Source: an uncultured SAR86 cluster bacterium (GTDB lineage: Bacteria; Pseudomonadota; Gammaproteobacteria; Magnimaribacterales; AG-339-G14). Taken from it: 64,000 bases of DNA. This document shows, one piece after another, positions 1 through 64,000 of this stretch. The stretch's first letter is position 1, and every line of letters starts with the position of its first letter. The stretch is taken from contig CACFWO010000001.1 in assembly GCA_902570035.1 (NCBI GenBank), forward strand, positions 62,001 to 126,000, in the 5' to 3' direction. The notes under the pieces are model-generated. The model saw nothing but the letters and a program-made list of their open reading frames with translations, made no database searches and was not told the origin of the DNA. The translations under genes and the position numbers were made by a program.

Positions 1-1092
1 TTCACCTTTTCTCCAGTCGACTAATAAGTTTTTACTAAGAAACATGGCAGTTATCATCCTTAAACGATTGTGCATCCATTTTCTCTCGTTTAATTGCCTC
101 ATGGCTGCATCAATAATTGGTATTCCAGTTTTTCCTTCACACCAATTTATGAAAGACTCCTCATCTTCTCTCCACAAAATATGATCATATTTTGGATTAA
201 AACATTTCCCCTTTGACACATGTGAGAAGTGATAAGTAATGTACTTATAGAACTCTCTCCATATTATTTCAGTTATCCAAGTAAATTGACCGGTCCCATT
301 TTCATCAGGAAGACTTCCGAGTACATGATTAATAGCTTGTTTTGAGGAAATCAAACCTATCGCAAATGAAGAGGATAAGTTACTTGTTGCAGATAAACTT
401 GGAATGTCCCTCAATTCTTTGTAATTTTGAATTGAGGAATCTATGAAATCATCTAGCTTTTGAATTGCAGAACTTTCTGTTAAGGGGAAATCATCAAACG
501 AAAAGTTAAGCTCCTGATCATAAGCATCTTGGAATTGAGGAATCTCATCTTGATAAAGTATTCTATTTTTTTGCTTTATAGGAGCAGGAGTCTCGCTGAG
601 GATATCTGGTGTTATCAAAGATCTCATTTTTTTTGAATAAGGAGTAAAAACTTTGAAAGGTAGCCCTGAATTATTTTTTATGTTGTCAGGGTCAATTAAT
701 TGAGAATTAAATTCTCTGTAAGATATATGATGTTGAAGACAGATTTCTTCTAAATTTTTATTTCTTTGTTTTTCATTGAATGGATATTCAGAATTTAAAA
801 AAATTTTTTTGATTCCATTCGACCTACAGAAATTTAAAATATCTCTAGGCTCATCTGAAATTTTTTCAGAATACAAAATCTTAAGTGAGATGTTTAAAGA
901 AATTAGAGAATCCTTGATTTTTTCAAGACCTAAAAGTTTTAGTTTCAATTTAGCTAGGCTATCTCCATGATCTTTATTTTTTTCTTTATCAATAATAAAT
1001 AAAGCAACTAAACCATCTTGATCTAACGAAGCTTCATAAAGAGCTTTATTATCTTGAGTCCTTAGATCGTTTGAAAAAATGAAAAGATTCAT
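1..1092 (-). CDS. phr: Deoxyribodipyrimidine photolyase, 3' end outside window
   Basis: Light-driven flavoenzyme that repairs cyclobutane pyrimidine dimers in DNA. The reading frame is open from the ATG at 1092 to the window edge (364 codons), so the C-terminus is missing; the E. coli enzyme has about 472 residues. The N-terminus carries the family signature LRTQDNKAL, where the antenna-binding alpha/beta domain begins. The C-terminal part shows the FAD-domain motifs WREFYKYITYHF, GIPIIDAAMRQL and MHNRLRM. The last codons in view read VDWRKGE, which matches the conserved DWR(E)GE segment. No Shine-Dalgarno sequence precedes the start; instead a long hairpin and a T-run end directly before the ATG. 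Membership in the photolyase/cryptochrome family is secure. Repair activity rather than a cryptochrome role is inferred. Confidence 0.93.
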   Translation of the reverse strand, partial: MNLFIFSNDLRTQDNKALYEASLDQDGLVALFIIDKEKNKDHGDSLAKLKLKLLGLEKIKDSLISLNISLKILYSEKISDEPRDILNFCRSNGIKKIFLNSEYPFNEKQRNKNLEEICLQHHISYREFNSQLIDPDNIKNNSGLPFKVFTPYSKKMRSLITPDILSETPAPIKQKNRILYQDEIPQFQDAYDQELNFSFDDFPLTESSAIQKLDDFIDSSIQNYKELRDIPSLSATSNLSSSFAIGLISSKQAINHVLGSLPDENGTGQFTWITEIIWREFYKYITYHFSHVSKGKCFNPKYDHILWREDEESFINWCEGKTGIPIIDAAMRQLNERKWMHNRLRMITAMFLSKNLLVDWRKGE

Positions 1093-1231
1093 AAAAATGG
1101 TGGTAGATCAGCGAGAATATTTCGCCCAACCTATTAAAATTAATACCCGCTAACCTACCATAATTTGGCGGGTCTATTAAACCCGCCATGTTCAGGTAAT
1201 AGGAGAGATTATGGGGGAGAAAGATTACCTG
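1093..1231 (-). ncRNA. Candidate structured RNA or structured leader of the photolyase gene
   Basis: Three consecutive inverted repeats fill the gap between two minus-strand genes. Stem 1 pairs 1193-1200 with 1224-1231 (8 bp, 23-nt loop, pyrimidine-rich in the minus transcript). Stem 2 pairs 1166-1173 with 1181-1188 (8 bp, 7-nt loop). Stem 3 pairs 1101-1113 with 1148-1160 (13 bp). In stem 3 two positions are G-U wobbles only if the minus strand is transcribed; on the plus strand they would be A-C mismatches. Stem 3 is followed after three bases by five T residues (1097-1093), like an intrinsic terminator, and then by the photolyase ATG. It could be a small RNA, a 5' leader of phr or an attenuator. 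It matches no RNA family I recognise. Confidence 0.4.
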
Positions 1232-1286
1232 TACGAATGCATTCTATATAAAAAAAAGAAAGGATGAAGTTATAAAGTGCTAATCT

Positions 1287-2462
1287 TTAGTTATAAATGA
1301 CTTCTTCAAATTTTATACCAGATTTGATTAATCTATCTAAAAGTGGATTGCCAAGCCCATAAGCTGAAGTTAAAACTCCTCCTACAACGAGTTCATCAGA
1401 AATTGCTAGTGTTATAGCAGACTCACAAACCATTTGGGCAGTCGCTTTATAACCTGGATCTCCATCTCCATAGATTTGGAAATATTTTATTTCACCATCT
1501 TCTGCTTCTACTTTAAATAATCCTTTGAACCAACCATTTTCTCTAGTTTCCTTATCCGGACCCTCGCCAGGCTTGGGTAAGAATCTCCTAACAATGTACC
1601 TTAAGGGTGTTGAGATTACTAAAAAAGCAAATATCAGTCCGAAACTAGCAAATCTTGCTGATCTTTTTGAAGGATAACTTCCAAGCTCTTTGAAGATGAA
1701 ATCAGAACCATAACTTCTTTGATCAGCATCATATAAAGCTGAACTTCGTCTTACGACTCTCGTATTAGCAAAAGACATTAACCCAATTCCTGAATATGAA
1801 TCTGTATTTTCTATTTGTTTAATTTCAAAACCATCTTTACTTAATTTCCTTTGTTTTTCAGAAACGCTATTTTCTGGGTTTAAAAGAAAAGGATCTCTTT
1901 TTTCTTTTGGAAGAGGTCCAATAGTAAACATTGTTTCGGTTGTACCGCCACTTACTCCTCCTTGACCTGAATGATAAACAGTGACCTTTTTAATGGGCTT
2001 TCCCATTTGTTGAACAGAGTAAAAAACACCCATATCTGAAGGTATAGAGTCATAACCGCATGAAGGTATTATCCTTGTTCCCTCCTCTGAAGCTTTATTG
2101 TGATGTTCATCTATCAAATCTTTTACCCAATGATTTTCTCCAGTTATATCTGTGTAATGTGTTTTATTTTCAACGCATGATTTGACAATTAAATTACTGT
2201 ATCTGGCAAAAGGACCTGCAGTAGACAATATTACTTTTGTTTTGCACACAATATGATCAATTGAATCTTTATCTCCTCCGTCTGCAACAAAAATTTCGCA
2301 ATCTAGCCTCAATGACTCTTTAAGGTCTTCTAATTTTTGCTTATTGCGACCAGCTATTGCCCATTTAATGTCAGGGTAATTATCCCTTAGATATTCTGCA
2401 CAGAGCCTCCCAGTAAAGCCAGTGGCTCCATACAAAATTATTTGATACGCCCTACTATCCAT
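1287..2462 (-). CDS. Saccharopine dehydrogenase-like / trans-acting enoyl reductase family oxidoreductase
   Basis: NAD(P)-dependent oxidoreductase of 391 residues. It begins with a Rossmann fold whose dinucleotide motif GATGFTGR (about residues 12-19) is followed by [10 protein letters not shown], the typical second-strand NADP contact of the saccharopine dehydrogenase NADP-binding family. The middle part contains [12 protein letters not shown] and a Gly-rich GQGGVSGGT stretch, as in the mycobacterial trans-acting enoyl reductases and their proteobacterial relatives. A hydrophobic stretch near residues 272-290 suggests membrane association. The ATG at 2462 sits 6 bases from tRNA-Pro, so it may be expressed after the tRNA. 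The substrate is unknown: the relatives act on lipid precursors, and true saccharopine dehydrogenase activity is unlikely. Confidence 0.85.
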
Positions 2463-2468
2463 ATTGAT

Positions 2469-2545
2469 TGGTCGGGACGGCTGGATTTGAACCAGCGACC
2501 ACTTGACCCCCAGTCAAGTGCGCTACCAGACTGCGCCACGCCCCG
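2469..2545 (-). tRNA. tRNA-Pro(GGG)
   Basis: 77 nt including an encoded CCA (2469-2471). The acceptor stem pairs CGGGGCG with CGTCCCG through one G-U pair. The anticodon arm CTTGA-CTGGGGG-TCAAG gives anticodon GGG. The T-arm GCTGG-TTCAAAT-CCAGC is canonical. It reads proline CCC/CCU codons. Confidence 0.97.
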
Positions 2546-2566
2546 AATTTTAATTCAAGACGATCG

Positions 2567-5500
2567 TTAAGAGCCGTCAACTGTCAAAGGTTTACAGACT
2601 TCAACTATCTCTCCATGATCCACACATACCTCACCAGAATTCAGCAATGTCGAATCTTCCGGTACTGCCCCAATGAATGCAGAATCATAAATTTCCGGCT
2701 GAACTCCATCTAAGCCAGTTACCGCAGTAGAGTAAGTATTTTGACCAACGGCGCTTGCAAGAGGTTTAAGATAATACTCTCCTCTCAAAAACTTAGATTT
2801 CAATTCTGTTGTTCCGTCTTCACTCATGACTATGGTGCCATCTGGTATTACGTAAGTAGGAAAACCTCTTGTGTTTTGTCTGTCGGTTTCTGAAAGAGAA
2901 TCCCAGTCGAGATACTCACCAAGCTCAGTCCAAGTTGCAATATTAAAGTTGGTCCACTCAAAACCATGTAACCGTCCAAATCCTGCATACTCAAGAGTCT
3001 TTTTCCTTCCGGCATCAGAACCGTAGCTTGAATCATTGGGGAGAGTTAAGGTAACTGCTTCAGGTCTTGAAATTTCCACAAGCGCACCATTAGAATCGTA
3101 AACTTGATAATTCACCCATGGATCCCAGAATACCTCATAATATTCGTTCATTTTCCAAAGTTTACTTGCGCAGTATCTAAAATTCTCAGAAGACTGCACA
3201 GTAGAATCAGAGTGATATTCGTAAGCATTTTTAGTTCCATCGTTGTTGGTATCGCGTGTTTTCTCGCATTCAACTTCTGAAGCTTTTGTCATGTCAAATA
3301 GAGTCATATGGTTTTTCATTCCCCAACAATCTTTATCTACCCCGTTGGGTTCAACTATGCATATATTTCCTTCAAATTTTCCCCATGGATTATTGAGTTC
3401 ATACATACCAGCAGGCAAGGTCAAAGGAGTGTTTGTTGTGGTATCAACCAAAGAATCTCCTGAGGCTTGATATTGCATTACCTCAGTTGAAAGAACTCCT
3501 TCTTGGGTCCAATTACCTTTCTCAGATCCAGATCTAACATATGGACCTGTGGGCAAAGCAGATGTGTCACCACCAGCAAGAGCTGGTCCAGTATAAGGAC
3601 TAGTGATATCTCCTTGAGCAGGAGATTGCTCCGTTCCTGTTGCAATCAAGGCAAGAGCCTCATTGAAATAAGTAGTAAAACTTGATCCAGACATACACCT
3701 TTCTATACATCCTAAGGTAAGGCCTGCAATTTCAGATGGAGCTATATCTTTTTCTGTTCTTCTTCTTACAAGCTCATCGCCTGGAGCAGCTAAGGCATCT
3801 CCTTTGATTTCATAACCTTGGCCTCGACCGTGTGCCCAAAGGTTTCTCCAAACTTCGTAGCCGTTGCTACTCTTTCTATCATCGTCCCAAATTTCTAAAT
3901 ATTCTGCTGGGGTAAAAGTAAATGGCGTAATGTCAACTTCAGCAACCCACCTGTTATTGACTTCTTTAACAGCTTTGTCAAAAACAAAAGCACCTACTGG
4001 GCTAGTTCCGCTAGTTGAATAAGCTGCATCCCAATAGCCTAAGAAAATATTATATGGGTTACCGTTATCATCTACAGATTCTGTTGGAACTCCTAATTCT
4101 CGCCATCTTTCTATTGGACATCTATCGTCTTCACCGTTTGAATTATTATCCATATCGTCATCTTGTAAAGATGTTCCGGTAAAGACTTTGTAATCATTCC
4201 ACCAACAGTTAGAACCGGCCTCAGTTCTGTCCCACTCAATGTGAATATCTAGCTCAACCCCAGACAAGCTATTGAGAGAAACATTATCAATAGACATTTT
4301 ACGTAAGGACAATTTTCTCTGTTTTAAATTATAGGTGGAAGTATCTTCTGAATTTACTTTTTTAAACACAGTTGTGTCAGTCACATTAGATCTCATTTCT
4401 TCCCAAATATGGGTTCCCCAGTAATCTGCCCAAGCATAAATTGGTTCAGTTCTTGTATCGTCGTAGGGCGAAATAAACTCTTCCTCTGTTTTTAATTCAA
4501 AACCAGGATTCTTCATATCGTAACGAAGATCATCTGAAGTGGTGTAAAGACCGTATTCCCACACAGCTAATTTTGCATCTGCAGCATTTGTGGATTCACA
4601 TTTTTCTTGAACGCCTCTAGCTGCGTGGTGCCCAGGAAACTCATCCGTCCTGAAATCATAAGCTTTATAATTTTCTAAATCAGGGGTAATGACAAATTCA
4701 GATTGGTCATCAACTCTGGTTCTTCTATTGGCTCCAACTAATTTTGTGCAAGATGCCTTTGTGTTTTCATCGTAGGAAAATGCGAGAACCAACTCACCAT
4801 CCCAAAAGTTGGGATTAAAATCGCTTTGTTCGCCACAAATTGAGGGATCAGCCTGTCTTTCTTGCCATTCGACGAGTTTTCCATCAATAAAACATTCAGA
4901 AGTATAATTTTTCCAAATTCCATCTCGCCCATTTGCATTTTCGCTCATCAAAATGCTTTCTCCTCTTGGGCCAAGAAATAGTGTTTGAGCGTCGGTAGTA
5001 TCTAATCTGCCTGCTCCCATCTGCGATCCTGCTGGTGGACACTTATAGTAATGTTCCATGTAGTCTCTCCAAAAAGCATCAGAACCTTCTTGGACGCCAG
5101 CATTAATGGCTGCGGTTCTTGCCTCTTCTTCACTTTGATATGGTGCATTTTGACAATTCGACTCAGCTACAAAATCTAATTCTATGTCTCCATTGGGATC
5201 CTCATCAGTGGCACCAGAAAGAATCTTAGCTAAAAAATAAATAAGCATATCAGGATCTGCATCCCACATACCTTCGTAATCTGTTTGTGCTTCTGAGTAA
5301 TCTCCTTGCTGGAAAAACCAACCTTTAACCTCTAAGTAATCCTTATTTCTAACTTCGCTGAAGGCTGACTTCACATCTAAAACAAAGGTACTAGGTATTT
5401 CAACTTCTGCTGCTCCTTGTTGTTGTTGCTGATTACCTTGCTGAGCTTGATTTTGTGCATCCTGTCGAGCAGCACTTACATCACATCTTGAATCATAAAC

Positions 5501-5695
5501 TTGTGCTCTATATGGACCTTTGTCAATGAATTGTTCAACTTTAAGTTTAGAAATTGTACATAGGATGTTGTTTGCCTCACCTAATGTATTCTCAACTTCA
5601 TTATTAGCAGTATAAATCTCTTTTTTATCTTCGTTGTATGATTGAGAGTGGATATATGGACTCAAAATCAATAATAGGAATATAAGTTTTTTCAT
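2567..5695 (-). CDS. Large secreted protein of unknown function
   Basis: 1042 residues. The start at 5695 is preceded by a strong Shine-Dalgarno (GGGGAG, 5 nt upstream). A Sec signal peptide is visible (MKK, hydrophobic core [10 protein letters not shown], likely cut near residue 18). A Gln-rich linker lies at about 78-95. The mature part is acidic, rich in Asp, Asn, Trp and Tyr, and has many cysteines, as expected for an exported folded protein. Two Asp/Asn-rich loops, [13 protein letters not shown] and [13 protein letters not shown], resemble calcium-binding (thrombospondin-3/dockerin-like) loops. I see no internal transmembrane segment, protease triad or TonB-barrel signature. It follows the lipoprotein gene at 5721 by 25 bp and is probably co-transcribed with it. 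I do not recognise the family; an extracellular or periplasmic location is inferred. Confidence 0.85.
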
Positions 5696-5720
5696 AGTTC
5701 TCCCCTAGTTATATTATTTA

Positions 5721-5981
5721 TTATTCGACAGCGATTGCTTCAACCTTCGTTGGCAAAATGTAATCTGCAGGATTGATAGTTGATGAAGAACTTGCTCCTG
5801 TTGAATCTGTACTTGATCCTGAGTCGGTTCCTGAACCTGTGCTTGACCCTGCCCCTGAGCCAGAACTTGAGGCTGAACCAGAGGAGCCAACAGATGAGGT
5901 CGAACTTCCCCCTCCGCCTCCTCCGCACGAAGCAAGAATTAAAAAAATTGTTATAAAAAATAATGACCCAAATCTCTTCAT
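5721..5981 (-). CDS. Small Gly/Ser-rich lipoprotein
   Basis: 86 residues when started at the ATG at 5981, which has GGGAGA 6 nt upstream; a longer TTG start at 5993 is possible but lies over that site. The N-terminus MKRFGSLFFITIFLILASC is a lipoprotein signal peptide with lipobox LASC, so the mature protein starts with lipidated Cys followed by six Gly. Most of the rest is a low-complexity Gly/Ser/Thr linker ending in a short ordered tail (NPADYILPTKVEAIAVE). No catalytic domain is present. It is encoded just upstream of the 1042-residue secreted protein, so a role as a membrane-anchored partner is plausible but not shown. Alternatively it is the N-terminal remnant of a longer lipoprotein. 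Confidence 0.75.
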   Translation of the reverse strand: MKRFGSLFFITIFLILASCGGGGGGSSTSSVGSSGSASSSGSGAGSSTGSGTDSGSSTDSTGASSSSTINPADYILPTKVEAIAVE

Positions 5982-6013
5982 AATATCTCCCAATCTTCTA
6001 AAAATAATACTAC

Positions 6014-6349
6014 TTAATCTGTAGTTTGACAGCTTTTTTTAATGATATCTTTAATTTTAACTAATTCTTTTTTTATTTCTAATTGGTGAGATCTTGGATT
6101 TTTTTTGGTTTGCAAGTAAGTGGCAATTTTCCCAGGTTTTATTCCTTGATCTTTAATGAGTCTTTTCATTTCAAGAAGGCGCTTTATTCTCTTTAAGTCA
6201 TAATTTCTGTTAAGACTATTAGATCTTAACTTGGGTTCAAATTTTTCCCAGTATCTTATTTCTGTTTGCTTTAATCCGAGAAGAGTGGAGACTTCTGAGA
6301 TGGAATAATACTTTTTATTTGGCAAACTTGAGAAGTCAATATCAGACAA
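6014..6349 (-). CDS. MerR-family transcriptional regulator
   Basis: 111 residues. The N-terminal winged helix is of MerR type: YYSISEVSTLLGLKQTEIRYWEK (DNA-recognition helix) followed by LNRNYDLKRIKRLLEMKRLIKDQGIKPGKI. The effector-binding C-terminus is very short and lacks a metal-binding Cys pair. The only start that fits is TTG at 6349, which overlaps the end of ihfA by 8 nt (TTGTCTGA). A short MerR-like gene directly after ihfA in the pheST operon is a common gammaproteobacterial arrangement. Target and ligand are unknown. Confidence 0.85.
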   Translation of the reverse strand: MSDIDFSSLPNKKYYSISEVSTLLGLKQTEIRYWEKFEPKLRSNSLNRNYDLKRIKRLLEMKRLIKDQGIKPGKIATYLQTKKNPRSHQLEIKKELVKIKDIIKKSCQTTD

Positions 6350-6620
6350 TTTTATCCCTTAATTTTCGCCCAGGCTTAAAGGAAATAGAAGTTCTTGCAG
6401 AAACTACATATTCTTCACCAGTTTTAGGGTTTCTTCCTGGACGCGCTTTCTTTTTTAGTAAAGAAAAATTCCCAAAACCACTTAATTTCACTTCTTCTCC
6501 CTTTTCTAAACTGTTGGAAATTTCAGCAAAAAAAGAATTCACAAATTCTAGGCAGTCTTTTTTTGGTAAACCCATTTTTTTATGCAAGTGCTCAGCTAAT
6601 TCTAATTTCGTTATCGCCAT
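6342..6620 (-). CDS. ihfA: Integration host factor subunit alpha
   Basis: 92 residues. Half of the IHF heterodimer that bends DNA in replication, recombination and transcription. The HU/IHF fold is complete, with the beta-arm tip RPGRNPKTGE that carries the intercalating Pro at about residues 61-70. The N-terminus MAITKLELAEHL is typical of the alpha subunit. The partner ihfB is at 52189 in this window. Gene order pheS-pheT-ihfA is the classical gammaproteobacterial one, so it is probably translated from the thrS-infC operon mRNA. The start lies 3 nt after the pheT stop. Confidence 0.96.
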   Translation of the reverse strand: MAITKLELAEHLHKKMGLPKKDCLEFVNSFFAEISNSLEKGEEVKLSGFGNFSLLKKKARPGRNPKTGEEYVVSARTSISFKPGRKLRDKIV

Positions 6621-6622
6621 TG

Positions 6623-8617
6623 TTACGATCTTAATTTAGCATTTAAAATTTTAGCCGCATGCTTAATTTGATTCTCAACAAATTGATCTACTTCTTTATC
6701 TTCCAATGTGGCTCCGGTCGCTTGCCAAAAGACTCGAAAAGTGATGCTTTTTAAAGATTCATCTATTCCTTTGCCTTGATATATATCGATAACTGAAACA
6801 GACCTTAAATATTTGCCTCCAGCTTTTTTAAGCTCTTTTATAAATTGGTTAGCAGGTATTTCTTTAGCGACAAGAAAGGACAAATCTCTTTCGCTACCAG
6901 GAAACTTTGGCGGTTGAGCTATCGCATTAATTTTTGGCAATTTTAAAGAGTCTAAATTTATCTCAAACAAAACTATTTCCGGCAACTTAAGTTTTTTTTG
7001 AATCAATGGATGCAAAACACCAATCTTTCCTATGGATTTAGTTTTCATTTTTATTTCTGCTGATATTCCAGGATGCAAATGATTTGCAGAAGTTTTTTTA
7101 TAAACAGGTTCAATATTTAATCTCGAAAAAAACATATCCAGACTTTTTCTGAGATCGTAAAAGCTACTTTGAAAAGAACCGGACCAATCAGATGAAGATT
7201 TATCAAAATAGAGCAGTCCAGCAAGACTCTTCCAATTCCTCTCTTTAGAGAAGACGTTCCCAACTTCAAAGATTTTGAATTTTTGAGCACCTCTATTGAA
7301 ATTATATTCAAAGTTACTTAACAATCCGGGGACAAGAGAGGGTCGCATAACATCCTGATTGCTCGACATAGGATTGGCTAACTCAATTGAGTCATTATTT
7401 AATCCGAGTTTTTGAACAAAAGATGAATCAACAAAAGCATAATTAATCATTTCATTAAAGCCGGCATTAACAAAAATATCTTTACTTAGTTTCTCCTTTT
7501 CAATAGATGTATCTTCAGGAGAGGTAGCTAGTAATTTCAATCTTTTGCTAGGTAAATTATCGTATCCAATTATTCTCGCAATCTCTTCGATAATATCCTC
7601 TTTAATTTCAATATCATAACGATGAGAAGGACAGGTTAACTCCATTGAATTTCTTTTTAATTCAACTTTAAACTCTAGCGCCTTTAAAAGTTTTATAACC
7701 TTGACGGTGGGAATCTCTGTTCCGAGCCTCGAATCAATGAATTCCTTACTAATCGATATTTTCTTTGCTTTATGATTTTTAGATTGTTTAAAAATCTTTG
7801 AAAAGTCTCCTCCAAAGATTTCAGCATAAAGTTGTGCTGCAAAATTAAGTGCATACTCTTGGATTTCTTTATCAACTCCTCTTTCGAATCTTAATGATGC
7901 CTCAGATTGAAAGCCTAACTTTCTAGCATTTCCTCTAATGCTTGCAGGTTCAAAGCAAGCTGACTCTAAAAAAATTTCTTGAGTTGTTTCATCAACTTCG
8001 GAATTAGCACAACCCATAATTCCAGCAAGAGCTATTTCTTCTTTTTCATCGGATATTGTAAGGAAATCTTTAGTTATCTGATGGGAGGCACCATTCAAAA
8101 GTTTCAACTTTGTTCTTTTGGAAGGGAATTTGACATAAATTTTTTTGCCAATCTTTTTATTATCAAAAGCATGCAAAGGTTGTCCGGTGTGGAGCATTAC
8201 ATAGTTTGTAATATCAACTATTGGATTAACTTGACCAATATCAGCAGCCTTTAACGTTTTTTTGATGTATTGCGGAGTTTTGCCTTTACTCTTAAGTTTA
8301 ATGATTTGACCTAGATAGCTTGAACAGGCGCTCTTATCTACAGAAACAGTTTTTTTAGAATCGAGACTTTGATGTTGCTTCTTAAATTTTGGAAGTCTTA
8401 ATTTAAAATTATTAACTACACAAACTTCTCTAGCTATACCTATCAGGCTAAAACAGTCTCCTCTGTTAGGAGTTAAATCTAGTTTGATTAGTAAATCATT
8501 TTTTTCTTTTGTTGATTGGCCAACTTCCAACCCCAACTCCGTAAGCTGTTCTAATAGGTCGGTATCAGAGATCGATCCTGATATATATTGCAGCAGGTCA
8601 GATTTATAGAATTGCAT
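6623..8617 (-). CDS. pheT: Phenylalanyl-tRNA synthetase beta chain lacking the tRNA-binding-like (B2) domain
   Basis: Beta subunit of the (alpha-beta)2 enzyme that charges tRNA-Phe. It has 664 residues against about 795 in E. coli. The N-terminal helix-rich segment ends at GLEV (about residue 32) and joins almost directly to DLTPNRGDCFSLIGIAREV (about 47-65). The roughly 110-residue EMAP/OB-fold domain that normally lies between them is absent. The B3/B4 editing region (VDITNYVMLHTGQPLHAFD), the B5 domain, the core catalytic-like domain and the C-terminal ferredoxin-like anticodon-binding domain (FPGSERDLSFLV, YQGKGIDESLKS) are all present. It overlaps pheS by 1 nt (TAATG). The frame shows no break, so this looks like a real domain loss rather than a sequencing error. 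Confidence 0.95.
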   Translation of the reverse strand: MQFYKSDLLQYISGSISDTDLLEQLTELGLEVGQSTKEKNDLLIKLDLTPNRGDCFSLIGIAREVCVVNNFKLRLPKFKKQHQSLDSKKTVSVDKSACSSYLGQIIKLKSKGKTPQYIKKTLKAADIGQVNPIVDITNYVMLHTGQPLHAFDNKKIGKKIYVKFPSKRTKLKLLNGASHQITKDFLTISDEKEEIALAGIMGCANSEVDETTQEIFLESACFEPASIRGNARKLGFQSEASLRFERGVDKEIQEYALNFAAQLYAEIFGGDFSKIFKQSKNHKAKKISISKEFIDSRLGTEIPTVKVIKLLKALEFKVELKRNSMELTCPSHRYDIEIKEDIIEEIARIIGYDNLPSKRLKLLATSPEDTSIEKEKLSKDIFVNAGFNEMINYAFVDSSFVQKLGLNNDSIELANPMSSNQDVMRPSLVPGLLSNFEYNFNRGAQKFKIFEVGNVFSKERNWKSLAGLLYFDKSSSDWSGSFQSSFYDLRKSLDMFFSRLNIEPVYKKTSANHLHPGISAEIKMKTKSIGKIGVLHPLIQKKLKLPEIVLFEINLDSLKLPKINAIAQPPKFPGSERDLSFLVAKEIPANQFIKELKKAGGKYLRSVSVIDIYQGKGIDESLKSITFRVFWQATGATLEDKEVDQFVENQIKHAAKILNAKLRS

Positions 8618-9588
8618 TATCCTTTTGTGACAAACCTTAGGTCATTCTCAAATAACATTCTGATATCAGATATCTGATATCTGAGCATAGTCATTCTTTC
8701 TATTCCCATTCCAAAGGCAAAACCTGAATACACTTCTGAGTTTAGCCCAACGTTTTTCAATACATTTGGATGAACCATTCCACATCCCATTATTTCTAAC
8801 CAGCCATTCTTTCCTTGAATATCTACTTCCACTGAAGGTTCTGTGAACGGAAAGTATGAAGGTCGAAACCTTACCTTTGGATTATCTTTAAAAAAAGATT
8901 CGATAAACTCTAAAATCTCATTTTTCAGATGTGCAAAATTTATATCTTTATCGACAACAAGACCTTCCACTTGATGAAACATAGGGGTGTGAGTTTGATC
9001 TGAATCGCATCTAAATACTTTGCCTGGACACAATATTTTTAAAGGCGGAGATTCCAATTCCATAGACCTGATTTGAACTGGTGAGGTGTGAGTTCTTAAA
9101 AGGTTACCATCATCAAAATAAAAGGTGTCGTGCATGTCTCTAGCAGGATGATTTTCAGGAATATTCAATGCAGAAAAATTGAAATACTCTGATTCGATTT
9201 CAGGCCCCTCTCGGAGAACGTAACCTTTGTTTTTAAAATAATTTGAGATTTCTTGAGCTATCAAAGATACAGGATGGTAACTTCCTACGTCTGGACTTAA
9301 TGGCAAAGTAACATCAATTGCTTCTTTAGATAATTGTTCATCCAAGGCAGATTGTTCAATTTTTTCCAACGAAGAATTGATTGATTCTTCAATTAAAGAC
9401 TTAAATTCATTGATCGATTTACCAAGCTTTGGTTTCTTTTCAGCTGGAGCGTTTGATAGCCGAGACATTAAAGATGAAAGAATACCTTTTTTGCCAAGGT
9501 ATTCAATTTTTAGAGAATTAAGAGAGTCTTGAGAATCTGCTTCTTTAAATTTACTTAAGAAAGATTTTTTCTCTTGGGCTAAATCCAT
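8617..9588 (-). CDS. pheS: Phenylalanyl-tRNA synthetase alpha chain
   Basis: Catalytic subunit, 323 residues, close to the usual length of about 327. An N-terminal coiled-coil arm (residues 1-85) contacts tRNA. Class II motif 2 is seen in VFRCDSDQTHTPMFHQVEG and motif 3 in GFAFGMGIERMTMLRY. The start at 9588 lies 6 nt after the rplT stop, and the stop overlaps the pheT start. This is the standard operon with the translation genes upstream. Confidence 0.97.
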   Translation of the reverse strand: MDLAQEKKSFLSKFKEADSQDSLNSLKIEYLGKKGILSSLMSRLSNAPAEKKPKLGKSINEFKSLIEESINSSLEKIEQSALDEQLSKEAIDVTLPLSPDVGSYHPVSLIAQEISNYFKNKGYVLREGPEIESEYFNFSALNIPENHPARDMHDTFYFDDGNLLRTHTSPVQIRSMELESPPLKILCPGKVFRCDSDQTHTPMFHQVEGLVVDKDINFAHLKNEILEFIESFFKDNPKVRFRPSYFPFTEPSVEVDIQGKNGWLEIMGCGMVHPNVLKNVGLNSEVYSGFAFGMGIERMTMLRYQISDIRMLFENDLRFVTKG

Positions 9589-9594
9589 AGCCCA

Positions 9595-9951
9595 TTATGC
9601 AGCAATATCTTTAACCTTTGAAACTAGAGACGCAAAACCTTCTTTGTCTTCAACAGCCATGTTGGCTAAAACTCTTCTATCCAAATCAATGTTGGCTTTT
9701 TTAAGACCGTTCATGAAAACACTATAGCTAAGACCATGCTCCCTTACTGCGGCATTAATTCTAATAATCCAAAGCGATCTAAAAGTTCTTTTCTTAACTT
9801 TTCTATCTCTGTATGCATATTGGCCAGCTTTTAGAACAGCTTGATTTGCAACTTTAAAGGTCCTACTGCGAGCTCCTCTATAACCTTTGGCTAGTTTAAG
9901 AATTTTCTTGTGTCTTTTTTTGGCTTGAACGCCACGTTTTACTCTACTCAT
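9595..9951 (-). CDS. rplT: 50S ribosomal protein L20
   Basis: 118 residues, the normal length. It is a basic protein that binds 23S rRNA early in large-subunit assembly. The N-terminus [20 protein letters not shown] and the segment [17 protein letters not shown] are typical of L20. The start overlaps the end of rpmI by 4 nt (ATGA), indicating translational coupling. In E. coli L20 represses its own operon by binding the rpmI leader; whether that holds here cannot be read from the sequence. Confidence 0.98.
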
Positions 9952-10145
9952 GATTTTTCTCTAAACATTCTTTTAACCAATTTTTCATCGCCAGCAGCAA
10001 GTTGAGTTGTACCTCTGAGTTGTCTTTTTGATTTTGTCGACATCTTAGTAAGAATATGTCTTTTATTAGCTTGTTTTCTTTTGAGTCCAGAGCCTGTTTT
10101 TTTAAAGCGCTTGGCAGCTCCTTTATGTACTTTTATTTTTGGCAT
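9948..10145 (-). CDS. rpmI: 50S ribosomal protein L35
   Basis: 65 residues, very basic. The start [19 protein letters not shown] is the L35 signature. It lies 2 nt after infC and overlaps rplT by 4 nt, as in the standard infC-rpmI-rplT operon. Confidence 0.97.
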
Positions 10146-10147
10146 AT

Positions 10148-10696
10148 TTAATTTTTCTTTTTTGTTGGTGACATAACCATTACAAGCTGTCTTCCCTCTG
10201 ACTGCGGCTCTTGCTCAACAACAGCCTGGTCAGAAAGGTCTGTTTCAATTCTTTTCAGAAGCTCAAAACCTAAATTCTGATGCGCCATTTCTCTGCCTCT
10301 AAATCTCATTGTAATCTTTGCCTTATCTCCATCTTGAATAAATCTTGTTATGCTTTTTAATTTTATTTGATAATCGTTTTCTTCTGTTCCAGGTCTAAAT
10401 TTTACTTCTTTAATTTGTGTTCTTTTTTGTTTTTTCTTTGAAGCTGATTTTTGTTTTTTCTTATCAAAAAGATGTTTACCGTAATCCATGAGTTTGCAAA
10501 CTGGATGTTCAGAATCGTTTGCTAACTGAACCAAATCAAGGCTTGCAGCGGAAGCTTTTTTCATGGCTTCTTCTATCGCAACTATTCCCAGTTGTTCTCC
10601 AGATTCAGATATAAGTCTTACTTTTGAAGCGGAAATTTGTCGATTTACAGGTTGCCTATTTTTAAAAGACGACTGTCTAGGTCTAGGTGAAGCTAT
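10148..10696 (-). CDS. infC: Translation initiation factor IF-3 with AUA start codon
   Basis: IF-3 binds the 30S subunit, blocks premature joining of the 50S subunit and rejects non-standard start codons. The first ATG in frame (10564) would drop the conserved N-terminal domain, which is clearly encoded upstream ([19 protein letters not shown]). An in-frame TAG lies at 10706-10708, and the only plausible start after it is ATA at 10696, with AGAGG six nt before it. That gives 182 residues, against 180 in E. coli. The C-terminal domain carries [15 protein letters not shown] and [11 protein letters not shown]. coli infC uses AUU for autoregulation, so a discriminated start here is consistent with the same feedback. 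Confidence 0.93.
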
Positions 10697-10702
10697 TTTG
10701 AA

Positions 10703-10707
10703 CCTCT
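10703..10707 (-). promoter_or_regulatory. Ribosome binding site that fixes the ATA start of infC
   Basis: AGAGG on the minus strand, 6 nt before ATA at 10696. It overlaps the in-frame stop TAG, so no longer version of IF-3 can be made. A non-AUG start on infC is a known device for autoregulation by IF-3. Confidence 0.7.
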
Positions 10708-10725
10708 AACGGAAAATTTTAACAA

Positions 10726-12654
10726 TCAGACCTCCTTGGATCTTATTTTTCTCAAAACCATTTTTGAGAAGTCACTCTCTGACATTGAAGATTGCTTTTG
10801 AGATTGTCTATCTCTAACACTAATAGAACCCTCTTCAACCTCCTTATCACCTATCACAATCTGATATGGTATTTTTTGTATAGAGTGGTCGCGGATTTTA
10901 TAAGTGATTTTCTCATTCCTCAAGTCTGAAATGACTTTTATTTCATTTTTTTTCAATATTTCGGTGATTTCAACAACTCTATCAGTGTGTTTTTCCGACA
11001 CATTCATGACGACTGCATGAATAGGGGATAACCACAAAGGAAATGATCCATCGTATTGCTCAATTAAAATTCCAATAAATCTCTCAAAAGATCCAAGAAT
11101 TGCTCTGTGCATCATGACTGGTCTATGTTTTTTGCCATCCTCTCCTACATAAGAAGCATCAAGTCTTTCAGGCAAATTAAAGTCTGCTTGAAAAGTCCCG
11201 CACTGCCATTCCCTTTTTAGAGCATCGGTAAGAACAAAATCGATTTTTGGTCCGTAAAAAGCTCCGTCGCCTTCTGCAATTTCATAATCGATGTCTAACG
11301 CCTCGATTGCATTCTTAAGAGCTTTTTCAGCTTTATCCCAAATCTTATCAGAGCCAACTCTTACTTCTGGCCTTGTTGAAAGCTTGATATCAATTTTTTT
11401 AAAGCCGAAATCCTCATAAACATCGTAAAGAAGCGAAATAAATGAGGCAGTCTCTTCTTGGATTTGATCTTCGGTGCAAAAAATGTGTCCATCGTCTTGG
11501 GTGAAGCCTCTAACCCGCATTAGTCCATGCATGGTCCCTGAAGGTTCGTATCTATGGCAGCTGCCAAACTCTGCAAACCTAATCGGTAAGTCTCTGTATG
11601 ACTTTAACGATTGATTATAAATTTGAACGTGGCCTGGACAATTCATGGGTTTTAAAGCGTTTGTTCTCTTTTCATTTGCATGTTCTTCATCAATTTCTGT
11701 GATGAACATATTTTCTCTGTATTTTTCCCAGTGGCCTGATTTCTCCCATAATTTTCTGTCGATGACTTGTGGAGTTTTTATCTCAGAGTAATTTGCATAA
11801 ACTTGTTTCTCTCTCATATATTTTTCAACTGCAGTGTAAATACTCCATCCTTTCGGATGCCAAAAAACCATGCCAGGAGCCTCTTCTTGTAGATGGAATA
11901 AATCATATTTTTTTCCAAGAAGCCTATGGTCCCTTTTGGATGCTTCTTCTTTAATATGCAAATGATCGTCAAGTTCTTTTTTAGAATTCCAAGCAGTTCC
12001 ATAAACTCTTTGGAGCATTTTATTGTCTGATTTTCCTCTCCAATAGGCGCCGGCAACATGCGTCAGTTTAAATGCTTTTATAAAACTCATATTAGGAATG
12101 TGCGGTCCCCGACACATATCTACGTATTCCTCATGATGATAAAGGGCAACGTTTTCTAAAGTATCGATATCTTTGAGTATTTCAAGCTTGTAGTCTTCTT
12201 TTCTGCTTTTAAAGATTTTAACTGCCTCTTTATGCGGAACTACTTTTTTTTCAACTGTGTAGGAAGAACTAGCTAGCTCTTTCATGCGTTTTTCAACCTT
12301 TTCGAGATCTTGTTGAGTCAGTTTATGATCTAAATCAATATCGTAATAAAATCCATCTTCTATGATTGGTCCAATTGCCATTTTAGTTTGAGGAAAAATC
12401 TGTTTTATGGCATGACCAAATAAGTGCGCACAACTATGTCGAATAATATCCATACCTTGTTTATCTTTGCTGGTTAAAATGGATACTTCTGAGTTTTTTT
12501 CTATCAGATCGCAAGCATCATGTTCTTCCCCATTGATAATGCCTGCCAAAGTAGCTTTAGCTAAACCAGGGCCAATATCTTGAGCTAATTTAATTATGCT
12601 TGGAGGCTCTTCAAAATTTCTCTTGGATTTATCAGGAAGTATAATTTCTATCAT
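10726..12654 (-). CDS. thrS: Threonyl-tRNA synthetase
   Basis: 642 residues, the same length as the E. coli enzyme. The order is an N-terminal TGS domain (1-62), the editing domain with [10 protein letters not shown] (HxxxH type, about 73) and the lower HVAGAYWRG, the class II catalytic core, and a C-terminal anticodon-binding domain. Zinc-site residues appear in [13 protein letters not shown], in the His of the RYEPSG region and in [13 protein letters not shown]. It is first in the thrS-infC-rpmI-rplT-pheST-ihfA-merR series, 29 nt before infC. The 53-nt gap to pdxH probably holds its promoter, but no strong hexamers stand out. Confidence 0.98.
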
Positions 12655-12707
12655 TTTTTGACCTATACGAGGGGCCAGAAGCTATTTTACTCAATTATCA
12701 CTATTTT

Positions 12708-13301
12708 TTAAGGAGAAAGGTAAGATTTAAGCCACTTTTTTCCCTCCAATTTAAAAAGTGTTCTTTCATGTCTTCGGAATTCTCCTTCTTTCCAAATTTC
12801 AATCTGATTAGGTATGATTTTGTACATACCGCAATGATCTGGCAGTTTGATTTCCTTCTCTTCCAAAGAATTAATAGCTTCTTCAACTTTCTTTTGGAAA
12901 CTTTCGAAAGAATCGATTTCTTCACTCTGTTTTGAAACAATGGCCGAGATTCTTGAACCTTTTGGTCTCGAATTAAAGTATTCTTCCGACTCTTGCCTGG
13001 GAGCTTCTGAGATCGTTCCACTGATTCTGATTTGAACTTGTAACTCTCTCCACCAAAAATTTACTGAAACATTATTATTTTTTGAAATATCTTGACCCTT
13101 CTTACTTTTATAGTTGGTGTAAAAAAATAAACCATCGTCAGTAAATTTTTTTAGTAGTACAACTCTGGAAGAAGGTCTCTGATCTTCATCAACAGTTGAA
13201 ACAGTCATACCGTTCCAATCTTGTAACTTTTTATCTCTAGCTTGCTCAAGGAAATATTTGATCTCAAGAAAAGATTCTTGAGAGATAGAATCAAAATTCA
13301 T
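12708..13301 (-). CDS. pdxH: Pyridoxine/pyridoxamine 5'-phosphate oxidase
   Basis: 197 residues, slightly shorter than the E. coli protein (218) because the N-terminal extension is shorter. It is an FMN enzyme that oxidises pyridoxamine- or pyridoxine-5'-phosphate to pyridoxal-5'-phosphate. The FMN-binding segments SSRVVLLK, FYTNYKSKKG and VQIRISG are all present, followed by SRPKGSRISAIVSKQS. The C-terminal signature (QIEIWKEGEFRRHER) contains the substrate-binding RxH pattern. It abuts the DoxX gene with no gap, so the two are translated from one mRNA. Confidence 0.95.
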   Translation of the reverse strand: MNFDSISQESFLEIKYFLEQARDKKLQDWNGMTVSTVDEDQRPSSRVVLLKKFTDDGLFFYTNYKSKKGQDISKNNNVSVNFWWRELQVQIRISGTISEAPRQESEEYFNSRPKGSRISAIVSKQSEEIDSFESFQKKVEEAINSLEEKEIKLPDHCGMYKIIPNQIEIWKEGEFRRHERTLFKLEGKKWLKSYLSP

Positions 13302-13772
13302 TTATTTTCTTTGAACCCAAAAATCTAACGATAAGTATTTGCCAGGGCCAAATAATAAAACGATTGCTGTCATCAAGAGATAAGTCACTGACATCTCATA
13401 GCCTCCCGCATCTGCATTCCATCCGTTTGGAGAATGATAATAAGTAGCCACAATCATACAGACTAGAATGGGTACAGTTGCCCACCTTGAAAAAAGACCT
13501 ATTAATAAAAGAACTGCGCCTCCTGCTTCAGCTATCACTGTCAGCCAAGCAAAAAGGTCGGGTAGAATTAAGTTGAGATTATCTTTCCCTCCTGGTCCCA
13601 AAAACTCTGAAAACCTATCAACATTAGGTATACCGTCTTCCCAAGCAATTTTTCTTACCCCAGCGTTCCAAAAAATGAAAAATAAATAAGCTCTTAAAAA
13701 GAATAGCCCTATGAAATCAAAGGCTTTTAAATTCCCTAAAAAATTGTCTATTTTTAAAATTAATTTAATCAT
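13302..13772 (-). CDS. DoxX-family membrane protein
   Basis: 156 residues with four predicted membrane segments (about 22-40, 71-90, 95-112 and 124-143). The pattern RAYLFFIFWNAGVRKI followed by a Gly-rich second helix (AEAGGAVLLLIGLFSRWA) is that of the DoxX/DoxD-like family. The biochemical role of these proteins is unclear; some form oxidoreductase complexes. The start overlaps the upstream DnaJ-domain gene by 4 nt. Confidence 0.85.
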   Translation of the reverse strand: MIKLILKIDNFLGNLKAFDFIGLFFLRAYLFFIFWNAGVRKIAWEDGIPNVDRFSEFLGPGGKDNLNLILPDLFAWLTVIAEAGGAVLLLIGLFSRWATVPILVCMIVATYYHSPNGWNADAGGYEMSVTYLLMTAIVLLFGPGKYLSLDFWVQRK

Positions 13773-14500
13773 TTTTTTTCCTTCTCTATTATCTCAAATG
13801 CTGCTTGTATTTCTATAAATTTTTCTTTTGCTTTTTCAATTAATTCCTCTGGAAGCCCCTTAGAAATAAGTGCATCTGGATGAAACTCTTTTCTCTTTAC
13901 TCTATAGATTTTTTTTACTTCGTCTAATGTCATGTCTTTAGTAACTCCCAAAATTTCGTAAGCATCTGAAATTTTTCCAACGTATTTATTGTATAAATCT
14001 TCATAAACACTGCTATCAAATCTGAAGATATTTGGAATCTTCCTCAGTAACTTCTCCTCATTCTCATGCATTTCTCCATCAGCCATGGCTAATTCAAATA
14101 AGAGCTCATAAAAAACCAAAAGTGAATTTGGACTGGAGCCTAGGAGTTGGTAAAGCTGTTTAGCGTATGCATCAAAAGACGTACTATCTGATTTAGCCTT
14201 TTGAAAGATATTTATAGCAAAATTTCTTTCCTCATCGCTGAAGTTAAATTTATTTGAGATAAAGCTCTCAATTTTTGAAACTTCTTCTTCGCTTACCCTT
14301 CCATCAGCTTTAGCTATTTTTGCCAAGCACGCAAATAAAGCTGTAAAAAAAGCTACTTGATGATCTAGATTGTTAGGATTTCTTCTTGATTTTGCTTGCC
14401 TCGTCATTCTTGACCCCATGACGCTTCCAACAAGAGCGCCTATTGGTCCAAGCAAAGTGAAGCCAATCATTCCGCCGACAATTCCTCCAATTAAACTCAT
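13769..14500 (-). CDS. djlA: TerB-like and DnaJ-domain co-chaperone (DjlA-like)
   Basis: 243 residues. A Gly-rich hydrophobic N-terminus (about 3-30) should anchor it in the inner membrane. A TerB-like helical domain spans roughly 45-170 (two acidic DGRVSEEE/DGEMHENEE loops). A C-terminal J domain covers about 178-243, with the HPD tripeptide (EFHPDAL) near residue 207 that stimulates DnaK ATPase. This is the DjlA architecture, though somewhat shorter than in E. coli (271). It is divergently transcribed from the zinc-ribbon gene at 14569; the gap of about 68 nt must hold both promoters. Confidence 0.88.
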   Translation of the reverse strand: MSLIGGIVGGMIGFTLLGPIGALVGSVMGSRMTRQAKSRRNPNNLDHQVAFFTALFACLAKIAKADGRVSEEEVSKIESFISNKFNFSDEERNFAINIFQKAKSDSTSFDAYAKQLYQLLGSSPNSLLVFYELLFELAMADGEMHENEEKLLRKIPNIFRFDSSVYEDLYNKYVGKISDAYEILGVTKDMTLDEVKKIYRVKRKEFHPDALISKGLPEELIEKAKEKFIEIQAAFEIIEKEKK

Positions 14501-14526
14501 TTTTTCTTAATATTTTTGCATTGCTA

Positions 14527-14535
14527 TGGTTTAAT
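14527..14535 (+). promoter_or_regulatory. Possible extended -10 promoter for the plus-strand trio
   Basis: TGGTTTAAT matches the TGn-TATAAT pattern in five of six -10 positions. It lies 34 nt before the ATG at 14569 in the short divergent gap. No convincing -35 element is visible, so the assignment is weak. Confidence 0.3.
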
Positions 14536-14568
14536 AATTGTACATGGATAAGTTTTATTGGGAGAAAT

Positions 14569-14985
14569 ATGTCTGAAGCAAAACCATTACCAGTAGTAGA
14601 TTTCTTAAAAATTCCTGAGGATGGTGATCCCTATCTGGAAGGTTATAGGTGCAAAAAGTGTGGATCTATTTATTTAGGTGAGAGAAATGTTTGCTCTAAG
14701 TGTTTTGCAAGAGACGAAATGGAAGTTATCAAACTTTCCGAAACTGGAATCTTGCATAGCTATGCAATTGTATTTAGATCCTTTCCTGGCATCGATGTCC
14801 CTTATATCTCAGCTATAGTGGATCTCGACGAAGGAGGAACAATTAAAGGAAACTTAATAAATATTGATCCAGATCCTGATAAAATAGAATTTAATATGCC
14901 AGTCAAAATAACTTATGGCGATGCTTTAGGTAGAAAAGATAAAGAAGGAAATTCTTATCTAAGTTATTTCTTTGAACCAGCTTAA
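14569..14985 (+). CDS. Zinc-ribbon / OB-fold (DUF35) acyl-CoA-associated protein
   Basis: 138 residues from the ATG at 14569, which has GGGAG 6 nt upstream. An upstream TTG at 14521 is in frame but has no ribosome site. Four Cys (28, 31, 42 and 45; CKKCG and CSKC) form a rubredoxin-like zinc ribbon, followed by an OB-fold with IVDLDEGGTIKGNL. Such proteins pair with thiolases of the SCP-x type, and here the thiolase follows 13 nt later. The complex probably handles acyl-CoA in fatty acid or sterol-type metabolism; the substrate is unknown. Confidence 0.9.
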   Translation: MSEAKPLPVVDFLKIPEDGDPYLEGYRCKKCGSIYLGERNVCSKCFARDEMEVIKLSETGILHSYAIVFRSFPGIDVPYISAIVDLDEGGTIKGNLINIDPDPDKIEFNMPVKITYGDALGRKDKEGNSYLSYFFEPA

Positions 14986-14998
14986 GTGAGGTGAAATT

Positions 14999-16141
14999 AT
15001 GAGTGATGTTTATGTAATGGGTGTTGATATGATTAAGTTTGGAAGATTTCCAGACAGAAGTGTCCCTAACATAGGAGCGGAAGCAGCTTTAATGGCTCTA
15101 GATGATGCTGGTTTAGGCATCCAAGATATGCAAGCCCTTTATTGTGGAAACCTTGGTCAAGCCAATGCAATGGTAGGTCAAAGAATTCTTCAGGAAATTG
15201 GTCAAACTGGAATGCCTGTTGTAAATGTTGCCAATGCTTGTGCAACTGGTGCAACTGCTTTTAGAGAAGCCTGGATGTCTATAAAAGCTGGAATGTATGA
15301 CGTTGTTCTTGCTGTGGGTGTTGAGCAAATGGGTAAAGGTCTCTTAGGAGGAGCTGGTGGCGGTGAAGGAATTCCCAAAGAAGGTCTTCTAGGTTCAGGA
15401 ACAATGCCTTGTGTTTTTGCTGAAGCTGGCATGGAGCATACTAAGGAATATGGAACCACTTTTGAGCAATTTGCAAAAATTTCTGTAAAAAATCATCATC
15501 ATTCAACAATGAATCCAAAGGCTATGTACCAAATTGAAACGCCTTTAGATGAAGTAATGAATGCAGAAATGATCTCTTATCCAAATACTAAGCTCATGTG
15601 TTCGGTAAATGTAGATGGTTCTGCAGCTGCTGTTTTAGTGTCTGAAAAGAAAGCTAGAGAACTAGGAATGTCAAGAGCGGTAAAAGTAAGAGCTTCGGCA
15701 ATGGCAAGTGATCCATACACTGACAGGGATTTAGTGATGCCCGATGTAAATGCATGTACAAGACTTGCTGCAAAAGATGCTTATGAACAAGCAGGTATAG
15801 GACCCGAAGATGTCAACCTTGTAGAACTTCATGATTGTTTTGCAACTGCTGAAATGCTTCATTATGAAAATCTTGGTCTTTGTAAAGATGGAGAAGCAGG
15901 AAGAATGATTGATGAAGGTCATGTTGAGCTTGGCGGTAAGGTGCCGGTGAACGTTTCTGGCGGTCTTTTATCAAAAGGTCATCCGCTCGGAGCTACAGGG
16001 ATAGCAAATATCTATGAAGTTTGTACTCATTTAAGAGGAGAGGCTGGTGCAAGACAAGTTGAAGGAGCAAAGATTGGGATGACGCATGTCATTGGTCTCG
16101 GGACAGCATGTGGCATTCATATTCTAGAGAAAACTAATTAA
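14999..16141 (+). CDS. Thiolase-family protein (SCP-x / acetyl-CoA acetyltransferase type)
   Basis: 380 residues. The nucleophilic Cys is expected at 81 in the motif NACATGA. The HDCFATAEM segment and SGGLLSKGHPLGATGIA carry the conserved His residues, and GLGTACGIHILEK ends the protein as in the SCP-x-like subgroup. A Shine-Dalgarno GAGGTG precedes the ATG. It pairs with the upstream zinc-ribbon protein, the usual two-component arrangement. A role in beta-ketoacyl-CoA cleavage or condensation is inferred; chain specificity cannot be read. Confidence 0.93.
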   Translation: MSDVYVMGVDMIKFGRFPDRSVPNIGAEAALMALDDAGLGIQDMQALYCGNLGQANAMVGQRILQEIGQTGMPVVNVANACATGATAFREAWMSIKAGMYDVVLAVGVEQMGKGLLGGAGGGEGIPKEGLLGSGTMPCVFAEAGMEHTKEYGTTFEQFAKISVKNHHHSTMNPKAMYQIETPLDEVMNAEMISYPNTKLMCSVNVDGSAAAVLVSEKKARELGMSRAVKVRASAMASDPYTDRDLVMPDVNACTRLAAKDAYEQAGIGPEDVNLVELHDCFATAEMLHYENLGLCKDGEAGRMIDEGHVELGGKVPVNVSGGLLSKGHPLGATGIANIYEVCTHLRGEAGARQVEGAKIGMTHVIGLGTACGIHILEKTN

Positions 16142-16144
16142 GCC

Positions 16145-16633
16145 TTGAAAATAGGCCTTACTGGCGATACTCATAATAATTTAAAAAATGTCGCAAAAAT
16201 TTGCGACATTTTTAACTCTCATGATTTAGATTTTGTCATTCATACTGGAGATATAAGTCTCCCAAAAACTTTAAAGGCTTTTGATCTGCTCAATGCCCCC
16301 TTAAAAGGAGTTTTTGGTAATAATGATCAAGGAGATAAAGAAAGTTTATTAAAAGTATGCGAAGAAAAAGGTTTTTTGTTTCAAGATAAATTAGAAATAC
16401 AAATATCCGATGAAAATTTTTTATTTGCTGTTCATGACCCAAATGATATTGAAACTAAATTCTATAAGCCTGGAAATATCATAGTTCACGGGCATACACA
16501 TCGATTTAGAGATGAAGTTTATAGAGATACATTTATTTTTAATCCTGGGGAATGCGCCGGGATGATTAAAGGCATGAATAAAATAGGAATAGTAGACACC
16601 ACCTACCCCAGCATGGAAATCATTAATTTTTAG
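16145..16633 (+). CDS. Metallophosphoesterase (YfcE/MJ0936 family)
   Basis: 162 residues. The calcineurin-like metal-site motifs are in order: GDTH (7-10), TGD (34-36), GNND (58-61, in place of the usual GNH/CD) and GHTH near 117. The only possible start is TTG at 16145, because an in-frame TAA ends one codon earlier. It begins 3 nt after the thiolase stop and must be read through from that operon. The family hydrolyses phosphodiesters with Mn2+ or similar metals; the natural substrate is unknown. Its end overlaps the convergent gene at 16623 by 11 nt. Confidence 0.92.
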   Translation: MKIGLTGDTHNNLKNVAKICDIFNSHDLDFVIHTGDISLPKTLKAFDLLNAPLKGVFGNNDQGDKESLLKVCEEKGFLFQDKLEIQISDENFLFAVHDPNDIETKFYKPGNIIVHGHTHRFRDEVYRDTFIFNPGECAGMIKGMNKIGIVDTTYPSMEIINF

Positions 16634-16928
16634 ATTTATACCTAAATATAAGAAAATCCAATATCAAAATCAAAAAAAAGACTAGTACAAAAGGTCTAAC
16701 TAGTCTCATCTGAATTAAGTTCTCAGATTCTAATAGATCTATCAAATAGATTGAGAGAATAGGAGCCATATCTCTACTTCCTGGATGCAAGAACCACGAA
16801 GTGATAAATAAACTTAAAAAGACTGCATAACTAATCCTTTTTAAGATTTTATTTGAAAACAGTTTTCTAATTAATAGAGCAATAACTAAAGCAAGAGAAA
16901 AATTTAAGAACCAGGCTAAGTAGATCAT
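16623..16928 (-). CDS. Small membrane protein of unknown function
   Basis: 101 residues with three hydrophobic segments (about 3-20, 30-46 and 78-94) separated by short charged loops, so an inner-membrane protein is likely. I recognise no family. It shares a 4-nt ATGA overlap with the RNase D gene upstream, which supports real translation, and overlaps the metallophosphoesterase tail-to-tail by 11 nt. Confidence 0.7.
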   Translation of the reverse strand: MIYLAWFLNFSLALVIALLIRKLFSNKILKRISYAVFLSLFITSWFLHPGSRDMAPILSIYLIDLLESENLIQMRLVRPFVLVFFLILILDFLIFRYKSKN

Positions 16929-17788
16929 ATGAAAACATTCATAAATTCATTTCTCGATGAATCTTTTTTTATAATCCACTTACATTCATTTAGGTTATTA
17001 CTTTCTAATATCTTTTTTAATCTTTTTAAGTCTCTATCCTCAAAAATATGACTAGGTGGAACATTATATTGCTTCGCCTGGTCCTCTCTCCAAATAAATA
17101 TTTCAATTTCCTTTGAGGAGATATTTCTATTTTTTTTCTTAAGTCTTTTTAATCGAGAGATTGAAAAATCTTCATGCCCAAGCTCATTTTCTTTTTCGCA
17201 CAAAGAGTAAAAAAGATCTAGTTTATTTGATTTAATTATTTTTTTATTTTGAATATCCATTATTGAGTGAAGATATCTCACATCTTCAGCAGCATAATCT
17301 AATTGTTTTTTTCTTAATGGACGCTTTCCCCAATCAGAATTAGTTTCAGATTTAGATATGCTTTTGAAAAGATATTTTTTCACAAGTTTTTTATAACTAA
17401 TTTGGATTCCGATATTTTGATTCAAAATATCCTCCGCAAGTTGAGTATCAAATATTTTTTTAATTTTAATACCTAAACAGTTGAAAATTACAGATGAATC
17501 ACCTCTAACTGAATGAAATATTTTTAAAATATTTCTATTCGAAAAAACTTTTTCGATAATAGATATGTCAAATGCAAGGCAATCAAGAATATATATTTTA
17601 TTATCTGTTGCTATTTGAATTAGGCTTAGCTTGGGGTAATAAGTATCTCTCCAAATAAATTCAGTATCTATAGCTAGCTTGTCATAAGATTCAAGATCTT
17701 TCATTACTGATCTTAACGTGGAGCCGTCATTTATGTATTGGAACTCTTTTGGTGAAAAAAAATCTTTTAGTAGGTTATAAACTCTCAA
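16925..17788 (-). CDS. rnd: Ribonuclease D-like 3'-5' exoribonuclease
   Basis: 287 residues, shorter than E. coli RNase D (375). The DEDDy exonuclease residues are visible: D41 and E43 in AIDTEF, the Asp in FHSVRGD, and the Tyr/Asp pair in YAAEDVRYL; FDTQLAE is the middle conserved strand. The C-terminal part (IFIWREDQAKQYNVPPSHIF) looks like one HRDC domain, where E. coli has two. It takes part in tRNA 3'-end maturation in relatives. It precedes the small membrane protein and follows the polysaccharide island. Confidence 0.9.
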   Translation of the reverse strand: MRVYNLLKDFFSPKEFQYINDGSTLRSVMKDLESYDKLAIDTEFIWRDTYYPKLSLIQIATDNKIYILDCLAFDISIIEKVFSNRNILKIFHSVRGDSSVIFNCLGIKIKKIFDTQLAEDILNQNIGIQISYKKLVKKYLFKSISKSETNSDWGKRPLRKKQLDYAAEDVRYLHSIMDIQNKKIIKSNKLDLFYSLCEKENELGHEDFSISRLKRLKKKNRNISSKEIEIFIWREDQAKQYNVPPSHIFEDRDLKRLKKILESNNLNECKWIIKKDSSRNEFMNVFI

Positions 17789-17848
17789 TTATTATTTTAT
17801 CTATATCTAGTTTAAGAATTATTTTTTCAAGATAACTCTCTACGTTTT

Positions 17849-17874
17849 AAGAAGACGATCAGAATCATCTTCTT
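17849..17874. other. Hairpin over the stop codon of the last polysaccharide gene
   Basis: A 10-bp stem pairs 17849-17858 with 17865-17874 (one wobble in the minus transcript) around a 6-nt loop. The TGA stop of the epimerase at 17865 lies inside the stem. No U-run follows on the minus strand; on the plus strand a T-rich stretch follows. It marks the end of the island operon and may protect or terminate the mRNA, but it is not a typical intrinsic terminator. Confidence 0.35.
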
Positions 17875-18839
17875 GGTTGTTTTTTATCTTTAAATTCGTA
17901 AATTATTGTTTTTTCTAAAGCTTCCTCTAATTTATAAGGCGGTACAAAGCCTATTTCATTAAAACTTGTCTCAAATAATGAATTTGAGCAAAATTTTTTG
18001 ATCCTTATTGCGCTTATCTGAAATTTCTTTCTTAAAAAGAAAGCTAAAATGTCAATCAAATATCCAAGAAATAGTGCGATAAAATAAGGTATTTTTATTG
18101 TAAATCGCATTTTTATTCCTAAAGTTTTTTTAATCAAATTTACAAGGCTCTCCATAGAAAAATCAGGTTTATCAACATAATTAAAAATATGACATCCTTT
18201 TTTTAATTCCAGAGTATGTTTTATAAATGCAGACAAGTTCTCTACATACGCAATCGATTTTTTATTTTTTCCATCGCCGATCATGAAAATACTCAATTTT
18301 CTTAATTGGTTTATTAGGTTATAAATATTACCTCTATTATTTGCACCAAAGACAGCTGTGGGTCTAACTATGATCAGATTCCTATCTTGCGGGGCTTCAT
18401 TTTGCCAATTTATAAATACTTTTTCTGCCTCAAGTTTTGTTTTTCCATAATCATTAAAAGGTTTTTTTTCAGAATCTTCATCACAAATTTTTTTAGAAAA
18501 GCCATACACAGCAACGGAGCTTAAAAAAACTATGTTATTAATATTAAGTTTTCTAGCTACTTCACAAATATTTATTGATCCTTGAACATTTACATCGTGA
18601 TAGAGGGACTTAGGTAATACATTATCCTTGTGTTCTGCGGCTAAATTTATAAGGATATTAAAATCTTTATTAAGTCCAGATTCTAATGACTCAAGATTTG
18701 TTATATCTCCATGGATAAAGTTTTCTGAAGTTTTATTATTTTTTTTATCAAAAGTAAAAGTCTCAAAATTATTTTGTAGAACCTCTTGAAGATTTGTTCC
18801 AATAAAACCATTTCCGCCTATTAAACAAATTTTATTCAT
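17865..18839 (-). CDS. NAD-dependent epimerase/dehydratase (extended SDR)
   Basis: 324 residues. The Rossmann motif GGNGFIGTN is at 8-16, and the catalytic Ser (FLSSVAVYG) and YGKTK (YxxxK) follow in order. A hydrophobic stretch near 250-270 is unusual for a soluble epimerase and resembles WbfT-like/UDP-sugar epimerases found beside lipid-linked sugar genes. It is the last gene of the island, ending at a hairpin, and follows the glycosyltransferase by 6 nt. It acts on a nucleotide or lipid-linked sugar; the exact substrate cannot be stated. Confidence 0.88.
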   Translation of the reverse strand: MNKICLIGGNGFIGTNLQEVLQNNFETFTFDKKNNKTSENFIHGDITNLESLESGLNKDFNILINLAAEHKDNVLPKSLYHDVNVQGSINICEVARKLNINNIVFLSSVAVYGFSKKICDEDSEKKPFNDYGKTKLEAEKVFINWQNEAPQDRNLIIVRPTAVFGANNRGNIYNLINQLRKLSIFMIGDGKNKKSIAYVENLSAFIKHTLELKKGCHIFNYVDKPDFSMESLVNLIKKTLGIKMRFTIKIPYFIALFLGYLIDILAFFLRKKFQISAIRIKKFCSNSLFETSFNEIGFVPPYKLEEALEKTIIYEFKDKKQPRR

Positions 18840-18845
18840 ACTTAT

Positions 18846-19649
18846 TCACCTTAAAAAATAAGAGTAAATGAATTTTATGAATTTTGGAGGCATAAATAAT
18901 ATAAAAGATCGTATCATCAAAATTAATACTGACTTCGAATAATTTGTGAGTTTATTTTCTAATAATAACTTTTGTATTTTAAGTTCCGATTTGACAGAAT
19001 TAAATCCTCTCCTCCTCAAGTACATATCTTCTCCGGCAGACACATTTACAAGAACTTTATTTATATTTTTAACTTTTAATTTTTTGCCTAAAAGCTTTAT
19101 CCATAAAGCGTAGTCCTCTTTTAAATCTACTATTGGATATCCTCCGGCCTCTTTTACTAATTTTGTTTTAAAGCAGATTGACATATGATTGAACGGGTTC
19201 CTATAAGAAATGTAATTTTTTATCTTATTTTTTGTTGTAGGAACTTTTTTAATTCTCTTACGAAGGTTATCGTCAAATTCCTCTACATAGGAGCCAAATA
19301 GGTCAAAGTTTAGGTTCATTAGACTTGAGAGGGTTTCAAATCTGCATGGTAGGTTGATATCATCTGCATCTGCTCTCACTACATAATCAGTATTTATTTT
19401 ACTCAAACCATGATTTAAAGCTTTAGCAAGCCCAACGTTTTTATTTATAGGTAACGATTCAAATTTATATTTTTCTTGTAAATTTTTTACCATCAGTCTT
19501 AAATTTTCATTTAAAGGACCATCTAGAACAACAAGTACTCTGTCAGGGAGCAAACTATTCAGATAAATGCTATTGATTGCTTCTTCAAATAATTTTGGAT
19601 CCGCCTTATCGTAAATACTCATCAAGACGGTAAAAGTTTTCCTATTTAT
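18846..19649 (-). CDS. Family 2 glycosyltransferase with probable ATA start
   Basis: GT-A fold enzyme that transfers a sugar from a nucleotide donor during polysaccharide synthesis. A start at the TTG (19625) or the ATG (19622) would cut the first beta strand. The conserved strand FTVLMSIYDK is encoded further upstream, and between it and an in-frame TAG (19659) the only start-like codon is ATA at 19649. It has AGGAG 6 nt before it, the same layout as infC in this window. This gives 267 residues. The donor-binding DxD-like motif is VVRADADDINLP; LKEDYALWIKLL is the typical ED motif region. A hydrophobic C-terminus (about 238-262) may touch the membrane. Confidence 0.87.
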   Translation of the reverse strand: MNRKTFTVLMSIYDKADPKLFEEAINSIYLNSLLPDRVLVVLDGPLNENLRLMVKNLQEKYKFESLPINKNVGLAKALNHGLSKINTDYVVRADADDINLPCRFETLSSLMNLNFDLFGSYVEEFDDNLRKRIKKVPTTKNKIKNYISYRNPFNHMSICFKTKLVKEAGGYPIVDLKEDYALWIKLLGKKLKVKNINKVLVNVSAGEDMYLRRRGFNSVKSELKIQKLLLENKLTNYSKSVLILMIRSFILFMPPKFIKFIYSYFLR

Positions 19650-19655
19650 TTTAAA

Positions 19656-19660
19656 CTCCT
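19656..19660 (-). promoter_or_regulatory. Ribosome binding site before the ATA start of the glycosyltransferase
   Basis: AGGAG on the minus strand, overlapping the TAG stop of the methyltransferase and 6 nt before ATA at 19649. It supports initiation there rather than at TTG 19625, which has no such site. Confidence 0.5.
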
Positions 19661-20363
19661 ATTTTGAGAAATAGCCGTATATAACCCAAGGTTTAATAAA
19701 ATTTCTTCTAGTTAAATATTTATCAAGTTTATATAAAAAATTTTCACTTACTTTAATTAATGCCATTGGCGCAGTTAGAGCAATAGAAGAGCCACAATAG
19801 CTCAACTTATGCGATGGGAACTCTCTCTTTAATCTATCCAAAAAAAGTTTTGAAAGAGGAGCCTCATCATCAGTTCTTAAATTAGGTGTTAAAAAACGGA
19901 AGAGTCTCAAAAGTATTGGCCCTGGAAGAGGTTCCCAAATATAAAACTTTCCATCTTTAGCTAGAATGCTTTCTATTTTTTTTATAACTCTATCTAAATC
20001 TAAATGATGAAGAACTCCAGACATTATGACGCTATCAAACTTACTACCTTCTGGAATATCAAAAAAATCTAAATGCTCAAGTTTTATTTTGGATAAGTTT
20101 GGAGAGTCAGTTTTTTTTTGTAGTAATTTTATTGCCTCGCTAGAAAGATCAATACCTGTGTAAGATTCTGATTCTTCGTAAACTCTAAACAAAATATCAC
20201 CTTTCCAAACACCTACCTCAAGGGTTTTTCCTAAATCTTTAAGAGAGTTAATCCATTCATTTCTTGCATATTCAATTGGTTTGTATGCAAAGCCTACCCT
20301 CTCTGTATTTTTGTCTCCTTCTGTCAAAATTCTTTCATTATGAAAGTTCTCTTCATTGCTCAT
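19659..20363 (-). CDS. Class I SAM-dependent methyltransferase
   Basis: 234 residues. The SAM-binding strand is LEVGVWKGDI (about 48-57), followed by YTGIDLSSEAI and the motif II region FDSVIMSGVLHHLD. This is the small-molecule methyltransferase pattern seen in polysaccharide clusters. It overlaps the upstream gene by 11 nt and shares the reading frame of the next glycosyltransferase, separated only by a TAG. The likely role is methylation of a sugar or lipid-linked sugar; the acceptor is unknown. Confidence 0.88.
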   Translation of the reverse strand: MSNEENFHNERILTEGDKNTERVGFAYKPIEYARNEWINSLKDLGKTLEVGVWKGDILFRVYEESESYTGIDLSSEAIKLLQKKTDSPNLSKIKLEHLDFFDIPEGSKFDSVIMSGVLHHLDLDRVIKKIESILAKDGKFYIWEPLPGPILLRLFRFLTPNLRTDDEAPLSKLFLDRLKREFPSHKLSYCGSSIALTAPMALIKVSENFLYKLDKYLTRRNFIKPWVIYGYFSK

Positions 20364-21054
20364 TAATTAACTCTCTTAATAGATAAAAAAATGGATCTAT
20401 TCTACCTAAAACTTTTATGAAGAGGTCAAAATCAAATAAATTTAAAAACCTAATTATCCTCTCAGTTAAATCATAAATATTTTTTTCGGTATAAATTTCA
20501 AATGGAATATTATTGATATTCAAGAACTCTTCTAAAGTAATAAATTTTCCAATGAAGGGATTGTATTCAAAATTAGAATTTATCTTATTTAGTTCATGAT
20601 TAATTTGGTTAATAGAAGTTATGAAAATTTTTTTATTTAATAGGGTTTTGCTAATTTTTTTTGTTTTTAGAATCTTTATTTTTTTTAAAATGGCTTGCCA
20701 TGCCCCTACTTCATATACAATACCTAAAACAATGTACTTTGACTTTATTCCATTTTTTTTACAGAAATTTTGATGCATTCGGTATGCTATTTTTTTTGAA
20801 AAAACATAAGGTCTCAAGCTAATTTTTTTTCTCCATTTTATTAATTTGAAGTCAAACCTAAATTCAGAGTAACTTCTTACGTAGAATAGTTGTTTAATTT
20901 TATTATCGATGTCATAAGCACTTTGATGAGATTCAAATATGCCTTTTCTAGAAAATGAATAGGCAAAATTAACTGTAATTTCATCAGAAGAAATAGTTTC
21001 AAGATTTGAATTTAAAGCCATTACAATGTTTGATGTATCTGGAAATAAATTCAT
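20353..21054 (-). CDS. SDR-like protein lacking a visible cofactor-binding N-terminus
   Basis: 233 residues with low similarity to anything I recognise. The middle part resembles an extended SDR: FYVRSYSEFRF may be the catalytic-Ser strand, RPYVFSKKIAY contains a YxxxK pair (Y83, K87), and YIVLGIVYEVGAW follows where the substrate strand should be. The N-terminal GxxGxxG Rossmann motif is missing, so it is either a degraded SDR or a partner subunit. It overlaps the FAD oxidoreductase gene upstream by 4 nt (ATGA). That pairing recalls flavoprotein/SDR epimerase couples such as DprE1/DprE2. Confidence 0.7.
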   Translation of the reverse strand: MNLFPDTSNIVMALNSNLETISSDEITVNFAYSFSRKGIFESHQSAYDIDNKIKQLFYVRSYSEFRFDFKLIKWRKKISLRPYVFSKKIAYRMHQNFCKKNGIKSKYIVLGIVYEVGAWQAILKKIKILKTKKISKTLLNKKIFITSINQINHELNKINSNFEYNPFIGKFITLEEFLNINNIPFEIYTEKNIYDLTERIIRFLNLFDFDLFIKVLGRIDPFFYLLRELINEQ

Positions 21055-22379
21055 AGAAGCTCCTCTCTCGCAAATGAAATTGCTTGAGAAACAATTGCCA
21101 GGGTATTGTTTGACAAAATTGGTTTGGAAAAAGTCGAAGATCCTATAATGTAGACATTACTATTATCTATAAATTTGATACTTTCCTCGTCTTTACCGAC
21201 AAATTTTACAAGGTTAGAAGTGATATGTGCCGAACCTCCTGTAACCTTTTTAATATCTTCAGAATCAAATGGTTCAAATTCGGCATTTAACAAATTTTTG
21301 GCAAAATTTATTTTTCTTGATACTTCTTTATCTGTTACATGCCAATTTAAATGTAAGTTTTCTTTCTTATCGAGATAAATTAATCTATCGGGCTCTCTAT
21401 CTTGAGTACTTAAACAAAAAACCTGATTATATGAGCCTAAGCCTTTCACTCCAACTTTTAAAGCTAATAATGAAATTAGGATATTAGGATTTAAAAATAT
21501 GTTCTTAATATCCTTATAAGAAAGACCATTAGATCTAAACGAAACAATAGAATTCCTTATTTTTTCTTCCCTCAAAGAGATCTTATTGAATAGACTCTTC
21601 CTAAAAAAAATCGAAAATCTTTCATCTCTTGTTGGGTTGGGTAAAGAATCGATTGAATATTTGAAATGACCCTTTGAATTATTCTTTGCTTTAAGATGAG
21701 ATTTAAAAAAGTGTTCTTCAGTCTTTTTTGAGGAAAGTTTTGAAATCCCTATGGGAGAAATTGCGTGATCAGTGAAACTCACTCCATTTTCCTCACCATA
21801 AAGCCCAAGGGACCTAAGTATTATTTCTGTTGAGCCTAAAGCTCCAGCGGCAATGATTAACTTCTTACAAAAAATAGTTTCTTTGTCATAACTGGTCAGT
21901 TTAATTAAGCCGTTTTCTAATTTTGAGAAAGTTTTTACATAAAAATCTTTTAATGCTATGTCTTGAAAATCTTTTTTTCCTAACCTGGAAGTAATATAAG
22001 GAGTAAAGTAAGGGCGCACAGAGTAATTATCTTCATACTCTGACTCTAAAGATTTTTTACTTATTTTAAAAAAGTCGCTTGCAAAATTTTTACCTCTAAC
22101 CACGTGAGGGTTAGCTTTCTTAAAATATGACTCTTCATATCTATCTAATGAACCAAGAACACCATGCCAGATCTTAGAGGAGCCACCTAAAATAGAGTGA
22201 TTTATTGCGGGGCTTAAGTAATTTTCTGGAGGTTGAAATGAATATTGATTTATTTTACTTCTGCTTAAATTATCTACAACAAGGGTTGATTTAAGAATTT
22301 TTTTTGGAAGATTATCAACTATAGACTTAGCAGCCCATCCTGAACCAATTATTACCAGTTCTTTTTGAAAATTAGTCAT
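21051..22379 (-). CDS. GMC-type FAD oxidoreductase
   Basis: 442 residues from the ATG at 22379, where it overlaps the upstream gene by 8 nt (ATGACTAA); an upstream in-frame start at 22442 would overlap it by 71 nt. The FAD-binding motif is VIIGSGWAAK, ILGGSSKIWHG is the second flavin contact, and the C-terminal GMC signature is GGSAH followed by IIGSSTFSKPILSNNTLA. It oxidises an alcohol group, probably on a sugar in the island. Its immediate partner at 20353 is SDR-like, so a two-step oxidation/reduction epimerisation is possible. Confidence 0.85.
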   Translation of the reverse strand: MTNFQKELVIIGSGWAAKSIVDNLPKKILKSTLVVDNLSRSKINQYSFQPPENYLSPAINHSILGGSSKIWHGVLGSLDRYEESYFKKANPHVVRGKNFASDFFKISKKSLESEYEDNYSVRPYFTPYITSRLGKKDFQDIALKDFYVKTFSKLENGLIKLTSYDKETIFCKKLIIAAGALGSTEIILRSLGLYGEENGVSFTDHAISPIGISKLSSKKTEEHFFKSHLKAKNNSKGHFKYSIDSLPNPTRDERFSIFFRKSLFNKISLREEKIRNSIVSFRSNGLSYKDIKNIFLNPNILISLLALKVGVKGLGSYNQVFCLSTQDREPDRLIYLDKKENLHLNWHVTDKEVSRKINFAKNLLNAEFEPFDSEDIKKVTGGSAHITSNLVKFVGKDEESIKFIDNSNVYIIGSSTFSKPILSNNTLAIVSQAISFAREELL

Positions 22380-23487
22380 TAAGTATGAATTCATACATTT
22401 GGTTAAGATTTTTTTCCCAAACATTTTGCAGAGCCAAATCAATTTGGTCTCTTTTTTTCAGCTTATGTTCTGTTAATATATCTTGAAGCTGTAAAAAAAT
22501 ATTTTCTTTTTCGATTTCATATGAGAATTCTCCCCACTTTGGTAAATGAGACATATGACTATTTGATAGAATTGGCATGCCAGTAGCACAACATTCATAA
22601 TACTTATTTGGAATTAAAGTTTCATTGAATGACTCTTTTGAATAGGGAAGCAAAACAAATTGATAATTTTTAATTTGATTAGTAATCTCATCAGGAGAAA
22701 CCTGCCCAAAAAAATCTATGTTTTCAATTTTTAAAAGGTGATTTGCTTCTTCATGAATCATGCCAAAAATATGAATTCTAACTCTCTTATCATTTGATAG
22801 AATTTTGAAGATTTCAATATCACTGTTATGTCTTAAATTCCCAAAAAAGAGAACATTATATAAATCTCCTTGGTAATTATCGTTAGTAGATTTATTGATC
22901 CAGTTAGGTGAAACTCCTGGCTGCATTAAATGTAAGTTTATGATTTCTTTTTCTTTATTCAGGAACTCAAACATCAGAGCAGAGTCTGTGACCACTTTAT
23001 CGGAATACTCAAGAAATTTATTACAGTCTCTCTGATGAATATTTTGGTTCCATGGTAATTTCCACCAATTATGAATCACATCAAAAACAATTATTCTCTC
23101 CTTATTATTTATCTCAAAATTATTGCCAATTACGAAAGTATTATCCACGAAGCTATAAATTAAAGATTCTTTTTGTAATTTTCTCCAAAAAAAATACCAA
23201 TGAAGAAAGTTCCATAACCTGAAAAAAATATTTGTATTAGGTAAAAAAAAAGACTTTTTTATTCTCAACAATTTATTTTTTTTTATATTTTTTTTAATAG
23301 TATTGTCACTATTTAATTGTCTTAGAAATCTTCTAAGCAACTCTTTCAAGTCAGGGAATCTAGAAATAACTCTTTCTACAAAAATTACTTGATGACCTTT
23401 GCGAAGAAAAAAATTTGTAACCTCATGGTGTCTCTGCCATAGAAAATCCCATTTAATTTCAGAAAATATAATTACTTTTTTTTTCAT
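22372..23487 (-). CDS. Glycosyltransferase, GT-B fold (TuaH-like)
   Basis: 371 residues. The N-terminus reads IFSEIKWDFLWQRHHEV, the pattern of TuaH-like glycosyltransferases (DWxWQRxH). The C-terminal half has the GT-B donor region, with LFFGNLRHNSDI, LLPYSKESFNETLIPNKYYEC and CATGMPILSN. It acts in assembly of the surface polysaccharide; donor and linkage are unknown. Overlaps: 4 nt with the polymerase-like gene upstream and 8 nt with the FAD oxidoreductase downstream. Confidence 0.87.
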   Translation of the reverse strand: MKKKVIIFSEIKWDFLWQRHHEVTNFFLRKGHQVIFVERVISRFPDLKELLRRFLRQLNSDNTIKKNIKKNKLLRIKKSFFLPNTNIFFRLWNFLHWYFFWRKLQKESLIYSFVDNTFVIGNNFEINNKERIIVFDVIHNWWKLPWNQNIHQRDCNKFLEYSDKVVTDSALMFEFLNKEKEIINLHLMQPGVSPNWINKSTNDNYQGDLYNVLFFGNLRHNSDIEIFKILSNDKRVRIHIFGMIHEEANHLLKIENIDFFGQVSPDEITNQIKNYQFVLLPYSKESFNETLIPNKYYECCATGMPILSNSHMSHLPKWGEFSYEIEKENIFLQLQDILTEHKLKKRDQIDLALQNVWEKNLNQMYEFILND

Positions 23488-24635
23488 GCCTTTCTTAAGG
23501 ATTTATATTTACTCTCATCAGCATTAGCCAGAACAAGAAGAACGTAACCAGTGAATAATGTTGGCCAAAAAATGGGGGCTCCTGCCAGACCACAAATCAA
23601 AAAAAATAGAATTGGGAAAAACATTTTTTTTTCAGCTAAGAAAATTTGAAAGAGATAAAGTATAAAAAAAAGGACTCCAAAAAGACCATAATATAAGAAA
23701 GATTTTAATATTGGTGCATGGGCAGACCAACCATTTACGCCTAAAAGCGTTACGATATACTCAAAAGATGATCCAAATCCAAAAAGCAAATCATATGGTT
23801 CTGCGTTCATTACTATATTGTATGTTGAAGAAAAGAAATCTATTTTGCTAAGTAAGCTTCCATCAGTAACTAAATTTAAAGGATCGTATAAAAAATAAAT
23901 ATATATAGGCGTAAGAAACGACAAAAGAATTAATGTAGTCCTAATAGGATTTCTTATACTTAAATACCTCAGGAACAAAACTACCAAAGTAGAGATTATC
24001 GCCGCTCTTGCCATTGTAGTAATAAGAATTAAAAACAAAATAATCATAAATAATCTTCTTTTTGCAAAGTTTAAGTATGTTGAAGCAATGATTAAATATC
24101 CAAGTAGCATACCTGTTACGTTAGTAGTTGAAAAAAAACCAACTTTTTTAGCGTCTGTTCTACACCAGTAATTCAGGAAACAATCTGGTTCAAGAAAGTA
24201 TCTATAAAACAGATCCAAAGAAAATATCAAAGTTATTGTTAAGAAAAAATAATATAAAAAATTACTCGGATCATTTATTTTCAGTTTACTGAAATGAATA
24301 ATTATAAAAGTCTGAAAAATGAATAGGAATGGAGTATAGGATTCAACATTAGCTTTTTGAAAATTTATTGCAAATGAATCAATATTTTTTAAAGTAGAAA
24401 ATATGAATATATTTGTCCAAAAAATTCCATAAATTAAAAGGAACATTTCATTTTTTGTAACAGAAAGCTTGTTATATTTTTGGGTCGCTAATAAATGATA
24501 TAAGGGCAAAAAAGCCCATACGGATAATATAAATAATCTAATCAGCGGATTTGATGCGTTAAAAAAGATACTTGATAATAAAACTAACATCAAAACTGAT
24601 GTATTTTGCCTCTTTGTTGGGCTATTTAAAGACAT
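23484..24635 (-). CDS. O-antigen polymerase/ligase-like membrane protein (Wzy-like)
   Basis: 383 residues, with about ten hydrophobic segments and one large periplasmic loop (DLLFGFGSSFEYIVTLLGVNGWSAHAPILKS) before the last helices. This is the O-antigen polymerase/ligase topology. The adjacent Wzz-like gene makes polymerase more likely than ligase. It uses a lipid-linked repeat unit flipped to the periplasm. Sequence conservation in this family is very low, so the call rests on topology and context. Confidence 0.8.
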   Translation of the reverse strand: MSLNSPTKRQNTSVLMLVLLSSIFFNASNPLIRLFILSVWAFLPLYHLLATQKYNKLSVTKNEMFLLIYGIFWTNIFIFSTLKNIDSFAINFQKANVESYTPFLFIFQTFIIIHFSKLKINDPSNFLYYFFLTITLIFSLDLFYRYFLEPDCFLNYWCRTDAKKVGFFSTTNVTGMLLGYLIIASTYLNFAKRRLFMIILFLILITTMARAAIISTLVVLFLRYLSIRNPIRTTLILLSFLTPIYIYFLYDPLNLVTDGSLLSKIDFFSSTYNIVMNAEPYDLLFGFGSSFEYIVTLLGVNGWSAHAPILKSFLYYGLFGVLFFILYLFQIFLAEKKMFFPILFFLICGLAGAPIFWPTLFTGYVLLVLANADESKYKSLRKA

Positions 24636-25555
24636 TATTTTGTGATTATAAATTTAAAAATTTTTGGTTGATGATTTTCTGGTCTTAAAACAGCCAAAGA
24701 AAAAATAAAAAAAATAGAAAAGAAAATACCTAGAAACAGACTTAGAATTGCAATCAGAATTCGATTTGGTGAATAAATATTTATAGGAGTAAAGGGAGAA
24801 TCAATTACTTCAAAAGAATAATAATCAGAAGAATTTATTAGGGCGAGATCTTCATATTTCTTTCCAATTAAGGATGTTAATGAATTTCTTATTTCAGCGA
24901 AAGAACTTTTGGAGAATTCTTCCTGTAAGAAAGTGATACTTGTGAGCAGCTCTTTTCTATCTCTCTTTCTTTGGTATTCATCAACCTTACTTAAAACAAG
25001 ATTCATCCAATTTTCTGCAACATAAGGAGATATATGCTTTATAGATACTTCTAAAGTATTGTCTTCATCTTCTTCAAAAAAGAGATGATTTTTGAGAAAG
25101 TTTTTATGTGAGTCCAAAAATGAAGGTTTCTCATAAAGCCATTCATTTTTTTTTGAATCATAAATAGATTCTTTGAAACTAAGGATTCTTTTTGAAGAAT
25201 TATAACTTTCTACAGCTTCTAATTGTTCAAGAAAATATGGTTCATTATAAATTTCATTGAAAAAATCTCTGGATACAATGATTTGTTTAAAATTATTATT
25301 ATCACTTCCAGGATTTAAAAAACCACCTAGAAGTCCAGATGACTGCGGTAAGGAGATGCTTGAATTATTAGTTAAAACCTTTAACTTTATGAGACTTGAA
25401 CTTAGGTAAGTATTTTGAATGAAAAGAGAAACTGAGGACCCTAATAGAAAAGTAAAAAGAGAAAAAAGTAAAATAAATTTTGTATTTTTTAAAATTATTT
25501 TAATTAATAAATAGAAATTAACAGAATTATCTTCCTCAATAAAATTATCGTTCAT
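24635..25555 (-). CDS. Wzz-type chain-length determinant
   Basis: 306 residues. A first membrane segment lies at about 29-51 and a second at about 269-292, with a periplasmic coiled domain between them. SPFTPINIYSPNR before the second segment is the Pro-rich Wzz motif. The protein lacks the cytoplasmic tyrosine kinase domain of the Wzc type. It sets polysaccharide modal length together with the Wzy-like protein, whose start overlaps its stop by one base. Confidence 0.88.
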   Translation of the reverse strand: MNDNFIEEDNSVNFYLLIKIILKNTKFILLFSLFTFLLGSSVSLFIQNTYLSSSLIKLKVLTNNSSISLPQSSGLLGGFLNPGSDNNNFKQIIVSRDFFNEIYNEPYFLEQLEAVESYNSSKRILSFKESIYDSKKNEWLYEKPSFLDSHKNFLKNHLFFEEDEDNTLEVSIKHISPYVAENWMNLVLSKVDEYQRKRDRKELLTSITFLQEEFSKSSFAEIRNSLTSLIGKKYEDLALINSSDYYSFEVIDSPFTPINIYSPNRILIAILSLFLGIFFSIFFIFSLAVLRPENHQPKIFKFIITK

Positions 25556-25578
25556 AAATTAGTTCAAAGTTAAGGTTT

Positions 25579-26403
25579 TTAAAAAAAGGATTCTATATTC
25601 TTTCTTGGGAAAAAGTTAAATTTTCCCCCTCTAGTAACATTATAAACTTTAATATGTTTATATCGACAAGATAATAATTCTGCTGAGTGTTTAAAGGCTT
25701 TCTCTTGTTGATTTAGTTTTGGCTTGTTCCACTTTTCTCCTTTTTTTCTGTACCCTTTTATAAAATGATTTTGCGTTTTATCACCTAATAAATATTCTTG
25801 ATTAAGATTCTCTTCTGTCTTAAATTCAAAATCCATACCAATGAATAGAATTTCTTCGTAACCTAAAAACACTGCTAATTGTAAAGCGCTGTATGTTACA
25901 GAATAACCACAAAAAATTTTTTTTGATGGGTTTAAAGAAAAAAATTGTTTATTGTTTTTTGGAGTTACATAATTAAAGTAGTAAACATTAGACTTTTTTA
26001 TTCTTTTAAGTTGTCTGTACCAAGCAATTAGACTCACTATTTTTGGATTTTGTGATGTAAATCTTGAAATCTCTTCCAAATTTTGAGAAAGCACTAAATA
26101 GTCTTCGCAGAGATAAAAATCAGGTCGCCAAGAAGTTTCTTGAAAAGCTAGATAGATTTTATTAAAAGCAAAGAAGTCCGCATTCTGAATTTTTTCTAAG
26201 TCTTCAAGTCTTAATGAAGGTCCATTTCCAACAATTACCGCTCTTTTATTATTTTTTTCTTTTTTTAAGATGTTGAGTGCGTTTTTTAGCTTTTCAAATT
26301 CTCCTATATTGAAAATATACAGAATTATGTTTAGTTGTATCAAAAGAAATCTGAATAGTTCAATTGGATTGGAGATAATTTGTAACAATTTTTTCAAATA
26401 CAT
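25579..26403 (-). CDS. Sialyltransferase/MptE-like (DUF115-GT42 fold) putative glycosyltransferase
   Basis: 274 residues. An amphipathic/hydrophobic start (12-33) is followed by IVGNGPSL (57-64), FFAFNKIYL (77-85), SVTYSALQLAVFLGYEEILFIGMDFEF (two quoted parts: SVTYSALQL and GMDF at 189-192) and NHFIKGYRK (His213). The order GNGPSL ... G-(M/I)-DF ... HxI matches the MptE-like DUF115 family and the Campylobacter Cst sialyltransferases (GT42). In Cst-II the His of HYI is catalytic. Its place after a CMP-sugar synthetase and sugar-modifying genes suggests that it transfers the CMP-activated sugar made by them. That donor assignment is inference. Confidence 0.75.
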   Translation of the reverse strand: MYLKKLLQIISNPIELFRFLLIQLNIILYIFNIGEFEKLKNALNILKKEKNNKRAVIVGNGPSLRLEDLEKIQNADFFAFNKIYLAFQETSWRPDFYLCEDYLVLSQNLEEISRFTSQNPKIVSLIAWYRQLKRIKKSNVYYFNYVTPKNNKQFFSLNPSKKIFCGYSVTYSALQLAVFLGYEEILFIGMDFEFKTEENLNQEYLLGDKTQNHFIKGYRKKGEKWNKPKLNQQEKAFKHSAELLSCRYKHIKVYNVTRGGKFNFFPRKNIESFF

Positions 26404-26407
26404 CCGT

Positions 26408-27328
26408 TTAAATATATTTGAAAAGATTAGCTAAAGTATTTTGGTGAACAATCTCTGTTACAAAATCTAAATTGTTTGCATTATGTGAGCCTAAGATTAC
26501 ATTTTTGAAATTCATTAGTTTTGAACTTTTGCTCAAAGGCTCTTCCTCATATACATCAAGCGCCACAGAACTAATATATTTATCTTTTAAAGCTTGTATT
26601 AAATCTTTTTCACAAATTAATTTTCCTCGTGAAACATTTATTATCGAAGATCCTTTTTTCATAAATGAAATAGTATTTTTATTGATTATGTGATGATTAG
26701 ATTCATTCAAATCACAGGCTAAAATTAAATAGTCTGATTTTTTTAATAAATTTTTAAAAGTTAATCTTTTTGCATATTTAAAACTAGATTTTTTAATTAA
26801 TGGATCATTAAAAAATATATTTGCCTTCAAATTTTTACATCTGAATCCTATTTCCCTACCTATTGATCCAAAACCCAATATGCCAATATTTTTATTTACC
26901 ACTCCGGAAGAAGCGGTTTTTGGCCATTGACCTGAACGAACTAGTCTATCTGTGAGAGTTATATTGCGACTTAAATTAAGAAGATAACCAACTGCAACTT
27001 CCGCAACTGCATCACTAAAGGCTCCAGGAGAGTTTAATACAGGAATTTTGAACTCTTTTGCTGCGCTTAAATCAATGGAATCTATTCCGCTACCCCATTT
27101 AGAAATTACCTTTAATTTAGGATAAAACTCTTTCAAAACTCTGTGAGTAATCAAATCATCGCCTGCCAACCAACCATCAATTTTGCCAGCATATGCCAAG
27201 GCTTCATCTTCTTTTAAATACTGATTTACTTTAGGAAAAACTGCTTTGAAACCCCTTTTTGAAATTTCCATGGAAAATCTCTTTTTTTCTTTAAGCATCA
27301 TCAAATTTGATACCAAAATTTTTTTCAT
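26408..27328 (-). CDS. D-isomer-specific 2-hydroxyacid dehydrogenase
   Basis: 306 residues. The NAD-binding motif is GILGFGSIGREIG. The catalytic trio is visible as Arg in INVSRGKLI, Glu in DVYEEEPL and His in GSHNANN, so it should interconvert a 2-keto and a 2-hydroxy acid. The N-terminal lid and substrate domain are complete. It overlaps the CMP-sugar synthetase gene by 4 nt, so it belongs to that module and may act on a sugar-derived 2-keto acid rather than on 3-phosphoglycerate; it is far shorter than SerA. Confidence 0.9.
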   Translation of the reverse strand: MKKILVSNLMMLKEKKRFSMEISKRGFKAVFPKVNQYLKEDEALAYAGKIDGWLAGDDLITHRVLKEFYPKLKVISKWGSGIDSIDLSAAKEFKIPVLNSPGAFSDAVAEVAVGYLLNLSRNITLTDRLVRSGQWPKTASSGVVNKNIGILGFGSIGREIGFRCKNLKANIFFNDPLIKKSSFKYAKRLTFKNLLKKSDYLILACDLNESNHHIINKNTISFMKKGSSIINVSRGKLICEKDLIQALKDKYISSVALDVYEEEPLSKSSKLMNFKNVILGSHNANNLDFVTEIVHQNTLANLFKYI

Positions 27329-27981
27329 ATTATTTTGATTAAAGCTTTTGCAATTTTTAAGTCCTGCTCATCCTTTATAACATGTCCTGATAAGCTAGAT
27401 ACTTCAAAGAATCCAATCTTCCCTTGATAGGTTGCACATTTATTTTGTTCTTTTGCTTTCAAAAATTTAGATCTCCTCCATCCAGTCAAACTCCAAGTTA
27501 TTCTCTGAGTGGGTAAAAGATCTTGAGAATTAGTTTTTTCTAAGAAAGAAAAATTTACTGGTTTATTCTTGTAGGCAACCTCTATTTTATCTTGTATGTA
27601 TGAAAGCAAAACATCATAGTCTGTTTTAAAAAAATGGTTAGAAAAATTTTTGACTTCTTTGGTTGTAAGCAATGGAGCAATTGAGTGAACTTGAATTAGA
27701 TTTGTGCATTCATTTTTTATCAAAAACTCCTCAACAAACTCTTCACTAGTTGCAGAGTTATCTCCAAGATTCTTCGGTCTAAGATGAAAATCGACTTTGT
27801 GTTTAATTGCATATTTCTTAAAGATTTCACTCTCAGAATTTACAAAGATCTTATCAAAGCATTCAGCTTGTTTACATTTAACAATTGCTCTTTCAATTAA
27901 TGTAGTTCCATTTATGATTCTTAGATTTTTTTTCTTTAATCTTTGACTGCCCAGTCTTGCAGGTATCATTGCAACATTCAT
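27325..27981 (-). CDS. CMP-sugar synthetase (NeuA/PseF-type cytidylyltransferase)
   Basis: 218 residues. The N-terminus AMIPARLGSQRLKKKNLR is the CMP-binding P-loop of acylneuraminate/3-deoxy-octulosonate cytidylyltransferases. RPKNLGDNSATSEEFV matches the next conserved block, and QVHSIAPLLTTKEV the catalytic one. It activates a 2-keto (ulosonic) sugar acid, or a related sugar, with CTP. It is less like KdsB than like the NeuA/PseF/LegF group. No NeuB-like or KdsA-like synthase is encoded in the window, so the sugar is unidentified. Confidence 0.85.
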   Translation of the reverse strand: MNVAMIPARLGSQRLKKKNLRIINGTTLIERAIVKCKQAECFDKIFVNSESEIFKKYAIKHKVDFHLRPKNLGDNSATSEEFVEEFLIKNECTNLIQVHSIAPLLTTKEVKNFSNHFFKTDYDVLLSYIQDKIEVAYKNKPVNFSFLEKTNSQDLLPTQRITWSLTGWRRSKFLKAKEQNKCATYQGKIGFFEVSSLSGHVIKDEQDLKIAKALIKII

Positions 27982-27985
27982 TTTT

Positions 27986-28762
27986 TTATTTTACTAGGTT
28001 TATGATTTTTTTAGAGTTTTTAAAGTTTCTATTGAATGCGAAGCTCCGCATTGGTATTTTCAATAAATCGTTATTTATATAATTGGGATCTAAACCTGAG
28101 AGAGCAAAATATTTTCCTTCGGCTTCAGTTAGAATTAGGTATCCAGCAAAATCGTCCCAAGGCATTGCTTCGTCGTTGATACAAAGGTTCAATCTTCCCT
28201 CAGCTACGTAACATAGACTTAAAGCCTGAGATCCTAAATTTCTTACCTTTCCAAGAGAAAATAATTCATTAAATAATTCTGAGTTACTGAGATTCTTTTT
28301 TAGAAACCCTGTGCTAATGCTTAGTAAATTTGAATCCGTATCTAGATTTTCAATTTTATTAAAGTTCTTAAAGGCGCCCTTATGTTTAAATGCATGGAAA
28401 ACTTCTCCATGAATTAAGTCAATTACTAATCCAAAGACAACCGAATTATTCTCAATTTTAGCAATAGAAATAGAAATAAAAGGGAGGTTAGAAATCATGT
28501 TGGAAGTACCATCTAAAGGATCTATAAGCCAAAAACTTTCTCCTTGGACATTATTCCATTTATCTTCTTCCGAAAGAATTTCTTCCTTATCTCCAAAATA
28601 TTCTTTTATTTCTGATGAAATTATTTCATTGATTGACATATCCAAATTAGTTACAAAATCATTATCTGATTTTTGAGTGATTAATAACTTTTTATTATTT
28701 TCCAAAATTTTCATAGACTTTGTTTTTACTGAGTCAATAAAGTTAGTGAAATTATTTTTCAT
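27986..28762 (-). CDS. Inositol monophosphatase family phosphatase
   Basis: 258 residues. The metal-site motifs SEED (about 78) and DPLDGT (about 97) and the C-terminal WDDFAGYLILTEAEG are those of the IMPase/SuhB/CysQ family. In the CMP-sugar module it probably dephosphorylates a sugar phosphate before CMP activation, as KdsC does for Kdo. It overlaps the next upstream gene by 11 nt. True inositol or PAP phosphatase activity is less likely in this context. Confidence 0.9.
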   Translation of the reverse strand: MKNNFTNFIDSVKTKSMKILENNKKLLITQKSDNDFVTNLDMSINEIISSEIKEYFGDKEEILSEEDKWNNVQGESFWLIDPLDGTSNMISNLPFISISIAKIENNSVVFGLVIDLIHGEVFHAFKHKGAFKNFNKIENLDTDSNLLSISTGFLKKNLSNSELFNELFSLGKVRNLGSQALSLCYVAEGRLNLCINDEAMPWDDFAGYLILTEAEGKYFALSGLDPNYINNDLLKIPMRSFAFNRNFKNSKKIINLVK

Positions 28763-29495
28763 TTTTATTTATAGTGATTTTATTTGATACAGAAAAATTT
28801 GAAGATAGTTGAAAATGTTCATCAATAGGCAATTCAATCAATTTGCTAATACCCCCTGAGGAGACCCAGTGTCCTTTTCTTAAACCTAAACTGTATTTTT
28901 TTGACTCTAGTAAAATATCGTATAAAACTCCTTCAATTGAAAAAGCAAAATTTTTAGAATCTCCTATCTCCTGAGGTATTCTGTCTATTGTTACTTTTAG
29001 TCTTTTTTTAAATATTTCCTCAGATAGTTTAGTCTCACGACCAAGTATGAGAAACCCGCTTGCACAACAATCTGCAATTAAAAAATATAGTCCTGATTCT
29101 GGAAAGTTTTTTGAAGAATAAGGAATTTCAATTGCAGGAGCAATCAAATCAAAAAAATCCAGAGCTTTAAAACAAGACTTTTCTAGGTTTATGTTTTCAA
29201 CATCTTCTGAGAGCCTAAATGCAATCTCCAACTCACCTTGAGGATTTTTCAAGGAATCTGGCAAAAAAATTTCTTTTTTTTTATAAAAAAAATTATTTTT
29301 ATTAATTGGTCCTAAATAAGAGCTTTCAGTTTTGAAAGCTTTCTGAGTTGATTTAGTTGTCCCTCCAACTTTCCATGCTGAAATAAGTTCTGACTTTTCA
29401 GATAGTGATTTCTGTATTTCATATGCTTTTAATTTTGTTTTTAAAGATTCTTCTTTAATTTGGCTAATTATTTTATTCCTTTCTGAAAAATTCAT
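28752..29495 (-). CDS. 2-keto-4-pentenoate hydratase / FAH-like family protein
   Basis: 247 residues. ISAWKVGGTTKS (about 37-48), GELEIAFRLSED with its metal-binding Glu, and GLRKGHWVSSGG match the MhpD-like hydratase/decarboxylase branch of the fumarylacetoacetase fold. Relatives add or remove water at 2-keto acids or cleave them. In this module it may make or trim a 2-keto-3-deoxy sugar acid. A 4-nt overlap with the SIS gene indicates co-translation. The reaction is inferred. Confidence 0.8.
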   Translation of the reverse strand: MNFSERNKIISQIKEESLKTKLKAYEIQKSLSEKSELISAWKVGGTTKSTQKAFKTESSYLGPINKNNFFYKKKEIFLPDSLKNPQGELEIAFRLSEDVENINLEKSCFKALDFFDLIAPAIEIPYSSKNFPESGLYFLIADCCASGFLILGRETKLSEEIFKKRLKVTIDRIPQEIGDSKNFAFSIEGVLYDILLESKKYSLGLRKGHWVSSGGISKLIELPIDEHFQLSSNFSVSNKITINKNEK

Positions 29496-30064
29496 TTCCC
29501 ATCAACCCGGTAAACACTTTTGCCAATTATCATGTCTACCAAAGTTGTTATCCATATCATATGAATACCCTCAACTATGTTGTAAGCTTCAGAATCTACC
29601 CAAAAGTTTATATTTCCTTTTTTCTTCAGAGAATTATTAGGTTTTTTCCCCGTAAAGGTAATGAAGTCAATATTGTTTTCCTTTGCAAAATCTGCTCCCA
29701 ATAAAATATTTGGCGACTCTCCACTTACACTAATAAAAAAAACTAAGTCTTCCTGGTTGCCATAAATCTTCAAAGTCTCTTTGATCCAATTTTCATATCC
29801 CAAATCATTTGAAATTGCAGTTATGTATGAGGGATCATGAAATGTTGAGGACTTAACTTTAGCTTGTTTTGTAAAATCTAAGGCAGCGTGAGATGAAATT
29901 GAGGAACTGGCACCATTTCCAAAAAAAATTAATTTTCCATCTAATTTCTGTACTTCTAATATTTTATTTTTTGCTTGCTCCAAACTATCAAATAACCAAT
30001 CTGGATTGATATTTTTTTCATATTCAGAGTAATAATCATTTAAAAATGAAATATAATTTTTCAT
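29492..30064 (-). CDS. SIS-domain sugar isomerase (GmhA-like)
   Basis: 190 residues. The SIS phosphosugar motif is GNGASSSISSHAALDF (about 49-64), with FISVSGESPNILLGADFA as the second loop. It is related to phosphoheptose isomerase, but GNGGSAAEAQHMSAE of the true GmhA (encoded at 47476) is replaced, so a different ketose/aldose phosphate is expected. It overlaps the neighbouring genes by 4 nt on both sides and is part of the CMP-sugar module. Confidence 0.88.
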   Translation of the reverse strand: MKNYISFLNDYYSEYEKNINPDWLFDSLEQAKNKILEVQKLDGKLIFFGNGASSSISSHAALDFTKQAKVKSSTFHDPSYITAISNDLGYENWIKETLKIYGNQEDLVFFISVSGESPNILLGADFAKENNIDFITFTGKKPNNSLKKKGNINFWVDSEAYNIVEGIHMIWITTLVDMIIGKSVYRVDGK

Positions 30065-31062
30065 CTATCCATCCAGATTGCATTTTCATAAACATCATCT
30101 ATGAGCTTCATTATAGTTTTGGCATCATCAAATCCTGAGTAAGGATATTTAATTCCCTCCTTACAAGCACTTATGAAAGTGGACATTTCTTTTTTCCAAG
30201 AATTGTTCTCATTATACTCAAAAGTAAGATCGTCCTCACTATTGTTTACCTTGCCCCCCCTTTCAGGATGAATTGTCAAGATCTCATCTCCATAATTCCC
30301 TGAGCTTGTTCTTAAGCCGTTCAATACAATCGATCCCTTTTCTAAAAAAATTTCTAAACTAAATAGATATCGCCATTGTGTAATGGTGCTGTGAAGTGAG
30401 GCTGCTAATCCATCCTTTTTAGACATTAAGTTTAAAAAAGCATTATCTTCAACGCCTTTAATATTTAAATAATTACTTGAGAGAACAGATTGAACAAAAT
30501 CAAATCCCCCAGACAGGAAGTTCATAAGGTCAAGGAGATGTATGCCTTGATCAATAAGTATTCCTCCTCCATTAAGTTCTTTATTACACCTCCAGCTAGT
30601 TTTGTAAGAGTCATTTACTTCCTTTCCATATCTACCTCTCATCCAAAGAACTTTTCCTAGATTATTTCCATCTATCAGTTCCTTAATCTTGATTACTGAA
30701 TCGTGCAGCCTATGATTAAATCCATAAGCTAAAACACAATTTAAATTAGATTTAGATAATAGTTTTTCTATTTCTGATAATTCTGCGAGTGTTCTGGAAG
30801 GAGGTTTTTCACAAAAAACATTTTTATTTTTTTTTAATGCTTCGAGGGTATAAATAGGAGCAAATTTTGTTGGGGTACTAATAAGGAGGGCATCAGAAGA
30901 ATCAATTAATTTGCTTACATCTTCAAAATAGGCCAAATCTTGATCAAAATTTATTTTTTTTTGAGGTTCATAGTATCCAGAAAATGTGATCCCATCTGTC
31001 ATATCGAGGATTTTCTTTCTCAATAATGCAAACTGTCCGAAACCGATGAATCCTATTTTCAT
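30061..31062 (-). CDS. Gfo/Idh/MocA-family sugar oxidoreductase
   Basis: 333 residues. The N-terminal Rossmann domain begins IGFIGFGQFA; the family motif EKPPSRTLAE holds the catalytic Lys, and QGIHLLDLM corresponds to the substrate-site D/H segment. It is expected to oxidise or reduce a hydroxyl group of a sugar or nucleotide sugar with NAD(P). It is the first gene of the CMP-sugar module, overlapping the divergent-PAP2 gene before it and the SIS gene after it by 4 nt each. Confidence 0.9.
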   Translation of the reverse strand: MKIGFIGFGQFALLRKKILDMTDGITFSGYYEPQKKINFDQDLAYFEDVSKLIDSSDALLISTPTKFAPIYTLEALKKNKNVFCEKPPSRTLAELSEIEKLLSKSNLNCVLAYGFNHRLHDSVIKIKELIDGNNLGKVLWMRGRYGKEVNDSYKTSWRCNKELNGGGILIDQGIHLLDLMNFLSGGFDFVQSVLSSNYLNIKGVEDNAFLNLMSKKDGLAASLHSTITQWRYLFSLEIFLEKGSIVLNGLRTSSGNYGDEILTIHPERGGKVNNSEDDLTFEYNENNSWKKEMSTFISACKEGIKYPYSGFDDAKTIMKLIDDVYENAIWMDR

Positions 31063-31460
31063 AAAGATAACTTAAAAAATATAAATCCAACCAATGAGCC
31101 TAAAACTATCCCAGAAAATGCTTCTAAAACTGAATGACCTATGTTTTCTTTTAGAGAAATTGGATCTCTGCTAAGTTCATTGATCTTTTTAGCGTGGTCC
31201 CCTACCTTGTTTCTTAAATCAGTTGAATCAATAAAAATTATCAACGTAATGCCCAATCCAATCAAAAAAGCCGGATGAGCGGCTCCATTTGTAAATCCTA
31301 CGAAGGAAGTTACAGATGAAGAAATAGAGTTATGAGTACTAGGAAATCCTCCTAATCCGATATGTTTTAGAGATATTTCCTTATTTCTATAACAGTTAAC
31401 CAAAAATTTCATACCTCCTGCTGAAATATATGCAATAAATGGCACAAGAAAATAAAACAT
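31059..31460 (-). CDS. Divergent PAP2 (DUF212) family membrane phosphatase
   Basis: 133 residues from the ATG at 31460, which overlaps the upstream stop by one base (TGATG); a longer start at 31529 would overlap that gene by 70 nt. GGFPSTHNSISSS is the PSxH phosphatase motif, and KENIGHSVLEAFSGIVLG carries the second His. Three to four membrane helices are visible. In mycobacteria a PAP2-type phosphatase follows the UbiA-type phosphoribosyltransferase; here that transferase lies two genes upstream (32504). It may dephosphorylate lipid-linked phosphoribose. Confidence 0.85.
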   Translation of the reverse strand: MFYFLVPFIAYISAGGMKFLVNCYRNKEISLKHIGLGGFPSTHNSISSSVTSFVGFTNGAAHPAFLIGLGITLIIFIDSTDLRNKVGDHAKKINELSRDPISLKENIGHSVLEAFSGIVLGSLVGFIFFKLSL

Positions 31461-32503
31461 CAGATTTTTAGATTGTTCTCTAAACACCAATTTATTGAGT
31501 TCAACATGCCTTCTTTTAAAGAAACGCAAGGTTTATATCCCAAGACGGCCTTAGCTTTCTCAACGGAACAAGCAATATTTTGATTCATTTCAGATAAAAC
31601 ATGTATTTTTTGAATATAGATTCCGAGAGATTGTGAAGTATAGTCTATCAACCTAGCGGAATCAGAAATAAAATTGGGTAGTCTTAATTGTGTTTTAGAA
31701 ACTTCCATAGAAAACTCATTACGCATAAGATCCTTTATTGTCCCAACAATTTCGTTCATTGAATATGGTTTCTCGTCTGCTATCCAAAAAATTTCTCCGT
31801 TTTTATCAAAATATTCAGCAGCTAAAATTACTCCTTCAACTAAATTATCTACATAAGACATTGATCTTAAATTTTCCCCTGTACCAATTAGTGGAAATCT
31901 ACCACTTCTCACCATAGAAAAAAATTCTGATTGTCTTTTCGGTTGATCAGGCCCATAAAACCAAGGCGCTCTTATTATGGAGAAATTAGTAACCTCTTGC
32001 TGCTTTGATAAATTGGTAAGGTTTAATTCCATTCTCATTTTTGATCTTCCATATCCCATGTAAGGAAAATAAGGTGAACTCTCTGTAAATAGTTCATGAT
32101 TGTTTTTTGTATACCCGTTAGGAGAATTTGAAGACATAGAAACAAATTTTATTAAGCCGTTTTCTATAGATTTTTTTGCTAAATAGCTAACTCCAATGTT
32201 GTTTATCAAATTAAAATCCGATTGATTGAATAATTTTGGGTGTATTATTCCAGCTAAATTAAATAAAGTAGCCCCTTCTGAGTTTTCAAGAAATAAATCT
32301 ACAGATTTCTTATTAGTAAGATCACCATATGAAAAGGAAACACCTTTTTCAATAAACGCAGATAACAACTCTTCTTCTGATTTATCTTTGATAAAAAGTT
32401 TTATATCAGAGAAATTTAAACTAGTTGAACCGTCGAAAATTTTTCTTAAGAAAGCTTTTCCTAACCAACCAGAGGCTCCTGTGATAAGAATTTTATTGCT
32501 CAT
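31460..32503 (-). CDS. NAD-dependent epimerase/dehydratase (extended SDR)
   Basis: 347 residues. The cofactor motif TGASGWLGKAF is at 7-17, the Ser strand is KFVSMSSNSPNG, and MGYGRSKMRME has the YxxxK pair; APWFYGPDQPKRQ is the following strand. It sits directly between UbiA-like and divergent-PAP2 genes with no spacers, so it may be the reductase of a lipid-linked pentose epimerase pair (the DprE2 role) or a nucleotide-sugar epimerase. Confidence 0.87.
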   Translation of the reverse strand: MSNKILITGASGWLGKAFLRKIFDGSTSLNFSDIKLFIKDKSEEELLSAFIEKGVSFSYGDLTNKKSVDLFLENSEGATLFNLAGIIHPKLFNQSDFNLINNIGVSYLAKKSIENGLIKFVSMSSNSPNGYTKNNHELFTESSPYFPYMGYGRSKMRMELNLTNLSKQQEVTNFSIIRAPWFYGPDQPKRQSEFFSMVRSGRFPLIGTGENLRSMSYVDNLVEGVILAAEYFDKNGEIFWIADEKPYSMNEIVGTIKDLMRNEFSMEVSKTQLRLPNFISDSARLIDYTSQSLGIYIQKIHVLSEMNQNIACSVEKAKAVLGYKPCVSLKEGMLNSINWCLENNLKI

Positions 32504-33373
32504 CTAATTAAAAAAATTTATTGAGAAAATAAAGACCATCCATAGAAAAACTGTAATGAAGAGCTGCTTGTCCTTCAAAAGAAGATTTATAGGATCGGAT
32601 GAAACATTGGTTTTAAAAGAAAGTTGAACATATCTCAAAACTCCAAAAAAAACAAAAATGCTAGAAAACGGGAGAAGCTCTGAATTAAATTTTAGAATTG
32701 CGTAATTTGAGAATGTAAATAATACGTAGGAAGTTATTGTCGTTGCAGAGAGGATTCCTATCGATGTACTTAAGAATTCATTTGAGTAATTTTTAAAAGA
32801 GCTTCTAAGTTCACTAAAGGGTTTTTTCGTGATATCAATTTTTCTTTTAACAATGACGATTAAAAGCGACGCAGAGCCTATAGTGAAAATCATCCAAGTA
32901 GAAGGAAAAGAGGATATTATTGAGGCGCCTATCAAAATTCTATATACGTAACCTGAAGCAACTATAAAGATCTCCAATAAAGAAAAGTTTTTTAAATAAA
33001 GCGTATACAAAATGCTTTGTAGAAAATAAAGAGCAATTAAAGAATTTAAAAAACTATTTCCTAAAATAAATAATCCTGGGACAGTTAATAAAGTTAATGA
33101 AAATAAAGAAAAAATGGCATGTTTTCCATTCAGTTCTTTTGATGCAAATGGTCTGTTCTTTTTTTCTGGATGATTAGAATCCTCTTCTCTATCAAACCAA
33201 TCATTCACTACATAAATAAAGCTAGTGACAAATGAAAATAGAAAAAAAATGTAAAATGAAGAAATTAAAACCTCATAATTTAATTGATCTGCTTCTATTA
33301 AAAGAGGAATAAAGATTAAAAGATTTTTTAACCATTGCTTTATTCTTAATAGATTATAGATTTTGTAAATCAT
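32504..33373 (-). CDS. UbiA-family prenyltransferase, decaprenyl-phosphate phosphoribosyltransferase type
   Basis: 289 residues and eight or nine membrane helices. The Asp-rich motif NDWFDREED (57-65), followed by HPEKKNRP, is the form found in 5-phosphoribosyl-1-pyrophosphate:polyprenyl-phosphate transferases (Rv3806c-like) rather than in UbiA or heme O synthase. The second conserved loop is YTLYLKNFSLLEIF. The expected product is polyprenyl-phosphoryl-phosphoribose, the precursor of lipid-linked arabinofuranose or ribofuranose. Adjacent PAP2, SDR and flavoprotein genes fit the next steps. Confidence 0.87.
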   Translation of the reverse strand: MIYKIYNLLRIKQWLKNLLIFIPLLIEADQLNYEVLISSFYIFFLFSFVTSFIYVVNDWFDREEDSNHPEKKNRPFASKELNGKHAIFSLFSLTLLTVPGLFILGNSFLNSLIALYFLQSILYTLYLKNFSLLEIFIVASGYVYRILIGASIISSFPSTWMIFTIGSASLLIVIVKRKIDITKKPFSELRSSFKNYSNEFLSTSIGILSATTITSYVLFTFSNYAILKFNSELLPFSSIFVFFGVLRYVQLSFKTNVSSDPINLLLKDKQLFITVFLWMVFIFSINFFN

Positions 33374-33384
33374 TTTAATATTTT

Positions 33385-34785
33385 CTAAATTCTGCTTAAA
33401 AACTTTCTTGCATTCATATCAGCTAAAGCCATAATCGTTCCTTGAGGGTTGACTGATGGTGAATCAGATAATATCGAACCATCAGAGATGTGAATAGAGT
33501 CATCTTCCCATAAATGACCTTCAGGATTTAAGGCAAAACTGCTTCTAGCACCTCCCATTTGCACAGAAGAAAATAAATGTATTGTCATCAAATTCAGCTT
33601 ATTAAGTTTTTTAAAATTATATTTCTTTATATCCTCATGAGATTTGAAAGAAATAGGTTCTTGAATTGAGGGAAATAATGTCTTTGCTCCAGACTTGAAA
33701 AGAAGTTTCCCAAGATTGTTTATGCCTCTTTCAAGATTAGTGATATCTTTTTTTGTAAAATTAAAAGTAACAAATGGAGATTTAAAATATTTTAAAGACC
33801 TAACATTTCCTGATCCTTCTGGAGATATCATGCAATAATATGTAGCTAAGTTTTCCCATTCTTTTAAAAATTCAATGTTGTTTGTATCATTTAAAGCATT
33901 AGCTAAGTATTGCTTTGAACTTATTGAGCATCCAATGCTTATTTCAGGAGAAAACTCTTTCACTTGATGAACCGGTACTCCCATCTTATTGAAATTAACT
34001 TTTTCATCAAATAGGGCAGTAAATTTGAAACTGGGATGTAATTTTAATCCCTTACCGATAAATCTACTTTTGAATCCACTTTTTTGTAGAAGGAAGGGAG
34101 TATTAATTGCCCCACATGCAACAAATAAGTAATCACAAAAATATTTTTGGATTTTTTTATCTTGATCAAAAAAATGAATAATATTACTTTTTTTATTTTT
34201 CTCTATTTTGAAAACTTTTGTATGAGTTTTGAGTGTCCCGCCAAAATTAATAAATTTTGGAATGTAAGTTTCTGTCATAGACTGTTTTGTACCATTTCCA
34301 TCATCGTCATAGGAATACCACCGCGGGATCTCAGAACATGCCCATCCTAATTTTTCGCATCCCTCTGAAATAATGCTTGATGCTCTTGGTATGAGAGAAT
34401 CAGGCATATACGAAATATTTAGATTATCTTCGATATCTTTGAAAGACTTATAAAGTTCTTCTCTATCAAATGATAAATTATTTTTATTTTCCCATTTAGA
34501 TAAAATTTCTTCAGGAATACGATGATAAAGTCCACTGTTAATTTCACTTCCCCCTCCGACACAATTTCCTTCTGCATAATTAATTAATGGCCTGCCCAAT
34601 GTCATTGTCGTGCCAGAGTTTTTATATTTTTCTGTCATTTCTTGGGTGTCGTATCTATCAGAAACTTTATAACTTCCTCCTTCTTCCAGTAAAAGGACCT
34701 CATGCCCTGCTTGAGCAAGTCTAAACGAAGATATGCTTCCACCGGGTCCAGAGCCTATAACAATAATTTTGTATTTATTTTTCAT
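33385..34785 (-). CDS. GMC-family FAD oxidoreductase
   Basis: 466 residues. The FAD motif VIGSGPGGSISSFRLA (about 9-24) is followed by LEEGG and by EGNCVGGGSEINSGLYHR. The C-terminal half has the catalytic His in IHLFSSVQMGG and the closing HISDGSILSDSPSVNPQGT. It is related to cholesterol-oxidase-like GMC enzymes rather than to the VAO-type DprE1. Its position beside the phosphoribosyltransferase suggests oxidation of a lipid-linked pentose; this is inference. Confidence 0.88.
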   Translation of the reverse strand: MKNKYKIIVIGSGPGGSISSFRLAQAGHEVLLLEEGGSYKVSDRYDTQEMTEKYKNSGTTMTLGRPLINYAEGNCVGGGSEINSGLYHRIPEEILSKWENKNNLSFDREELYKSFKDIEDNLNISYMPDSLIPRASSIISEGCEKLGWACSEIPRWYSYDDDGNGTKQSMTETYIPKFINFGGTLKTHTKVFKIEKNKKSNIIHFFDQDKKIQKYFCDYLFVACGAINTPFLLQKSGFKSRFIGKGLKLHPSFKFTALFDEKVNFNKMGVPVHQVKEFSPEISIGCSISSKQYLANALNDTNNIEFLKEWENLATYYCMISPEGSGNVRSLKYFKSPFVTFNFTKKDITNLERGINNLGKLLFKSGAKTLFPSIQEPISFKSHEDIKKYNFKKLNKLNLMTIHLFSSVQMGGARSSFALNPEGHLWEDDSIHISDGSILSDSPSVNPQGTIMALADMNARKFLSRI

Positions 34786-35098
34786 TGAGTATTTCTACAG
34801 ACCTAAGGATTATCATAGTTTCATAAAATTTTATTATTAAAGAAAAAGGGAAGATTTTCTTTTTTTTGATAAAAACAATGATTTTTACTCTTTTACTTAA
34901 AGAAAGTTTTTGAAATGGCTTAAAGTAGAAAAAAATAAAAATTTTATCAAAAAGATAAGTGGCAAATAAAAAGACAATTTGAATATAGTCTGGAAGATTT
35001 TCAATTTGATTATTTAAAAAAAGAATTACCTCTTTTTTTTCAGAGTCGAGTTCATGGAGAGTTTGAATTGCAGAGACAAAAGAGGAATTTAGGCACAT
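34775..35098 (-). CDS. Small protein of unknown function coupled to the GMC oxidoreductase
   Basis: 107 residues. It begins MCLNSSFVSAIQTLHELD and has a hydrophobic stretch IQIVFLFATYLFDKIFIFFYF, then a Lys-rich part. I do not recognise it. It overlaps the GMC gene by 11 nt and follows the SMR transporter by 4 nt, so it is within the operon and probably translated. It could be an assembly or accessory subunit of the flavoprotein, as small partner subunits are common for GMC dehydrogenases. Confidence 0.6.
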   Translation of the reverse strand: MCLNSSFVSAIQTLHELDSEKKEVILFLNNQIENLPDYIQIVFLFATYLFDKIFIFFYFKPFQKLSLSKRVKIIVFIKKKKIFPFSLIIKFYETMIILRSVEILNEK

Positions 35099-35102
35099 CT
35101 CA

Positions 35103-35453
35103 TTATTTTATATATGCTAACAAAATCCCAGTTATTATAAGGAAGAATCCAAAAAGGTTATAAAGATTTATACTTTCTTTAAAAAGAATTGTGGAAAATA
35201 AAATAATAAGAATTATTGATGCTCCGATTAGTGTCGGGTATGCAATATTTATAGAAGTTAGTTCTAAAGCTTTGCTAAAGGCGATAAGATTTAGACCAAA
35301 AAATAATATACTGAAAAGAAAGTTAAAGGATAGGATCTGTAAAAAAAAATTTAATTCTTTATTAACAGTAAGAGCATGTTGTTTTAATAATAGATTCCCA
35401 ATTACATTAAAAACTGCTGCCAAAAGGACATAAAAGATTGAGTTGAAAATCAT
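35103..35453 (-). CDS. SMR/EamA-type small membrane transporter (ArnE/ArnF-like)
   Basis: 116 residues with four helices, NVIGNLLLKQHA in helix 1 and ALELTSINIAYPTLIGAS in helices 2-3, as in the small multidrug resistance/ArnEF family. ArnE/F flip undecaprenyl-phosphate-linked aminoarabinose. Here the neighbours make a lipid-linked sugar, so flipping that lipid is a natural guess. The start abuts the SDR gene upstream by one base. Confidence 0.8.
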   Translation of the reverse strand: MIFNSIFYVLLAAVFNVIGNLLLKQHALTVNKELNFFLQILSFNFLFSILFFGLNLIAFSKALELTSINIAYPTLIGASIILIILFSTILFKESINLYNLFGFFLIITGILLAYIK

Positions 35454-36496
35454 TAAATTAAAAAATATGGAACAATACTTAGTATACCTTGCTTCAATTT
35501 CGATTGATGCTTAGATCCTGAAATATTTCCATCGAGAATATCGTTCCTATTTTCTACATACCAATCGTAAGTTTGAATAAACATTTCAACATTGGAATAT
35601 TCTGAATTAAAACCAAGTTCTTTTTTTGCCTTGCTTATATCAAAATACATTGATTCTCCATACATTAATGAATGGTATGGTCCCAATGGTGAAAGTCTTA
35701 AAAAAGAAAAAAAGTTCATCATTAAAGAAGTAAATCTTTTTGGAATGCCTACTACTCTACTTGAAGAATTTGAGTGTTTTATCAGTGACTCTAACATTTC
35801 TCTCATTGAACAAAAATTTTCAGCCCCAACATTATAGATTCCTGGAGAGTTCACTAAGGAAGCAGAATAACAAGCGCTCGCAAGATCATCAGAATGAATA
35901 AACTGGTACAAATTTGACCCAGACCCTAAAACAGGAACATTTTTATTTTGATAAATCCATTCAAATAAGATTTGAAAGATTCCTAATCTTCCTGAACCAA
36001 TGATAGTTCTAGGCCTAATAATGCTTATGTTCAGTCCTTTATTTATATATTCTTTGCACAATAATTCTGCTTCATATTTAGCCTCTCCATACGCTTCTTG
36101 AGGTTTAGGAATAGTAGATTCAAAAACTGGATTACTTTCTGGCACTCCAAAAACTGCACTTGAAGAAACAAATACAACTTTATCCACGTTTGCTTTTAGG
36201 CAAGAATCCAATAAGACATCAGTACCCTTATAATTTACTTCCCAAAATAGTTTTTTATTTTTCGCTATGGGAACTTGCGCAACATTATGGTGGACTATTT
36301 TTACATCTTTTAAACTTTGTTGGAGTAAGTTCTTATCAAGAATATTTCCTTCAATGGAGAGCAAATTTTCATGAGAAAAATGCGGTAAATTTAAGTCATA
36401 ACAAATTACTTTTTCATCTTTCTTTAACAATAAGCTCATTAATGAAGAACCAAAAAAACCAGCCCCTCCAGTAACCATTACACTAAGTTTGTTCAT
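35453..36496 (-). CDS. NAD-dependent epimerase/dehydratase (extended SDR)
   Basis: 347 residues from the ATG at 36496; a TTG two codons earlier is in frame. Motifs: TGGAGFFGSSL near residue 10, VVFVSSSAVFG for the Ser strand, and EAYGEAKYEAE for YxxxK. The C-terminal part (about 240-260) contains a hydrophobic patch. It overlaps the 768-residue membrane protein by 14 nt. It acts on a nucleotide- or lipid-linked sugar; it is one of two SDRs flanking the UbiA/GMC/SMR group. Confidence 0.87.
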   Translation of the reverse strand: MNKLSVMVTGGAGFFGSSLMSLLLKKDEKVICYDLNLPHFSHENLLSIEGNILDKNLLQQSLKDVKIVHHNVAQVPIAKNKKLFWEVNYKGTDVLLDSCLKANVDKVVFVSSSAVFGVPESNPVFESTIPKPQEAYGEAKYEAELLCKEYINKGLNISIIRPRTIIGSGRLGIFQILFEWIYQNKNVPVLGSGSNLYQFIHSDDLASACYSASLVNSPGIYNVGAENFCSMREMLESLIKHSNSSSRVVGIPKRFTSLMMNFFSFLRLSPLGPYHSLMYGESMYFDISKAKKELGFNSEYSNVEMFIQTYDWYVENRNDILDGNISGSKHQSKLKQGILSIVPYFLI

Positions 36497-38789
36497 CTGC
36501 AACTATCCGAAAGTAAGTAGTGAAAAGTATCAAAATGAACAAAATTAACATAATTTGAATATAAAGCCACTTTGAATAATCTGATTTAAATTTTATGAAA
36601 ATGGATGATGTATTATCTACTGAAATCTCAAACCCTGAAAAAGTTCTTTTGAAAGATATGGGGTCTTTTCTTTCATCGAATACCTCAAAGCTACTTTCAT
36701 TAAGACTTAAAGGGACAATAATTTTTTTTGTATCTTTTTCTAGATAAATTTTCCAATCTCCTTGGTTATTAGAAATATTATCTTTATTTAAGCTATTAAT
36801 TTTTTTATCTGTTATGTATGAAATAAAAGATCCATCATGAATCTTATAAAGTTTTAATCCTAGGAATGAACTAGATGAAAAACCATCAAAACAATTGGCA
36901 GAAAGATCAGTTAAAATTTGTCCAATTCCAAGCAGGATAATTTTGTTAATAAAATCTTTTTTATCCTCTTCTGATGATGAATTGCAAAGATATTTATTAA
37001 TCTTTTTGAAATCAGTGGGAACCCAATAAGAGTCAAATTGGGCCCATTTAGATGATGAGTTTTTAAGGTTTGACAACTTATCATCATCTAATAAGAAATT
37101 TAGTTGGTTTTTATTTAAATTTTTCAAACCAGTATCATAACCAGATATGCTGTTTATATCTTGAAGATAAAAATCTCCACCTAGAAACCTCTTTATTTCT
37201 GCTGGGGATTCAGCAAATTCAGATTCTTCTAAAACAACAAGTGTCTTTGAGTTAAAGAATCTCTCATAGGATGAATCATATAAATATTTCTTTTCCCATG
37301 AGGTAAAAGTGAAAAAATTATTAAAACTCAGTGCCGCAAAAGTTATAAAAATTATCAAAGGAGTAAAATTGCTTTTCAGAGATGCGTAAAAATATACAGC
37401 AATACTTGTCAGGGTGATAAATAGAAAGAGAAAAAGATAATTAAAAGAATGTAAAGAATTTTCTAACCAGCCGGGAACTAAATAATCAAAAAGTGATAGA
37501 AAAATAAAAATACCTATAAACAATAGTATTTGTAAAAACAAAGAAGCAGTTAATATTTTTTTTATAGTTTTATTTTGACTATTAGTTTTTAATTTTATTT
37601 CGGAAAGTTGTATACAGACTAAAGCCCATATAAAAAAATAAAAAAAGCTAACTGCTCTGGATTGATTAAAAAAAATTTTGTAAGTATCAGATATCAGAAG
37701 TGGTATATCTACAAATCCTATAAACAAAAAAATCAATGTAACTACTAAACTTACTTTTAGTGATTTTAGATAATTTAAATTTTTGTTGCTTGAGAGAAAT
37801 GATAAAAACAGAATAGCTATAAAAGTTATTGTTAAAAAGATCGAGTGTTGAAGTGCTGTGTGATTAGGAAGTGGCACCCCTACTAAAGATGATAATTGGT
37901 ATATATTTTTTGGTAAAAAAGGATACAGGCTTAAATGATCCCAAAAGCTTTTAGGCTCTCTTAAGATATCTCCCGAATATGATAATAAATCTATTAATAT
38001 CGGAAGAGAAATAAGCATCCCAAATAAACAAAATAAAAAATAAAAAAGAATTCTTTTTAAGGTAATAAAGAATACTTCATTCCTAGCAAACAAAATGAGT
38101 GAAAAGCAATAAATTCCAAAAATAAAAAATAGATAGAAAGACATTTCTACCATATTTAATATAGGTTGCAGAAAAGTTAAAAAAGTACCAATGAAAAGGT
38201 AATGAATTTTGTTAGATTCTATGAATTTATTTATTGAATAAATATAGAAAGGAAACAAGCAAACAATACCTAAATAATTATCCCAATGAATGTAGTAAAT
38301 ATTATTTGGCGAGAATATCAATAATAAGGAGCAAGCTAATATCAGAAAAATATTGATATCCTTCTTAAAAGTTTTCAGAGCAAGATAAAAACCATAACCT
38401 TGGAGAGATAAGAAAATACAAGATTTTATATAGATTGCATTAGGAGCATATAAGCCTTTAAAGAAATAATTCAATATATTATAGGGCGCAGCTATTGGAT
38501 GGCCAGACAAGTAGAATCCAGATATTCTGTTGAAATCATAAAATTTAAATCCATTCGCATATGAGTTTGAAACTGCGTCCTGGATAGGAACATAAATATT
38601 TTGGAAGTCAGAATTAATCGGATTTACACCAATCTGTTTTAAATTATTAATATTTTGGTAAGAAGGGTCATCTAGAATATAAGAAATCCAATATGCCGAT
38701 GATCCATAAAAAAAACCTAAAAATTCTGGTATGAAGATTAATATTGCTGCAACTAGAAAATAAAAAATAAAACTAGCTGCTTTTTCCAT
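36483..38789 (-). CDS. Large polytopic membrane protein, YfhO/GT-C-like
   Basis: 768 residues. About twelve to thirteen membrane helices occupy the first 500 residues, followed by a soluble domain (about 510-735) and one final helix. The first periplasmic loop holds SDFQNIYVPIQDAV, an acidic loop typical of GT-C and YfhO proteins. GT-C enzymes use polyprenyl-phosphate sugars, so this may be the transferase that consumes the lipid-linked sugar of the adjacent cluster. A gap of about 106 nt (38790-38895) upstream is AT-rich with a weak 5-bp hairpin and no clear promoter. Confidence 0.8.
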   Translation of the reverse strand: MEKAASFIFYFLVAAILIFIPEFLGFFYGSSAYWISYILDDPSYQNINNLKQIGVNPINSDFQNIYVPIQDAVSNSYANGFKFYDFNRISGFYLSGHPIAAPYNILNYFFKGLYAPNAIYIKSCIFLSLQGYGFYLALKTFKKDINIFLILACSLLLIFSPNNIYYIHWDNYLGIVCLFPFYIYSINKFIESNKIHYLFIGTFLTFLQPILNMVEMSFYLFFIFGIYCFSLILFARNEVFFITLKRILFYFLFCLFGMLISLPILIDLLSYSGDILREPKSFWDHLSLYPFLPKNIYQLSSLVGVPLPNHTALQHSIFLTITFIAILFLSFLSSNKNLNYLKSLKVSLVVTLIFLFIGFVDIPLLISDTYKIFFNQSRAVSFFYFFIWALVCIQLSEIKLKTNSQNKTIKKILTASLFLQILLFIGIFIFLSLFDYLVPGWLENSLHSFNYLFLFLFITLTSIAVYFYASLKSNFTPLIIFITFAALSFNNFFTFTSWEKKYLYDSSYERFFNSKTLVVLEESEFAESPAEIKRFLGGDFYLQDINSISGYDTGLKNLNKNQLNFLLDDDKLSNLKNSSSKWAQFDSYWVPTDFKKINKYLCNSSSEEDKKDFINKIILLGIGQILTDLSANCFDGFSSSSFLGLKLYKIHDGSFISYITDKKINSLNKDNISNNQGDWKIYLEKDTKKIIVPLSLNESSFEVFDERKDPISFKRTFSGFEISVDNTSSIFIKFKSDYSKWLYIQIMLILFILILFTTYFRIVADEQT

Positions 38790-38895
38790 AATTTAGGCCC
38801 AAGTTAAGAAGCTTGGAAATGGAAATATTTTTAACATCTTCAGGGTCTTTTTAAAGAATTTAGCTTATAAAATTGATAATAACAAAATTGATTAT

Positions 38896-40281
38896 TTATT
38901 TTAGGATTTTTTTATTTTTAATAAGACTAAAGTAAAAGAGCAAAAATAAAATCCCCCATAAAAGAAAATTTAAAGATAAAGATATATAAAGGTTTGAATG
39001 AATGGAAAAAGTTAAATTAGTTAAAAATGCCAATGAGAGATTTAAAAAAATAAAGCTCATTATTAGGTAAATATAATATTTTATGTTTTCTTTATGCAGC
39101 GAAGAGAGGATCAATAAAGAAGTTTCTAAAAAATAAATTATTAATAGGCTAAAAAAAAGATTTATTGCGAAAAACTTTAGGAAAATAAAAAAGAAAATAC
39201 TGTTGAGAATAAGCTTGGCAAAATTAATTTTGATAGCAGAGTTCAAACTTTTTTCTAGAATAATATTTTGAGAAGATAATGAACTTACAGATAAAATAAT
39301 CATGATCGCAGAAAATTCAAAAATTCTCGTATTCAAGCCCTCCCAGTTTCCCTTAAGAAAAATAAGAATTAGTTCATTAAATTCTTTTAAAAAGTTTGAG
39401 GATATAGAGACTGCAAAAATTACAACTATTGAAGCTATAAGAAACTCCTTCCCTCTCTCCCTTACGTTTGATGAAAGAGAAATTACTGGAACGAAAACTT
39501 GACTTAAAATAGTTACTATAGATCTGTAACTAGCTTCAAAAATTCGCCAAGCTAATGCAAAAATTCCAAATTCAGTTTTTGTTAAGAAAATTTCAGTTAC
39601 GATTAATGGCATTTGATTTCCTAACATACCAAGCGAACCAAATATTGAAGTTTTTAATAACCAAGTATTTTTTATTTTATTTTTATATCTAGGTTTATAG
39701 GTGCCAATTATTTCTCTGAAGTTAAATAAGACTGACAATATAACAACAGAAAGATAGGATGCCAGGATATAAATTACGAGAGTTAAATTATCTCCTGAAA
39801 AAACATGATTTGAAACTGCAGCAAATATTCCAACAAGAATTCCTATAAATTGCTTGATTCCTAGAGATAAAAATTCATCCTTAAGTTGATGAATAGATAC
39901 AAATATTTGATAAATGGATGTTAGTGAGATAAGAAAAAAAATAGTAATTATTTTTAAAGAATTATTTATACCGACCCAAATAAATAAATATATTAAGAAT
40001 ATGCATGAAAAAAAGATTCCTGCAAAAAATGTAAATGAAATTAATTTTCTAATATCTCGAAATTCAAAAATTTTAAATTTGAATATTGCAATTCTTGATC
40101 CCTCAGAGGAGATAAATATTATTAGATTTGCAAAAACCAAAAGAATGGTAGCCTCACCAAATAATTCAGCTCCTAAAGAATTAGCTAACCATAAACTAAA
40201 TAATAAGGAAGTCAGCAACCTAATGATTTGTATCGAGGATGATGAAAATAAAGCTGTGAAGTAATTTCGTTCTTTAACCAA
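38896..40281 (-). CDS. Polysaccharide flippase (Wzx-like, MATE/MVF superfamily)
   Basis: 461 residues, with twelve to fourteen hydrophobic helices and no soluble domain. The N-terminus ALFSSSSIQIIRLLTSLLFSLWLANSLG is the typical Wzx/RfbX opening (quoted parts: IQIIRLLTSLLFS and LANSLGAELFG). It moves undecaprenyl-diphosphate repeat units across the inner membrane. It lies 6 nt after the 6-phosphogluconolactonase-like gene and before the YfhO-like gene. Confidence 0.88.
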   Translation of the reverse strand: MVKERNYFTALFSSSSIQIIRLLTSLLFSLWLANSLGAELFGEATILLVFANLIIFISSEGSRIAIFKFKIFEFRDIRKLISFTFFAGIFFSCIFLIYLFIWVGINNSLKIITIFFLISLTSIYQIFVSIHQLKDEFLSLGIKQFIGILVGIFAAVSNHVFSGDNLTLVIYILASYLSVVILSVLFNFREIIGTYKPRYKNKIKNTWLLKTSIFGSLGMLGNQMPLIVTEIFLTKTEFGIFALAWRIFEASYRSIVTILSQVFVPVISLSSNVRERGKEFLIASIVVIFAVSISSNFLKEFNELILIFLKGNWEGLNTRIFEFSAIMIILSVSSLSSQNIILEKSLNSAIKINFAKLILNSIFFFIFLKFFAINLFFSLLIIYFLETSLLILSSLHKENIKYYIYLIMSFIFLNLSLAFLTNLTFSIHSNLYISLSLNFLLWGILFLLFYFSLIKNKKILK

Positions 40282-40287
40282 TGGGAT

Positions 40288-40917
40288 TCAAAAAGTTTTA
40301 TCTGAAAATATAATTAGGTCTTTTATTTTATTAATAGGATGCTTACTTTTTTTTAGAATGCTTTTTAAAAGTAAATTCTTTTTTCTACCTAAAACAAGCA
40401 ATACTTTTGTATTACATGAATTTATAGCCTTTAGGGTTATGGACATCCTTTTGAAAGGACCCTTCGTATACTTTGATGGAACAACATGAAAAGAAGATGT
40501 TTCTTCCATGCAATAATTTGGCCAAATAGAGGCGAAATGCCCATCTTCAGCAAGAGATAAGATTACAGCATCAACATCCTCAGGATAATTTCCCTCGTAA
40601 TCTTGTGCCACCTTAAACCAATCGTTTTTATTATTATTTGGTAAATTCAAAGATATATTTTTTGAAGCTTTTTTAAAATATTTTTTAAATTGAAAGCTAT
40701 TTGAATTCTCTGAATCTAAATTCACACATCTTTCGTCAGATAGGAAAATTTTTAAATTTTTAGTTTCTAGATTGTAAGATTTTATATTCTTAATTACTTT
40801 TTGTGTTGATTTCCCAGCTGCAAGAATAATGTTAAATTCTTTTTGTTTCTTGGAAAAAATACTTTTAAACAGAAAATTTATTTCTTCATCGCTAAATTTC
40901 TTAAAAGATACAGACAT
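40288..40917 (-). CDS. pgl: 6-phosphogluconolactonase/glucosamine-6-phosphate isomerase-like protein
   Basis: 209 residues. FLSDERCVNLDSENSN (catalytic-domain motif) and ILSLAEDGHFASIWP (the G-x-DGHxASL/IFP motif) are typical of the Pgl/NagB fold. Compared with E. coli-like Pgl, the Gly-Met-Gly loop is changed to Leu-Ala-Glu. It is found here between tRNA-Leu and the flippase instead of with zwf. It may serve the pentose phosphate pathway or act on a sugar of the island; both are possible. Confidence 0.83.
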   Translation of the reverse strand: MSVSFKKFSDEEINFLFKSIFSKKQKEFNIILAAGKSTQKVIKNIKSYNLETKNLKIFLSDERCVNLDSENSNSFQFKKYFKKASKNISLNLPNNNKNDWFKVAQDYEGNYPEDVDAVILSLAEDGHFASIWPNYCMEETSSFHVVPSKYTKGPFKRMSITLKAINSCNTKVLLVLGRKKNLLLKSILKKSKHPINKIKDLIIFSDKTF

Positions 40918-40922
40918 TTTTA

Positions 40923-41009
40923 TGGTACCCAGGGCCGGACTTGAACCGGCACGAAGTTGCCTTCGAGGGATTTTAAGTCCCTTGTGTCTACCAATTCCAC
41001 CACCTGGGC
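40923..41009 (-). tRNA. tRNA-Leu(UAA)
   Basis: 87 nt with an encoded CCA (40923-40925) and a long class II variable arm. The acceptor stem is GCCCAGG with CCTGGGT (a G-U at the first pair). The anticodon arm AGGGA-CTTAAAA-TCCCT gives anticodon TAA. It ends one nt before the galU stop, so it is probably on the same transcript. Confidence 0.97.
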
Positions 41010-41010
41010 T

Positions 41011-41889
41011 TTAGCAGATAATATCCTTCATATATTTTTTTAAAGATTTATCGTTCATTGCCATGGCTATATTAGCACCAAGAAAACCTTTTTTAGAGCC
41101 GCAATCAAATATTTTTGAATTCGTTAAAACAGCATCTATTGATTTTTGTCCTTTTGACACTAACTCGTCTAAGGCATCAGTTAATTGAATTTCGCCGTTT
41201 TTATCAGGAGTAGTTTTACTTAAGATTTGAATTACTTCAAAAGGAAGTATGTATCTTCCAACAACTCGATAATTTGATGGTGCATATTTTGGACTAGGCT
41301 TCTCTATTAATTTATTAATTTTTTTAGGGGAATCTATATTCAACTGCTTTTTATTAAGATCAACAATGCCATAATTGGATAATTCTTCTTTCCTTACTTT
41401 TTCGACTAAAAGCTGACCTTGTGCAGAAGAATTATAAAAATTCATCATTTTAGAAAAATCATTTTTCTCATCTTTTGATAAAAGAATCTCATCTGGAAGG
41501 AGAACTGCAAAATCCTCTCCTTTAAGAATGTATTTTGCACAAAGTATTGCATGACCAAGTCCTCTGGCACTATCCTGCCTAACAGATGAAATCGAAATAC
41601 CGTTAGGTATTAATTTTGTTATAGACCTTAGGATTTTCTTTTTTCCCGAAGATTCCAAGTGATGTTCTAGTTCATAATTTTTATCAAAATGATTCTCTAT
41701 TGCTTCTTTTCCACTACGCGTGACAAGAATTATTTCTTTTATACCTCCTTGAATTGCTTCTTCTACAACATATTGGATCAATGGTTTATCTATGATTGGC
41801 AATAGCTCTTTTGGAATGGCTTTAGTAGCCGGCAGCATTCTTGTACCTAAACCGGCTACTGGAATAATTGCTTTGGTAATTTTTTTCAT
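41011..41889 (-). CDS. galU: UTP-glucose-1-phosphate uridylyltransferase
   Basis: 292 residues. Makes UDP-glucose for polysaccharide and sugar-nucleotide synthesis. The N-terminus IIPVAGLGTRMLPATKAIPKE is the nucleotide-binding loop (quoted parts: AGLGTRMLPATK and PKELLPI), VVEEAIQGGIKEIILVT follows, and LIEKPSPKYAPSNYRVVGRY is the bacterial GalU signature. galE lies upstream (41977), so UDP-galactose can be formed from its product. The 87-nt gap has no clear promoter and contains only a short symmetric sequence. Confidence 0.95.
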   Translation of the reverse strand: MKKITKAIIPVAGLGTRMLPATKAIPKELLPIIDKPLIQYVVEEAIQGGIKEIILVTRSGKEAIENHFDKNYELEHHLESSGKKKILRSITKLIPNGISISSVRQDSARGLGHAILCAKYILKGEDFAVLLPDEILLSKDEKNDFSKMMNFYNSSAQGQLLVEKVRKEELSNYGIVDLNKKQLNIDSPKKINKLIEKPSPKYAPSNYRVVGRYILPFEVIQILSKTTPDKNGEIQLTDALDELVSKGQKSIDAVLTNSKIFDCGSKKGFLGANIAMAMNDKSLKKYMKDIIC

Positions 41890-41976
41890 AATAACTAGAA
41901 GACTTGGATCGAAATCGGATCAGAGTAAGCGAATTTAAGGGTTACAATGCCAAACGGTATATAATTAAAGGTTATT

Positions 41977-42987
41977 TTACTTGTAATTTTTGTAGAATTC
42001 CCAAGAACTTTTGCACATATCAGAAAGTGATAGCTTTGCTTCCCAATTAAGGAATTTTTTTGCTTTTTTTGATTCAGCATAATAAATGGCTAAGTCTCCA
42101 TCTCTTTTTTTTGAAAATTTAAAATTTACTTTTTTATTATTAACTTTCTCGAATGTTTTGATGAGTTCTAAAACACTATAACCATATCCTGTGCCTAAGT
42201 TAAAAACATCAAATACTTCTTTCGGCTTATTTATCATAAAATTCAAGGCATCTTTATGACCTTCTATCAAATCTGTAACATGTATGAAGTCCCTAACGGC
42301 CGTTCCATCTTTCGTTTCATGATCGGAACCAAATATTTCTAAAGTTTGTTTATTATTAGAGGTTGCATTAAGAATATTTGGCATTAAATTTTCTGGTTTC
42401 CCTAGTGGAAGTTCACCAATTTTGGATGAGGCATGTGCTCCGATGGGATTGAAATATCTTAAAATAACAATATTCCACTTATTTTTTTTAGTGTGAGTTT
42501 TTTTGAGATACTTTTCTGCTTCTAATTTAGTTTCGCCATAATAATTCTCTGGCGCCAAAGGATGGTCTTCATCATAAGGTAAATATGATGGCTTTCCATA
42601 TACGCATGCACTACTACTAAAGACAAAATACTTATCGCCTTCAATATTATTTTCCATTAGATCCACTAATGTTTTAGTACCATTTACATTTACATCAAAA
42701 TATTCCTTTTTTTCGATTTCTGACTTTCTCACGGATTTGAGCCCAGCAAAATGCATAACAGATTTAATTTCATTTTGCTTCAAAATATACTTCAGTTGAT
42801 CAGTATCTCTAATGTCAGCTTCAAAGAATTTAATATTATTTTTTGATATTTCATTTAATCTTTCTAGTGTTTCAATAGAACTATTTGAAAGATTATCAAC
42901 AATGGTGACATCATTTCCCTCCTCTGAAAGCTGAGTCGCTGCGTGACTTCCTAAGTAGCCTAGTCCACCTGTTACTAATACGCTCAT
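41977..42987 (-). CDS. galE: UDP-glucose 4-epimerase
   Basis: 336 residues, the normal GalE length. TGGLGYLGSH binds NAD, VFSSSACVYG holds the catalytic Ser, and NYYGETKLEAE the YxxxK. RDFIHVTDLIEGH is the GalE-specific strand. It interconverts UDP-glucose and UDP-galactose and is followed by galU. A possible 7-codon reading frame precedes it at 43003-43026 (see rejected items). Confidence 0.95.
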   Translation of the reverse strand: MSVLVTGGLGYLGSHAATQLSEEGNDVTIVDNLSNSSIETLERLNEISKNNIKFFEADIRDTDQLKYILKQNEIKSVMHFAGLKSVRKSEIEKKEYFDVNVNGTKTLVDLMENNIEGDKYFVFSSSACVYGKPSYLPYDEDHPLAPENYYGETKLEAEKYLKKTHTKKNKWNIVILRYFNPIGAHASSKIGELPLGKPENLMPNILNATSNNKQTLEIFGSDHETKDGTAVRDFIHVTDLIEGHKDALNFMINKPKEVFDVFNLGTGYGYSVLELIKTFEKVNNKKVNFKFSKKRDGDLAIYYAESKKAKKFLNWEAKLSLSDMCKSSWEFYKNYK

Positions 42988-43081
42988 TCTCTAAATTCTG
43001 AATTAAGTTCTTAATTTTTTTTTCATAATTTGCTCTTTCCTCTCCCAAATAAATTATGTTCTATGACGTCTTCATTGAAGG

Positions 43082-43222
43082 TTAAAATTGAATTATAAAA
43101 TCCATAGATTCATCAAAATTAGCTAGAAATTTAATAAGAACTGATCCGGAAAAAGGGAGATTGCTAACTCCTGGTATAACAACTGAATTTATGTCATTAG
43201 AAAGACTATTAAGCTCTGCCAT
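43082..43222 (-). CDS. Possible small protein, unrecognised
   Basis: 46 codons from the ATG at 43222 to the TAA at 43082. The start overlaps the end of the nucleotidyltransferase-cupin gene by 14 nt, and AGAGGA lies 5-6 nt upstream. The sequence (MAELNSLSNDINSVV, then IPGVSNLPFSGSVLIKF) is coherent and not of low complexity. No family is recognised. The opposite strand also has an open frame without a start codon, so this may be a chance frame or a gene remnant. Confidence 0.4.
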   Translation of the reverse strand: MAELNSLSNDINSVVIPGVSNLPFSGSVLIKFLANFDESMDFIIQF

Positions 43223-43967
43223 ATTCATCCTCTGAACGAATTATATCTTCCTCAGATATTTGATCTCCAATTTGTGTCTCAATAACAACCAAATTTCCTT
43301 TTCCTATATTTTGGATTCTATGGATTTCTTTTTTCTTTATTTTGAAAGTTGAGCCTATTTCGCCAATTATTTCCTTATCTGAAATTGTAAATTTCCCTTT
43401 ACCATGAGCTACAACCCATATTTCATTTCTATGATTATGTGACTGCAAGCTGATAAGTTTTCCCTCGGATAAAACCAATTTCTTCACCAGATAGTTCTTT
43501 TCTTCTAAGTAGACTTCATAATAGCCCCATGGTTTTTTTTCTACAGTATTAATATATGGCTTCAATAAATCAGAACTTGATTGTATTTTTTCTCCACCTA
43601 TATTAAATATCAATTGGACATTATTTTTTTTACAAATATCGCTTTCGGGGATACTCTCTGGCTTTGATCTATCTCCGCCATTCGCAAAGAAGTAAGTATG
43701 ATTATCTTTGCATATTGATGATATTGTTAGAGAAACTGTTTGATCTTTATCAATTGAATCTACCACCTCATCAACACAAGAAAGACCCTCGATTAATTCT
43801 TTTCTCTCTTGGGATGGCATAAAAATATAACCCTTTTTTTTCAATAAAAAGTTGTCAGAATTAAGTATAACTATTAAATAGTCTCCAAGATTTTTTGCTT
43901 CTTGGAACATTCTAAGATGGCCAATATGTAGAGGATCAAAACCACCGCTTACTATTATTTTTTTCAT
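43209..43967 (-). CDS. Nucleotidyltransferase-cupin fusion protein
   Basis: 252 residues in two domains. Residues 1-140 form a cytidylyltransferase-like domain (RfaE2/TagD superfamily) with GGFDPLHIGHLRMF (HIGH at 14-17), NGGDRSKPES and GGEKIQSSSDLL. Residues 145-252 form a cupin of the mannose-6-phosphate isomerase/ManC C-terminal type: KPWGYYEVYL, LISLQSHNHRNEIW (metal ligands H177, H179, E182) and a short IRSEDEYGR end. Such domains are normally separate. The likely roles are making a nucleotide-activated sugar and isomerising its sugar phosphate. It follows the truncated UDP-sugar dehydrogenase. Confidence 0.85.
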   Translation of the reverse strand: MKKIIVSGGFDPLHIGHLRMFQEAKNLGDYLIVILNSDNFLLKKKGYIFMPSQERKELIEGLSCVDEVVDSIDKDQTVSLTISSICKDNHTYFFANGGDRSKPESIPESDICKKNNVQLIFNIGGEKIQSSSDLLKPYINTVEKKPWGYYEVYLEEKNYLVKKLVLSEGKLISLQSHNHRNEIWVVAHGKGKFTISDKEIIGEIGSTFKIKKKEIHRIQNIGKGNLVVIETQIGDQISEEDIIRSEDEYGRA

Positions 43968-43976
43968 AAATTCAAA

Positions 43977-44840
43977 TTATTGATCAAAATCATAATTAAC
44001 ATTTTGATCTATTTCTCTTTTATCAAGTTTTCTGTATTGAGATCTAATTTCATTATTAATGCTTATTATTTTTGCTAAAAGAGTGAAGTCTTTACTAATT
44101 TTATTTGAATATTGTAATAGAGCTGCTGTATCTTTTGTGAAACAAGCACCACCAAAACCTTTTTTCCCATCGTGACCAGGAACATCCATATGACTATTAC
44201 CTATTCTATGATCAAGCTTAATCAGGCTAATAAAACTTTCCCAGTCACCTCCTGCATTAGAGCCTTCAAAAATATCTTTAAGTTGATTAAAAAATAATAC
44301 TTTTGTTGCAAGAAAAGAATTTATGGAATATTTAACTAAAGATGCTGTTGTATGATCTGTAAAAATAAAGTTAGTCGTATTACAAAGAGAGTGATCTTGA
44401 TATAGTTTTTTTACTTTTTCTTGAAAAGGTTTCTTGCCTCCTATAAGAATCATTTGAGAATTTATGAAATCTTCTTCAGCATATTTTTCTCTTAAAAATT
44501 CAGGATTGTAAATAAAATCAGGCAGAATTTTTTTTGCAGAGTCTAAGTTTTCTGGAGTAACCGTGCTTTTTAGAATAACGCAGGGTTTAAAAGATAATTT
44601 TGATATTTGATCAAAAACACCTAATACAATAGAAAAGTCTTGAGCGCCGGACTTTTCCATTGGCGTCGGAACACAGACAAAAACAAATTTTGGTTTAAAT
44701 TCTTCAAGATCAGAAACCTTAGTATTTTCTTTAGGATCAATGACGCATATCTGAGTATTAAGAGAAAAACCTACTTCAGTAGCTTTACCAACAAACCCAT
44801 GCCCAATTATGGCAATTTTTTCTTCAAAAGGTTTCGTCAT
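43977..44840 (-). CDS. UDP-glucose/GDP-mannose dehydrogenase family protein, short form
   Basis: 287 residues against about 390-450 in the family. The NAD domain (IIGHGFVGKA) and the central domain with the catalytic Cys (GFGGACFTKDTAALL) are present; the C-terminal nucleotide-sugar-binding domain is missing. It should oxidise the C6 hydroxyl of a nucleotide sugar to the uronate, but the truncation raises doubt about substrate binding. It overlaps the following epimerase-type gene by 17 nt, consistent with a uronate-epimerase pair. Confidence 0.86.
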   Translation of the reverse strand: MTKPFEEKIAIIGHGFVGKATEVGFSLNTQICVIDPKENTKVSDLEEFKPKFVFVCVPTPMEKSGAQDFSIVLGVFDQISKLSFKPCVILKSTVTPENLDSAKKILPDFIYNPEFLREKYAEEDFINSQMILIGGKKPFQEKVKKLYQDHSLCNTTNFIFTDHTTASLVKYSINSFLATKVLFFNQLKDIFEGSNAGGDWESFISLIKLDHRIGNSHMDVPGHDGKKGFGGACFTKDTAALLQYSNKISKDFTLLAKIISINNEIRSQYRKLDKREIDQNVNYDFDQ

Positions 44841-45777
44841 ACCAGTTTAAGAATTCCCTCATTCCTTGGTTAATTTTTATTTTTGGATTGAATTTTAAAG
44901 CATTGAAAGATTTTGTGATATCTGCAAAGGTTAACTTTACTTCGTTAGATGAATTTTCAAATGTGATATTTGCTTTTTTTCCATAATGCAGCTCGACTAA
45001 TTCCAGAAGTTCCATTGTTCCAATAGGATGTGAATTGCCTAAATTAAAAATTTCATGCTTGCTGGAAAAGTTACTTTTGTCTATACAGGCAGTTATTCCA
45101 TCATTGATATCTTCAATATGTGTCATATCTCTTTTCATATTTCCTGAGTTATAAATGGTGAGAGGTTGGTTTTTCTTTATTTTTTCAGCAAATTTGTAAT
45201 AAGCCATATCTGGCCTTCCATGAGAACCATAAACAGTAAAAAACCTCAAGCCAATAAATTGTATTTCTTCAGTTTTAGAGATTAATTCAGCGATTCTCTC
45301 ATTTGCCAGCTTTGTTTTTCCATATAATGAGATAGGCTCTAAATTTTCTTCTTTCTCTGAAAAGGGTATTTGTTTAGATGAGGCGTAAACAGAGCTACTT
45401 GAAGCATAAATTAGTTTTTTTATATTATTTTTTTTTGATAATTCAATAAGATTCAAAAAACCTATGATATTTGAGTCTAAGTAATAGTTTGAGAGTAAAG
45501 AAGAACTTCGAACTCCTGCCTGGGCAGCTAGATTAATCACAATTTCGGGTTGAAACTCATTGAATACCTTTTCTAAATCGTTTTTATTAATTAAATCACA
45601 TTTTTTGAAATAAAAATTTTCATATTTAATTAATTCTTTTTTCCTATCAAGCTTTAAATTTATATCGTAATAATCATTGTGATTATCAATGCCAAATACC
45701 TGATGTGATTGAGATAGAAGTTTTCTTGATAGATGAAATCCTATAAATCCAGATGAGCCTGTTACTAATAATTTCAT
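44824..45777 (-). CDS. UDP-glucuronate 4-epimerase-like protein
   Basis: 317 residues. TGSSGFIGFHLSRKL binds NAD; GIDNHNDYYDINLKLDR is the segment conserved in UDP-glucuronate 4-epimerases (CapI type). YASSSSVYA and SLYGKTKLANE provide the Ser and YxxxK sites. With the dehydrogenase upstream it fits synthesis of UDP-galacturonate. tRNA-Cys follows 14 nt upstream of its start. Confidence 0.88.
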   Translation of the reverse strand: MKLLVTGSSGFIGFHLSRKLLSQSHQVFGIDNHNDYYDINLKLDRKKELIKYENFYFKKCDLINKNDLEKVFNEFQPEIVINLAAQAGVRSSSLLSNYYLDSNIIGFLNLIELSKKNNIKKLIYASSSSVYASSKQIPFSEKEENLEPISLYGKTKLANERIAELISKTEEIQFIGLRFFTVYGSHGRPDMAYYKFAEKIKKNQPLTIYNSGNMKRDMTHIEDINDGITACIDKSNFSSKHEIFNLGNSHPIGTMELLELVELHYGKKANITFENSSNEVKLTFADITKSFNALKFNPKIKINQGMREFLNWYDETF

Positions 45778-45791
45778 CTGGATAATAAATA

Positions 45792-45865
45792 TGGAGGCTG
45801 AGGTCGGAATCGAACCGGCGTTGACGGATTTGCAGTCCGCTGCATAACCACTCTGCCACTCAGCC
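45792..45865 (-). tRNA. tRNA-Cys(GCA)
   Basis: 74 nt with an encoded CCA (45792-45794) and U73 as the discriminator, typical of tRNA-Cys. The acceptor stem GGCTGAG pairs fully with CTCAGCC. The anticodon arm CGGA-CTGCAAA-TCCG gives anticodon GCA. It lies between the epimerase gene and the DegT gene with gaps of 14 and 2 nt. Confidence 0.96.
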
Positions 45866-45867
45866 CA

Positions 45868-46980
45868 TTAAGTTGAGAATGATTGTATAACATCAGCAAC
45901 ATATTCTATATCTTTAATATCTAGATGAGGGCCAATAGGAAGGCTTAAGATTTTTTTGCAAGCGATCTCTGAATTTCTGCTGTGGAATTTATTTAAGAAA
46001 ACTTGATCCCTGAAAGCTCTCATTTTACTTAAAGGTTTAGGATAATAGATTCCACAGTTAACTCCCTTTTTATTTAAAAATTTCATTAGTAATTCCCTTT
46101 CATTAGATAATATTGGAAATTGATGAAAGACAGAGAATTGATCTGAAGATAAATTAACTGTTTTAATATCTAGTAAATGCATGGACTTTTTATAACTTGC
46201 AGCCTGCTTAATACGCATTGCATTACTCATTCTTAAATTTTTTAACTTTAAATTAAGTACAGAAGCCTGAAATGTATCTAGTCTAGAATTTCTTCCTGGC
46301 AATATATGATCATAAGTATCCACCCTTCCATGGTTAGCAATCTTTTTAGCAATGTTAAAAAGATTTTTTTTATTTGTTACTAAAGCTCCTGAGTCACCAA
46401 ATGCCCCAAGATTTTTGGTTGGGTAAAAGCTAAAAGTACCGATATCTCCAAAATTTCCGACCTTTTTCTCTTTAAATTTTGCACCATGGGCCTGTGAACA
46501 ATCTTCTATTAATTTAATATTATGTTTATCAGTAATTTTTTTAATTTCTAACATGTTGCAAGGATTTCCAAATAAATGCACAACGATAAGAGCGCTTGTT
46601 TTTTTTGAAATTAATTTTTCCAAAGATTCTACTGAGATTGTAAAGTCATTTAGGTTTATATCTGCCAAGACCAATTTGTAGCCTCCCCTAATTACAGCCT
46701 CTGCGGGTGATAAAAACGTAAAATTAGGAACAATTACTTCAGAGTTTTTAGGGAGGTCCAAGCTTTCAAGAGCAATTTCCAGAGCATCTGTCCCATTAGC
46801 TACTGCTAAACAATATTTACTTTTATTAAATTTTGAAAAATTTTCTTGAAATATTTTTACCTCTTCTCCACCAATAAAACTTTTATCCTTTATAAGCTTC
46901 GATAAATTTTCAATAGTTTTTCTTGAGTCTGATTTATTTAGACTCAGATCTATAAAAGGAATATCTCTAGTCTCTGGCAT
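45868..46980 (-). CDS. DegT/DnrJ/EryC1/StrS-family aminotransferase
   Basis: 370 residues, PLP-dependent. The PLP-binding Lys is in FYPTKNLGAFGDSG; the phosphate-binding start is NGTDALEIAL, and LIEDCSQAHGA is the next block. It transfers an amino group to a keto sugar nucleotide, giving an amino sugar for surface glycans. It overlaps pgsA by 14 nt, so it sits at the boundary between the island and the core genes. Confidence 0.93.
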   Translation of the reverse strand: MPETRDIPFIDLSLNKSDSRKTIENLSKLIKDKSFIGGEEVKIFQENFSKFNKSKYCLAVANGTDALEIALESLDLPKNSEVIVPNFTFLSPAEAVIRGGYKLVLADINLNDFTISVESLEKLISKKTSALIVVHLFGNPCNMLEIKKITDKHNIKLIEDCSQAHGAKFKEKKVGNFGDIGTFSFYPTKNLGAFGDSGALVTNKKNLFNIAKKIANHGRVDTYDHILPGRNSRLDTFQASVLNLKLKNLRMSNAMRIKQAASYKKSMHLLDIKTVNLSSDQFSVFHQFPILSNERELLMKFLNKKGVNCGIYYPKPLSKMRAFRDQVFLNKFHSRNSEIACKKILSLPIGPHLDIKDIEYVADVIQSFST

Positions 46981-47479
46981 ATGTGTAATTGATAAGGGAT
47001 AACCAAGATAAAATAGCTGCAGCTATAATTAGTAACTCAACTATTTCAGAGTATTCACTATCTAAAAAGATGATTGCGAACCCTAGAGAAAAAAATTGAA
47101 AAAAAGTTTTACATTTGCCTAAAAAATTAACCTTTGCTTTATTCTCTTTTTCAGTCTGCATTAAATACTGACGAATGCTTCCTATGGAGAGTTCTCTAGT
47201 TAAAATTAAGATAGTCATTAGCAGGAAAATAAAATTATCAAAATGAAAGGAAATAAAAACTAACAAACTACATACAAAGATTTTATCTGCTAAAAGATCC
47301 AAGTTAGCCCCTAGGATAGACTCTTGATTTAAAAATCTCGCAATGTAACCATCTAAAAAATCGGTAAAGCTGGCTATTAAGAAAAATAAGATAGCTAAGT
47401 TAACTTTATTAAGCATTATGAAAAGAATAATTGGAAAAATAAAAATTATTCTAGATAAAGAGATTAAATTGGGGATCAT
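46967..47479 (-). CDS. pgsA: CDP-diacylglycerol-glycerol-3-phosphate 3-phosphatidyltransferase
   Basis: 170 residues, four to five membrane helices. The CDP-alcohol phosphotransferase motif is DGYIARFLNQESILGANLD followed by LLADK (DGxxARx8GxxxDxxxD). It makes phosphatidylglycerol phosphate. It is slightly shorter than E. coli PgsA (182). It overlaps gmhA by 4 nt; uvrC-(gmhA)-pgsA is close to the gammaproteobacterial uvrC-pgsA pair. Confidence 0.93.
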   Translation of the reverse strand: MIPNLISLSRIIFIFPIILFIMLNKVNLAILFFLIASFTDFLDGYIARFLNQESILGANLDLLADKIFVCSLLVFISFHFDNFIFLLMTILILTRELSIGSIRQYLMQTEKENKAKVNFLGKCKTFFQFFSLGFAIIFLDSEYSEIVELLIIAAAILSWLSLINYTYARD

Positions 47480-48039
47480 GAAAATTCTTTATCAATTATT
47501 GAGCAAATTTCATGCCCCACAATGGTATGTAACTCCTGAATTACAGCAGTCTCAGCAGAAGGTGCTTTGAAGGTAAAAAAAGAATTTTTAGAAACGCTAG
47601 ATTCTCTCATGCCTGTAAACGATATAGTTTTTATGTCTGTGGAATTGGCATACTCAATAGCGTTGAGAATATTAGTGCTTTCACCTGAAGTTGAATATGA
47701 GATAAAGCAGTCGTTCTTATTTGCTAAAGCTTGAAGCTGTCTTCTAAATATATCCTCATATCCGTGATCGTTTGACCAAGCAGTTATAAAAGAAGTATCA
47801 ACAGATAAAGCAATAGATGGAATGGGATTTCTTTTGTTCGATGTTACTAGCGTTCCAACGTACTCTGCTGACATGTGTTGAGCCTCGGCTGCGCTTCCTC
47901 CATTGCCGGCAAAAATTAGTTTTCCACCTTTATTTATGGCCTCTATAAAAACTTGTGAAATAGTTTTTACAGAGTCGATTAGGTAATCTTGATTATCTTC
48001 AAGTATTTTTGATCTCTTCAAAAAAGTGTTTTCTTTCAT
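47476..48039 (-). CDS. gmhA: Phosphoheptose isomerase
   Basis: 187 residues, SIS fold. GNGGSAAEAQHMSAEYVG is the GmhA active-site block, and SYSTSGESTNILNAI is the phosphosugar loop. It isomerises sedoheptulose-7-phosphate to start the heptose pathway of lipopolysaccharide. A more divergent relative is encoded at 29492. It overlaps uvrC by 4 nt (ATGA) and pgsA by 4 nt. Confidence 0.93.
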   Translation of the reverse strand: MKENTFLKRSKILEDNQDYLIDSVKTISQVFIEAINKGGKLIFAGNGGSAAEAQHMSAEYVGTLVTSNKRNPIPSIALSVDTSFITAWSNDHGYEDIFRRQLQALANKNDCFISYSTSGESTNILNAIEYANSTDIKTISFTGMRESSVSKNSFFTFKAPSAETAVIQELHTIVGHEICSIIDKEFS

Positions 48040-49832
48040 TGTCCATTAAAGTGATCGTGAATTAATTTAGCTCTCATCGATCCAATGCCTTGGATAGATT
48101 TTATCTGATCTATGCTTGCTTTCCTAAGGGATTCTATGCCGCCAAAATGTCTTAATAGAACTTTTTTATTTTTACTTCCAATCCCTTTGATCTCATCAAG
48201 AGTTGAATGTGTAACTTTTTTTCTCCTCTTTTTGCTTCTAGATAAAGCAAATCTATGAGATTCGTCTCTCACAAATTGAAGAAGGCGCTTGGCTTCTTGT
48301 TCAAGATCCATTCTTATAATCTTTCCATCACAAAGATAAAGAACGTCATCGTATTTAGAATTTCTGTCCGGACCTTTAACCAGTGAAAGTATTTTGGTAT
48401 TGCAATCTTCATACTTTTCAATTTCCTTAATTGCTGAAGAAAGTTGTCCTTTACCGCCGTCTATAACGACTAAATCTGGGAAATTATTTCCATTTTTTTC
48501 AAGTCTTTTGAATCTTCTTGATAAAACCTCTTTCATTGCGAGGTAATCATCATTTTTATTAATTTTTATATTAAAAGTTCGATATTGTTTTTTTTGTGGT
48601 CCTTCTTTGTCGAATACCACGCATGAAGCTGTAACGTTATCACCAGACAAATGACTAACGTCAAAGCCTTCTATCCTGTTTATTTTTGATCGAGTTTTAT
48701 CTTCAATTAAAGAAAGTCCTTCAGTTATCCAAGGGTAATTATATTGGCGCTGAAGGCCATCATCTGATTGTATTGAAGCCAGCTCAAAGATTTTTTTATT
48801 TTTATGATTCTTGTTCTCTAATTTTATTTTTTTATTATTAAGCTGCGAATTTAAATTACTAAATTTAAATTCAGATAATAAAGTTAAATTCTCTAGGTTT
48901 TTTTCTATCAAAATCTTTGAAAGAAAGCTTTCCATAAGTTCCTCTTCCGAGACGTGCTTATCATTTTTTGAAAAATAGTTTTCTGCGTTTGTAAGCCAAC
49001 CATCTTTTATTTCTAAAATAGAAATACAATAAACATATTCATTAGATTTCTTAGTTATCGCAACCGCATTATCGTACATGGTAAAGACGGATTGATCTTT
49101 TTGGATATCTCTATAGGCTTTGATCTTATCTCTATAAAGTGCTGCTCTTTCAAACTCTTTCAGAGATGAGTATTGATCCATTTTTGAGTAGAGGATATTC
49201 AAAAAGGATTTATCTTTTCCTTCAATAAATTTGATAGCTGCATCTACTTCTTCAAGATAGTTTTTTTGTGATATTTTTTTCACGCAAGGTGCAGAACATT
49301 TACCAATTTGATGCTGTATGCATGGTCTTGTGCGGTTTTGGAAAACCATATCCGAACAATTTCTCACGCCGAATAATGTTCTCGTCAGGTCGATTGATTG
49401 TCTTGCTGCAGTTACATTTGCAAAGGGGCCAAGTTTAATACCTTTAAGTTTTTTATTCCTGGTCAAATAAATTCCTGGAAAATCATGACCAGAAGAAAAA
49501 TAAATAGCAGGAAACGATTTATCATCTCTAAATTGAACATTAAAAGGTGGCTTAAATTTTCTAATTAAGTTTTGTTCTAAAAGCAAAGCATCACTTTCAG
49601 TTTTTGTGATGAATATTTCAAGAAATTTAATCTTGTCAATTAGTTCATTTTTTTTTCTCTCTTTTGATAAAGAAAGATATGACTTAAGCCTATTAGAGAG
49701 ATTTTTTGCTTTGCCAATGTAAAGGATTTTATCTTCTTCATCGTAAAATTTATAAACCCCTGGAAGGTTTGGTAAATCTTTTTCTTTGGAGAAAATTTCT
49801 TTTGTCTTAATGTACTGATATTGCTTTGCCAT
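48036..49832 (-). CDS. uvrC: Excinuclease ABC subunit C
   Basis: 598 residues against 610 in E. coli. The N-terminal GIY-YIG nuclease (GVYKFYDEEDKILYIGKAKN) makes the 3' incision; a UVR motif (SLKEFERAALYRDKIKAY) binds UvrB; the RNase H-like 5' nuclease contains IEGFDVSHLSGDNV and VVIDGGKGQLSSA; and a C-terminal helix-hairpin-helix pair (IKGIGSKNKKVLLRHFG, IQGIGSMRAKLI) ends the protein. It overlaps ggt by 26 nt. Confidence 0.97.
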   Translation of the reverse strand: MAKQYQYIKTKEIFSKEKDLPNLPGVYKFYDEEDKILYIGKAKNLSNRLKSYLSLSKERKKNELIDKIKFLEIFITKTESDALLLEQNLIRKFKPPFNVQFRDDKSFPAIYFSSGHDFPGIYLTRNKKLKGIKLGPFANVTAARQSIDLTRTLFGVRNCSDMVFQNRTRPCIQHQIGKCSAPCVKKISQKNYLEEVDAAIKFIEGKDKSFLNILYSKMDQYSSLKEFERAALYRDKIKAYRDIQKDQSVFTMYDNAVAITKKSNEYVYCISILEIKDGWLTNAENYFSKNDKHVSEEELMESFLSKILIEKNLENLTLLSEFKFSNLNSQLNNKKIKLENKNHKNKKIFELASIQSDDGLQRQYNYPWITEGLSLIEDKTRSKINRIEGFDVSHLSGDNVTASCVVFDKEGPQKKQYRTFNIKINKNDDYLAMKEVLSRRFKRLEKNGNNFPDLVVIDGGKGQLSSAIKEIEKYEDCNTKILSLVKGPDRNSKYDDVLYLCDGKIIRMDLEQEAKRLLQFVRDESHRFALSRSKKRRKKVTHSTLDEIKGIGSKNKKVLLRHFGGIESLRKASIDQIKSIQGIGSMRAKLIHDHFNGQ

Positions 49833-51486
49833 CTGGTCTTCTTAAGTCAGCAAAACCTTCGTATCTATTCTCATGAAAAAGTATAGAATGAGTTTCACCA
49901 ATTCTTTCCCTATAAATAGTATCAAAACTTAGTTCATCAATATCTTTTAAGTATTTTTCATTCTCAATAAATAGAACATCAGGCTTCCATTGGTGGTGAA
50001 TACGTTTGGCTTTTGATGCCTCATCAATTTCCATATCAAAAATTAGAACATTTAATAAAAGCTGAAGCACGGTAGATATAATTGTAGACCCTCCAGGGGA
50101 GCCAGTAATTAAAAAGGGCTTTCCTTCTTGAAAGACTATTGTTGGTGTCATGGATGAAAGCGGCGCTTTTTTGGATTCAACCTTATTTGCCTCTGATCCT
50201 ACTAGCCCAAAAAAATTCGGAAACCCTGGTTTGATTGAAAAATCATCCATCTCATTATTCATTAAGATTCCAGTTCCTTTTGCAATTATCCCTGAGCCAT
50301 AAGCTGTATTTAATGTATAGGTGTTTGAAACAGCATTTCCGTTTGAATCTATTATTGAGAAATGAGTTGTTTCTTCACTTTCATTAAAATATTTTCCTGG
50401 GGAATCAATAGCAACTTTGCTTTTAGAGCTTTTAATTATTGATGCTAGAGTTTTTGCATACTTTTTAGAAGTTATCTTGCTTATATCAAAATTATTGAAA
50501 TCTGCATCGCCTAAAAATTCTGACCTATCTGCAAATGAAAATCTCATTGCCTCTGTTAAAAGTCTATTGTATTCAAGAGAGTCATGGCCGTAAGAAGATA
50601 AGTCGAAATTTTCTAAAATATTTAGAGATTGTGATAGAACAATCCCTCCTGAGCTTGGGAGTGACATTGAACAGATATCATAGTCTATGAAGGTTGTACA
50701 AAGAGGAGGCTTAAATTTGGATTGATAATTTAAAAAATCATTTTGGGTAAAAATACCACCATTTTTTTTATAATAATTAATAATTTTTTTTGCTGTCTCG
50801 CCTGAATAAAATTCATCTCTTCCAAAATTGGATATTCTTTTTAGAGTTTTTGCTAAGTCCTTTTGCTTAAAAAGATCACCTTTTTTCCACATATCCTTTT
50901 TTACAAAAATTTTCTTTGTTTCAGGATTTTTTGAAAATTTATCTCTATTTTTATTAAAGTAATTCGCTTGAAATTTTGATAATGTAAATCCTTTTTCAGC
51001 AAGATCTATCGCAGGTGAGATTAGTTTGCTAATTGGAAATGATCCATATTTTTTATGTATCTTATACATGCCATCTACTGTTCCCGGAATTCCAGAAGCC
51101 AAGAAAGATGACGTACTTAAACCTTTGATAACATTTCCATTTTCATCTAGAAACATATTTTCTTTGGCTTTAATTGGAGCCCTTTCCCTATAGTCTATGG
51201 ATTCAATGGTTTTCTTATTTGCATCATAAAGTAATGCAAATCCTCCACCTCCAATATTTCCCGCAGAGGGATTTACAACTGCTAGTGCGAAAGCAACCGA
51301 TATAGCTGCATCAAATGCATTGCCCCCATCCTGGAGAATTTTTGAACCAACTTCAGTTGCTAAGTGATGTCTCGTTACAACAACCGCATTATGTTTTGAA
51401 ACAGATAAACTTGAAAAACTAATTAAAGAAATAAGAAAAAGAAAAATTAATAAATTTCTCTTAAATAAAGTATGAATCAATTTCAT
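49807..51486 (-). CDS. ggt: Gamma-glutamyltranspeptidase
   Basis: 559 residues with an N-terminal signal peptide (about 1-30), so periplasmic or exported. The Thr that starts the small subunit after autocleavage is in ETTHFSIIDSNGNAVSNTY, and GGGFALLYDANK and GSPGGSTIISTVLQLLLN are the large- and small-subunit motifs. It breaks down glutathione and other gamma-glutamyl compounds, which can supply Cys and Glu. The start overlaps the end of pyrF by 26 nt and its stop runs into uvrC. Confidence 0.94.
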   Translation of the reverse strand: MKLIHTLFKRNLLIFLFLISLISFSSLSVSKHNAVVVTRHHLATEVGSKILQDGGNAFDAAISVAFALAVVNPSAGNIGGGGFALLYDANKKTIESIDYRERAPIKAKENMFLDENGNVIKGLSTSSFLASGIPGTVDGMYKIHKKYGSFPISKLISPAIDLAEKGFTLSKFQANYFNKNRDKFSKNPETKKIFVKKDMWKKGDLFKQKDLAKTLKRISNFGRDEFYSGETAKKIINYYKKNGGIFTQNDFLNYQSKFKPPLCTTFIDYDICSMSLPSSGGIVLSQSLNILENFDLSSYGHDSLEYNRLLTEAMRFSFADRSEFLGDADFNNFDISKITSKKYAKTLASIIKSSKSKVAIDSPGKYFNESEETTHFSIIDSNGNAVSNTYTLNTAYGSGIIAKGTGILMNNEMDDFSIKPGFPNFFGLVGSEANKVESKKAPLSSMTPTIVFQEGKPFLITGSPGGSTIISTVLQLLLNVLIFDMEIDEASKAKRIHHQWKPDVLFIENEKYLKDIDELSFDTIYRERIGETHSILFHENRYEGFADLRRPDGKAISVH

Positions 51487-52162
51487 TAATTACTTTAAGA
51501 GGATCTGAGGATGAAATTATTTCTCTCGCCACTACCAAGTAGTCTGCGCCCATATTAATGGCATCATGAATAGTTGAAGTTCTTTTTTGGCCTCCGCTCT
51601 CTGCTTTAACTCTTATTCCTGGACATACAGTTATAAAAGAATTTATTTCTTCCTTATTTAAATAAGCAAGATCATTGGGAGAGCAAACGATTCCATCTAT
51701 ACCTCCCCTTTTTCCTAAATTAATAAGAGAGATAATTTGTTCCCTCAGATCGTTGCTGACCCCAATATCGGATAAATCTTGTTGATCAAGACTTGTTAAA
51801 ACAGTAACTCCTATTAAAAGCATTTCAGATGAAATCGAGTTTTTTGCATTGACCGCAGCCTCAATCATATTTTGCCCTCCTGAAAGATGAATATTTGTCA
51901 TCCATACATTCTGTTTGCAAGCTTCTAAGATAGCTTTCTCAACTGTATTTGGAGTATCGTGATATTTTAAATCTAAAAAAATATCAAAGCCTTGCTTTTT
52001 TAGATCTTCTAATATTTGTGGCCCGCATGCTGTAAACAATTGGTTTCCAACCTTTACTTTGTAATTTTCGGGATTGAGAAATTTAGTTATTTCAAGAGCA
52101 CTTTGAGAATTATCAAAATCTAATCCGACTATTATTTGCCCCTGCTTGATAAATTTTTCCAT
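51461..52162 (-). CDS. pyrF: Orotidine-5'-phosphate decarboxylase
   Basis: 233 residues, TIM barrel. The active-site charged array is DLKYHDTPNT (K and D residues), and VGLDFDN begins the first strand; VVAREIISSSDP is the phosphate-binding end. It is the last step of UMP synthesis. It follows ihfB by 26 nt. Confidence 0.96.
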   Translation of the reverse strand: MEKFIKQGQIIVGLDFDNSQSALEITKFLNPENYKVKVGNQLFTACGPQILEDLKKQGFDIFLDLKYHDTPNTVEKAILEACKQNVWMTNIHLSGGQNMIEAAVNAKNSISSEMLLIGVTVLTSLDQQDLSDIGVSNDLREQIISLINLGKRGGIDGIVCSPNDLAYLNKEEINSFITVCPGIRVKAESGGQKRTSTIHDAINMGADYLVVAREIISSSDPLKVINEIDSYFI

Positions 52163-52188
52163 TTAAAAAACTTTAAAAATTATATCAG

Positions 52189-52476
52189 TTATGAGGTCAA
52201 TTTATTTATTCTATTTTTGATCAGCTTTGAAGGTCTAAAGTAAATTAAAGACCTACTTTCAAGTTCTATTGCTTTTCCTGATTTTGGGTTTCTTCCTCTG
52301 ATTGGATTTCTCTCTCTGACTGAAAATGCCCCAAAACCTCGTATTTCAATTCTTTGCTTTTCAGAAAGAAGGTTTGATAGATGATCAATTAGAGAATCAA
52401 GAGCAATTTTGGAATCGGAGGTAGAAAAAGATATATCTTGAGTATTAAGTTTTTCAAGAAGATCTGATTTTTGCAT
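52189..52476 (-). CDS. ihfB: Integration host factor subunit beta
   Basis: 95 residues. HU/IHF fold with the arm motif RNPIRGRNPKSGKA and the beta-type N-terminus MQKSDLLEKL. It partners ihfA at 6342. It is next to rpsA (3 nt), the standard gammaproteobacterial rpsA-ihfB order. Confidence 0.96.
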   Translation of the reverse strand: MQKSDLLEKLNTQDISFSTSDSKIALDSLIDHLSNLLSEKQRIEIRGFGAFSVRERNPIRGRNPKSGKAIELESRSLIYFRPSKLIKNRINKLTS

Positions 52477-52479
52477 AAA

Positions 52480-54153
52480 TCACTTATCTTCAAGCTCTTC
52501 TTTAATGAGGTCACCAATTGAAGATTTAGAACTCTCTTCAATCTCTTTATTTTTCATTTCGTTTTCTTTCAAGATTTCTTTTTCCTTCGTCTTTTCAAGG
52601 GCTTTCATGGAACCCCAGATTTTTCTTTCTTTTCTGTCTATATTTGAAATCAAAAAGTTTATTTCATTCCCTTCTTCAAGTGTGGAACTCTCATCTTCTA
52701 TGAAGTCTCTTTTACGCATTAAAACAGAAATACTTTCTTTTACGGTCAGGATTAAAATCTCCTCCTCAATATTTGATATTTTTCCTATAACTGAAGTTCC
52801 TTTTGGTTGTTCTTTGATGAAGTTTTCAACTGGATCATCTTCTAGTTGTTTAATACCTAAAGATATTCTCTCTTTTAATGGATCCATGGCTAAAATAAGA
52901 GTTTGAACATCTTGGCCTTTTTGAAATTTCTGAACCGCATTTTCTTCAGCTTCTGTCCAAGACAAGTCTGAAAGATGAACTAATCCATCAATATCACCGT
53001 CAAGACCAACGAACATTCCGAAATCAGTTATAGATTTAACAGAACCATTGACAGTATCTCCTACAGAATTGTTTTCAGAGAAGATCAGCCAAGGATTTTC
53101 CTGACATTGCTTCATTCCTAAGGAAATTCTTCTTTTTTCTAGGTCAAGTTCTAAAACCATAACATCTATCTCATCTCCTGGAGATACAACCTTAGATGGA
53201 TGAATATTTTTGTTGGTCCAATCTATTTCAGAAACATGCACCAGACCTTCGGTATCCTTGTCAAGCTCAGCGAAGAAACCATAATCTGTAAGAGTTGAAA
53301 CTTTGGCTTTATGAACTGAATTAACTGGGTAAAGGGTTTCGATTGTCTCCCAAGGATCTGAAGACATTTGCTTCAATCCCAAAGAAACTCTTGATTTCTC
53401 CTTATCAAAATTTGTGACCTTTAAGTTTAGTTGCTCTCCAATATTAAGAACCTCAGATGGATGATTAATTCTTTTCCACGTAATATCTGTAATGTGAAGG
53501 AGACCATCAATACCTCCCAAATCAATAAAGGCTCCATAATCAGTTAGATTTTTAACGGTACCTTCTATTGTCGAACCTTCTTCAATAGTTGCAAATAGCT
53601 TCTCTCTTTCTTCTGAATTGATATCTTCCTGAACAGCTTTCCTTGAAAGAACTACATTAGACTTATCTTTGTCTAATTTGATGACTTTAAAGTCTTGAAA
53701 AGTTTTTTCTAAGTGATCAAAACTTTCAAGTTGTTTTGAATCGACAAGAGAACCAGGCAGAAAAGCTCTAACTCCTGCTACGTCTACGGTCATCCCACCC
53801 CTAACTTTGCCGTTTATGTATCCTTTGACTATTGAGCCTGTTTTGAGTGATTCTTCTAAATTAAGCCAACTTTCATCGTGCATCGCCCGTAATCTTGAAA
53901 CCCTGGTCTCACCATAACCGTCTTCAACAGACTCTAAAGTAACTTTTACCTCATCACCTATCTCAAGCTCTTTATCAGATTCGTCTGCTAAAAATTCACT
54001 TCTAGCGAGAACCGGCTCTGATTTTAAACCGACGTGAACAGTAACCCAGTCAGGTTTCAGATCTACTATAACTCCAGTAATGATAGTTCCTATTTGAAAA
54101 TCTAATGTCGATAGACTCTCGTCTAGAAGTTTTCCGAAATTTGCTTGTTCCAT
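52480..54153 (-). CDS. rpsA: 30S ribosomal protein S1
   Basis: 557 residues, the same length as E. coli S1, with six S1/OB repeats. The repeats are recognisable by LTDYGAFIDLGGIDGLLH, LTDYGFFAELDKDTEGLVH and ITDFGMFVGLDGDIDGLVH in positions 3 to 5; the first two are the ribosome-binding type. The C-terminus is Lys/Glu-rich. It brings weakly structured mRNAs to the ribosome. It lies 3 nt after cmk, as in the cmk-rpsA-ihfB operon of other gammaproteobacteria. Confidence 0.97.
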   Translation of the reverse strand: MEQANFGKLLDESLSTLDFQIGTIITGVIVDLKPDWVTVHVGLKSEPVLARSEFLADESDKELEIGDEVKVTLESVEDGYGETRVSRLRAMHDESWLNLEESLKTGSIVKGYINGKVRGGMTVDVAGVRAFLPGSLVDSKQLESFDHLEKTFQDFKVIKLDKDKSNVVLSRKAVQEDINSEEREKLFATIEEGSTIEGTVKNLTDYGAFIDLGGIDGLLHITDITWKRINHPSEVLNIGEQLNLKVTNFDKEKSRVSLGLKQMSSDPWETIETLYPVNSVHKAKVSTLTDYGFFAELDKDTEGLVHVSEIDWTNKNIHPSKVVSPGDEIDVMVLELDLEKRRISLGMKQCQENPWLIFSENNSVGDTVNGSVKSITDFGMFVGLDGDIDGLVHLSDLSWTEAEENAVQKFQKGQDVQTLILAMDPLKERISLGIKQLEDDPVENFIKEQPKGTSVIGKISNIEEEILILTVKESISVLMRKRDFIEDESSTLEEGNEINFLISNIDRKERKIWGSMKALEKTKEKEILKENEMKNKEIEESSKSSIGDLIKEELEDK

Positions 54154-54156
54154 AAT

Positions 54157-54807
54157 TTAAATTAAATCCATTATTTTATTTACTACCTCATCTATTGATA
54201 GATTTGTGGAATCAATAACTTTTGCTCCTTGTGGAATCAAAAGAGGAGATACATCTCTATTTTTGTCCTTTAAGTCTCTATCTTCTAAGCTTGAGATAAG
54301 GTTGCGCATGTTAACCTCCATACCCTTTTCTTTCAACTGAATTTGACGTCTTTTTGCTCTCTCTTCGATTGATGCATCTAAATAAATTTTAATCTCAGCT
54401 TCAGGAAAAACTACCGATCCCATATCTCTTCCATCGGCTATTAAACCTATATTTGGATCGTAAAAGGACCTTTGAGTATCTTTAATAAGATCTCGAATAT
54501 TTTGATTACGTGCCAAGTCTGAAGCTTTTATCCCTATCTCTTCTCTTCTAATGGTGTCAGTAATATCCTTACCATCAAAAATAAGATGATATTGGTCTCC
54601 TTTAAGCTTAAAAAAGATGTTCTTATCTTTAAGTTCTATTCCAATTGAGTCTGGATCAGTTTCTTTGATATTTTCAGAAATGAGAGCTAATAATCTATAT
54701 AGAGCTCCGCTATCTAAAATATTCCATCCTAATTTTGTTGCTAACAATTTAGCTACTGTTCCCTTGCCAGAACCGCCTGGGCCGTCAATGGTTATTAAAT
54801 TATCCAT
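54157..54807 (-). CDS. cmk: Cytidylate kinase
   Basis: 216 residues from the ATG at 54807, which gives the usual N-terminus and overlaps aroA by 8 nt (ATGGATAA); a longer in-frame start at 54879 would add 24 residues lying over aroA. The P-loop is DGPGGSGKGTVAK (8-20); DGRDMGSVVFPEAEIKIYLD and RRQIQLKEKG give the lid and NMP-binding Arg residues. It phosphorylates CMP and dCMP. Confidence 0.96.
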   Translation of the reverse strand: MDNLITIDGPGGSGKGTVAKLLATKLGWNILDSGALYRLLALISENIKETDPDSIGIELKDKNIFFKLKGDQYHLIFDGKDITDTIRREEIGIKASDLARNQNIRDLIKDTQRSFYDPNIGLIADGRDMGSVVFPEAEIKIYLDASIEERAKRRQIQLKEKGMEVNMRNLISSLEDRDLKDKNRDVSPLLIPQGAKVIDSTNLSIDEVVNKIMDLI

Positions 54808-56110
54808 TTTTGAAACTGAATCCCAACGTTTTTGCTTGATCGATGAATTCTGGAAAAGAAGTATTGATACACTCGACATTTCTGATTGTTAAACCTGCAG
54901 AAGATCTCAGCCCTGCTACTAACATTGTCATCGCAATTCTATGATCCCCATGCGAGTCAAATACTTCATCGGAAAAAATTCTATCCTTTTTGCCAATTAT
55001 TTTCAGACTATCTTCGTTTAATTGAACTTCAACATCTAGTTTTTGAAGGTTGTTGATCATGATTGAAAGTCTGTCGCTCTCTTTATGCTTCAATTCTGAT
55101 AAACCATTAAATTCTGATTCTCCTTCTATTAAACTAGCAATCAAGAAAAATAGTGGGAGCTCATCAATTAAATTAGGAACTATATCTTCCATTATTTTTG
55201 CAGGTAACAAGTCCGATGACTTTATGACTAAATCAGCCACTTCTTCATTTCCTAATTGTCTAATATTTGTAAGATCTATATTTGCATTCATGTCTAAAAG
55301 ACAGTCAAGAAAAGCTTTTCTAGTCTTATTTATTCCCACGTTTTTAATTTTTATTTCAGAATTTTCAGAAATTAAGCATGCACCTATAAAAAAGGCTGCT
55401 GATGAGAAATCTCCAGGAACTTCAATTTGCCCTGGAGTTTTTAAATCACTTCTTTCAATTTCAACAATCCCTTTCGAAGATGAAATATTAGCTTCAAAAG
55501 TTTTCATCATCCTTTCTGTATGGTCTCTGGTTGGATATTGTTCTTGTACCTGAGTTTTACCTTCCGCATTTAATCCTGCCAATAAAATTGAGGATTTTAC
55601 TTGCGCGCTTGCAATTGGCATTTTGTAAGTAATACCTTTTAAACCAGTTGACGGACTAATCTTAAGAGGAGGATTTTCTTTATTGGTCGCGGAAATTTTT
55701 GCTCCCATTTTTTGTAAAGGGTCAATGATTCTCATCATAGGCCGATTTGAAAGAGAGGCGTCACCGGTTAATGTGGATGAAAAGTTTAACGAGCTCAAAA
55801 ATCCTGCAAAAAGTCTCATTCCTGTTCCAGAGTTACCAAAATAAAGATCTTTTGTTGGGGCAGACAAACCTTCTATGCCAGGAGAATCAAGAAAAATGAC
55901 GGAGCTTTTAACCTTGGTTTTGATTCCAAGAAATCTAGCTACGTTAAGCGAATTGAGAACATCTTCGCTATATTGTGAGCCGTGAATTTGCGTTTTTCCT
56001 TTGCTTAAAAGTCCAAATAAGATTGCTCTGTGCGAGATTGATTTATCACCTGGAATAACAATCTCTCCTGAAAGATTATTTTTCTTTGATGACTTTAATG
56101 ATGTAGTCAT
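54800..56110 (-). CDS. aroA: 3-phosphoshikimate 1-carboxyvinyltransferase (EPSP synthase)
   Basis: 436 residues. It joins shikimate-3-phosphate and PEP in aromatic amino acid synthesis. PGDKSISHRAILFG is the N-terminal Lys site, GNSGTGMRLFAGFL the PEP site, and KHKESDRLSIM and FDSHGDHRIAM the C-terminal motifs. It abuts tyrA upstream and couples to cmk downstream, as in the Pseudomonas-type tyrA-aroA order. Confidence 0.96.
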   Translation of the reverse strand: MTTSLKSSKKNNLSGEIVIPGDKSISHRAILFGLLSKGKTQIHGSQYSEDVLNSLNVARFLGIKTKVKSSVIFLDSPGIEGLSAPTKDLYFGNSGTGMRLFAGFLSSLNFSSTLTGDASLSNRPMMRIIDPLQKMGAKISATNKENPPLKISPSTGLKGITYKMPIASAQVKSSILLAGLNAEGKTQVQEQYPTRDHTERMMKTFEANISSSKGIVEIERSDLKTPGQIEVPGDFSSAAFFIGACLISENSEIKIKNVGINKTRKAFLDCLLDMNANIDLTNIRQLGNEEVADLVIKSSDLLPAKIMEDIVPNLIDELPLFFLIASLIEGESEFNGLSELKHKESDRLSIMINNLQKLDVEVQLNEDSLKIIGKKDRIFSDEVFDSHGDHRIAMTMLVAGLRSSAGLTIRNVECINTSFPEFIDQAKTLGFSFKNG

Positions 56111-56941
56111 TCAATCAATTATTTTTTTTCTTGCCTTGTTGGATTCAGCAATTAAGTTTTTAGTTTTAGAGCGGCTGCTTAAGATATTTTTTTCCATTAC
56201 CTCTAATTCTTTCTTAAAACCTTTTATTGAATTTAAAATTTCCTTTTTATTTAGATCAAAAATATCGCTCCACATTTCTGGATCACTTGAAGAAATTCTA
56301 GTGAAGTCTTTTAGTCCACCTCCCATGAGGACTTTATTCTTTATATTTGAGGACTTTTCGATATATCTCATTAAGCTAAAACTAATTACATGAGGTAAGT
56401 GGCTTGTAGCTGCTAATATTTTATCGTGAGAGTTTAAGTCCATTTTTATGCAATTAGAGCCTAAAGATTTCCATAATTTTTGGGCCTTTGTAATTGAATT
56501 TTTTGACGTCTTTTTCAACGGGGAAAGAATACAAATTTTGTTTTCAAAAAGTTTTATGTCAGATGCATCTATGCCACTTCCTTCGTTCCCTGCAATTGGA
56601 TGAGAAAGAATAGCATTTTCAATTTTATTGATTAAAGCATTCTTTTTTATCTCATTTTTACAGCTAGATGTCTCAGTAAATAGAACAGCATTTTTAATGA
56701 GATCTTTATTTTCGTTAACTAATTTATTGGTAACAATTGGAGGAGTTGAGAAAATAACTGAATAGGGTTTTGAAAGTTCTAAATCTGAGAATGTTCCTTT
56801 AATGATTTTATTTTTTATTGCATATGAGATTGTTTTTTTACTCAAATCCTCTGCATAGACTCTACTTCCCTGTTTGCAAAGAGATTTGGCTATAGATCCT
56901 CCAATATGACCTAAGCCGAATATTAGTATTTGTTCTTTCAA
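56111..56941 (-). CDS. tyrA: Prephenate/arogenate dehydrogenase
   Basis: 276 residues. The NAD(P) motif is IFGLGHIGGSIAKSL; LSHPIAGNEGSGI contains the conserved catalytic His/Gly block, and ATSHLPHVISFSL a second His. There is no chorismate mutase domain (that is in PheA here). It oxidises prephenate or arogenate toward tyrosine. It overlaps hisC by 4 nt and is directly followed by aroA. Confidence 0.93.
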   Translation of the reverse strand: MKEQILIFGLGHIGGSIAKSLCKQGSRVYAEDLSKKTISYAIKNKIIKGTFSDLELSKPYSVIFSTPPIVTNKLVNENKDLIKNAVLFTETSSCKNEIKKNALINKIENAILSHPIAGNEGSGIDASDIKLFENKICILSPLKKTSKNSITKAQKLWKSLGSNCIKMDLNSHDKILAATSHLPHVISFSLMRYIEKSSNIKNKVLMGGGLKDFTRISSSDPEMWSDIFDLNKKEILNSIKGFKKELEVMEKNILSSRSKTKNLIAESNKARKKIID

Positions 56942-58047
56942 TTCCTCGAACCTTTAATCTTTTTTGTAGCCTCAATAAAAGCATCGTTTTCAAATTCCTG
57001 ACCAATGCTTACTCTTACAAATCTATCCATATTGTATGATTTGAGAGATCTCAATATGATTCCTTCATTTAAAAAGGCTTCAAAGGTTTCATCAGAATCT
57101 ATACCCAAACTAAAAGAAAAGAAATTACCCTGAGTCGGCATATATTCAATATTTTCTTTTTTGAAGAATTGCATTAATTTATTTTTTTCTCTTTGGTTTA
57201 AATCGACAGATTTTCCTAAATGCTCCTTATCATTTAAAGATGCAATACCCGCCTCAAGGGCAAAAGAACTCACATTGAATGGCTGTCTAACACGGTTTAA
57301 ATAATCTGCGATTTTTTGAGATGAGATGCAGTAGCCAAGTCTATAAGCCGCAAGGCCGTGCGCCTTTGAAAAACTCCTAGAAATTACTAAATTTTGATAC
57401 TTATCGATCAATTCAAAAGGTAGTTTGTAATGTTCATCTTCAATGTATTCAAAGTAAGCCTGATCAAGAAAGACAATTAAATCACTCGGTAAATCATTCA
57501 GCATTGCTTCAATTTCAGATAATGTATTTGCTGATCCTGTAGGATTATTTGGAGATGCGATAAAAATTACTTTAGATTTTTCATCAACGAAATTAATTAC
57601 TGAAGTTAAGTCTTGATGATAATTTTCAGTCACAGGCAATTCTCTTAAATCTGCTCCTGTTCCTAGGATGGCAAGAGGATATATTGCAAATCCATGTTTA
57701 AAATAAAGTGCATTATCTCCATTAGTTAAAAAAGCCCTAGCTGAAAACTCAATCAAATCATTGGATCCGTTTCCTAACGTGATGCAATCAAGTGGAACTT
57801 TTTCCAACTTTGAAATTTCTTGTTTTAGTTTTGTTCCATTTCCATCAGGATATCTATGCGCTTCTTCAACAATATGACTAATTGCTTTGGTAGCTAACTT
57901 ACTAGGACCTATAGGATTCTCATTGCTGGCAAGCTTTATCAGCTTTTCTTTGCTCATGTTAAGGCTATCGGATGATTTCCCAGGTTTATAAGGAGTTATC
58001 TTATTTACACCAATATTTACTCTATCTTCGGGAAAAGTCTTTTTCAT
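56938..58047 (-). CDS. hisC: Histidinol-phosphate/aromatic aminotransferase
   Basis: 369 residues, PLP-dependent fold I. The PLP Lys is in SRSFSKAHGLAAYRLGY, and NPIGPSKLA and SPNNPTGSANT are the substrate and cofactor blocks. In the pheA-hisC-tyrA operon it probably serves both histidine synthesis and transamination of prephenate or phenylpyruvate. The stop overlaps tyrA by 4 nt and its start touches the pheA stop. Confidence 0.94.
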   Translation of the reverse strand: MKKTFPEDRVNIGVNKITPYKPGKSSDSLNMSKEKLIKLASNENPIGPSKLATKAISHIVEEAHRYPDGNGTKLKQEISKLEKVPLDCITLGNGSNDLIEFSARAFLTNGDNALYFKHGFAIYPLAILGTGADLRELPVTENYHQDLTSVINFVDEKSKVIFIASPNNPTGSANTLSEIEAMLNDLPSDLIVFLDQAYFEYIEDEHYKLPFELIDKYQNLVISRSFSKAHGLAAYRLGYCISSQKIADYLNRVRQPFNVSSFALEAGIASLNDKEHLGKSVDLNQREKNKLMQFFKKENIEYMPTQGNFFSFSLGIDSDETFEAFLNEGIILRSLKSYNMDRFVRVSIGQEFENDAFIEATKKIKGSRN

Positions 58048-59138
58048 TAAATTCCTTTGGGATAGGATCCCAAAACTTTTAAATTTAGTGAAAGCCGTGA
58101 TATTTTTTTTAGCGCAATGTCCACATTCTTATCAGTCGTGTGACCATCTAATTCTATAAAAAACATATATTCCCAGTTGTTCTTTTTAGTTGGCCTCGAT
58201 TGAATGTTTGTAAGATTGATTTTTTGATCTTTGAACTTTTCTAAAATATCTGAAAGTGCCCCAGACTTATTTTTTGTTATTATGCTTATGCTGGTTTTAT
58301 CCTCTTGGGTAGCTGAAACATCATGATTTCCAACAATAATAAATCTTGTTTTATTATTTTTGTAATCTTGAATATTTCGCTTCAAAACTTTCATGTCGTA
58401 CTTTTTAGCGGCCTCGGTAGAAGCTATGGCAGCGGAATAATTTGTTCTTTTTGACTGCAATACACCTTGAGAATTACTTGTTACATCTTTTCTTATTGCT
58501 TTAGGTAAGTTTTTACTCATCCAAGACTGGGACTGTGCAAAAGCCTGACTGTGCGCGAAGATAGTTTTAATGCTCGAAAGAGCAATGTTTCTCTTTGATA
58601 TAAGGCTTAAATTAATTGGAATGCTTATCTCACTGCAAATCTTCAGATTACTTTCAATGATTTCATCTAAAGTAGAATTAACAAGGCCCTCAGTTGAATT
58701 TTCAATTGGCAAAACTCCATAATATTCAGAATTTTCTTCAACTAAATCTATAACTTCTCTGATAGATCCGCAGGGAACAAAGTTTGTAGAGGACCCGAAG
58801 TGTTTTTTTGCTGCTTTTTCTGAAAATGAACCTTCAGGCCCCAAATATGCGACCTTAATTTCAAAAGCTGTTGAAAAACAAGCAGATATAATATCCTGAA
58901 AAATTGTTCGAATTTTATTATCCTCTAGTGGCGAGTTATTCAAAGATTGTAAACGCTTAATAATTTCTTTTTCTCTATCTGGACGATAAAAAGGGCCTTT
59001 CGATGTATTTTTTTTTAAATTCTCAGCATCAATAACCAAGGAGACCCTTTCTTCAAGCAGAGAGAGCATCTGATCATCAATTAAATCAATTTTCTTACGA
59101 ATTAAACCTAATGATTTTTCTAATTTTGAGTTAGCCAT
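58047..59138 (-). CDS. pheA: Bifunctional chorismate mutase/prephenate dehydratase
   Basis: 363 residues from the ATG at 59138, chosen because the 8-nt overlap with serC (ATGGCTAA) matches other junctions here; an in-frame ATG at 59156 would add six residues. The chorismate mutase domain is at the start (IRKKIDLIDDQMLSLLEER), the dehydratase follows with GPEGSFSEKAAKKHFG and NNKTRFIIVG, and an ACT domain ends it (GALSDILEKFKDQKINLTNI, then QSRP in place of ESRP). It makes phenylpyruvate and is expected to be feedback-inhibited by phenylalanine. Confidence 0.95.
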   Translation of the reverse strand: MANSKLEKSLGLIRKKIDLIDDQMLSLLEERVSLVIDAENLKKNTSKGPFYRPDREKEIIKRLQSLNNSPLEDNKIRTIFQDIISACFSTAFEIKVAYLGPEGSFSEKAAKKHFGSSTNFVPCGSIREVIDLVEENSEYYGVLPIENSTEGLVNSTLDEIIESNLKICSEISIPINLSLISKRNIALSSIKTIFAHSQAFAQSQSWMSKNLPKAIRKDVTSNSQGVLQSKRTNYSAAIASTEAAKKYDMKVLKRNIQDYKNNKTRFIIVGNHDVSATQEDKTSISIITKNKSGALSDILEKFKDQKINLTNIQSRPTKKNNWEYMFFIELDGHTTDKNVDIALKKISRLSLNLKVLGSYPKGI

Positions 59139-60210
59139 ACTTACTTGCAAATACATCCATAAAAGAAACTAAAGCATCTATAGCTTCTTCTGGCACAGCA
59201 TTGTATATGCTAGCTCTCATCCCTCCAACTGATCTATGACCAGCAAGATTCAGTAAACCTTCTTTTTCGCTTTCTTTAAGAAATGAATCATTAAGGGAAT
59301 CGTCGTTCAACAAGAATGGAACATTCATGATAGACCTACTCTCGATAGATACATCGTTGTAGTAAAAATCACTTTTGTCTATGTAATCGTATAGTTTTTT
59401 TGCTTTTCTCAGATTAATTTCTTCAATTGATTTAAGGCCACCGTTTCTTTTAAGCCAAGAAAAAACTTTTCCTGAAAGATACCAAGCAAATGTAGGAGGC
59501 GTGTTGTACATTGATTCTGAATCTGCATATGTCTGATAACTCATTAAAGCGGGAAGATCATCTCTTTTTTGAATTAAGTCTTTTCGAATAATTACAATTG
59601 CTAGCCCAGCTGGACCAATATTTTTTTGAGCGCCTGCATAAATGAGTCCAAATTTTTTTACATCTAGAGGCTCAGAGAGTATGTTGGAAGAACAGTCAGA
59701 AACTATTACTTTTTCTGGTAAATCATTTAATGACCTGCATGCGACTCCTTCAATTGTCTCATTCATCACCATATGTATGTACGAGGAATCTTCTGTAATA
59801 TTCCAGTCATTTATTGAAGGATATTTTTTGAAAGAAATATCTTTTGAAGATGCAGCTATGTTAACGTCATGAAATTTTTTAGCTTCAGCTATAGCTTTTT
59901 TAGACCACGATCCGACTTCTAAGTAATCTAGTTTTTGGTTCTTATTTCCGAGATTCATTGGAATCATTGAAAATTGTAGACTGGCGCCTCCTTGAATGAA
60001 TAAAACATCGTACTCATTAGGTATAGATAATAAATCAATGAAGTCCTGTTTTGCTTGCTCCGCTATGGATACAAACTCTTTGCTTCTATGGCTCATTTCC
60101 ATAACCGCTAAACCATGATTTTTATAATCTAAAGTTTCTTCTTGTAACTCCTTCAAGACTTCTTCAGGAAGCGCAGCTGGACCTGCACAAAAATTAAATG
60201 CCCTAGTCAT
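59131..60210 (-). CDS. serC: Phosphoserine aminotransferase
   Basis: 359 residues from the ATG at 60210 ([12 protein letters not shown]), which overlaps the end of gyrA by 8 nt (ATGACTAG); four extra codons upstream lie inside gyrA. The PLP-binding Lys is in [13 protein letters not shown], and [10 protein letters not shown] and [17 protein letters not shown] complete the fold. It makes phosphoserine and also functions in pyridoxal phosphate synthesis in E. coli. gyrA-serC-pheA is a conserved order. Confidence 0.96.
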
Positions 60211-62731
60211 CTGTATCTTCAATTATAGAAGCCAGCCCCACAAGCTTTTCTGAGTCTTTAAGTTTAATAACAGTTACTCCTTGAGTATTTCTTCCGATAA
60301 CATTAATTTGATCAACTTTAGTTCTGACTAAGGTTCCTTTGTTGCTTATCAACATTATTTCTTGGTCTTCAGTAACCTGATTTGCGCCTATAAGTAATCC
60401 ATTCCTATCGGAGGTTTGCATTGCGATAACACCTTTGGCTCCTCTCCTAGTTTTTCTGAAGTCATCGACATTTGTTCTTTTCCCATAACCGTTTTCAGAA
60501 ACACTGAAGATTGTATTTTCTTTTTCAGGAACAAGAAGAGATATGACCTGATCATCTTTCCCTAAATTAATTCCTTTAACTCCCCTAGCAGCCCTTCCCA
60601 TTGATCTAGCTTCCTTTTCATCAAAAAAAACTGCTTTGCCAGATTGAGAAACTAGCATGATGAATTTTTCTCCATCGGTTAAAGTTGAACCTACTAATTC
60701 ATCATCAGGATCAAGTTTTATAGCTCTTTTTCCAACTTTCCATTGTCTTTTAAATTCATCTAATGAAGTTTTCTTTACCACACCTTTTTTCGTTGCCATA
60801 AAAACAAATCCTGGCTCTTCAAACGATTCAACGTTCAATAAACTCGTTATTCTCTCTCCTTCATCTAAATTTATTAAGTTAATTAGCGGCCTTCCTTTGG
60901 CAACTCTTGATGCTACAGGTATTTGATAAACCTTAAGCCAATATACTTTGCCTAAATTAGAAAAACATAAAAGCGTTGAATGAGTATTAGCAACTATAAG
61001 CTGCTCTACAAAATCCTCATCTTTTACAGATGCAGCCGTTTTACCCACGCCGCCTCTTCGTTGAGATCTGTAAACTTCAAGAGACTGAGTTTTTGCATAA
61101 CCTAGGTGGGAGATAGTCACAACCATATCTTCCTGTTTGATCAAATCCTCATCAGTCAGATCCAACTTATCCTCGATAGGAGTCTTTCTAGCATCTCCAT
61201 ACTCTTGTTTAATCTCATTTAGCTCATCTTTGATAACGCTTATGAGCTTATTTTTATCAGAAAGAATTTCTTGTAATTTTTTTATCTGATCTAATATTTC
61301 AGCATACTCTTCTTTTAATGATTCTTGTTCAAGTCCAGTAAGTCTTTGAAGTCTGAGATCTAATATTGCCTGTGCCTGGTGATCCGATAGTTGGTATTTA
61401 TTTCCGGACAATCCAAAATCATTTTTTTTACTTCCGGATATATCAGCACCAGATGCTTTGAGAAGCTTAACCACATTAGAGGCTTTCCATGATTTTGATA
61501 ACAATTTTTTCTTGGCTTCTTGTCCATCCTTTGATTTTTTAATCAGATCTATAACAGGATCTATGTTTTCTAAAGCTACGGTAAGTCCCTCGAGAACATG
61601 AGATCTATTTTTTGCTTTTTCTAAATCAAATTTTGTTCTTCTGGTTACTACCTCTTTCCTATGATCAATAAATACTTCAAGAATTTGTTTTAAATTTAAA
61701 AGTTTTGGGACGTTGTTTATTAATGCTACGTTATTGATCCCGTAAACATTTTCCAAAGGAGTTAATGCATATAAGTTATTAAGGATAACTTCTGGAGATT
61801 GACCAGATCTAATTTCAATTACTATTCTGACGCCATCTTTATTAGACTCATCCCTTATTTCAGAAATTCCCTCAATTCTTTTTTCTTTGGAAAGTTCAGC
61901 AATTTTCTCTACCAATCTTGATTTATCTACTTGGTATGGAATTTCAGAAACTATGATTTTGATTCGGTCTTTTTTGTCTGTTTCTATGTCGGCTTTTGCT
62001 CTGAGATAGACTCTGCCCTTTCCAGTTTTTGCTGCTTCTATAAGGCCAGCTCTTCCATTAATGAACCCGCCAGTTGGAAAATCTGGACCAGGTAAAATCT
62101 CTAAAAGGGAATCAATATCAGCATCCGGATTATCAATAAGCAACAAGCATGCTTCTATAGACTCAGTTAAATTATGAGGAAGCATGTTTGTAGCCATGCC
62201 TACTGCAATTCCAGATGAGCCGTTAACAAGAAGATTTGGGATTTTTGTAGGAAGAACTTCAGGCATTAACTCAGTGCCGTCATAATTTTCCACAAAATTA
62301 ACTGTACCTTTATTTAAATCTCCAAGTAGTTCATGAGCAATTTTTGAAAGTCTGACTTCGGTATATCTCATTGCTGCAGGCGGATCTCCATCCATAGATC
62401 CAAAATTTCCTTGGCCATCAACTAAGGTATAACGAAGAGCAAAGTCTTGCGCCATTCTAACAAGTGTGTGATAAACGGCAGCGTCTCCGTGAGGATGATA
62501 TTTACCTATGACGTTACCAACTATTCTTGCTGACTTTTTATAAGCCCTATTCCAATCATTGCCCTCTACATTCATGGCAAATAATGTTCTCCTATGAACT
62601 GGCTTTAGCCCATCTCTAGCATCAGGCAATGCTCTTCCTACAATTACGCTCATTGCGTAATCCATATAGGAAGATTTAAGCTCTTCCTCAATACTTATAG
62701 TGGAATCTTTATCGTCAAAAATGTCAGTCAT
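60203..62731 (-). CDS. gyrA: DNA gyrase subunit A
   Basis: 842 residues against 875 in E. coli. The N-terminal winged-helix/tower domain carries the catalytic Tyr123 in [11 protein letters not shown]; the C-terminal beta-pinwheel contains [12 protein letters not shown], the GyrA box. In the quinolone-determining region [17 protein letters not shown], residues 84 and 88 are Ala and His, where E. coli has Ser83 and Asp87. The gene has an extended -10 element upstream and no clear Shine-Dalgarno sequence. Confidence 0.97.
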
Positions 62732-62788
62732 TCAATAAAATGATACTAAGAAAAATCAATAGAAAAATAAGCTTAAAATACTGGACAA

Positions 62789-62797
62789 ATTATAGCA
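62789..62797 (-). promoter_or_regulatory. Probable promoter of gyrA (extended -10)
   Basis: On the minus strand TGCTATAAT (62797-62789) is a perfect extended -10. The predicted start near 62782 would give a leader of about 50 nt before the ATG at 62731. No strong -35 is seen, as usual for extended -10 promoters. It also implies that the gyrA-serC-pheA-hisC-tyrA-aroA-cmk-rpsA series can start here. Confidence 0.55.
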
Positions 62798-62824
62798 TTT
62801 CTAACGTATTTTTAGGGGTTTATT

Positions 62825-64000
62825 TTACGACTTAAACTCAGAAACTAAGCCACTTACAGACTCTTTTGCATCACCAAAAAGCATACGAGTATTTTGTTTA
62901 AAAAATAAACTATTTTGTATTCCTGCGAAACCAGAAGCCATGGATCTTTTTAAGACAAAGACTGTTTTAGCTCTATCAACCTCTATGACGGGCATTCCAT
63001 ATATAGGGCTTGATTCGTCCTCTCTAGCATCAGGATTCACAACATCATTAGCACCAATGACAATGCATGCATCTATGGTATCCATAATAGGATTTACATC
63101 TTGAGGCTCGACAAGAACATCGTATGAAACATTTGCTTCTGCTAAAAGTACATTCATATGTCCTGGCATCCTGCCGGCAACTGGATGGATTGCATACTTA
63201 ACATCGCAACCATTATCTTGAAGCAACTCCCCTAACTCCCTTACAGAGTGCTGTGCTTGTGATACAGCCATCCCATAACCTGGAACGATAAGAACTGATG
63301 AAGCAGCTTCTAATATGAGGTAAGAATCTCCAATGTTGATAGGATTTACATCGCCTTGAACCTTTCCTTCACCCGAAGACGAGGAGGAGTCAGTCGCGCC
63401 AAAACCTCCAAAAAGAACGTTAAGCAATGATCTGTTCATTGCCTTACACATTATATTTGTGAGGATTAATCCACTCGCCCCTACTAATGAACCTGCGACA
63501 ATCAATACATTGTTCCCTATTACAAATCCTGCTGCACATGCTGCAAGACCAGAATAACTGTTAAGAAGGGCAATGATTACAGGCATATCAGCACCACCTA
63601 TAGGTATGGCTAATAAAATTCCCAGTAAAAGAGATAATGCTATTAGGAGAATTAATGCATATTGCTCATTAATCCAATCAAAACCAAAAAGAATTTCAGC
63701 GAAGAAAATACCCGAACAAAATTGAAAAAGTAATAGAAGAAGTAATAAAATTACTAATGCAGTGAGAATTTTTTGACCGATAAACAAATAAGGTTTGCCG
63801 GGCATAATTTCTGAAAGTTTCCCAAATGCAATTAAGCTTCCTGAGAAAGTTACCCCACCAATGATAGTTGCGATTCCTATTGCAATCATTGCCACTAGAT
63901 TAGAGGTTGTTAAAGCAAATAATTCTGCAGAGGCAACCAGAAGGCTTGATGCTCCACCGAAGCCATTCAATAAAGCAACTAATTCAGGCATAGATGTCAT
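62825..64000 (-). CDS. pntB: NAD(P) transhydrogenase subunit beta, 5' end outside window
   Basis: 391 codons to the right edge. The visible N-terminus MTSMPELVALLNGFGG matches residues about 80-95 of E. coli PntB (462 residues), so the true start lies beyond the window; the ATG at 64000 is internal. The membrane region with GGADMPVIIALLNSYSG is followed by the NADP(H)-binding domain III, with PGYGMAVSQAQH, IHPVAGRMPGHMNVLLAEA and KRSMASGFAGI. It couples the proton gradient to NADPH formation. The pntA partner is presumably beyond the edge. Confidence 0.95.
   Translation of the reverse strand: MTSMPELVALLNGFGGASSLLVASAELFALTTSNLVAMIAIGIATIIGGVTFSGSLIAFGKLSEIMPGKPYLFIGQKILTALVILLLLLLLFQFCSGIFFAEILFGFDWINEQYALILLIALSLLLGILLAIPIGGADMPVIIALLNSYSGLAACAAGFVIGNNVLIVAGSLVGASGLILTNIMCKAMNRSLLNVLFGGFGATDSSSSSGEGKVQGDVNPINIGDSYLILEAASSVLIVPGYGMAVSQAQHSVRELGELLQDNGCDVKYAIHPVAGRMPGHMNVLLAEANVSYDVLVEPQDVNPIMDTIDACIVIGANDVVNPDAREDESSPIYGMPVIEVDRAKTVFVLKRSMASGFAGIQNSLFFKQNTRMLFGDAKESVSGLVSEFKS

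Follow-up and report, generated by a model that had tools for sequence, protein, structure and literature searches.

A seven-gene unit in the 64-kb window

The window, by which we mean the whole 64-kb stretch of DNA analysed, contains seven contiguous open reading frames, all on the minus strand, between positions 25579 and 31062, in agreement with the first-pass annotation, which had described them as one unit. From the first gene to the last they are spaced by -4, -4, -11, +4, -4 and +4 bases, with no overlap or gap longer than 11 bases. Six of the seven assignments are backed by Pfam and NCBIfam; the FAH-like gene, taken by itself, had no Pfam match. The genes are as follows:

30061..31062, minus strand: Gfo/Idh/MocA oxidoreductase, first gene of the module (PF22725/PF01408)
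29492..30064, minus strand: SIS-domain GmhA-like sugar-phosphate isomerase (PF01380, PF13580)
28752..29495, minus strand: FAH/MhpD-fold enzyme, 2-keto acid enolisation chemistry (family profile and model)
27986..28762, minus strand: inositol-monophosphatase (IMPase)-family sugar-phosphate phosphatase (PF00459, 3e-39)
27325..27981, minus strand: CMP-sugar synthetase of the NeuA/KdsB family, CTP_transf_3 (PF02348, 5e-22)
26408..27328, minus strand: D-2-hydroxyacid dehydrogenase (PF02826, 1.4e-46; PF00389)
25579..26403, minus strand: MptE-like/DUF115 protein with a GT42-Maf fold (PF01973)

The genes lie in a bacterial surface-sugar locus, and as a set they appear equipped both to build an acidic sugar resembling sialic acid and to attach it.

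Active sites and predicted folds

The CMP-sugar synthetase is matched by the PseF and KdsB models below cut-off and falls below all curated cut-offs, its nearest solved relative being the CMP-Neu5Ac synthetase 1qwj (profile 1e-25). The motifs K-NSQ-L-P and W-T-W are common to its relatives and the family's own motifs fall in the sugar-binding half; on sequence grounds the protein is its own subfamily within the NeuA/KdsB family. In the IMPase, E65, D81, D84 and D203 are conserved (57 rows of the alignment). The SIS protein scores higher against the GmhA models than against the KdsD/KpsF models, even though the GmhA matches (4e-18) stay below cut-off, at 64-66 bits against cut-offs of 209-265, and among solved structures phosphoheptose isomerase 1tk9 comes closest to it. 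Its conserved H59, D63, E165 and H168 were placed by a by-eye alignment at the His, Glu, Gln, His site of GmhA, and we therefore regard it as GmhA-like with Asp and Glu substitutions.

Both dehydrogenases retain candidate catalytic residues. In the Gfo/Idh protein, K86, D171 and H175 are kept in at least 90% of 46 rows; we propose that it acts as a C1 dehydrogenase giving an aldonolactone, and alternatively it could act at another carbon. The D-2-hydroxyacid dehydrogenase has a Rossmann domain and keeps R234, E263 and H282 in at least 90% of 49 rows, and among the solved structures closest to it are those of phosphoglycerate dehydrogenase, glyoxylate reductase and 2-ketogluconate reductase. 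With PdxB, SerA and 2-ketogluconate reductase it shares the family, the Arg-Glu-His triad and hydroxy/keto chemistry at C2 beside a carboxylate, but unlike these enzymes it is encoded in a polysaccharide locus beside a CMP-synthetase. The proposed role of this enzyme is the oxidation of an aldonate at C2 to a 2-ketoaldonate.

The first-pass annotation had taken the last protein to be of the GT42 type and called for a structure prediction against Cst-II. The resulting model (pLDDT 90) has a GT42/Maf-like fold, with Z scores of 12.9 to Maf 5mu5 and 12.4-12.5 to Cst-I and CstII, above those to unrelated folds, and the profile matches CstII at 6e-6. Within the GNGPSL motif GPS is invariant, and the nearly invariant His213, a candidate for the catalytic His of GT42, sits, in the model, in a loop ahead of the last long helix. 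The protein thus resembles the GT42 sialyltransferases (CstII) and the Maf/PseD flagellin transferases in fold and in this motif, whereas it differs from them in being a single-domain protein of 274 aa with about 13-18% identity over the aligned part. We propose from the model that it is a CMP-acid-sugar transferase.

The assignment of the third gene as MhpD/FAH-like was likewise upheld: the profile built from its family finds E. coli MhpD at 3e-37, and its model (pLDDT 88) gives Z scores of 24.9 to the 4-oxalocrotonate decarboxylase NahK and 24.2 to the vinylpyruvate hydratase MhpD (2wqt). It shares their fold, their Glu-x-Glu...Glu metal site (E88, E90 and E123, all invariant) and the conserved Lys (K42, invariant). 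Unlike MhpD and NahK, it lies in a surface-sugar locus and lacks the active-site Asp of MhpD (Asp78, counted from 1sv6), the family column holding F, Y or similar, an aromatic or small residue.

Conservation of the module

In the neighbourhoods of 83 synthetase genes from many phyla, Bacillota included, the same set recurs: the CMP-synthetase itself with a D-2-hydroxyacid dehydrogenase, an IMPase, a Gfo/Idh protein and a GmhA-like SIS protein, here called the core. These related loci were found with an alignment as query, as the window's synthetase used alone matched nothing in the genome contigs. All four core partners accompany the synthetase in 35/57 long related loci and at least three do so in 45/57, compared with 0/20 control NeuB/KdsB loci with at least three partners, showing that the association is not due to chance. 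The order of six genes of the window is repeated in four loci (L036, L043, L044 and L045). The proposal of a self-contained CMP-acid-sugar module, together with the expectation that its families would co-occur in other genomes, is thus borne out by a core that recurs in related loci and is missing from the controls. A plasmid search with the Gfo/Idh protein, run independently, returned as its top matches exactly the three plasmids that carry the CMP module. The plasmids of Lawsonia and Rhizobium jaguaris were rejected as carriers, having only a Gfo/Idh relative and, in R. jaguaris, a weak SIS match.

Accessory genes vary among the 83 neighbourhoods, with SMP-30 lactonase genes in 20, YhcH genes in 12, an aminotransferase family in only 9 and a methyltransferase in some. 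A distant variant in Pelagibacteraceae has the synthetase adjoining other hydroxyacid-type dehydrogenases instead, and distant synthetase relatives have other oxidoreductases, an aminotransferase and a formyltransferase as neighbours.

On the tree, the FAH gene is confined to one proteobacterial clade. This restriction, together with the missing MhpD aspartate, leaves unsupported the earlier suggestion that a hydratase acting on 2-keto-3-deoxy acids replaces the synthase. Since it is limited to one clade, the FAH-fold enzyme cannot be a general replacement, and any general route has to depend on the dehydrogenases, isomerase and phosphatase of the core. We propose that it is a clade-specific tailoring enzyme. 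FAH and YhcH share 0 loci (Fisher p 3e-4). This exclusivity is not counted as a sign that they replace one another, because on the tree it amounts to a single split, explained by one change, and so gives no independent support for the two having equivalent roles.

Distribution of PEP-condensing synthases

To our knowledge, all characterised bacterial CMP-activated acidic sugars (sialic, pseudaminic and legionaminic acids and Kdo) obtain their 2-keto acid end from PEP. Like the routes to CMP-nonulosonates and CMP-Kdo (NeuB-NeuA, PseI-PseF, KdsD-KdsA-KdsC-KdsB), the module has an isomerase, a phosphatase and a NeuA/KdsB-family synthetase followed by a transferase. Unlike them, it contains no PEP-condensing synthase (NeuB, KdsA), as the first-pass annotation had observed, and its core has two dehydrogenases (Gfo/Idh and D-2-hydroxyacid) instead; in place of the KdsD and KdsC of the Kdo route stand a GmhA-like SIS protein and an IMPase.

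A search of the window's genome, which is 87.5% complete, for NeuB and KdsA found no NeuB and a single KdsA (G000:C13). As this KdsA lies on another contig than the module, and the genome has its own KdsB-like gene (G000:C4) away from the module, neither synthase is clearly paired with the module's CMP-synthetase. NeuB was likewise absent from 38/55 other module genomes when DAHP-synthase-like matches were set aside; the weak NeuB matches in four genomes were such DAHP-synthase-like open reading frames and were not counted as NeuB. Most Gram-negative module genomes, including that of the window, have one KdsA, and in module genomes this gene is usually single-copy and unlinked to the module. 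Novosphingobium NDB2Meth1 and Reichenbachiella faecimaris carry the full core and have neither NeuB nor KdsA. In the Novosphingobium genome PF00793 is absent as well, and the sole CTP_transf_3 protein is that of the module itself. Of the earlier idea of a different chemical route to the 2-keto sugar acid, the absence of a PEP synthase from the module therefore stands, while the hydratase as its substitute does not.

A proposed oxidative route and its alternatives

Our preferred reading, held with only slightly better than even confidence, is that the module makes and transfers a CMP-activated 2-ulosonic acid whose 2-keto end arises by oxidation of an existing sugar and not by addition of PEP. 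The sequence of steps, the way each redox reaction runs, and both substrate and product are inferred, as follows. The GmhA-like SIS protein would convert a ketose phosphate to an aldose phosphate, from which the IMPase would strip the phosphate. The Gfo/Idh enzyme would then oxidise C1 to an aldonolactone, opened spontaneously or, where it is encoded, by the SMP-30 lactonase, and the D-2-hydroxyacid dehydrogenase would oxidise the C2 hydroxyl of the aldonate to give the 2-keto acid. SerA and PdxB oxidise a C2 hydroxyl in this way, and 2-ketogluconate reductase works in the opposite direction. In the one proteobacterial clade the FAH-fold enzyme may then tailor the 2-keto acid; in other groups YhcH may open its ring, and in some loci a methyltransferase may act at this stage. 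Finally, the NeuA-like synthetase would form the CMP sugar, a predicted non-3-deoxy ulosonic acid, and the CstII/Maf-like transferase would put the sugar into a surface polysaccharide. In favour of this route we count the recurrence of the core in contrast to the control loci, the lack of NeuB in the window's genome and most other module genomes, the full cores in genomes without NeuB and KdsA, the SMP-30 and YhcH genes in many loci, the conserved active-site residues, the fold of the transferase, and the Pelagibacteraceae variant with its other hydroxyacid-type dehydrogenases. Several observations count against the oxidative route: some loci have no SIS or no Gfo/Idh gene within the stretch seen, the window's genome has no SMP-30 gene, and many 2-hydroxyacid dehydrogenases work toward the hydroxyacid in vivo.

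The KdsA found in most Gram-negative module genomes, that of the window included, would fit a module that modifies an acid made from PEP in the usual way, Kdo supplied by the housekeeping KdsA being the likeliest candidate. The SIS protein would then act as an arabinose-5-phosphate isomerase does, with the IMPase standing in for KdsC and the dehydrogenases altering the chain; the Kdo route also uses a SIS protein, a phosphatase and a CMP-synthetase, and Kdo8N is made from Kdo. Kdo8N tailoring (KdnAB), however, pairs a PLP aminotransferase with a dehydrogenase, and the window's module has no aminotransferase. We consider tailoring of a PEP-derived acid unlikely, given the full cores in genomes without KdsA and NeuB, one of them with no CTP_transf_3 protein beyond the module's, the usually single and unlinked KdsA, the scores placing the SIS protein nearer GmhA than KdsD/KpsF, and the presence of the core in Bacillota.

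It is quite improbable that the 2-keto acid is supplied by a pyruvate aldolase (of the HpcH, DapA/NanA or KDPG type) encoded elsewhere, with the FAH-fold enzyme and the dehydrogenases adjusting the resulting 2-keto-3-deoxy acid. FAH-family enzymes do work on 2-keto acids and aldolases are common, but none was recognised among the families recurring around the synthetase, as judged by example sequences; the FAH gene has the narrow distribution and altered active site described above, and the Gfo/Idh, SIS and IMPase proteins would be left without clear jobs. We give very little credence to the idea that what is activated is no sugar-like ulosonic acid but some other acid, for example a small hydroxy acid, with the hydroxyacid dehydrogenase reducing a keto acid ahead of the CMP step. 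Polysaccharides can be decorated in this manner with CDP- or CMP-linked glyceryl or phosphonate groups, and such a compound would agree with the separate standing of the synthetase subfamily, whose sugar-binding half has distinctive motifs, and with the company kept by its distant relatives. Against it, the nearest solved relative of the synthetase is a CMP-Neu5Ac synthetase, the partner transferase has a sialyltransferase fold, and among the genes that join the module is one of the YhcH family; the YhcH of E. coli is an anomerase acting on Neu5Ac, itself a 2-keto sugar acid (PMC8141875).

If the oxidative reading is true, a widespread module acting by plain oxidation opens a new class of surface sugars, and counts of NeuB/KdsA underestimate which bacteria make acidic surface sugars. 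The gene set is short and fully named, and is open to in vitro reconstitution. In a library of open-access papers we found no report of this gene combination or of a PEP-free route, nor any structure for the capsule of S. fredii SMH12.

More tentatively, and with rather less than even confidence, we suggest a general PEP-independent oxidative route (aldose phosphate to aldose, aldonolactone, 2-ketoaldonate and CMP-ulosonate) in at least eight phyla, yielding non-3-deoxy or 4-deoxy ulosonic acids, which may explain orphan sugars such as that of the E. coli K3 capsule. A DNA-level comparison of E. coli genomes with the window's genes gave no match. Dengler et al. (1988), a paper cited in PMC10433991, names in its title a 4-deoxy-2-hexulosonic acid as part of the K3 capsule, whose gene cluster was still to be determined in 2023 (PMC10433991). 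The product predicted here would likewise be of the non-3-deoxy ulosonic acid kind.

The module and its surroundings

The seven ORFs at 25579-31062, which the first-pass annotation had read as one unit, were confirmed exactly in place, on one strand and spaced by -11 to +4 bases. The source genome is a draft of 1.14 Mb (87.5% complete, 18 contigs), and the genomes of its relatives are small, about 0.7-1.8 Mb. The module is set within the surface-polysaccharide locus of the window, where a Pfam search identified the following gene:

24635-25555, after the module: Wzz-like gene

Upstream of the module, a second cluster of consecutive DUF212 (PAP2-like), epimerase/SDR, UbiA prenyltransferase and GMC oxidoreductase genes (31059-34785) overlaps the module's first gene, encoding Gfo/Idh, by 4 bases and resembles a polyprenyl-phosphate sugar route of the decaprenylphosphoryl-arabinose type. 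No Pfam match was obtained for several locus genes in 20353-24635 and 36483-38789; they include 23484-24635, whose product is apparently a polymerase/ligase-like membrane protein, and 36483-38789, which encodes a large membrane protein.

The module is widespread

We examined 83 neighbourhoods of the CMP-sugar synthetase (27325-27981), with relatives taken from plasmids and GTDB species genomes. Single-query BLAST recovered the D-2-hydroxyacid dehydrogenase in 64, the IMPase in 62, Gfo/Idh in 57, the SIS protein in 54, the MptE-like transferase in 42 and FAH in 17. After clustering, the FAH count rose to 39, and three more partners proved recurrent: a methyltransferase in 29 neighbourhoods, an SMP-30 lactonase in 20 and a YhcH-family protein in 12. 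Gene order varied, yet 225 of 242 core genes lay on the synthetase strand and 228 within 5.5 kb, and the six-gene order of the window was found again in four loci (L036, L043, L044 and L045). Even same-order relatives whose synthetase was only 31-35% identical had Gfo/Idh and a hydroxyacid dehydrogenase encoded with it on one short contig.

A matched control set comprised 20 regions surrounding NeuB or KdsB-type genes, 19 in module-carrying genomes other than that of the window and one in the window genome itself, and was scored with the profiles used for the module loci. At least three core families were present in 45 of 57 module loci versus none of the 20 controls; the profiles were trained on module loci and their scores favour these, but the gap is very large. 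In an independent search of the Gfo/Idh protein against 72,556 plasmids, the top three were exactly the three plasmids with close synthetase relatives. The module is widespread, its hosts including, by record title, Pseudomonadota, Verrucomicrobiota, Planctomycetota, Hydrogenedentota, Omnitrophota, Bacteroidota, Bacillota and Thermodesulfobacteriota. Within the window's class the synthetase family is accessory, since only 4 of 369 genomes carry it.

Hosts without a PEP-condensing synthase

No NeuB was found in the window genome (draft, 87.5% complete), and NeuB was missing from 19 of 28 genomes in the first of two sets of module genomes and from 15 of 27 in the second, where the sole NeuB matches of four more genomes coincided with DAHP-synthase-like ORFs. 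KdsA was mostly present as one copy per Gram-negative module genome, as expected for housekeeping LPS, and the window genome has one. Decisive here are genomes that carry the core and neither enzyme. Novosphingobium sp. NDB2Meth1, in which the core is present, yielded no NeuB, KdsA or PF00793 in its genome, and its sole CTP_transf_3 protein is the module's synthetase. Neither NeuB nor KdsA was found in Reichenbachiella faecimaris, where SIS and Gfo/Idh are located just upstream, or in metagenome-derived core genomes, for example the genomes with loci L044 and L064. Therefore, at least some hosts must supply the synthetase without a NeuB/KdsA-type enzyme. The existence of such hosts and the wide spread of the module strengthen the earlier proposal of a self-contained module. 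The module-carrying Novosphingobium sediminis, lacking KdsA, has one divergent, partial NeuB match (1.6e-35; G104:C25:47490-48053) in a 378-codon frame on a contig other than the module's.

Identity of the enzymes and a proposed oxidative route

The synthetase belongs to the CTP_transf_3 family (Pfam); in profile comparisons, CMP-Neu5Ac synthetase is its closest relative of solved structure, but it scores far under the curated PseF and KdsB cut-offs. In the C-terminal half, which binds the sugar, its relatives share conserved residues of the patterns K-NSQ-L-P and W-T-W. For the hydroxyacid dehydrogenase, the IMPase and Gfo/Idh, nearly all relatives keep the residues known to be catalytic in the respective family. 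The SIS protein is similar to GmhA, and its metal site seems to have changed to His-Asp-Glu-His. The model of the FAH-like protein shows the MhpD/NahK fold; its metal ligands and lysine are conserved and the MhpD aspartate is missing. For the last gene product, a Maf and CstII fold is predicted, and the protein carries the GNGPSL sequence together with a His that is almost invariant; this transferase adjoins the module and is often present, but its family is large and its specificity putative.

The first-pass annotation had emphasized the hydratase, alongside the hydroxyacid dehydrogenase, in place of a condensing synthase. We drop this emphasis in favour of oxidation through the two dehydrogenases, in which each of the five core enzymes would have one job. 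SIS would convert a ketose phosphate to an aldose phosphate, the IMPase would dephosphorylate it, Gfo/Idh would oxidize C1 to a lactone in the manner of glucose-fructose oxidoreductase, and the hydroxyacid dehydrogenase would oxidize the C2 hydroxyl to a ketone before the CMP-synthetase acts last. Substrate, step order, direction and product are all inferred. The hydroxyacid dehydrogenase is related by family to SerA, PdxB and 2-ketogluconate reductases, for which C2 hydroxyl/ketone chemistry is established. The SMP-30 lactonase of 20 loci, which was not found in the incomplete draft genome of the window, would fit a lactone intermediate. The route is predicted to yield a 2-ulosonic acid retaining its 3-hydroxyl or, more speculatively, a 4-deoxy acid, should the C4 hydroxyl be lost through FAH-type chemistry. 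YhcH in 12 loci would likewise fit a cyclic 2-keto sugar acid, because YhcH of E. coli is a Neu5Ac anomerase (PMC8141875). A product of this kind is not fanciful: natural 4-deoxy-2-hexulosonic acid in the E. coli K3 capsule, named in the title of Dengler et al. (1988) as cited in PMC10433991, provides a precedent, and PMC10433991 describes the K3 capsule gene cluster as undetermined in 2023. No locus holds both FAH and YhcH; this exclusivity is not independent evidence, since the tree requires only one change between the two.

Variant loci

Two MAG loci labelled Colwellia and Oceanospirillaceae (L034 and L035) share an identical gene layout, near-equal synthetase identity and a short IMPase ORF (126 aa), a likeness that may reflect either recent transfer or mis-binning. 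On a contig of the window's class (genome G257), two tandem synthetase relatives (L126:3795-5577) have Gfo/Idh and SIS nearby. In a Neomarinimicrobiota locus (L112:9416-17403), the synthetase occurs together with the hydroxyacid dehydrogenase, SIS and Gfo/Idh, and the same locus encodes a DHQ-synthase-like cyclase, a DUF4862 protein and two SDR-like proteins. In a distant Pelagibacteraceae variant (L105:1612-6292 and L110:2240-7242), the synthetase relative instead lies beside a malate/L-lactate-dehydrogenase-family enzyme (PF02615) and an FAD oxidoreductase (PF01266), together with an aminotransferase and additionally a formyltransferase in L105 and Gfo/Idh in L110. These two loci probably represent another module, distinct from the first, for an acid sugar or an acid.

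Follow-up and report, generated by a model that had tools for sequence, protein, structure and literature searches.

A small-genome gammaproteobacterial operon that very probably makes lipid-linked pentose for surface glycans through a GMC/SDR module in place of DprE1/DprE2

Introduction

To our knowledge, no two-enzyme conversion of lipid-linked ribofuranose into arabinofuranose has been described other than that by DprE1/DprE2, a leading tuberculosis drug target. In the mycobacterial decaprenyl-P-arabinofuranose pathway (Rv3806c, Rv3807c, DprE1/DprE2, Rv3789 and Emb/Aft), phosphoribosyl transfer is followed by dephosphorylation, oxidation/reduction, flipping and the action of GT-C enzymes. 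The three-component pentofuranose systems of Citrobacter youngae O1/O2 lie in an O-antigen locus and comprise a UbiA-fold PRPP transferase with a fused HAD phosphatase domain, a small flippase, a GT-C protein and, optionally, an extended-SDR epimerase, one SDR being enough for xylofuranose (PMC11127046). Diversification of pentofuranoses by epimerases has a precedent (PMC11127046).

Here we describe an operon in a 64,000-nucleotide stretch of DNA from an uncultured SAR86 cluster bacterium (the window). It carries a homolog of the mycobacterial phosphoribosyltransferase, and its predicted roles follow the mycobacterial order. However, a GMC flavoprotein, a small protein and extended SDRs stand where mycobacteria use DprE1 (VAO type) and DprE2 (a short SDR), and the window differs further in its DUF212 phosphatase and ArnE/EmrE-type SMR protein. 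The operon also resembles the Citrobacter systems: a PRPP transferase (UbiA) and a phosphatase (DUF212) are predicted by sequence, and the SMR protein is a candidate for the small ArnE/EmrE-like flippase, whereas neither a GMC enzyme nor a small partner is described from Citrobacter (PMC11127046). In the open-licence literature, no paper was found that links a GMC enzyme with a UbiA transferase or with a DprE1-type pathway.

Results

The genes at 31059-38789 are all intact, co-directional ORFs (Table 1). Neighboring genes overlap by up to 20 bases or are separated by up to 11, except at the start of the DUF212 (divergent PAP2) gene, where the overlap is 70 bases; if translation begins instead at an in-frame ATG at 31460, which may be the true start, only 1 base overlaps. 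The tight run extends into a MocA gene (30061-31062), and the surrounding region is rich in other sugar genes. The initial annotation had placed all of its named genes correctly, and its motifs NDWFDREED and HPEKKNRP were found as given, but it overlooked the gene for the 107-aa protein.

Table 1. Genes of the operon, with positions in the window
Feature	Position	Strand	Evidence
DUF212 (divergent PAP2) membrane protein, putative 5-phosphate phosphatase	31059..31529	-	PF02681 9.7e-24
SDR1, extended SDR (motifs TGASGWLG and YGRSK), putative accessory reductase/epimerase	31460..32503	-	Pfam Epimerase 6.8e-21
UbiA-fold polyprenyl-phosphate 5-phosphoribosyltransferase (Rv3806c type), by sequence	32504..33373	-	PDB matches, PRPP-site residues
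GMC flavoprotein, putative sugar C2 or C3 oxidase of epimerase module	33385..34785	-	PF00732 4.9e-29
Small conserved protein, 107 aa, putative GMC partner subunit	34775..35098	-	Family model, linkage, fusions
SMR-family protein, putative flippase for lipid-linked pentose	35103..35453	-	PF00893 4.3e-8
SDR2, extended SDR (motifs TGGAGFFG and YGEAK)	35453..36502	-	Pfam Epimerase 3.3e-36
768-aa multi-spanning membrane protein, candidate GT-C (YfhO-like) pentofuranosyltransferase	36483..38789	-	Weak YfhO match, hydropathy

Judging from its sequence, the UbiA protein has the identity first proposed, that of a polyprenyl-phosphate phosphoribosyltransferase. Its sole PDB matches are structures of Rv3806c (8j8j/8j8k, 1.4e-23), and among NCBIfam models it scores 162.8 bits against decaprenyl-phosphate phosphoribosyltransferase (below the cut-off of 234), versus 25.7 for UbiA and 30.3 for heme O synthase. 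Profile comparison likewise gave 4.7e-43, versus 9e-5 for a prenyltransferase. All nine PRPP-site residues of Rv3806c (R22, K28, Y70, N73, D77, K87, R90, Y138 and K143; roles from PMC10994848) are kept, as R10, K16, Y54, N57, D61, K71, R74, Y123 and K128, and the 5'-phosphate-binding K28 and Y70 are absent from the genome's other UbiA-family proteins. The scores, profile comparison and PRPP-site residues rule out a quinone or heme prenyltransferase; the grouping with such enzymes that would have counted against the original reading did not appear. A scan of genome contigs with the single UbiA protein gave no confirmed relatives. The transferase was found in 83 of 369 gammaproteobacterial genomes, which are related to the window genome at class level, and a DprE1 version of the pathway exists within the window's own family, so the rarity first ascribed to such donors was overstated: pentofuranose donors are not rare among gammaproteobacteria.

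Alignment to the GMC protein alone collected 80 loci from at least eight phyla. They share a conserved cassette of the small protein, GMC and SDR2, usually with SDR1 and the phosphoribosyltransferase, to which an SMR protein, a HAD or DUF212 phosphatase and a GT-C-like protein are often added. The UbiA transferase lies in 51 of the GMC loci and is carried by 24 of 28 cassette genomes tested (none was shown in the other four). Because the cassette recurs in many phyla, its clustering is not due to chance.

Neither half of DprE1/DprE2 is present in the window module: its flavoprotein is GMC rather than a DprE1 with FAD_binding_4 and ALO domains, and its two SDRs (347 and 349 aa) are of the extended type, unlike DprE2, a short classical SDR of ~250 aa beside DprE1. 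A DprE1 elsewhere in the genome (87.5% complete), which would have weakened the proposal, was sought by ALO domain and DprE1 profile and not found; one FAD_binding_4 protein (C4:61286) occurs, without an ALO domain. By contrast, relatives in the window's family and order (loci L017-L020) carry the same transferase family with GT-C- or GtrA-type membrane-protein neighbors, a true DprE1 (1e-59 to the solved enzyme), a short SDR and a HAD phosphatase, and no GMC. DprE1 was absent from 43 of 49 cassette genomes, many of them MAGs and sampled differently from the comparison genomes; it was present in 65 of the 83 transferase-bearing gammaproteobacteria versus 3 of 286 other gammaproteobacterial genomes. 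On a transferase tree built without long branches, at least seven label changes between modules were all forced by supported branches, and a single change occurred in 0% of bootstraps. Since the modules swap on this tree, DprE1 is mostly missing from cassette genomes and relatives carry DprE1/DprE2 where the window carries its own set, it is well supported that the GMC/small protein/SDR module is a non-homologous epimerase module, the counterpart of DprE1/DprE2, in line with the replacement initially suggested.

The flavoprotein has GMC_N/GMC_C domains, a GxGxxG FAD motif and a catalytic His/Asn pair, and its AF2 model (pLDDT 94.8) shows the GMC fold (VIA Z 39); H403 and N446 are invariant across 83 sequences. 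Fold, FAD motif and His/Asn pair are common to GMC sugar dehydrogenases and oxidases (fructose dehydrogenase, glucose dehydrogenase, pyranose 2-oxidase), some of which likewise have a small partner subunit. The window protein differs from them in its identity of less than about 20% and its setting among lipid-sugar genes, and its small partner matches no Pfam or NCBIfam family. Structural matches span pyranose 2-oxidases, C-glycoside oxidases and other GMC enzymes, and therefore do not set which carbon is oxidized. The 107-aa protein scores 50.2 bits against a model built from other loci only, though the model was seeded with the 107-aa protein itself. Its family is present in 67 of the 80 GMC loci, directly upstream of GMC or, in 16 loci, fused to its N-terminus. 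We propose from this pattern that it represents an unnamed family of partner subunits of the GMC oxidoreductase.

SDR2 (catalytic residues Y138 and K142 invariant) was found in 61 and SDR1 in 58 of the 80 loci. Minimal sets of GMC and SDR2 without SDR1 exist, and in 8 of 10 genomes with GMC and SDR2 loci SDR1 was absent genome-wide. SDR2 is thus the SDR that accompanies this GMC family even without SDR1, and SDR1, whose sequences form one clade (support 100), is hard to fit into a simple oxidase/reductase pair. SDR2 and the lone SDR of L207, a locus made up of HAD-UbiA, SDR and SMR, fall in one clade (support 98); at that locus an SDR2-type protein occurs without any flavoprotein.

The remaining roles of the initially proposed set are also represented. 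The phosphatase would be DUF212 here and in loci L014 and L058, and HAD in many other GMC loci; the HAD profile missed free HADs that Pfam detected in L022 and L078, so its "none found" is no proof of HAD absence. The SMR protein, which recurs in GMC loci, has four hydrophobic segments and similarity to ArnE (NCBIfam, 23.4 bits), consistent with the predicted flipping role. Of all the gene calls, the least secure is the assignment of the 768-aa protein to GT-C: Pfam YfhO matches at E=1.2 at best, and a structure model from a two-row alignment was unusable (pLDDT 36). Hydropathy indicates transmembrane segments to about residue 496, ~240 aa without any and a final one; a 22% identical, 802-aa homolog adjoins SDR2 in GMC locus L075, and several sister loci hold low-scoring PMT_2-like proteins.

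Discussion

It is likely that the operon makes a polyprenyl-phosphate-linked pentofuranose, which serves for the extracytoplasmic decoration of a surface glycan, via a GMC/small protein/SDR counterpart of DprE1/DprE2. Computation directly supports what the transferase is, the conservation of gene linkage, the swapping of modules along the transferase tree and the fusion of small protein to GMC; we infer the chemistry, the inverted carbon, the flippase and sugar-transfer roles and the acceptor. UbiA would transfer 5-phosphoribose from PRPP to polyprenyl phosphate, and DUF212 would strip the 5-phosphate to give polyprenyl-P-ribofuranose. The GMC flavoprotein and its small partner could then oxidize a ring hydroxyl to a ketone, which SDR2 (with SDR1) would reduce from the opposite side so that the carbon is inverted, before the SMR protein flips the donor across the membrane and the GT-C-type protein transfers the sugar to a surface glycan.

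As to the sugar, arabinofuranose is a possible product, and the initial reading that the module makes the same compound as DprE1/DprE2, polyprenyl-P-D-arabinofuranose by 2'-epimerisation, is one that we give somewhat less than even odds. It agrees with the exchange of the two modules, the fact that genomes with the GMC module almost never carry DprE1 and the pyranose 2-oxidases among the structural matches, but less readily with the C-glycoside oxidases and other GMC enzymes in the same list, or with SDR2-type proteins that lack any flavoprotein. Moreover, a few genomes hold both modules, and in one of these (G531) the sole transferase lies next to DprE1/DprE2; the GMC product may therefore differ from that of DprE1.

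These dual-module genomes and the SDR2 tree, in which the lone SDR belongs to a locus matching the Citrobacter O2 xylofuranose system by make-up, place xylofuranose (3'-inversion) and lyxofuranose (both carbons inverted) beside arabinofuranose as possible products. Two SDRs in most cassettes would suit this reading, which we nonetheless regard as rather unlikely: a single SDR suffices for xylofuranose in Citrobacter, and no solved carbohydrate structure is known to contain lyxofuranose (PMC11127046). A bolder version, in which each SDR inverts a carbon of its own, one of them together with the GMC enzyme, would make the module a widespread, unrecognised lipid-sugar epimerase yielding polyprenyl-P-lyxofuranose or another pentofuranose unseen in glycans, and is a long shot.

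Three redox-type enzymes exceed the need of one epimerisation and might instead leave the lipid carrying a keto, deoxy or branched pentose; this is improbable, however, as the minimal GMC and SDR2 sets fit an oxidase/reductase pair and substitute for the known epimerase pair. The neighboring sugar genes and the four cassette genomes showing no transferase might suggest that UbiA, DUF212 and SMR alone form a ribofuranose donor route, with the GMC enzyme and the SDRs devoted to a different sugar of the glycan locus. This is very doubtful, since the cassette is recurrently linked to the transferase across many phyla and most cassette genomes carry that enzyme.

If the proposed pentofuranose pathway is correct, either this step has been solved twice in nature or a further lipid-linked pentofuranose exists. 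The module, non-homologous to DprE1/DprE2 but joined to the same first enzyme, has been exchanged repeatedly with that pair and occurs in at least eight phyla. Surface glycans containing pentofuranoses are accordingly expected in cyanobacteria, Verrucomicrobia, Planctomycetes and rhizobia, and a family of small proteins that has no name gains a testable candidate function.

Operon structure and the first enzyme

The genes that the initial annotation had assembled into a lipid-linked pentose set are indeed present as one tight run within a surface-polysaccharide region (Wzz-, cytidylyltransferase-, GalE- and glycosyltransferase-like genes) of a genome of 18 contigs (1.14 Mb, 87.5% completeness). 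Neighbouring genes overlap by up to 20 bases or are separated by up to 11; the exception is the DUF212 start, where the overlap is 70 bases, or 1 base with an in-frame ATG at 31460. Immediately downstream lies a second run, which looks like a dedicated CMP-linked sugar route; its 247-aa protein had no Pfam match.

Features in and around the putative pentose operon
Feature	Position	Strand	Observation
Eight-gene compact run	31059-38789	minus	
768-aa membrane protein	36483-38789	minus	
SDR2	35453-36502	minus	
SMR	35103-35453	minus	
Small protein	34775-35098	minus	107 aa
GMC flavoprotein	33385-34785	minus	
UbiA	32504-33373	minus	
SDR1	31460-32503	minus	
DUF212	31059-31529	minus	
2-Hydroxyacid dehydrogenase, CTP_transf_3 cytidylyltransferase, inositol-phosphatase family, 247-aa protein, SIS isomerase, MocA oxidoreductase	26408-31062	minus	Compact run
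463-aa protein, glycan region	21051-22442	minus	N-terminal GSGWAA dinucleotide-binding motif; 4 bits only against cassette GMC model, nothing matched in NCBIfam; may be a further divergent sugar oxidoreductase
Cytidylyltransferase-like domain fused to mannose-6-phosphate isomerase C-terminal cupin domain	43209-43967	minus	
Rfam tRNA match beside polysaccharide region	40926-41000	minus	Truncated by edge of searched segment

On all sequence tests applied, the UbiA protein is a phosphoribosyltransferase, as first proposed for a polyprenyl-phosphate substrate. It scored 162.8 bits against the decaprenyl-phosphate phosphoribosyltransferase model (under the model cut-off of 234), and the comparison with quinone and heme families gave far lower scores (ubiquinone, 25.7 bits; heme O, 30.3 bits). 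Its sole relative among solved structures is the mycobacterial enzyme Rv3806c, and all nine PRPP-site residues named in a cryo-EM study of that enzyme (PMC10994848; R22, K28, Y70, N73, D77, K87, R90, Y138 and K143) are kept (R10, K16, Y54, N57, D61, K71, R74, Y123 and K128, respectively). The 5'-phosphate is held by K28 and Y70 (PMC10994848); the genome's two other UbiA-family proteins carry Leu/Gly and Ala/Cys at these positions.

Other roles are more tentative. Position, topology and one distant homologue (locus L075) suggest that the 768-aa protein may be a GT-C, and family membership and context hint at a flippase (SMR) and a phosphatase (DUF212). PMT_2-like membrane proteins occur in several other loci, with mostly low scores, and the phosphatase role there falls to DUF212 (L014, L058), to a separate HAD protein (L022, L078) or, in 20 loci, to a HAD domain that is part of the transferase protein itself.

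A GMC module as a proposed counterpart of DprE1/DprE2

A search of the genome collection with an alignment of four GMC proteins found 224 encoded relatives. The best 80 loci were retained; although their contigs are often cut short, 67 of these loci have the small protein, 61 SDR2, 58 SDR1 and 51 the transferase. These 80 are assigned to Cyanobacteriota, Verrucomicrobiota, Planctomycetota, Myxococcota, Acidobacteriota, Bacteroidota, Actinomycetota and Pseudomonadota. Some of the MAGs plainly carry wrong titles. The small-protein family, which had no match in Pfam or NCBIfam, lies immediately upstream of GMC or is joined to its N-terminus (16 loci). The window's member scored 50.2 bits against a model made from other loci only, yet seeded with the window protein; its place just upstream of GMC is independent support for membership. 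At L014, a close relative, the gene in the corresponding position was not recognised as a member.

The transferase was found in five relatives from the same family or order as the window's genome: four of the loci join it to DprE1 and a short SDR (one DprE1 checked, matching a solved DprE1 at 1e-59), and at the fifth, L021, the contig ends. Across 369 gammaproteobacterial genomes, DprE1 occurred in 68, 65 of them with the transferase (Fisher p about 1e-51), and the GMC family in three, all with the transferase and without DprE1. No DprE1 match was found in 43 of 49 cassette genomes, a group sampled by a different route from the gammaproteobacterial genomes; the transferase was present in 24 of 28 cassette genomes examined. 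When 54 transferases were placed on a careful maximum-likelihood tree, at least seven switches between GMC and DprE1 modules were required, all seven forced by supported branches, and no bootstrap tree had only one. The same first enzyme thus pairs with either module, as would be expected of a replaceable epimerase step.

In two Acidimicrobiia loci (L086, L093), clustered DprE1 and UbiA genes lie within about 10 kb of a GMC gene. Two loci of one gammaproteobacterial genome, L160 (G531:C76) and L080, comprise a HAD-UbiA locus with DprE1/DprE2 and a GMC cassette that lacks a UbiA of its own, with a similar 320-aa membrane protein at each.

Minimal set and predicted product

SDR1 is dispensable, since 8 of 10 genomes with an SDR1-less GMC + SDR2 locus lack it genome-wide; the minimal set therefore consists of the flavoprotein with its small partner and a single SDR, which formally resembles DprE1 + DprE2 (flavoprotein + SDR). 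The flavoprotein certainly has a GMC fold (model pLDDT 94.8; Z 39 to choline oxidase), with fructose dehydrogenase, pyranose 2-oxidase and C-glycoside oxidases among its structural matches; the carbon oxidised is not readable from the modelled fold.

Of the arabinofuranose-like pathway first envisaged, the transferase with an exchangeable epimerase-type module is well supported, and arabinofuranose is one possible product among several. Both modules are clearly present in 4 of 49 cassette genomes, and in one, G531, the sole transferase adjoins DprE1/DprE2. SDR2 falls in one clade with the lone SDR of another gammaproteobacterial locus (L207, 6151-9045; HAD-UbiA, SDR2-like SDR and SMR, with neither GMC nor DprE1), whose make-up is that of the Citrobacter O2 xylofuranose system (PMC11127046). 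Both observations argue against taking arabinofuranose for granted, so the probability is spread over arabino-, xylo- and lyxofuranose, and a product other than an epimer is given less weight.

The supposed rarity of such a donor pathway was not upheld: lipid-linked pentofuranose systems are already known in Gram-negatives (PMC11127046), making the pathway as such a known kind, and it is common (transferase in 83 of the 369 genomes). For arabinofuranose, that source names only DprE1/DprE2 homologues, and for xylofuranose an SDR; no text tying a GMC oxidoreductase to such a pathway was found in the open-licence papers searched. We rate the GMC-based version as a putative new form of the known lipid-linked pentofuranose pathway.
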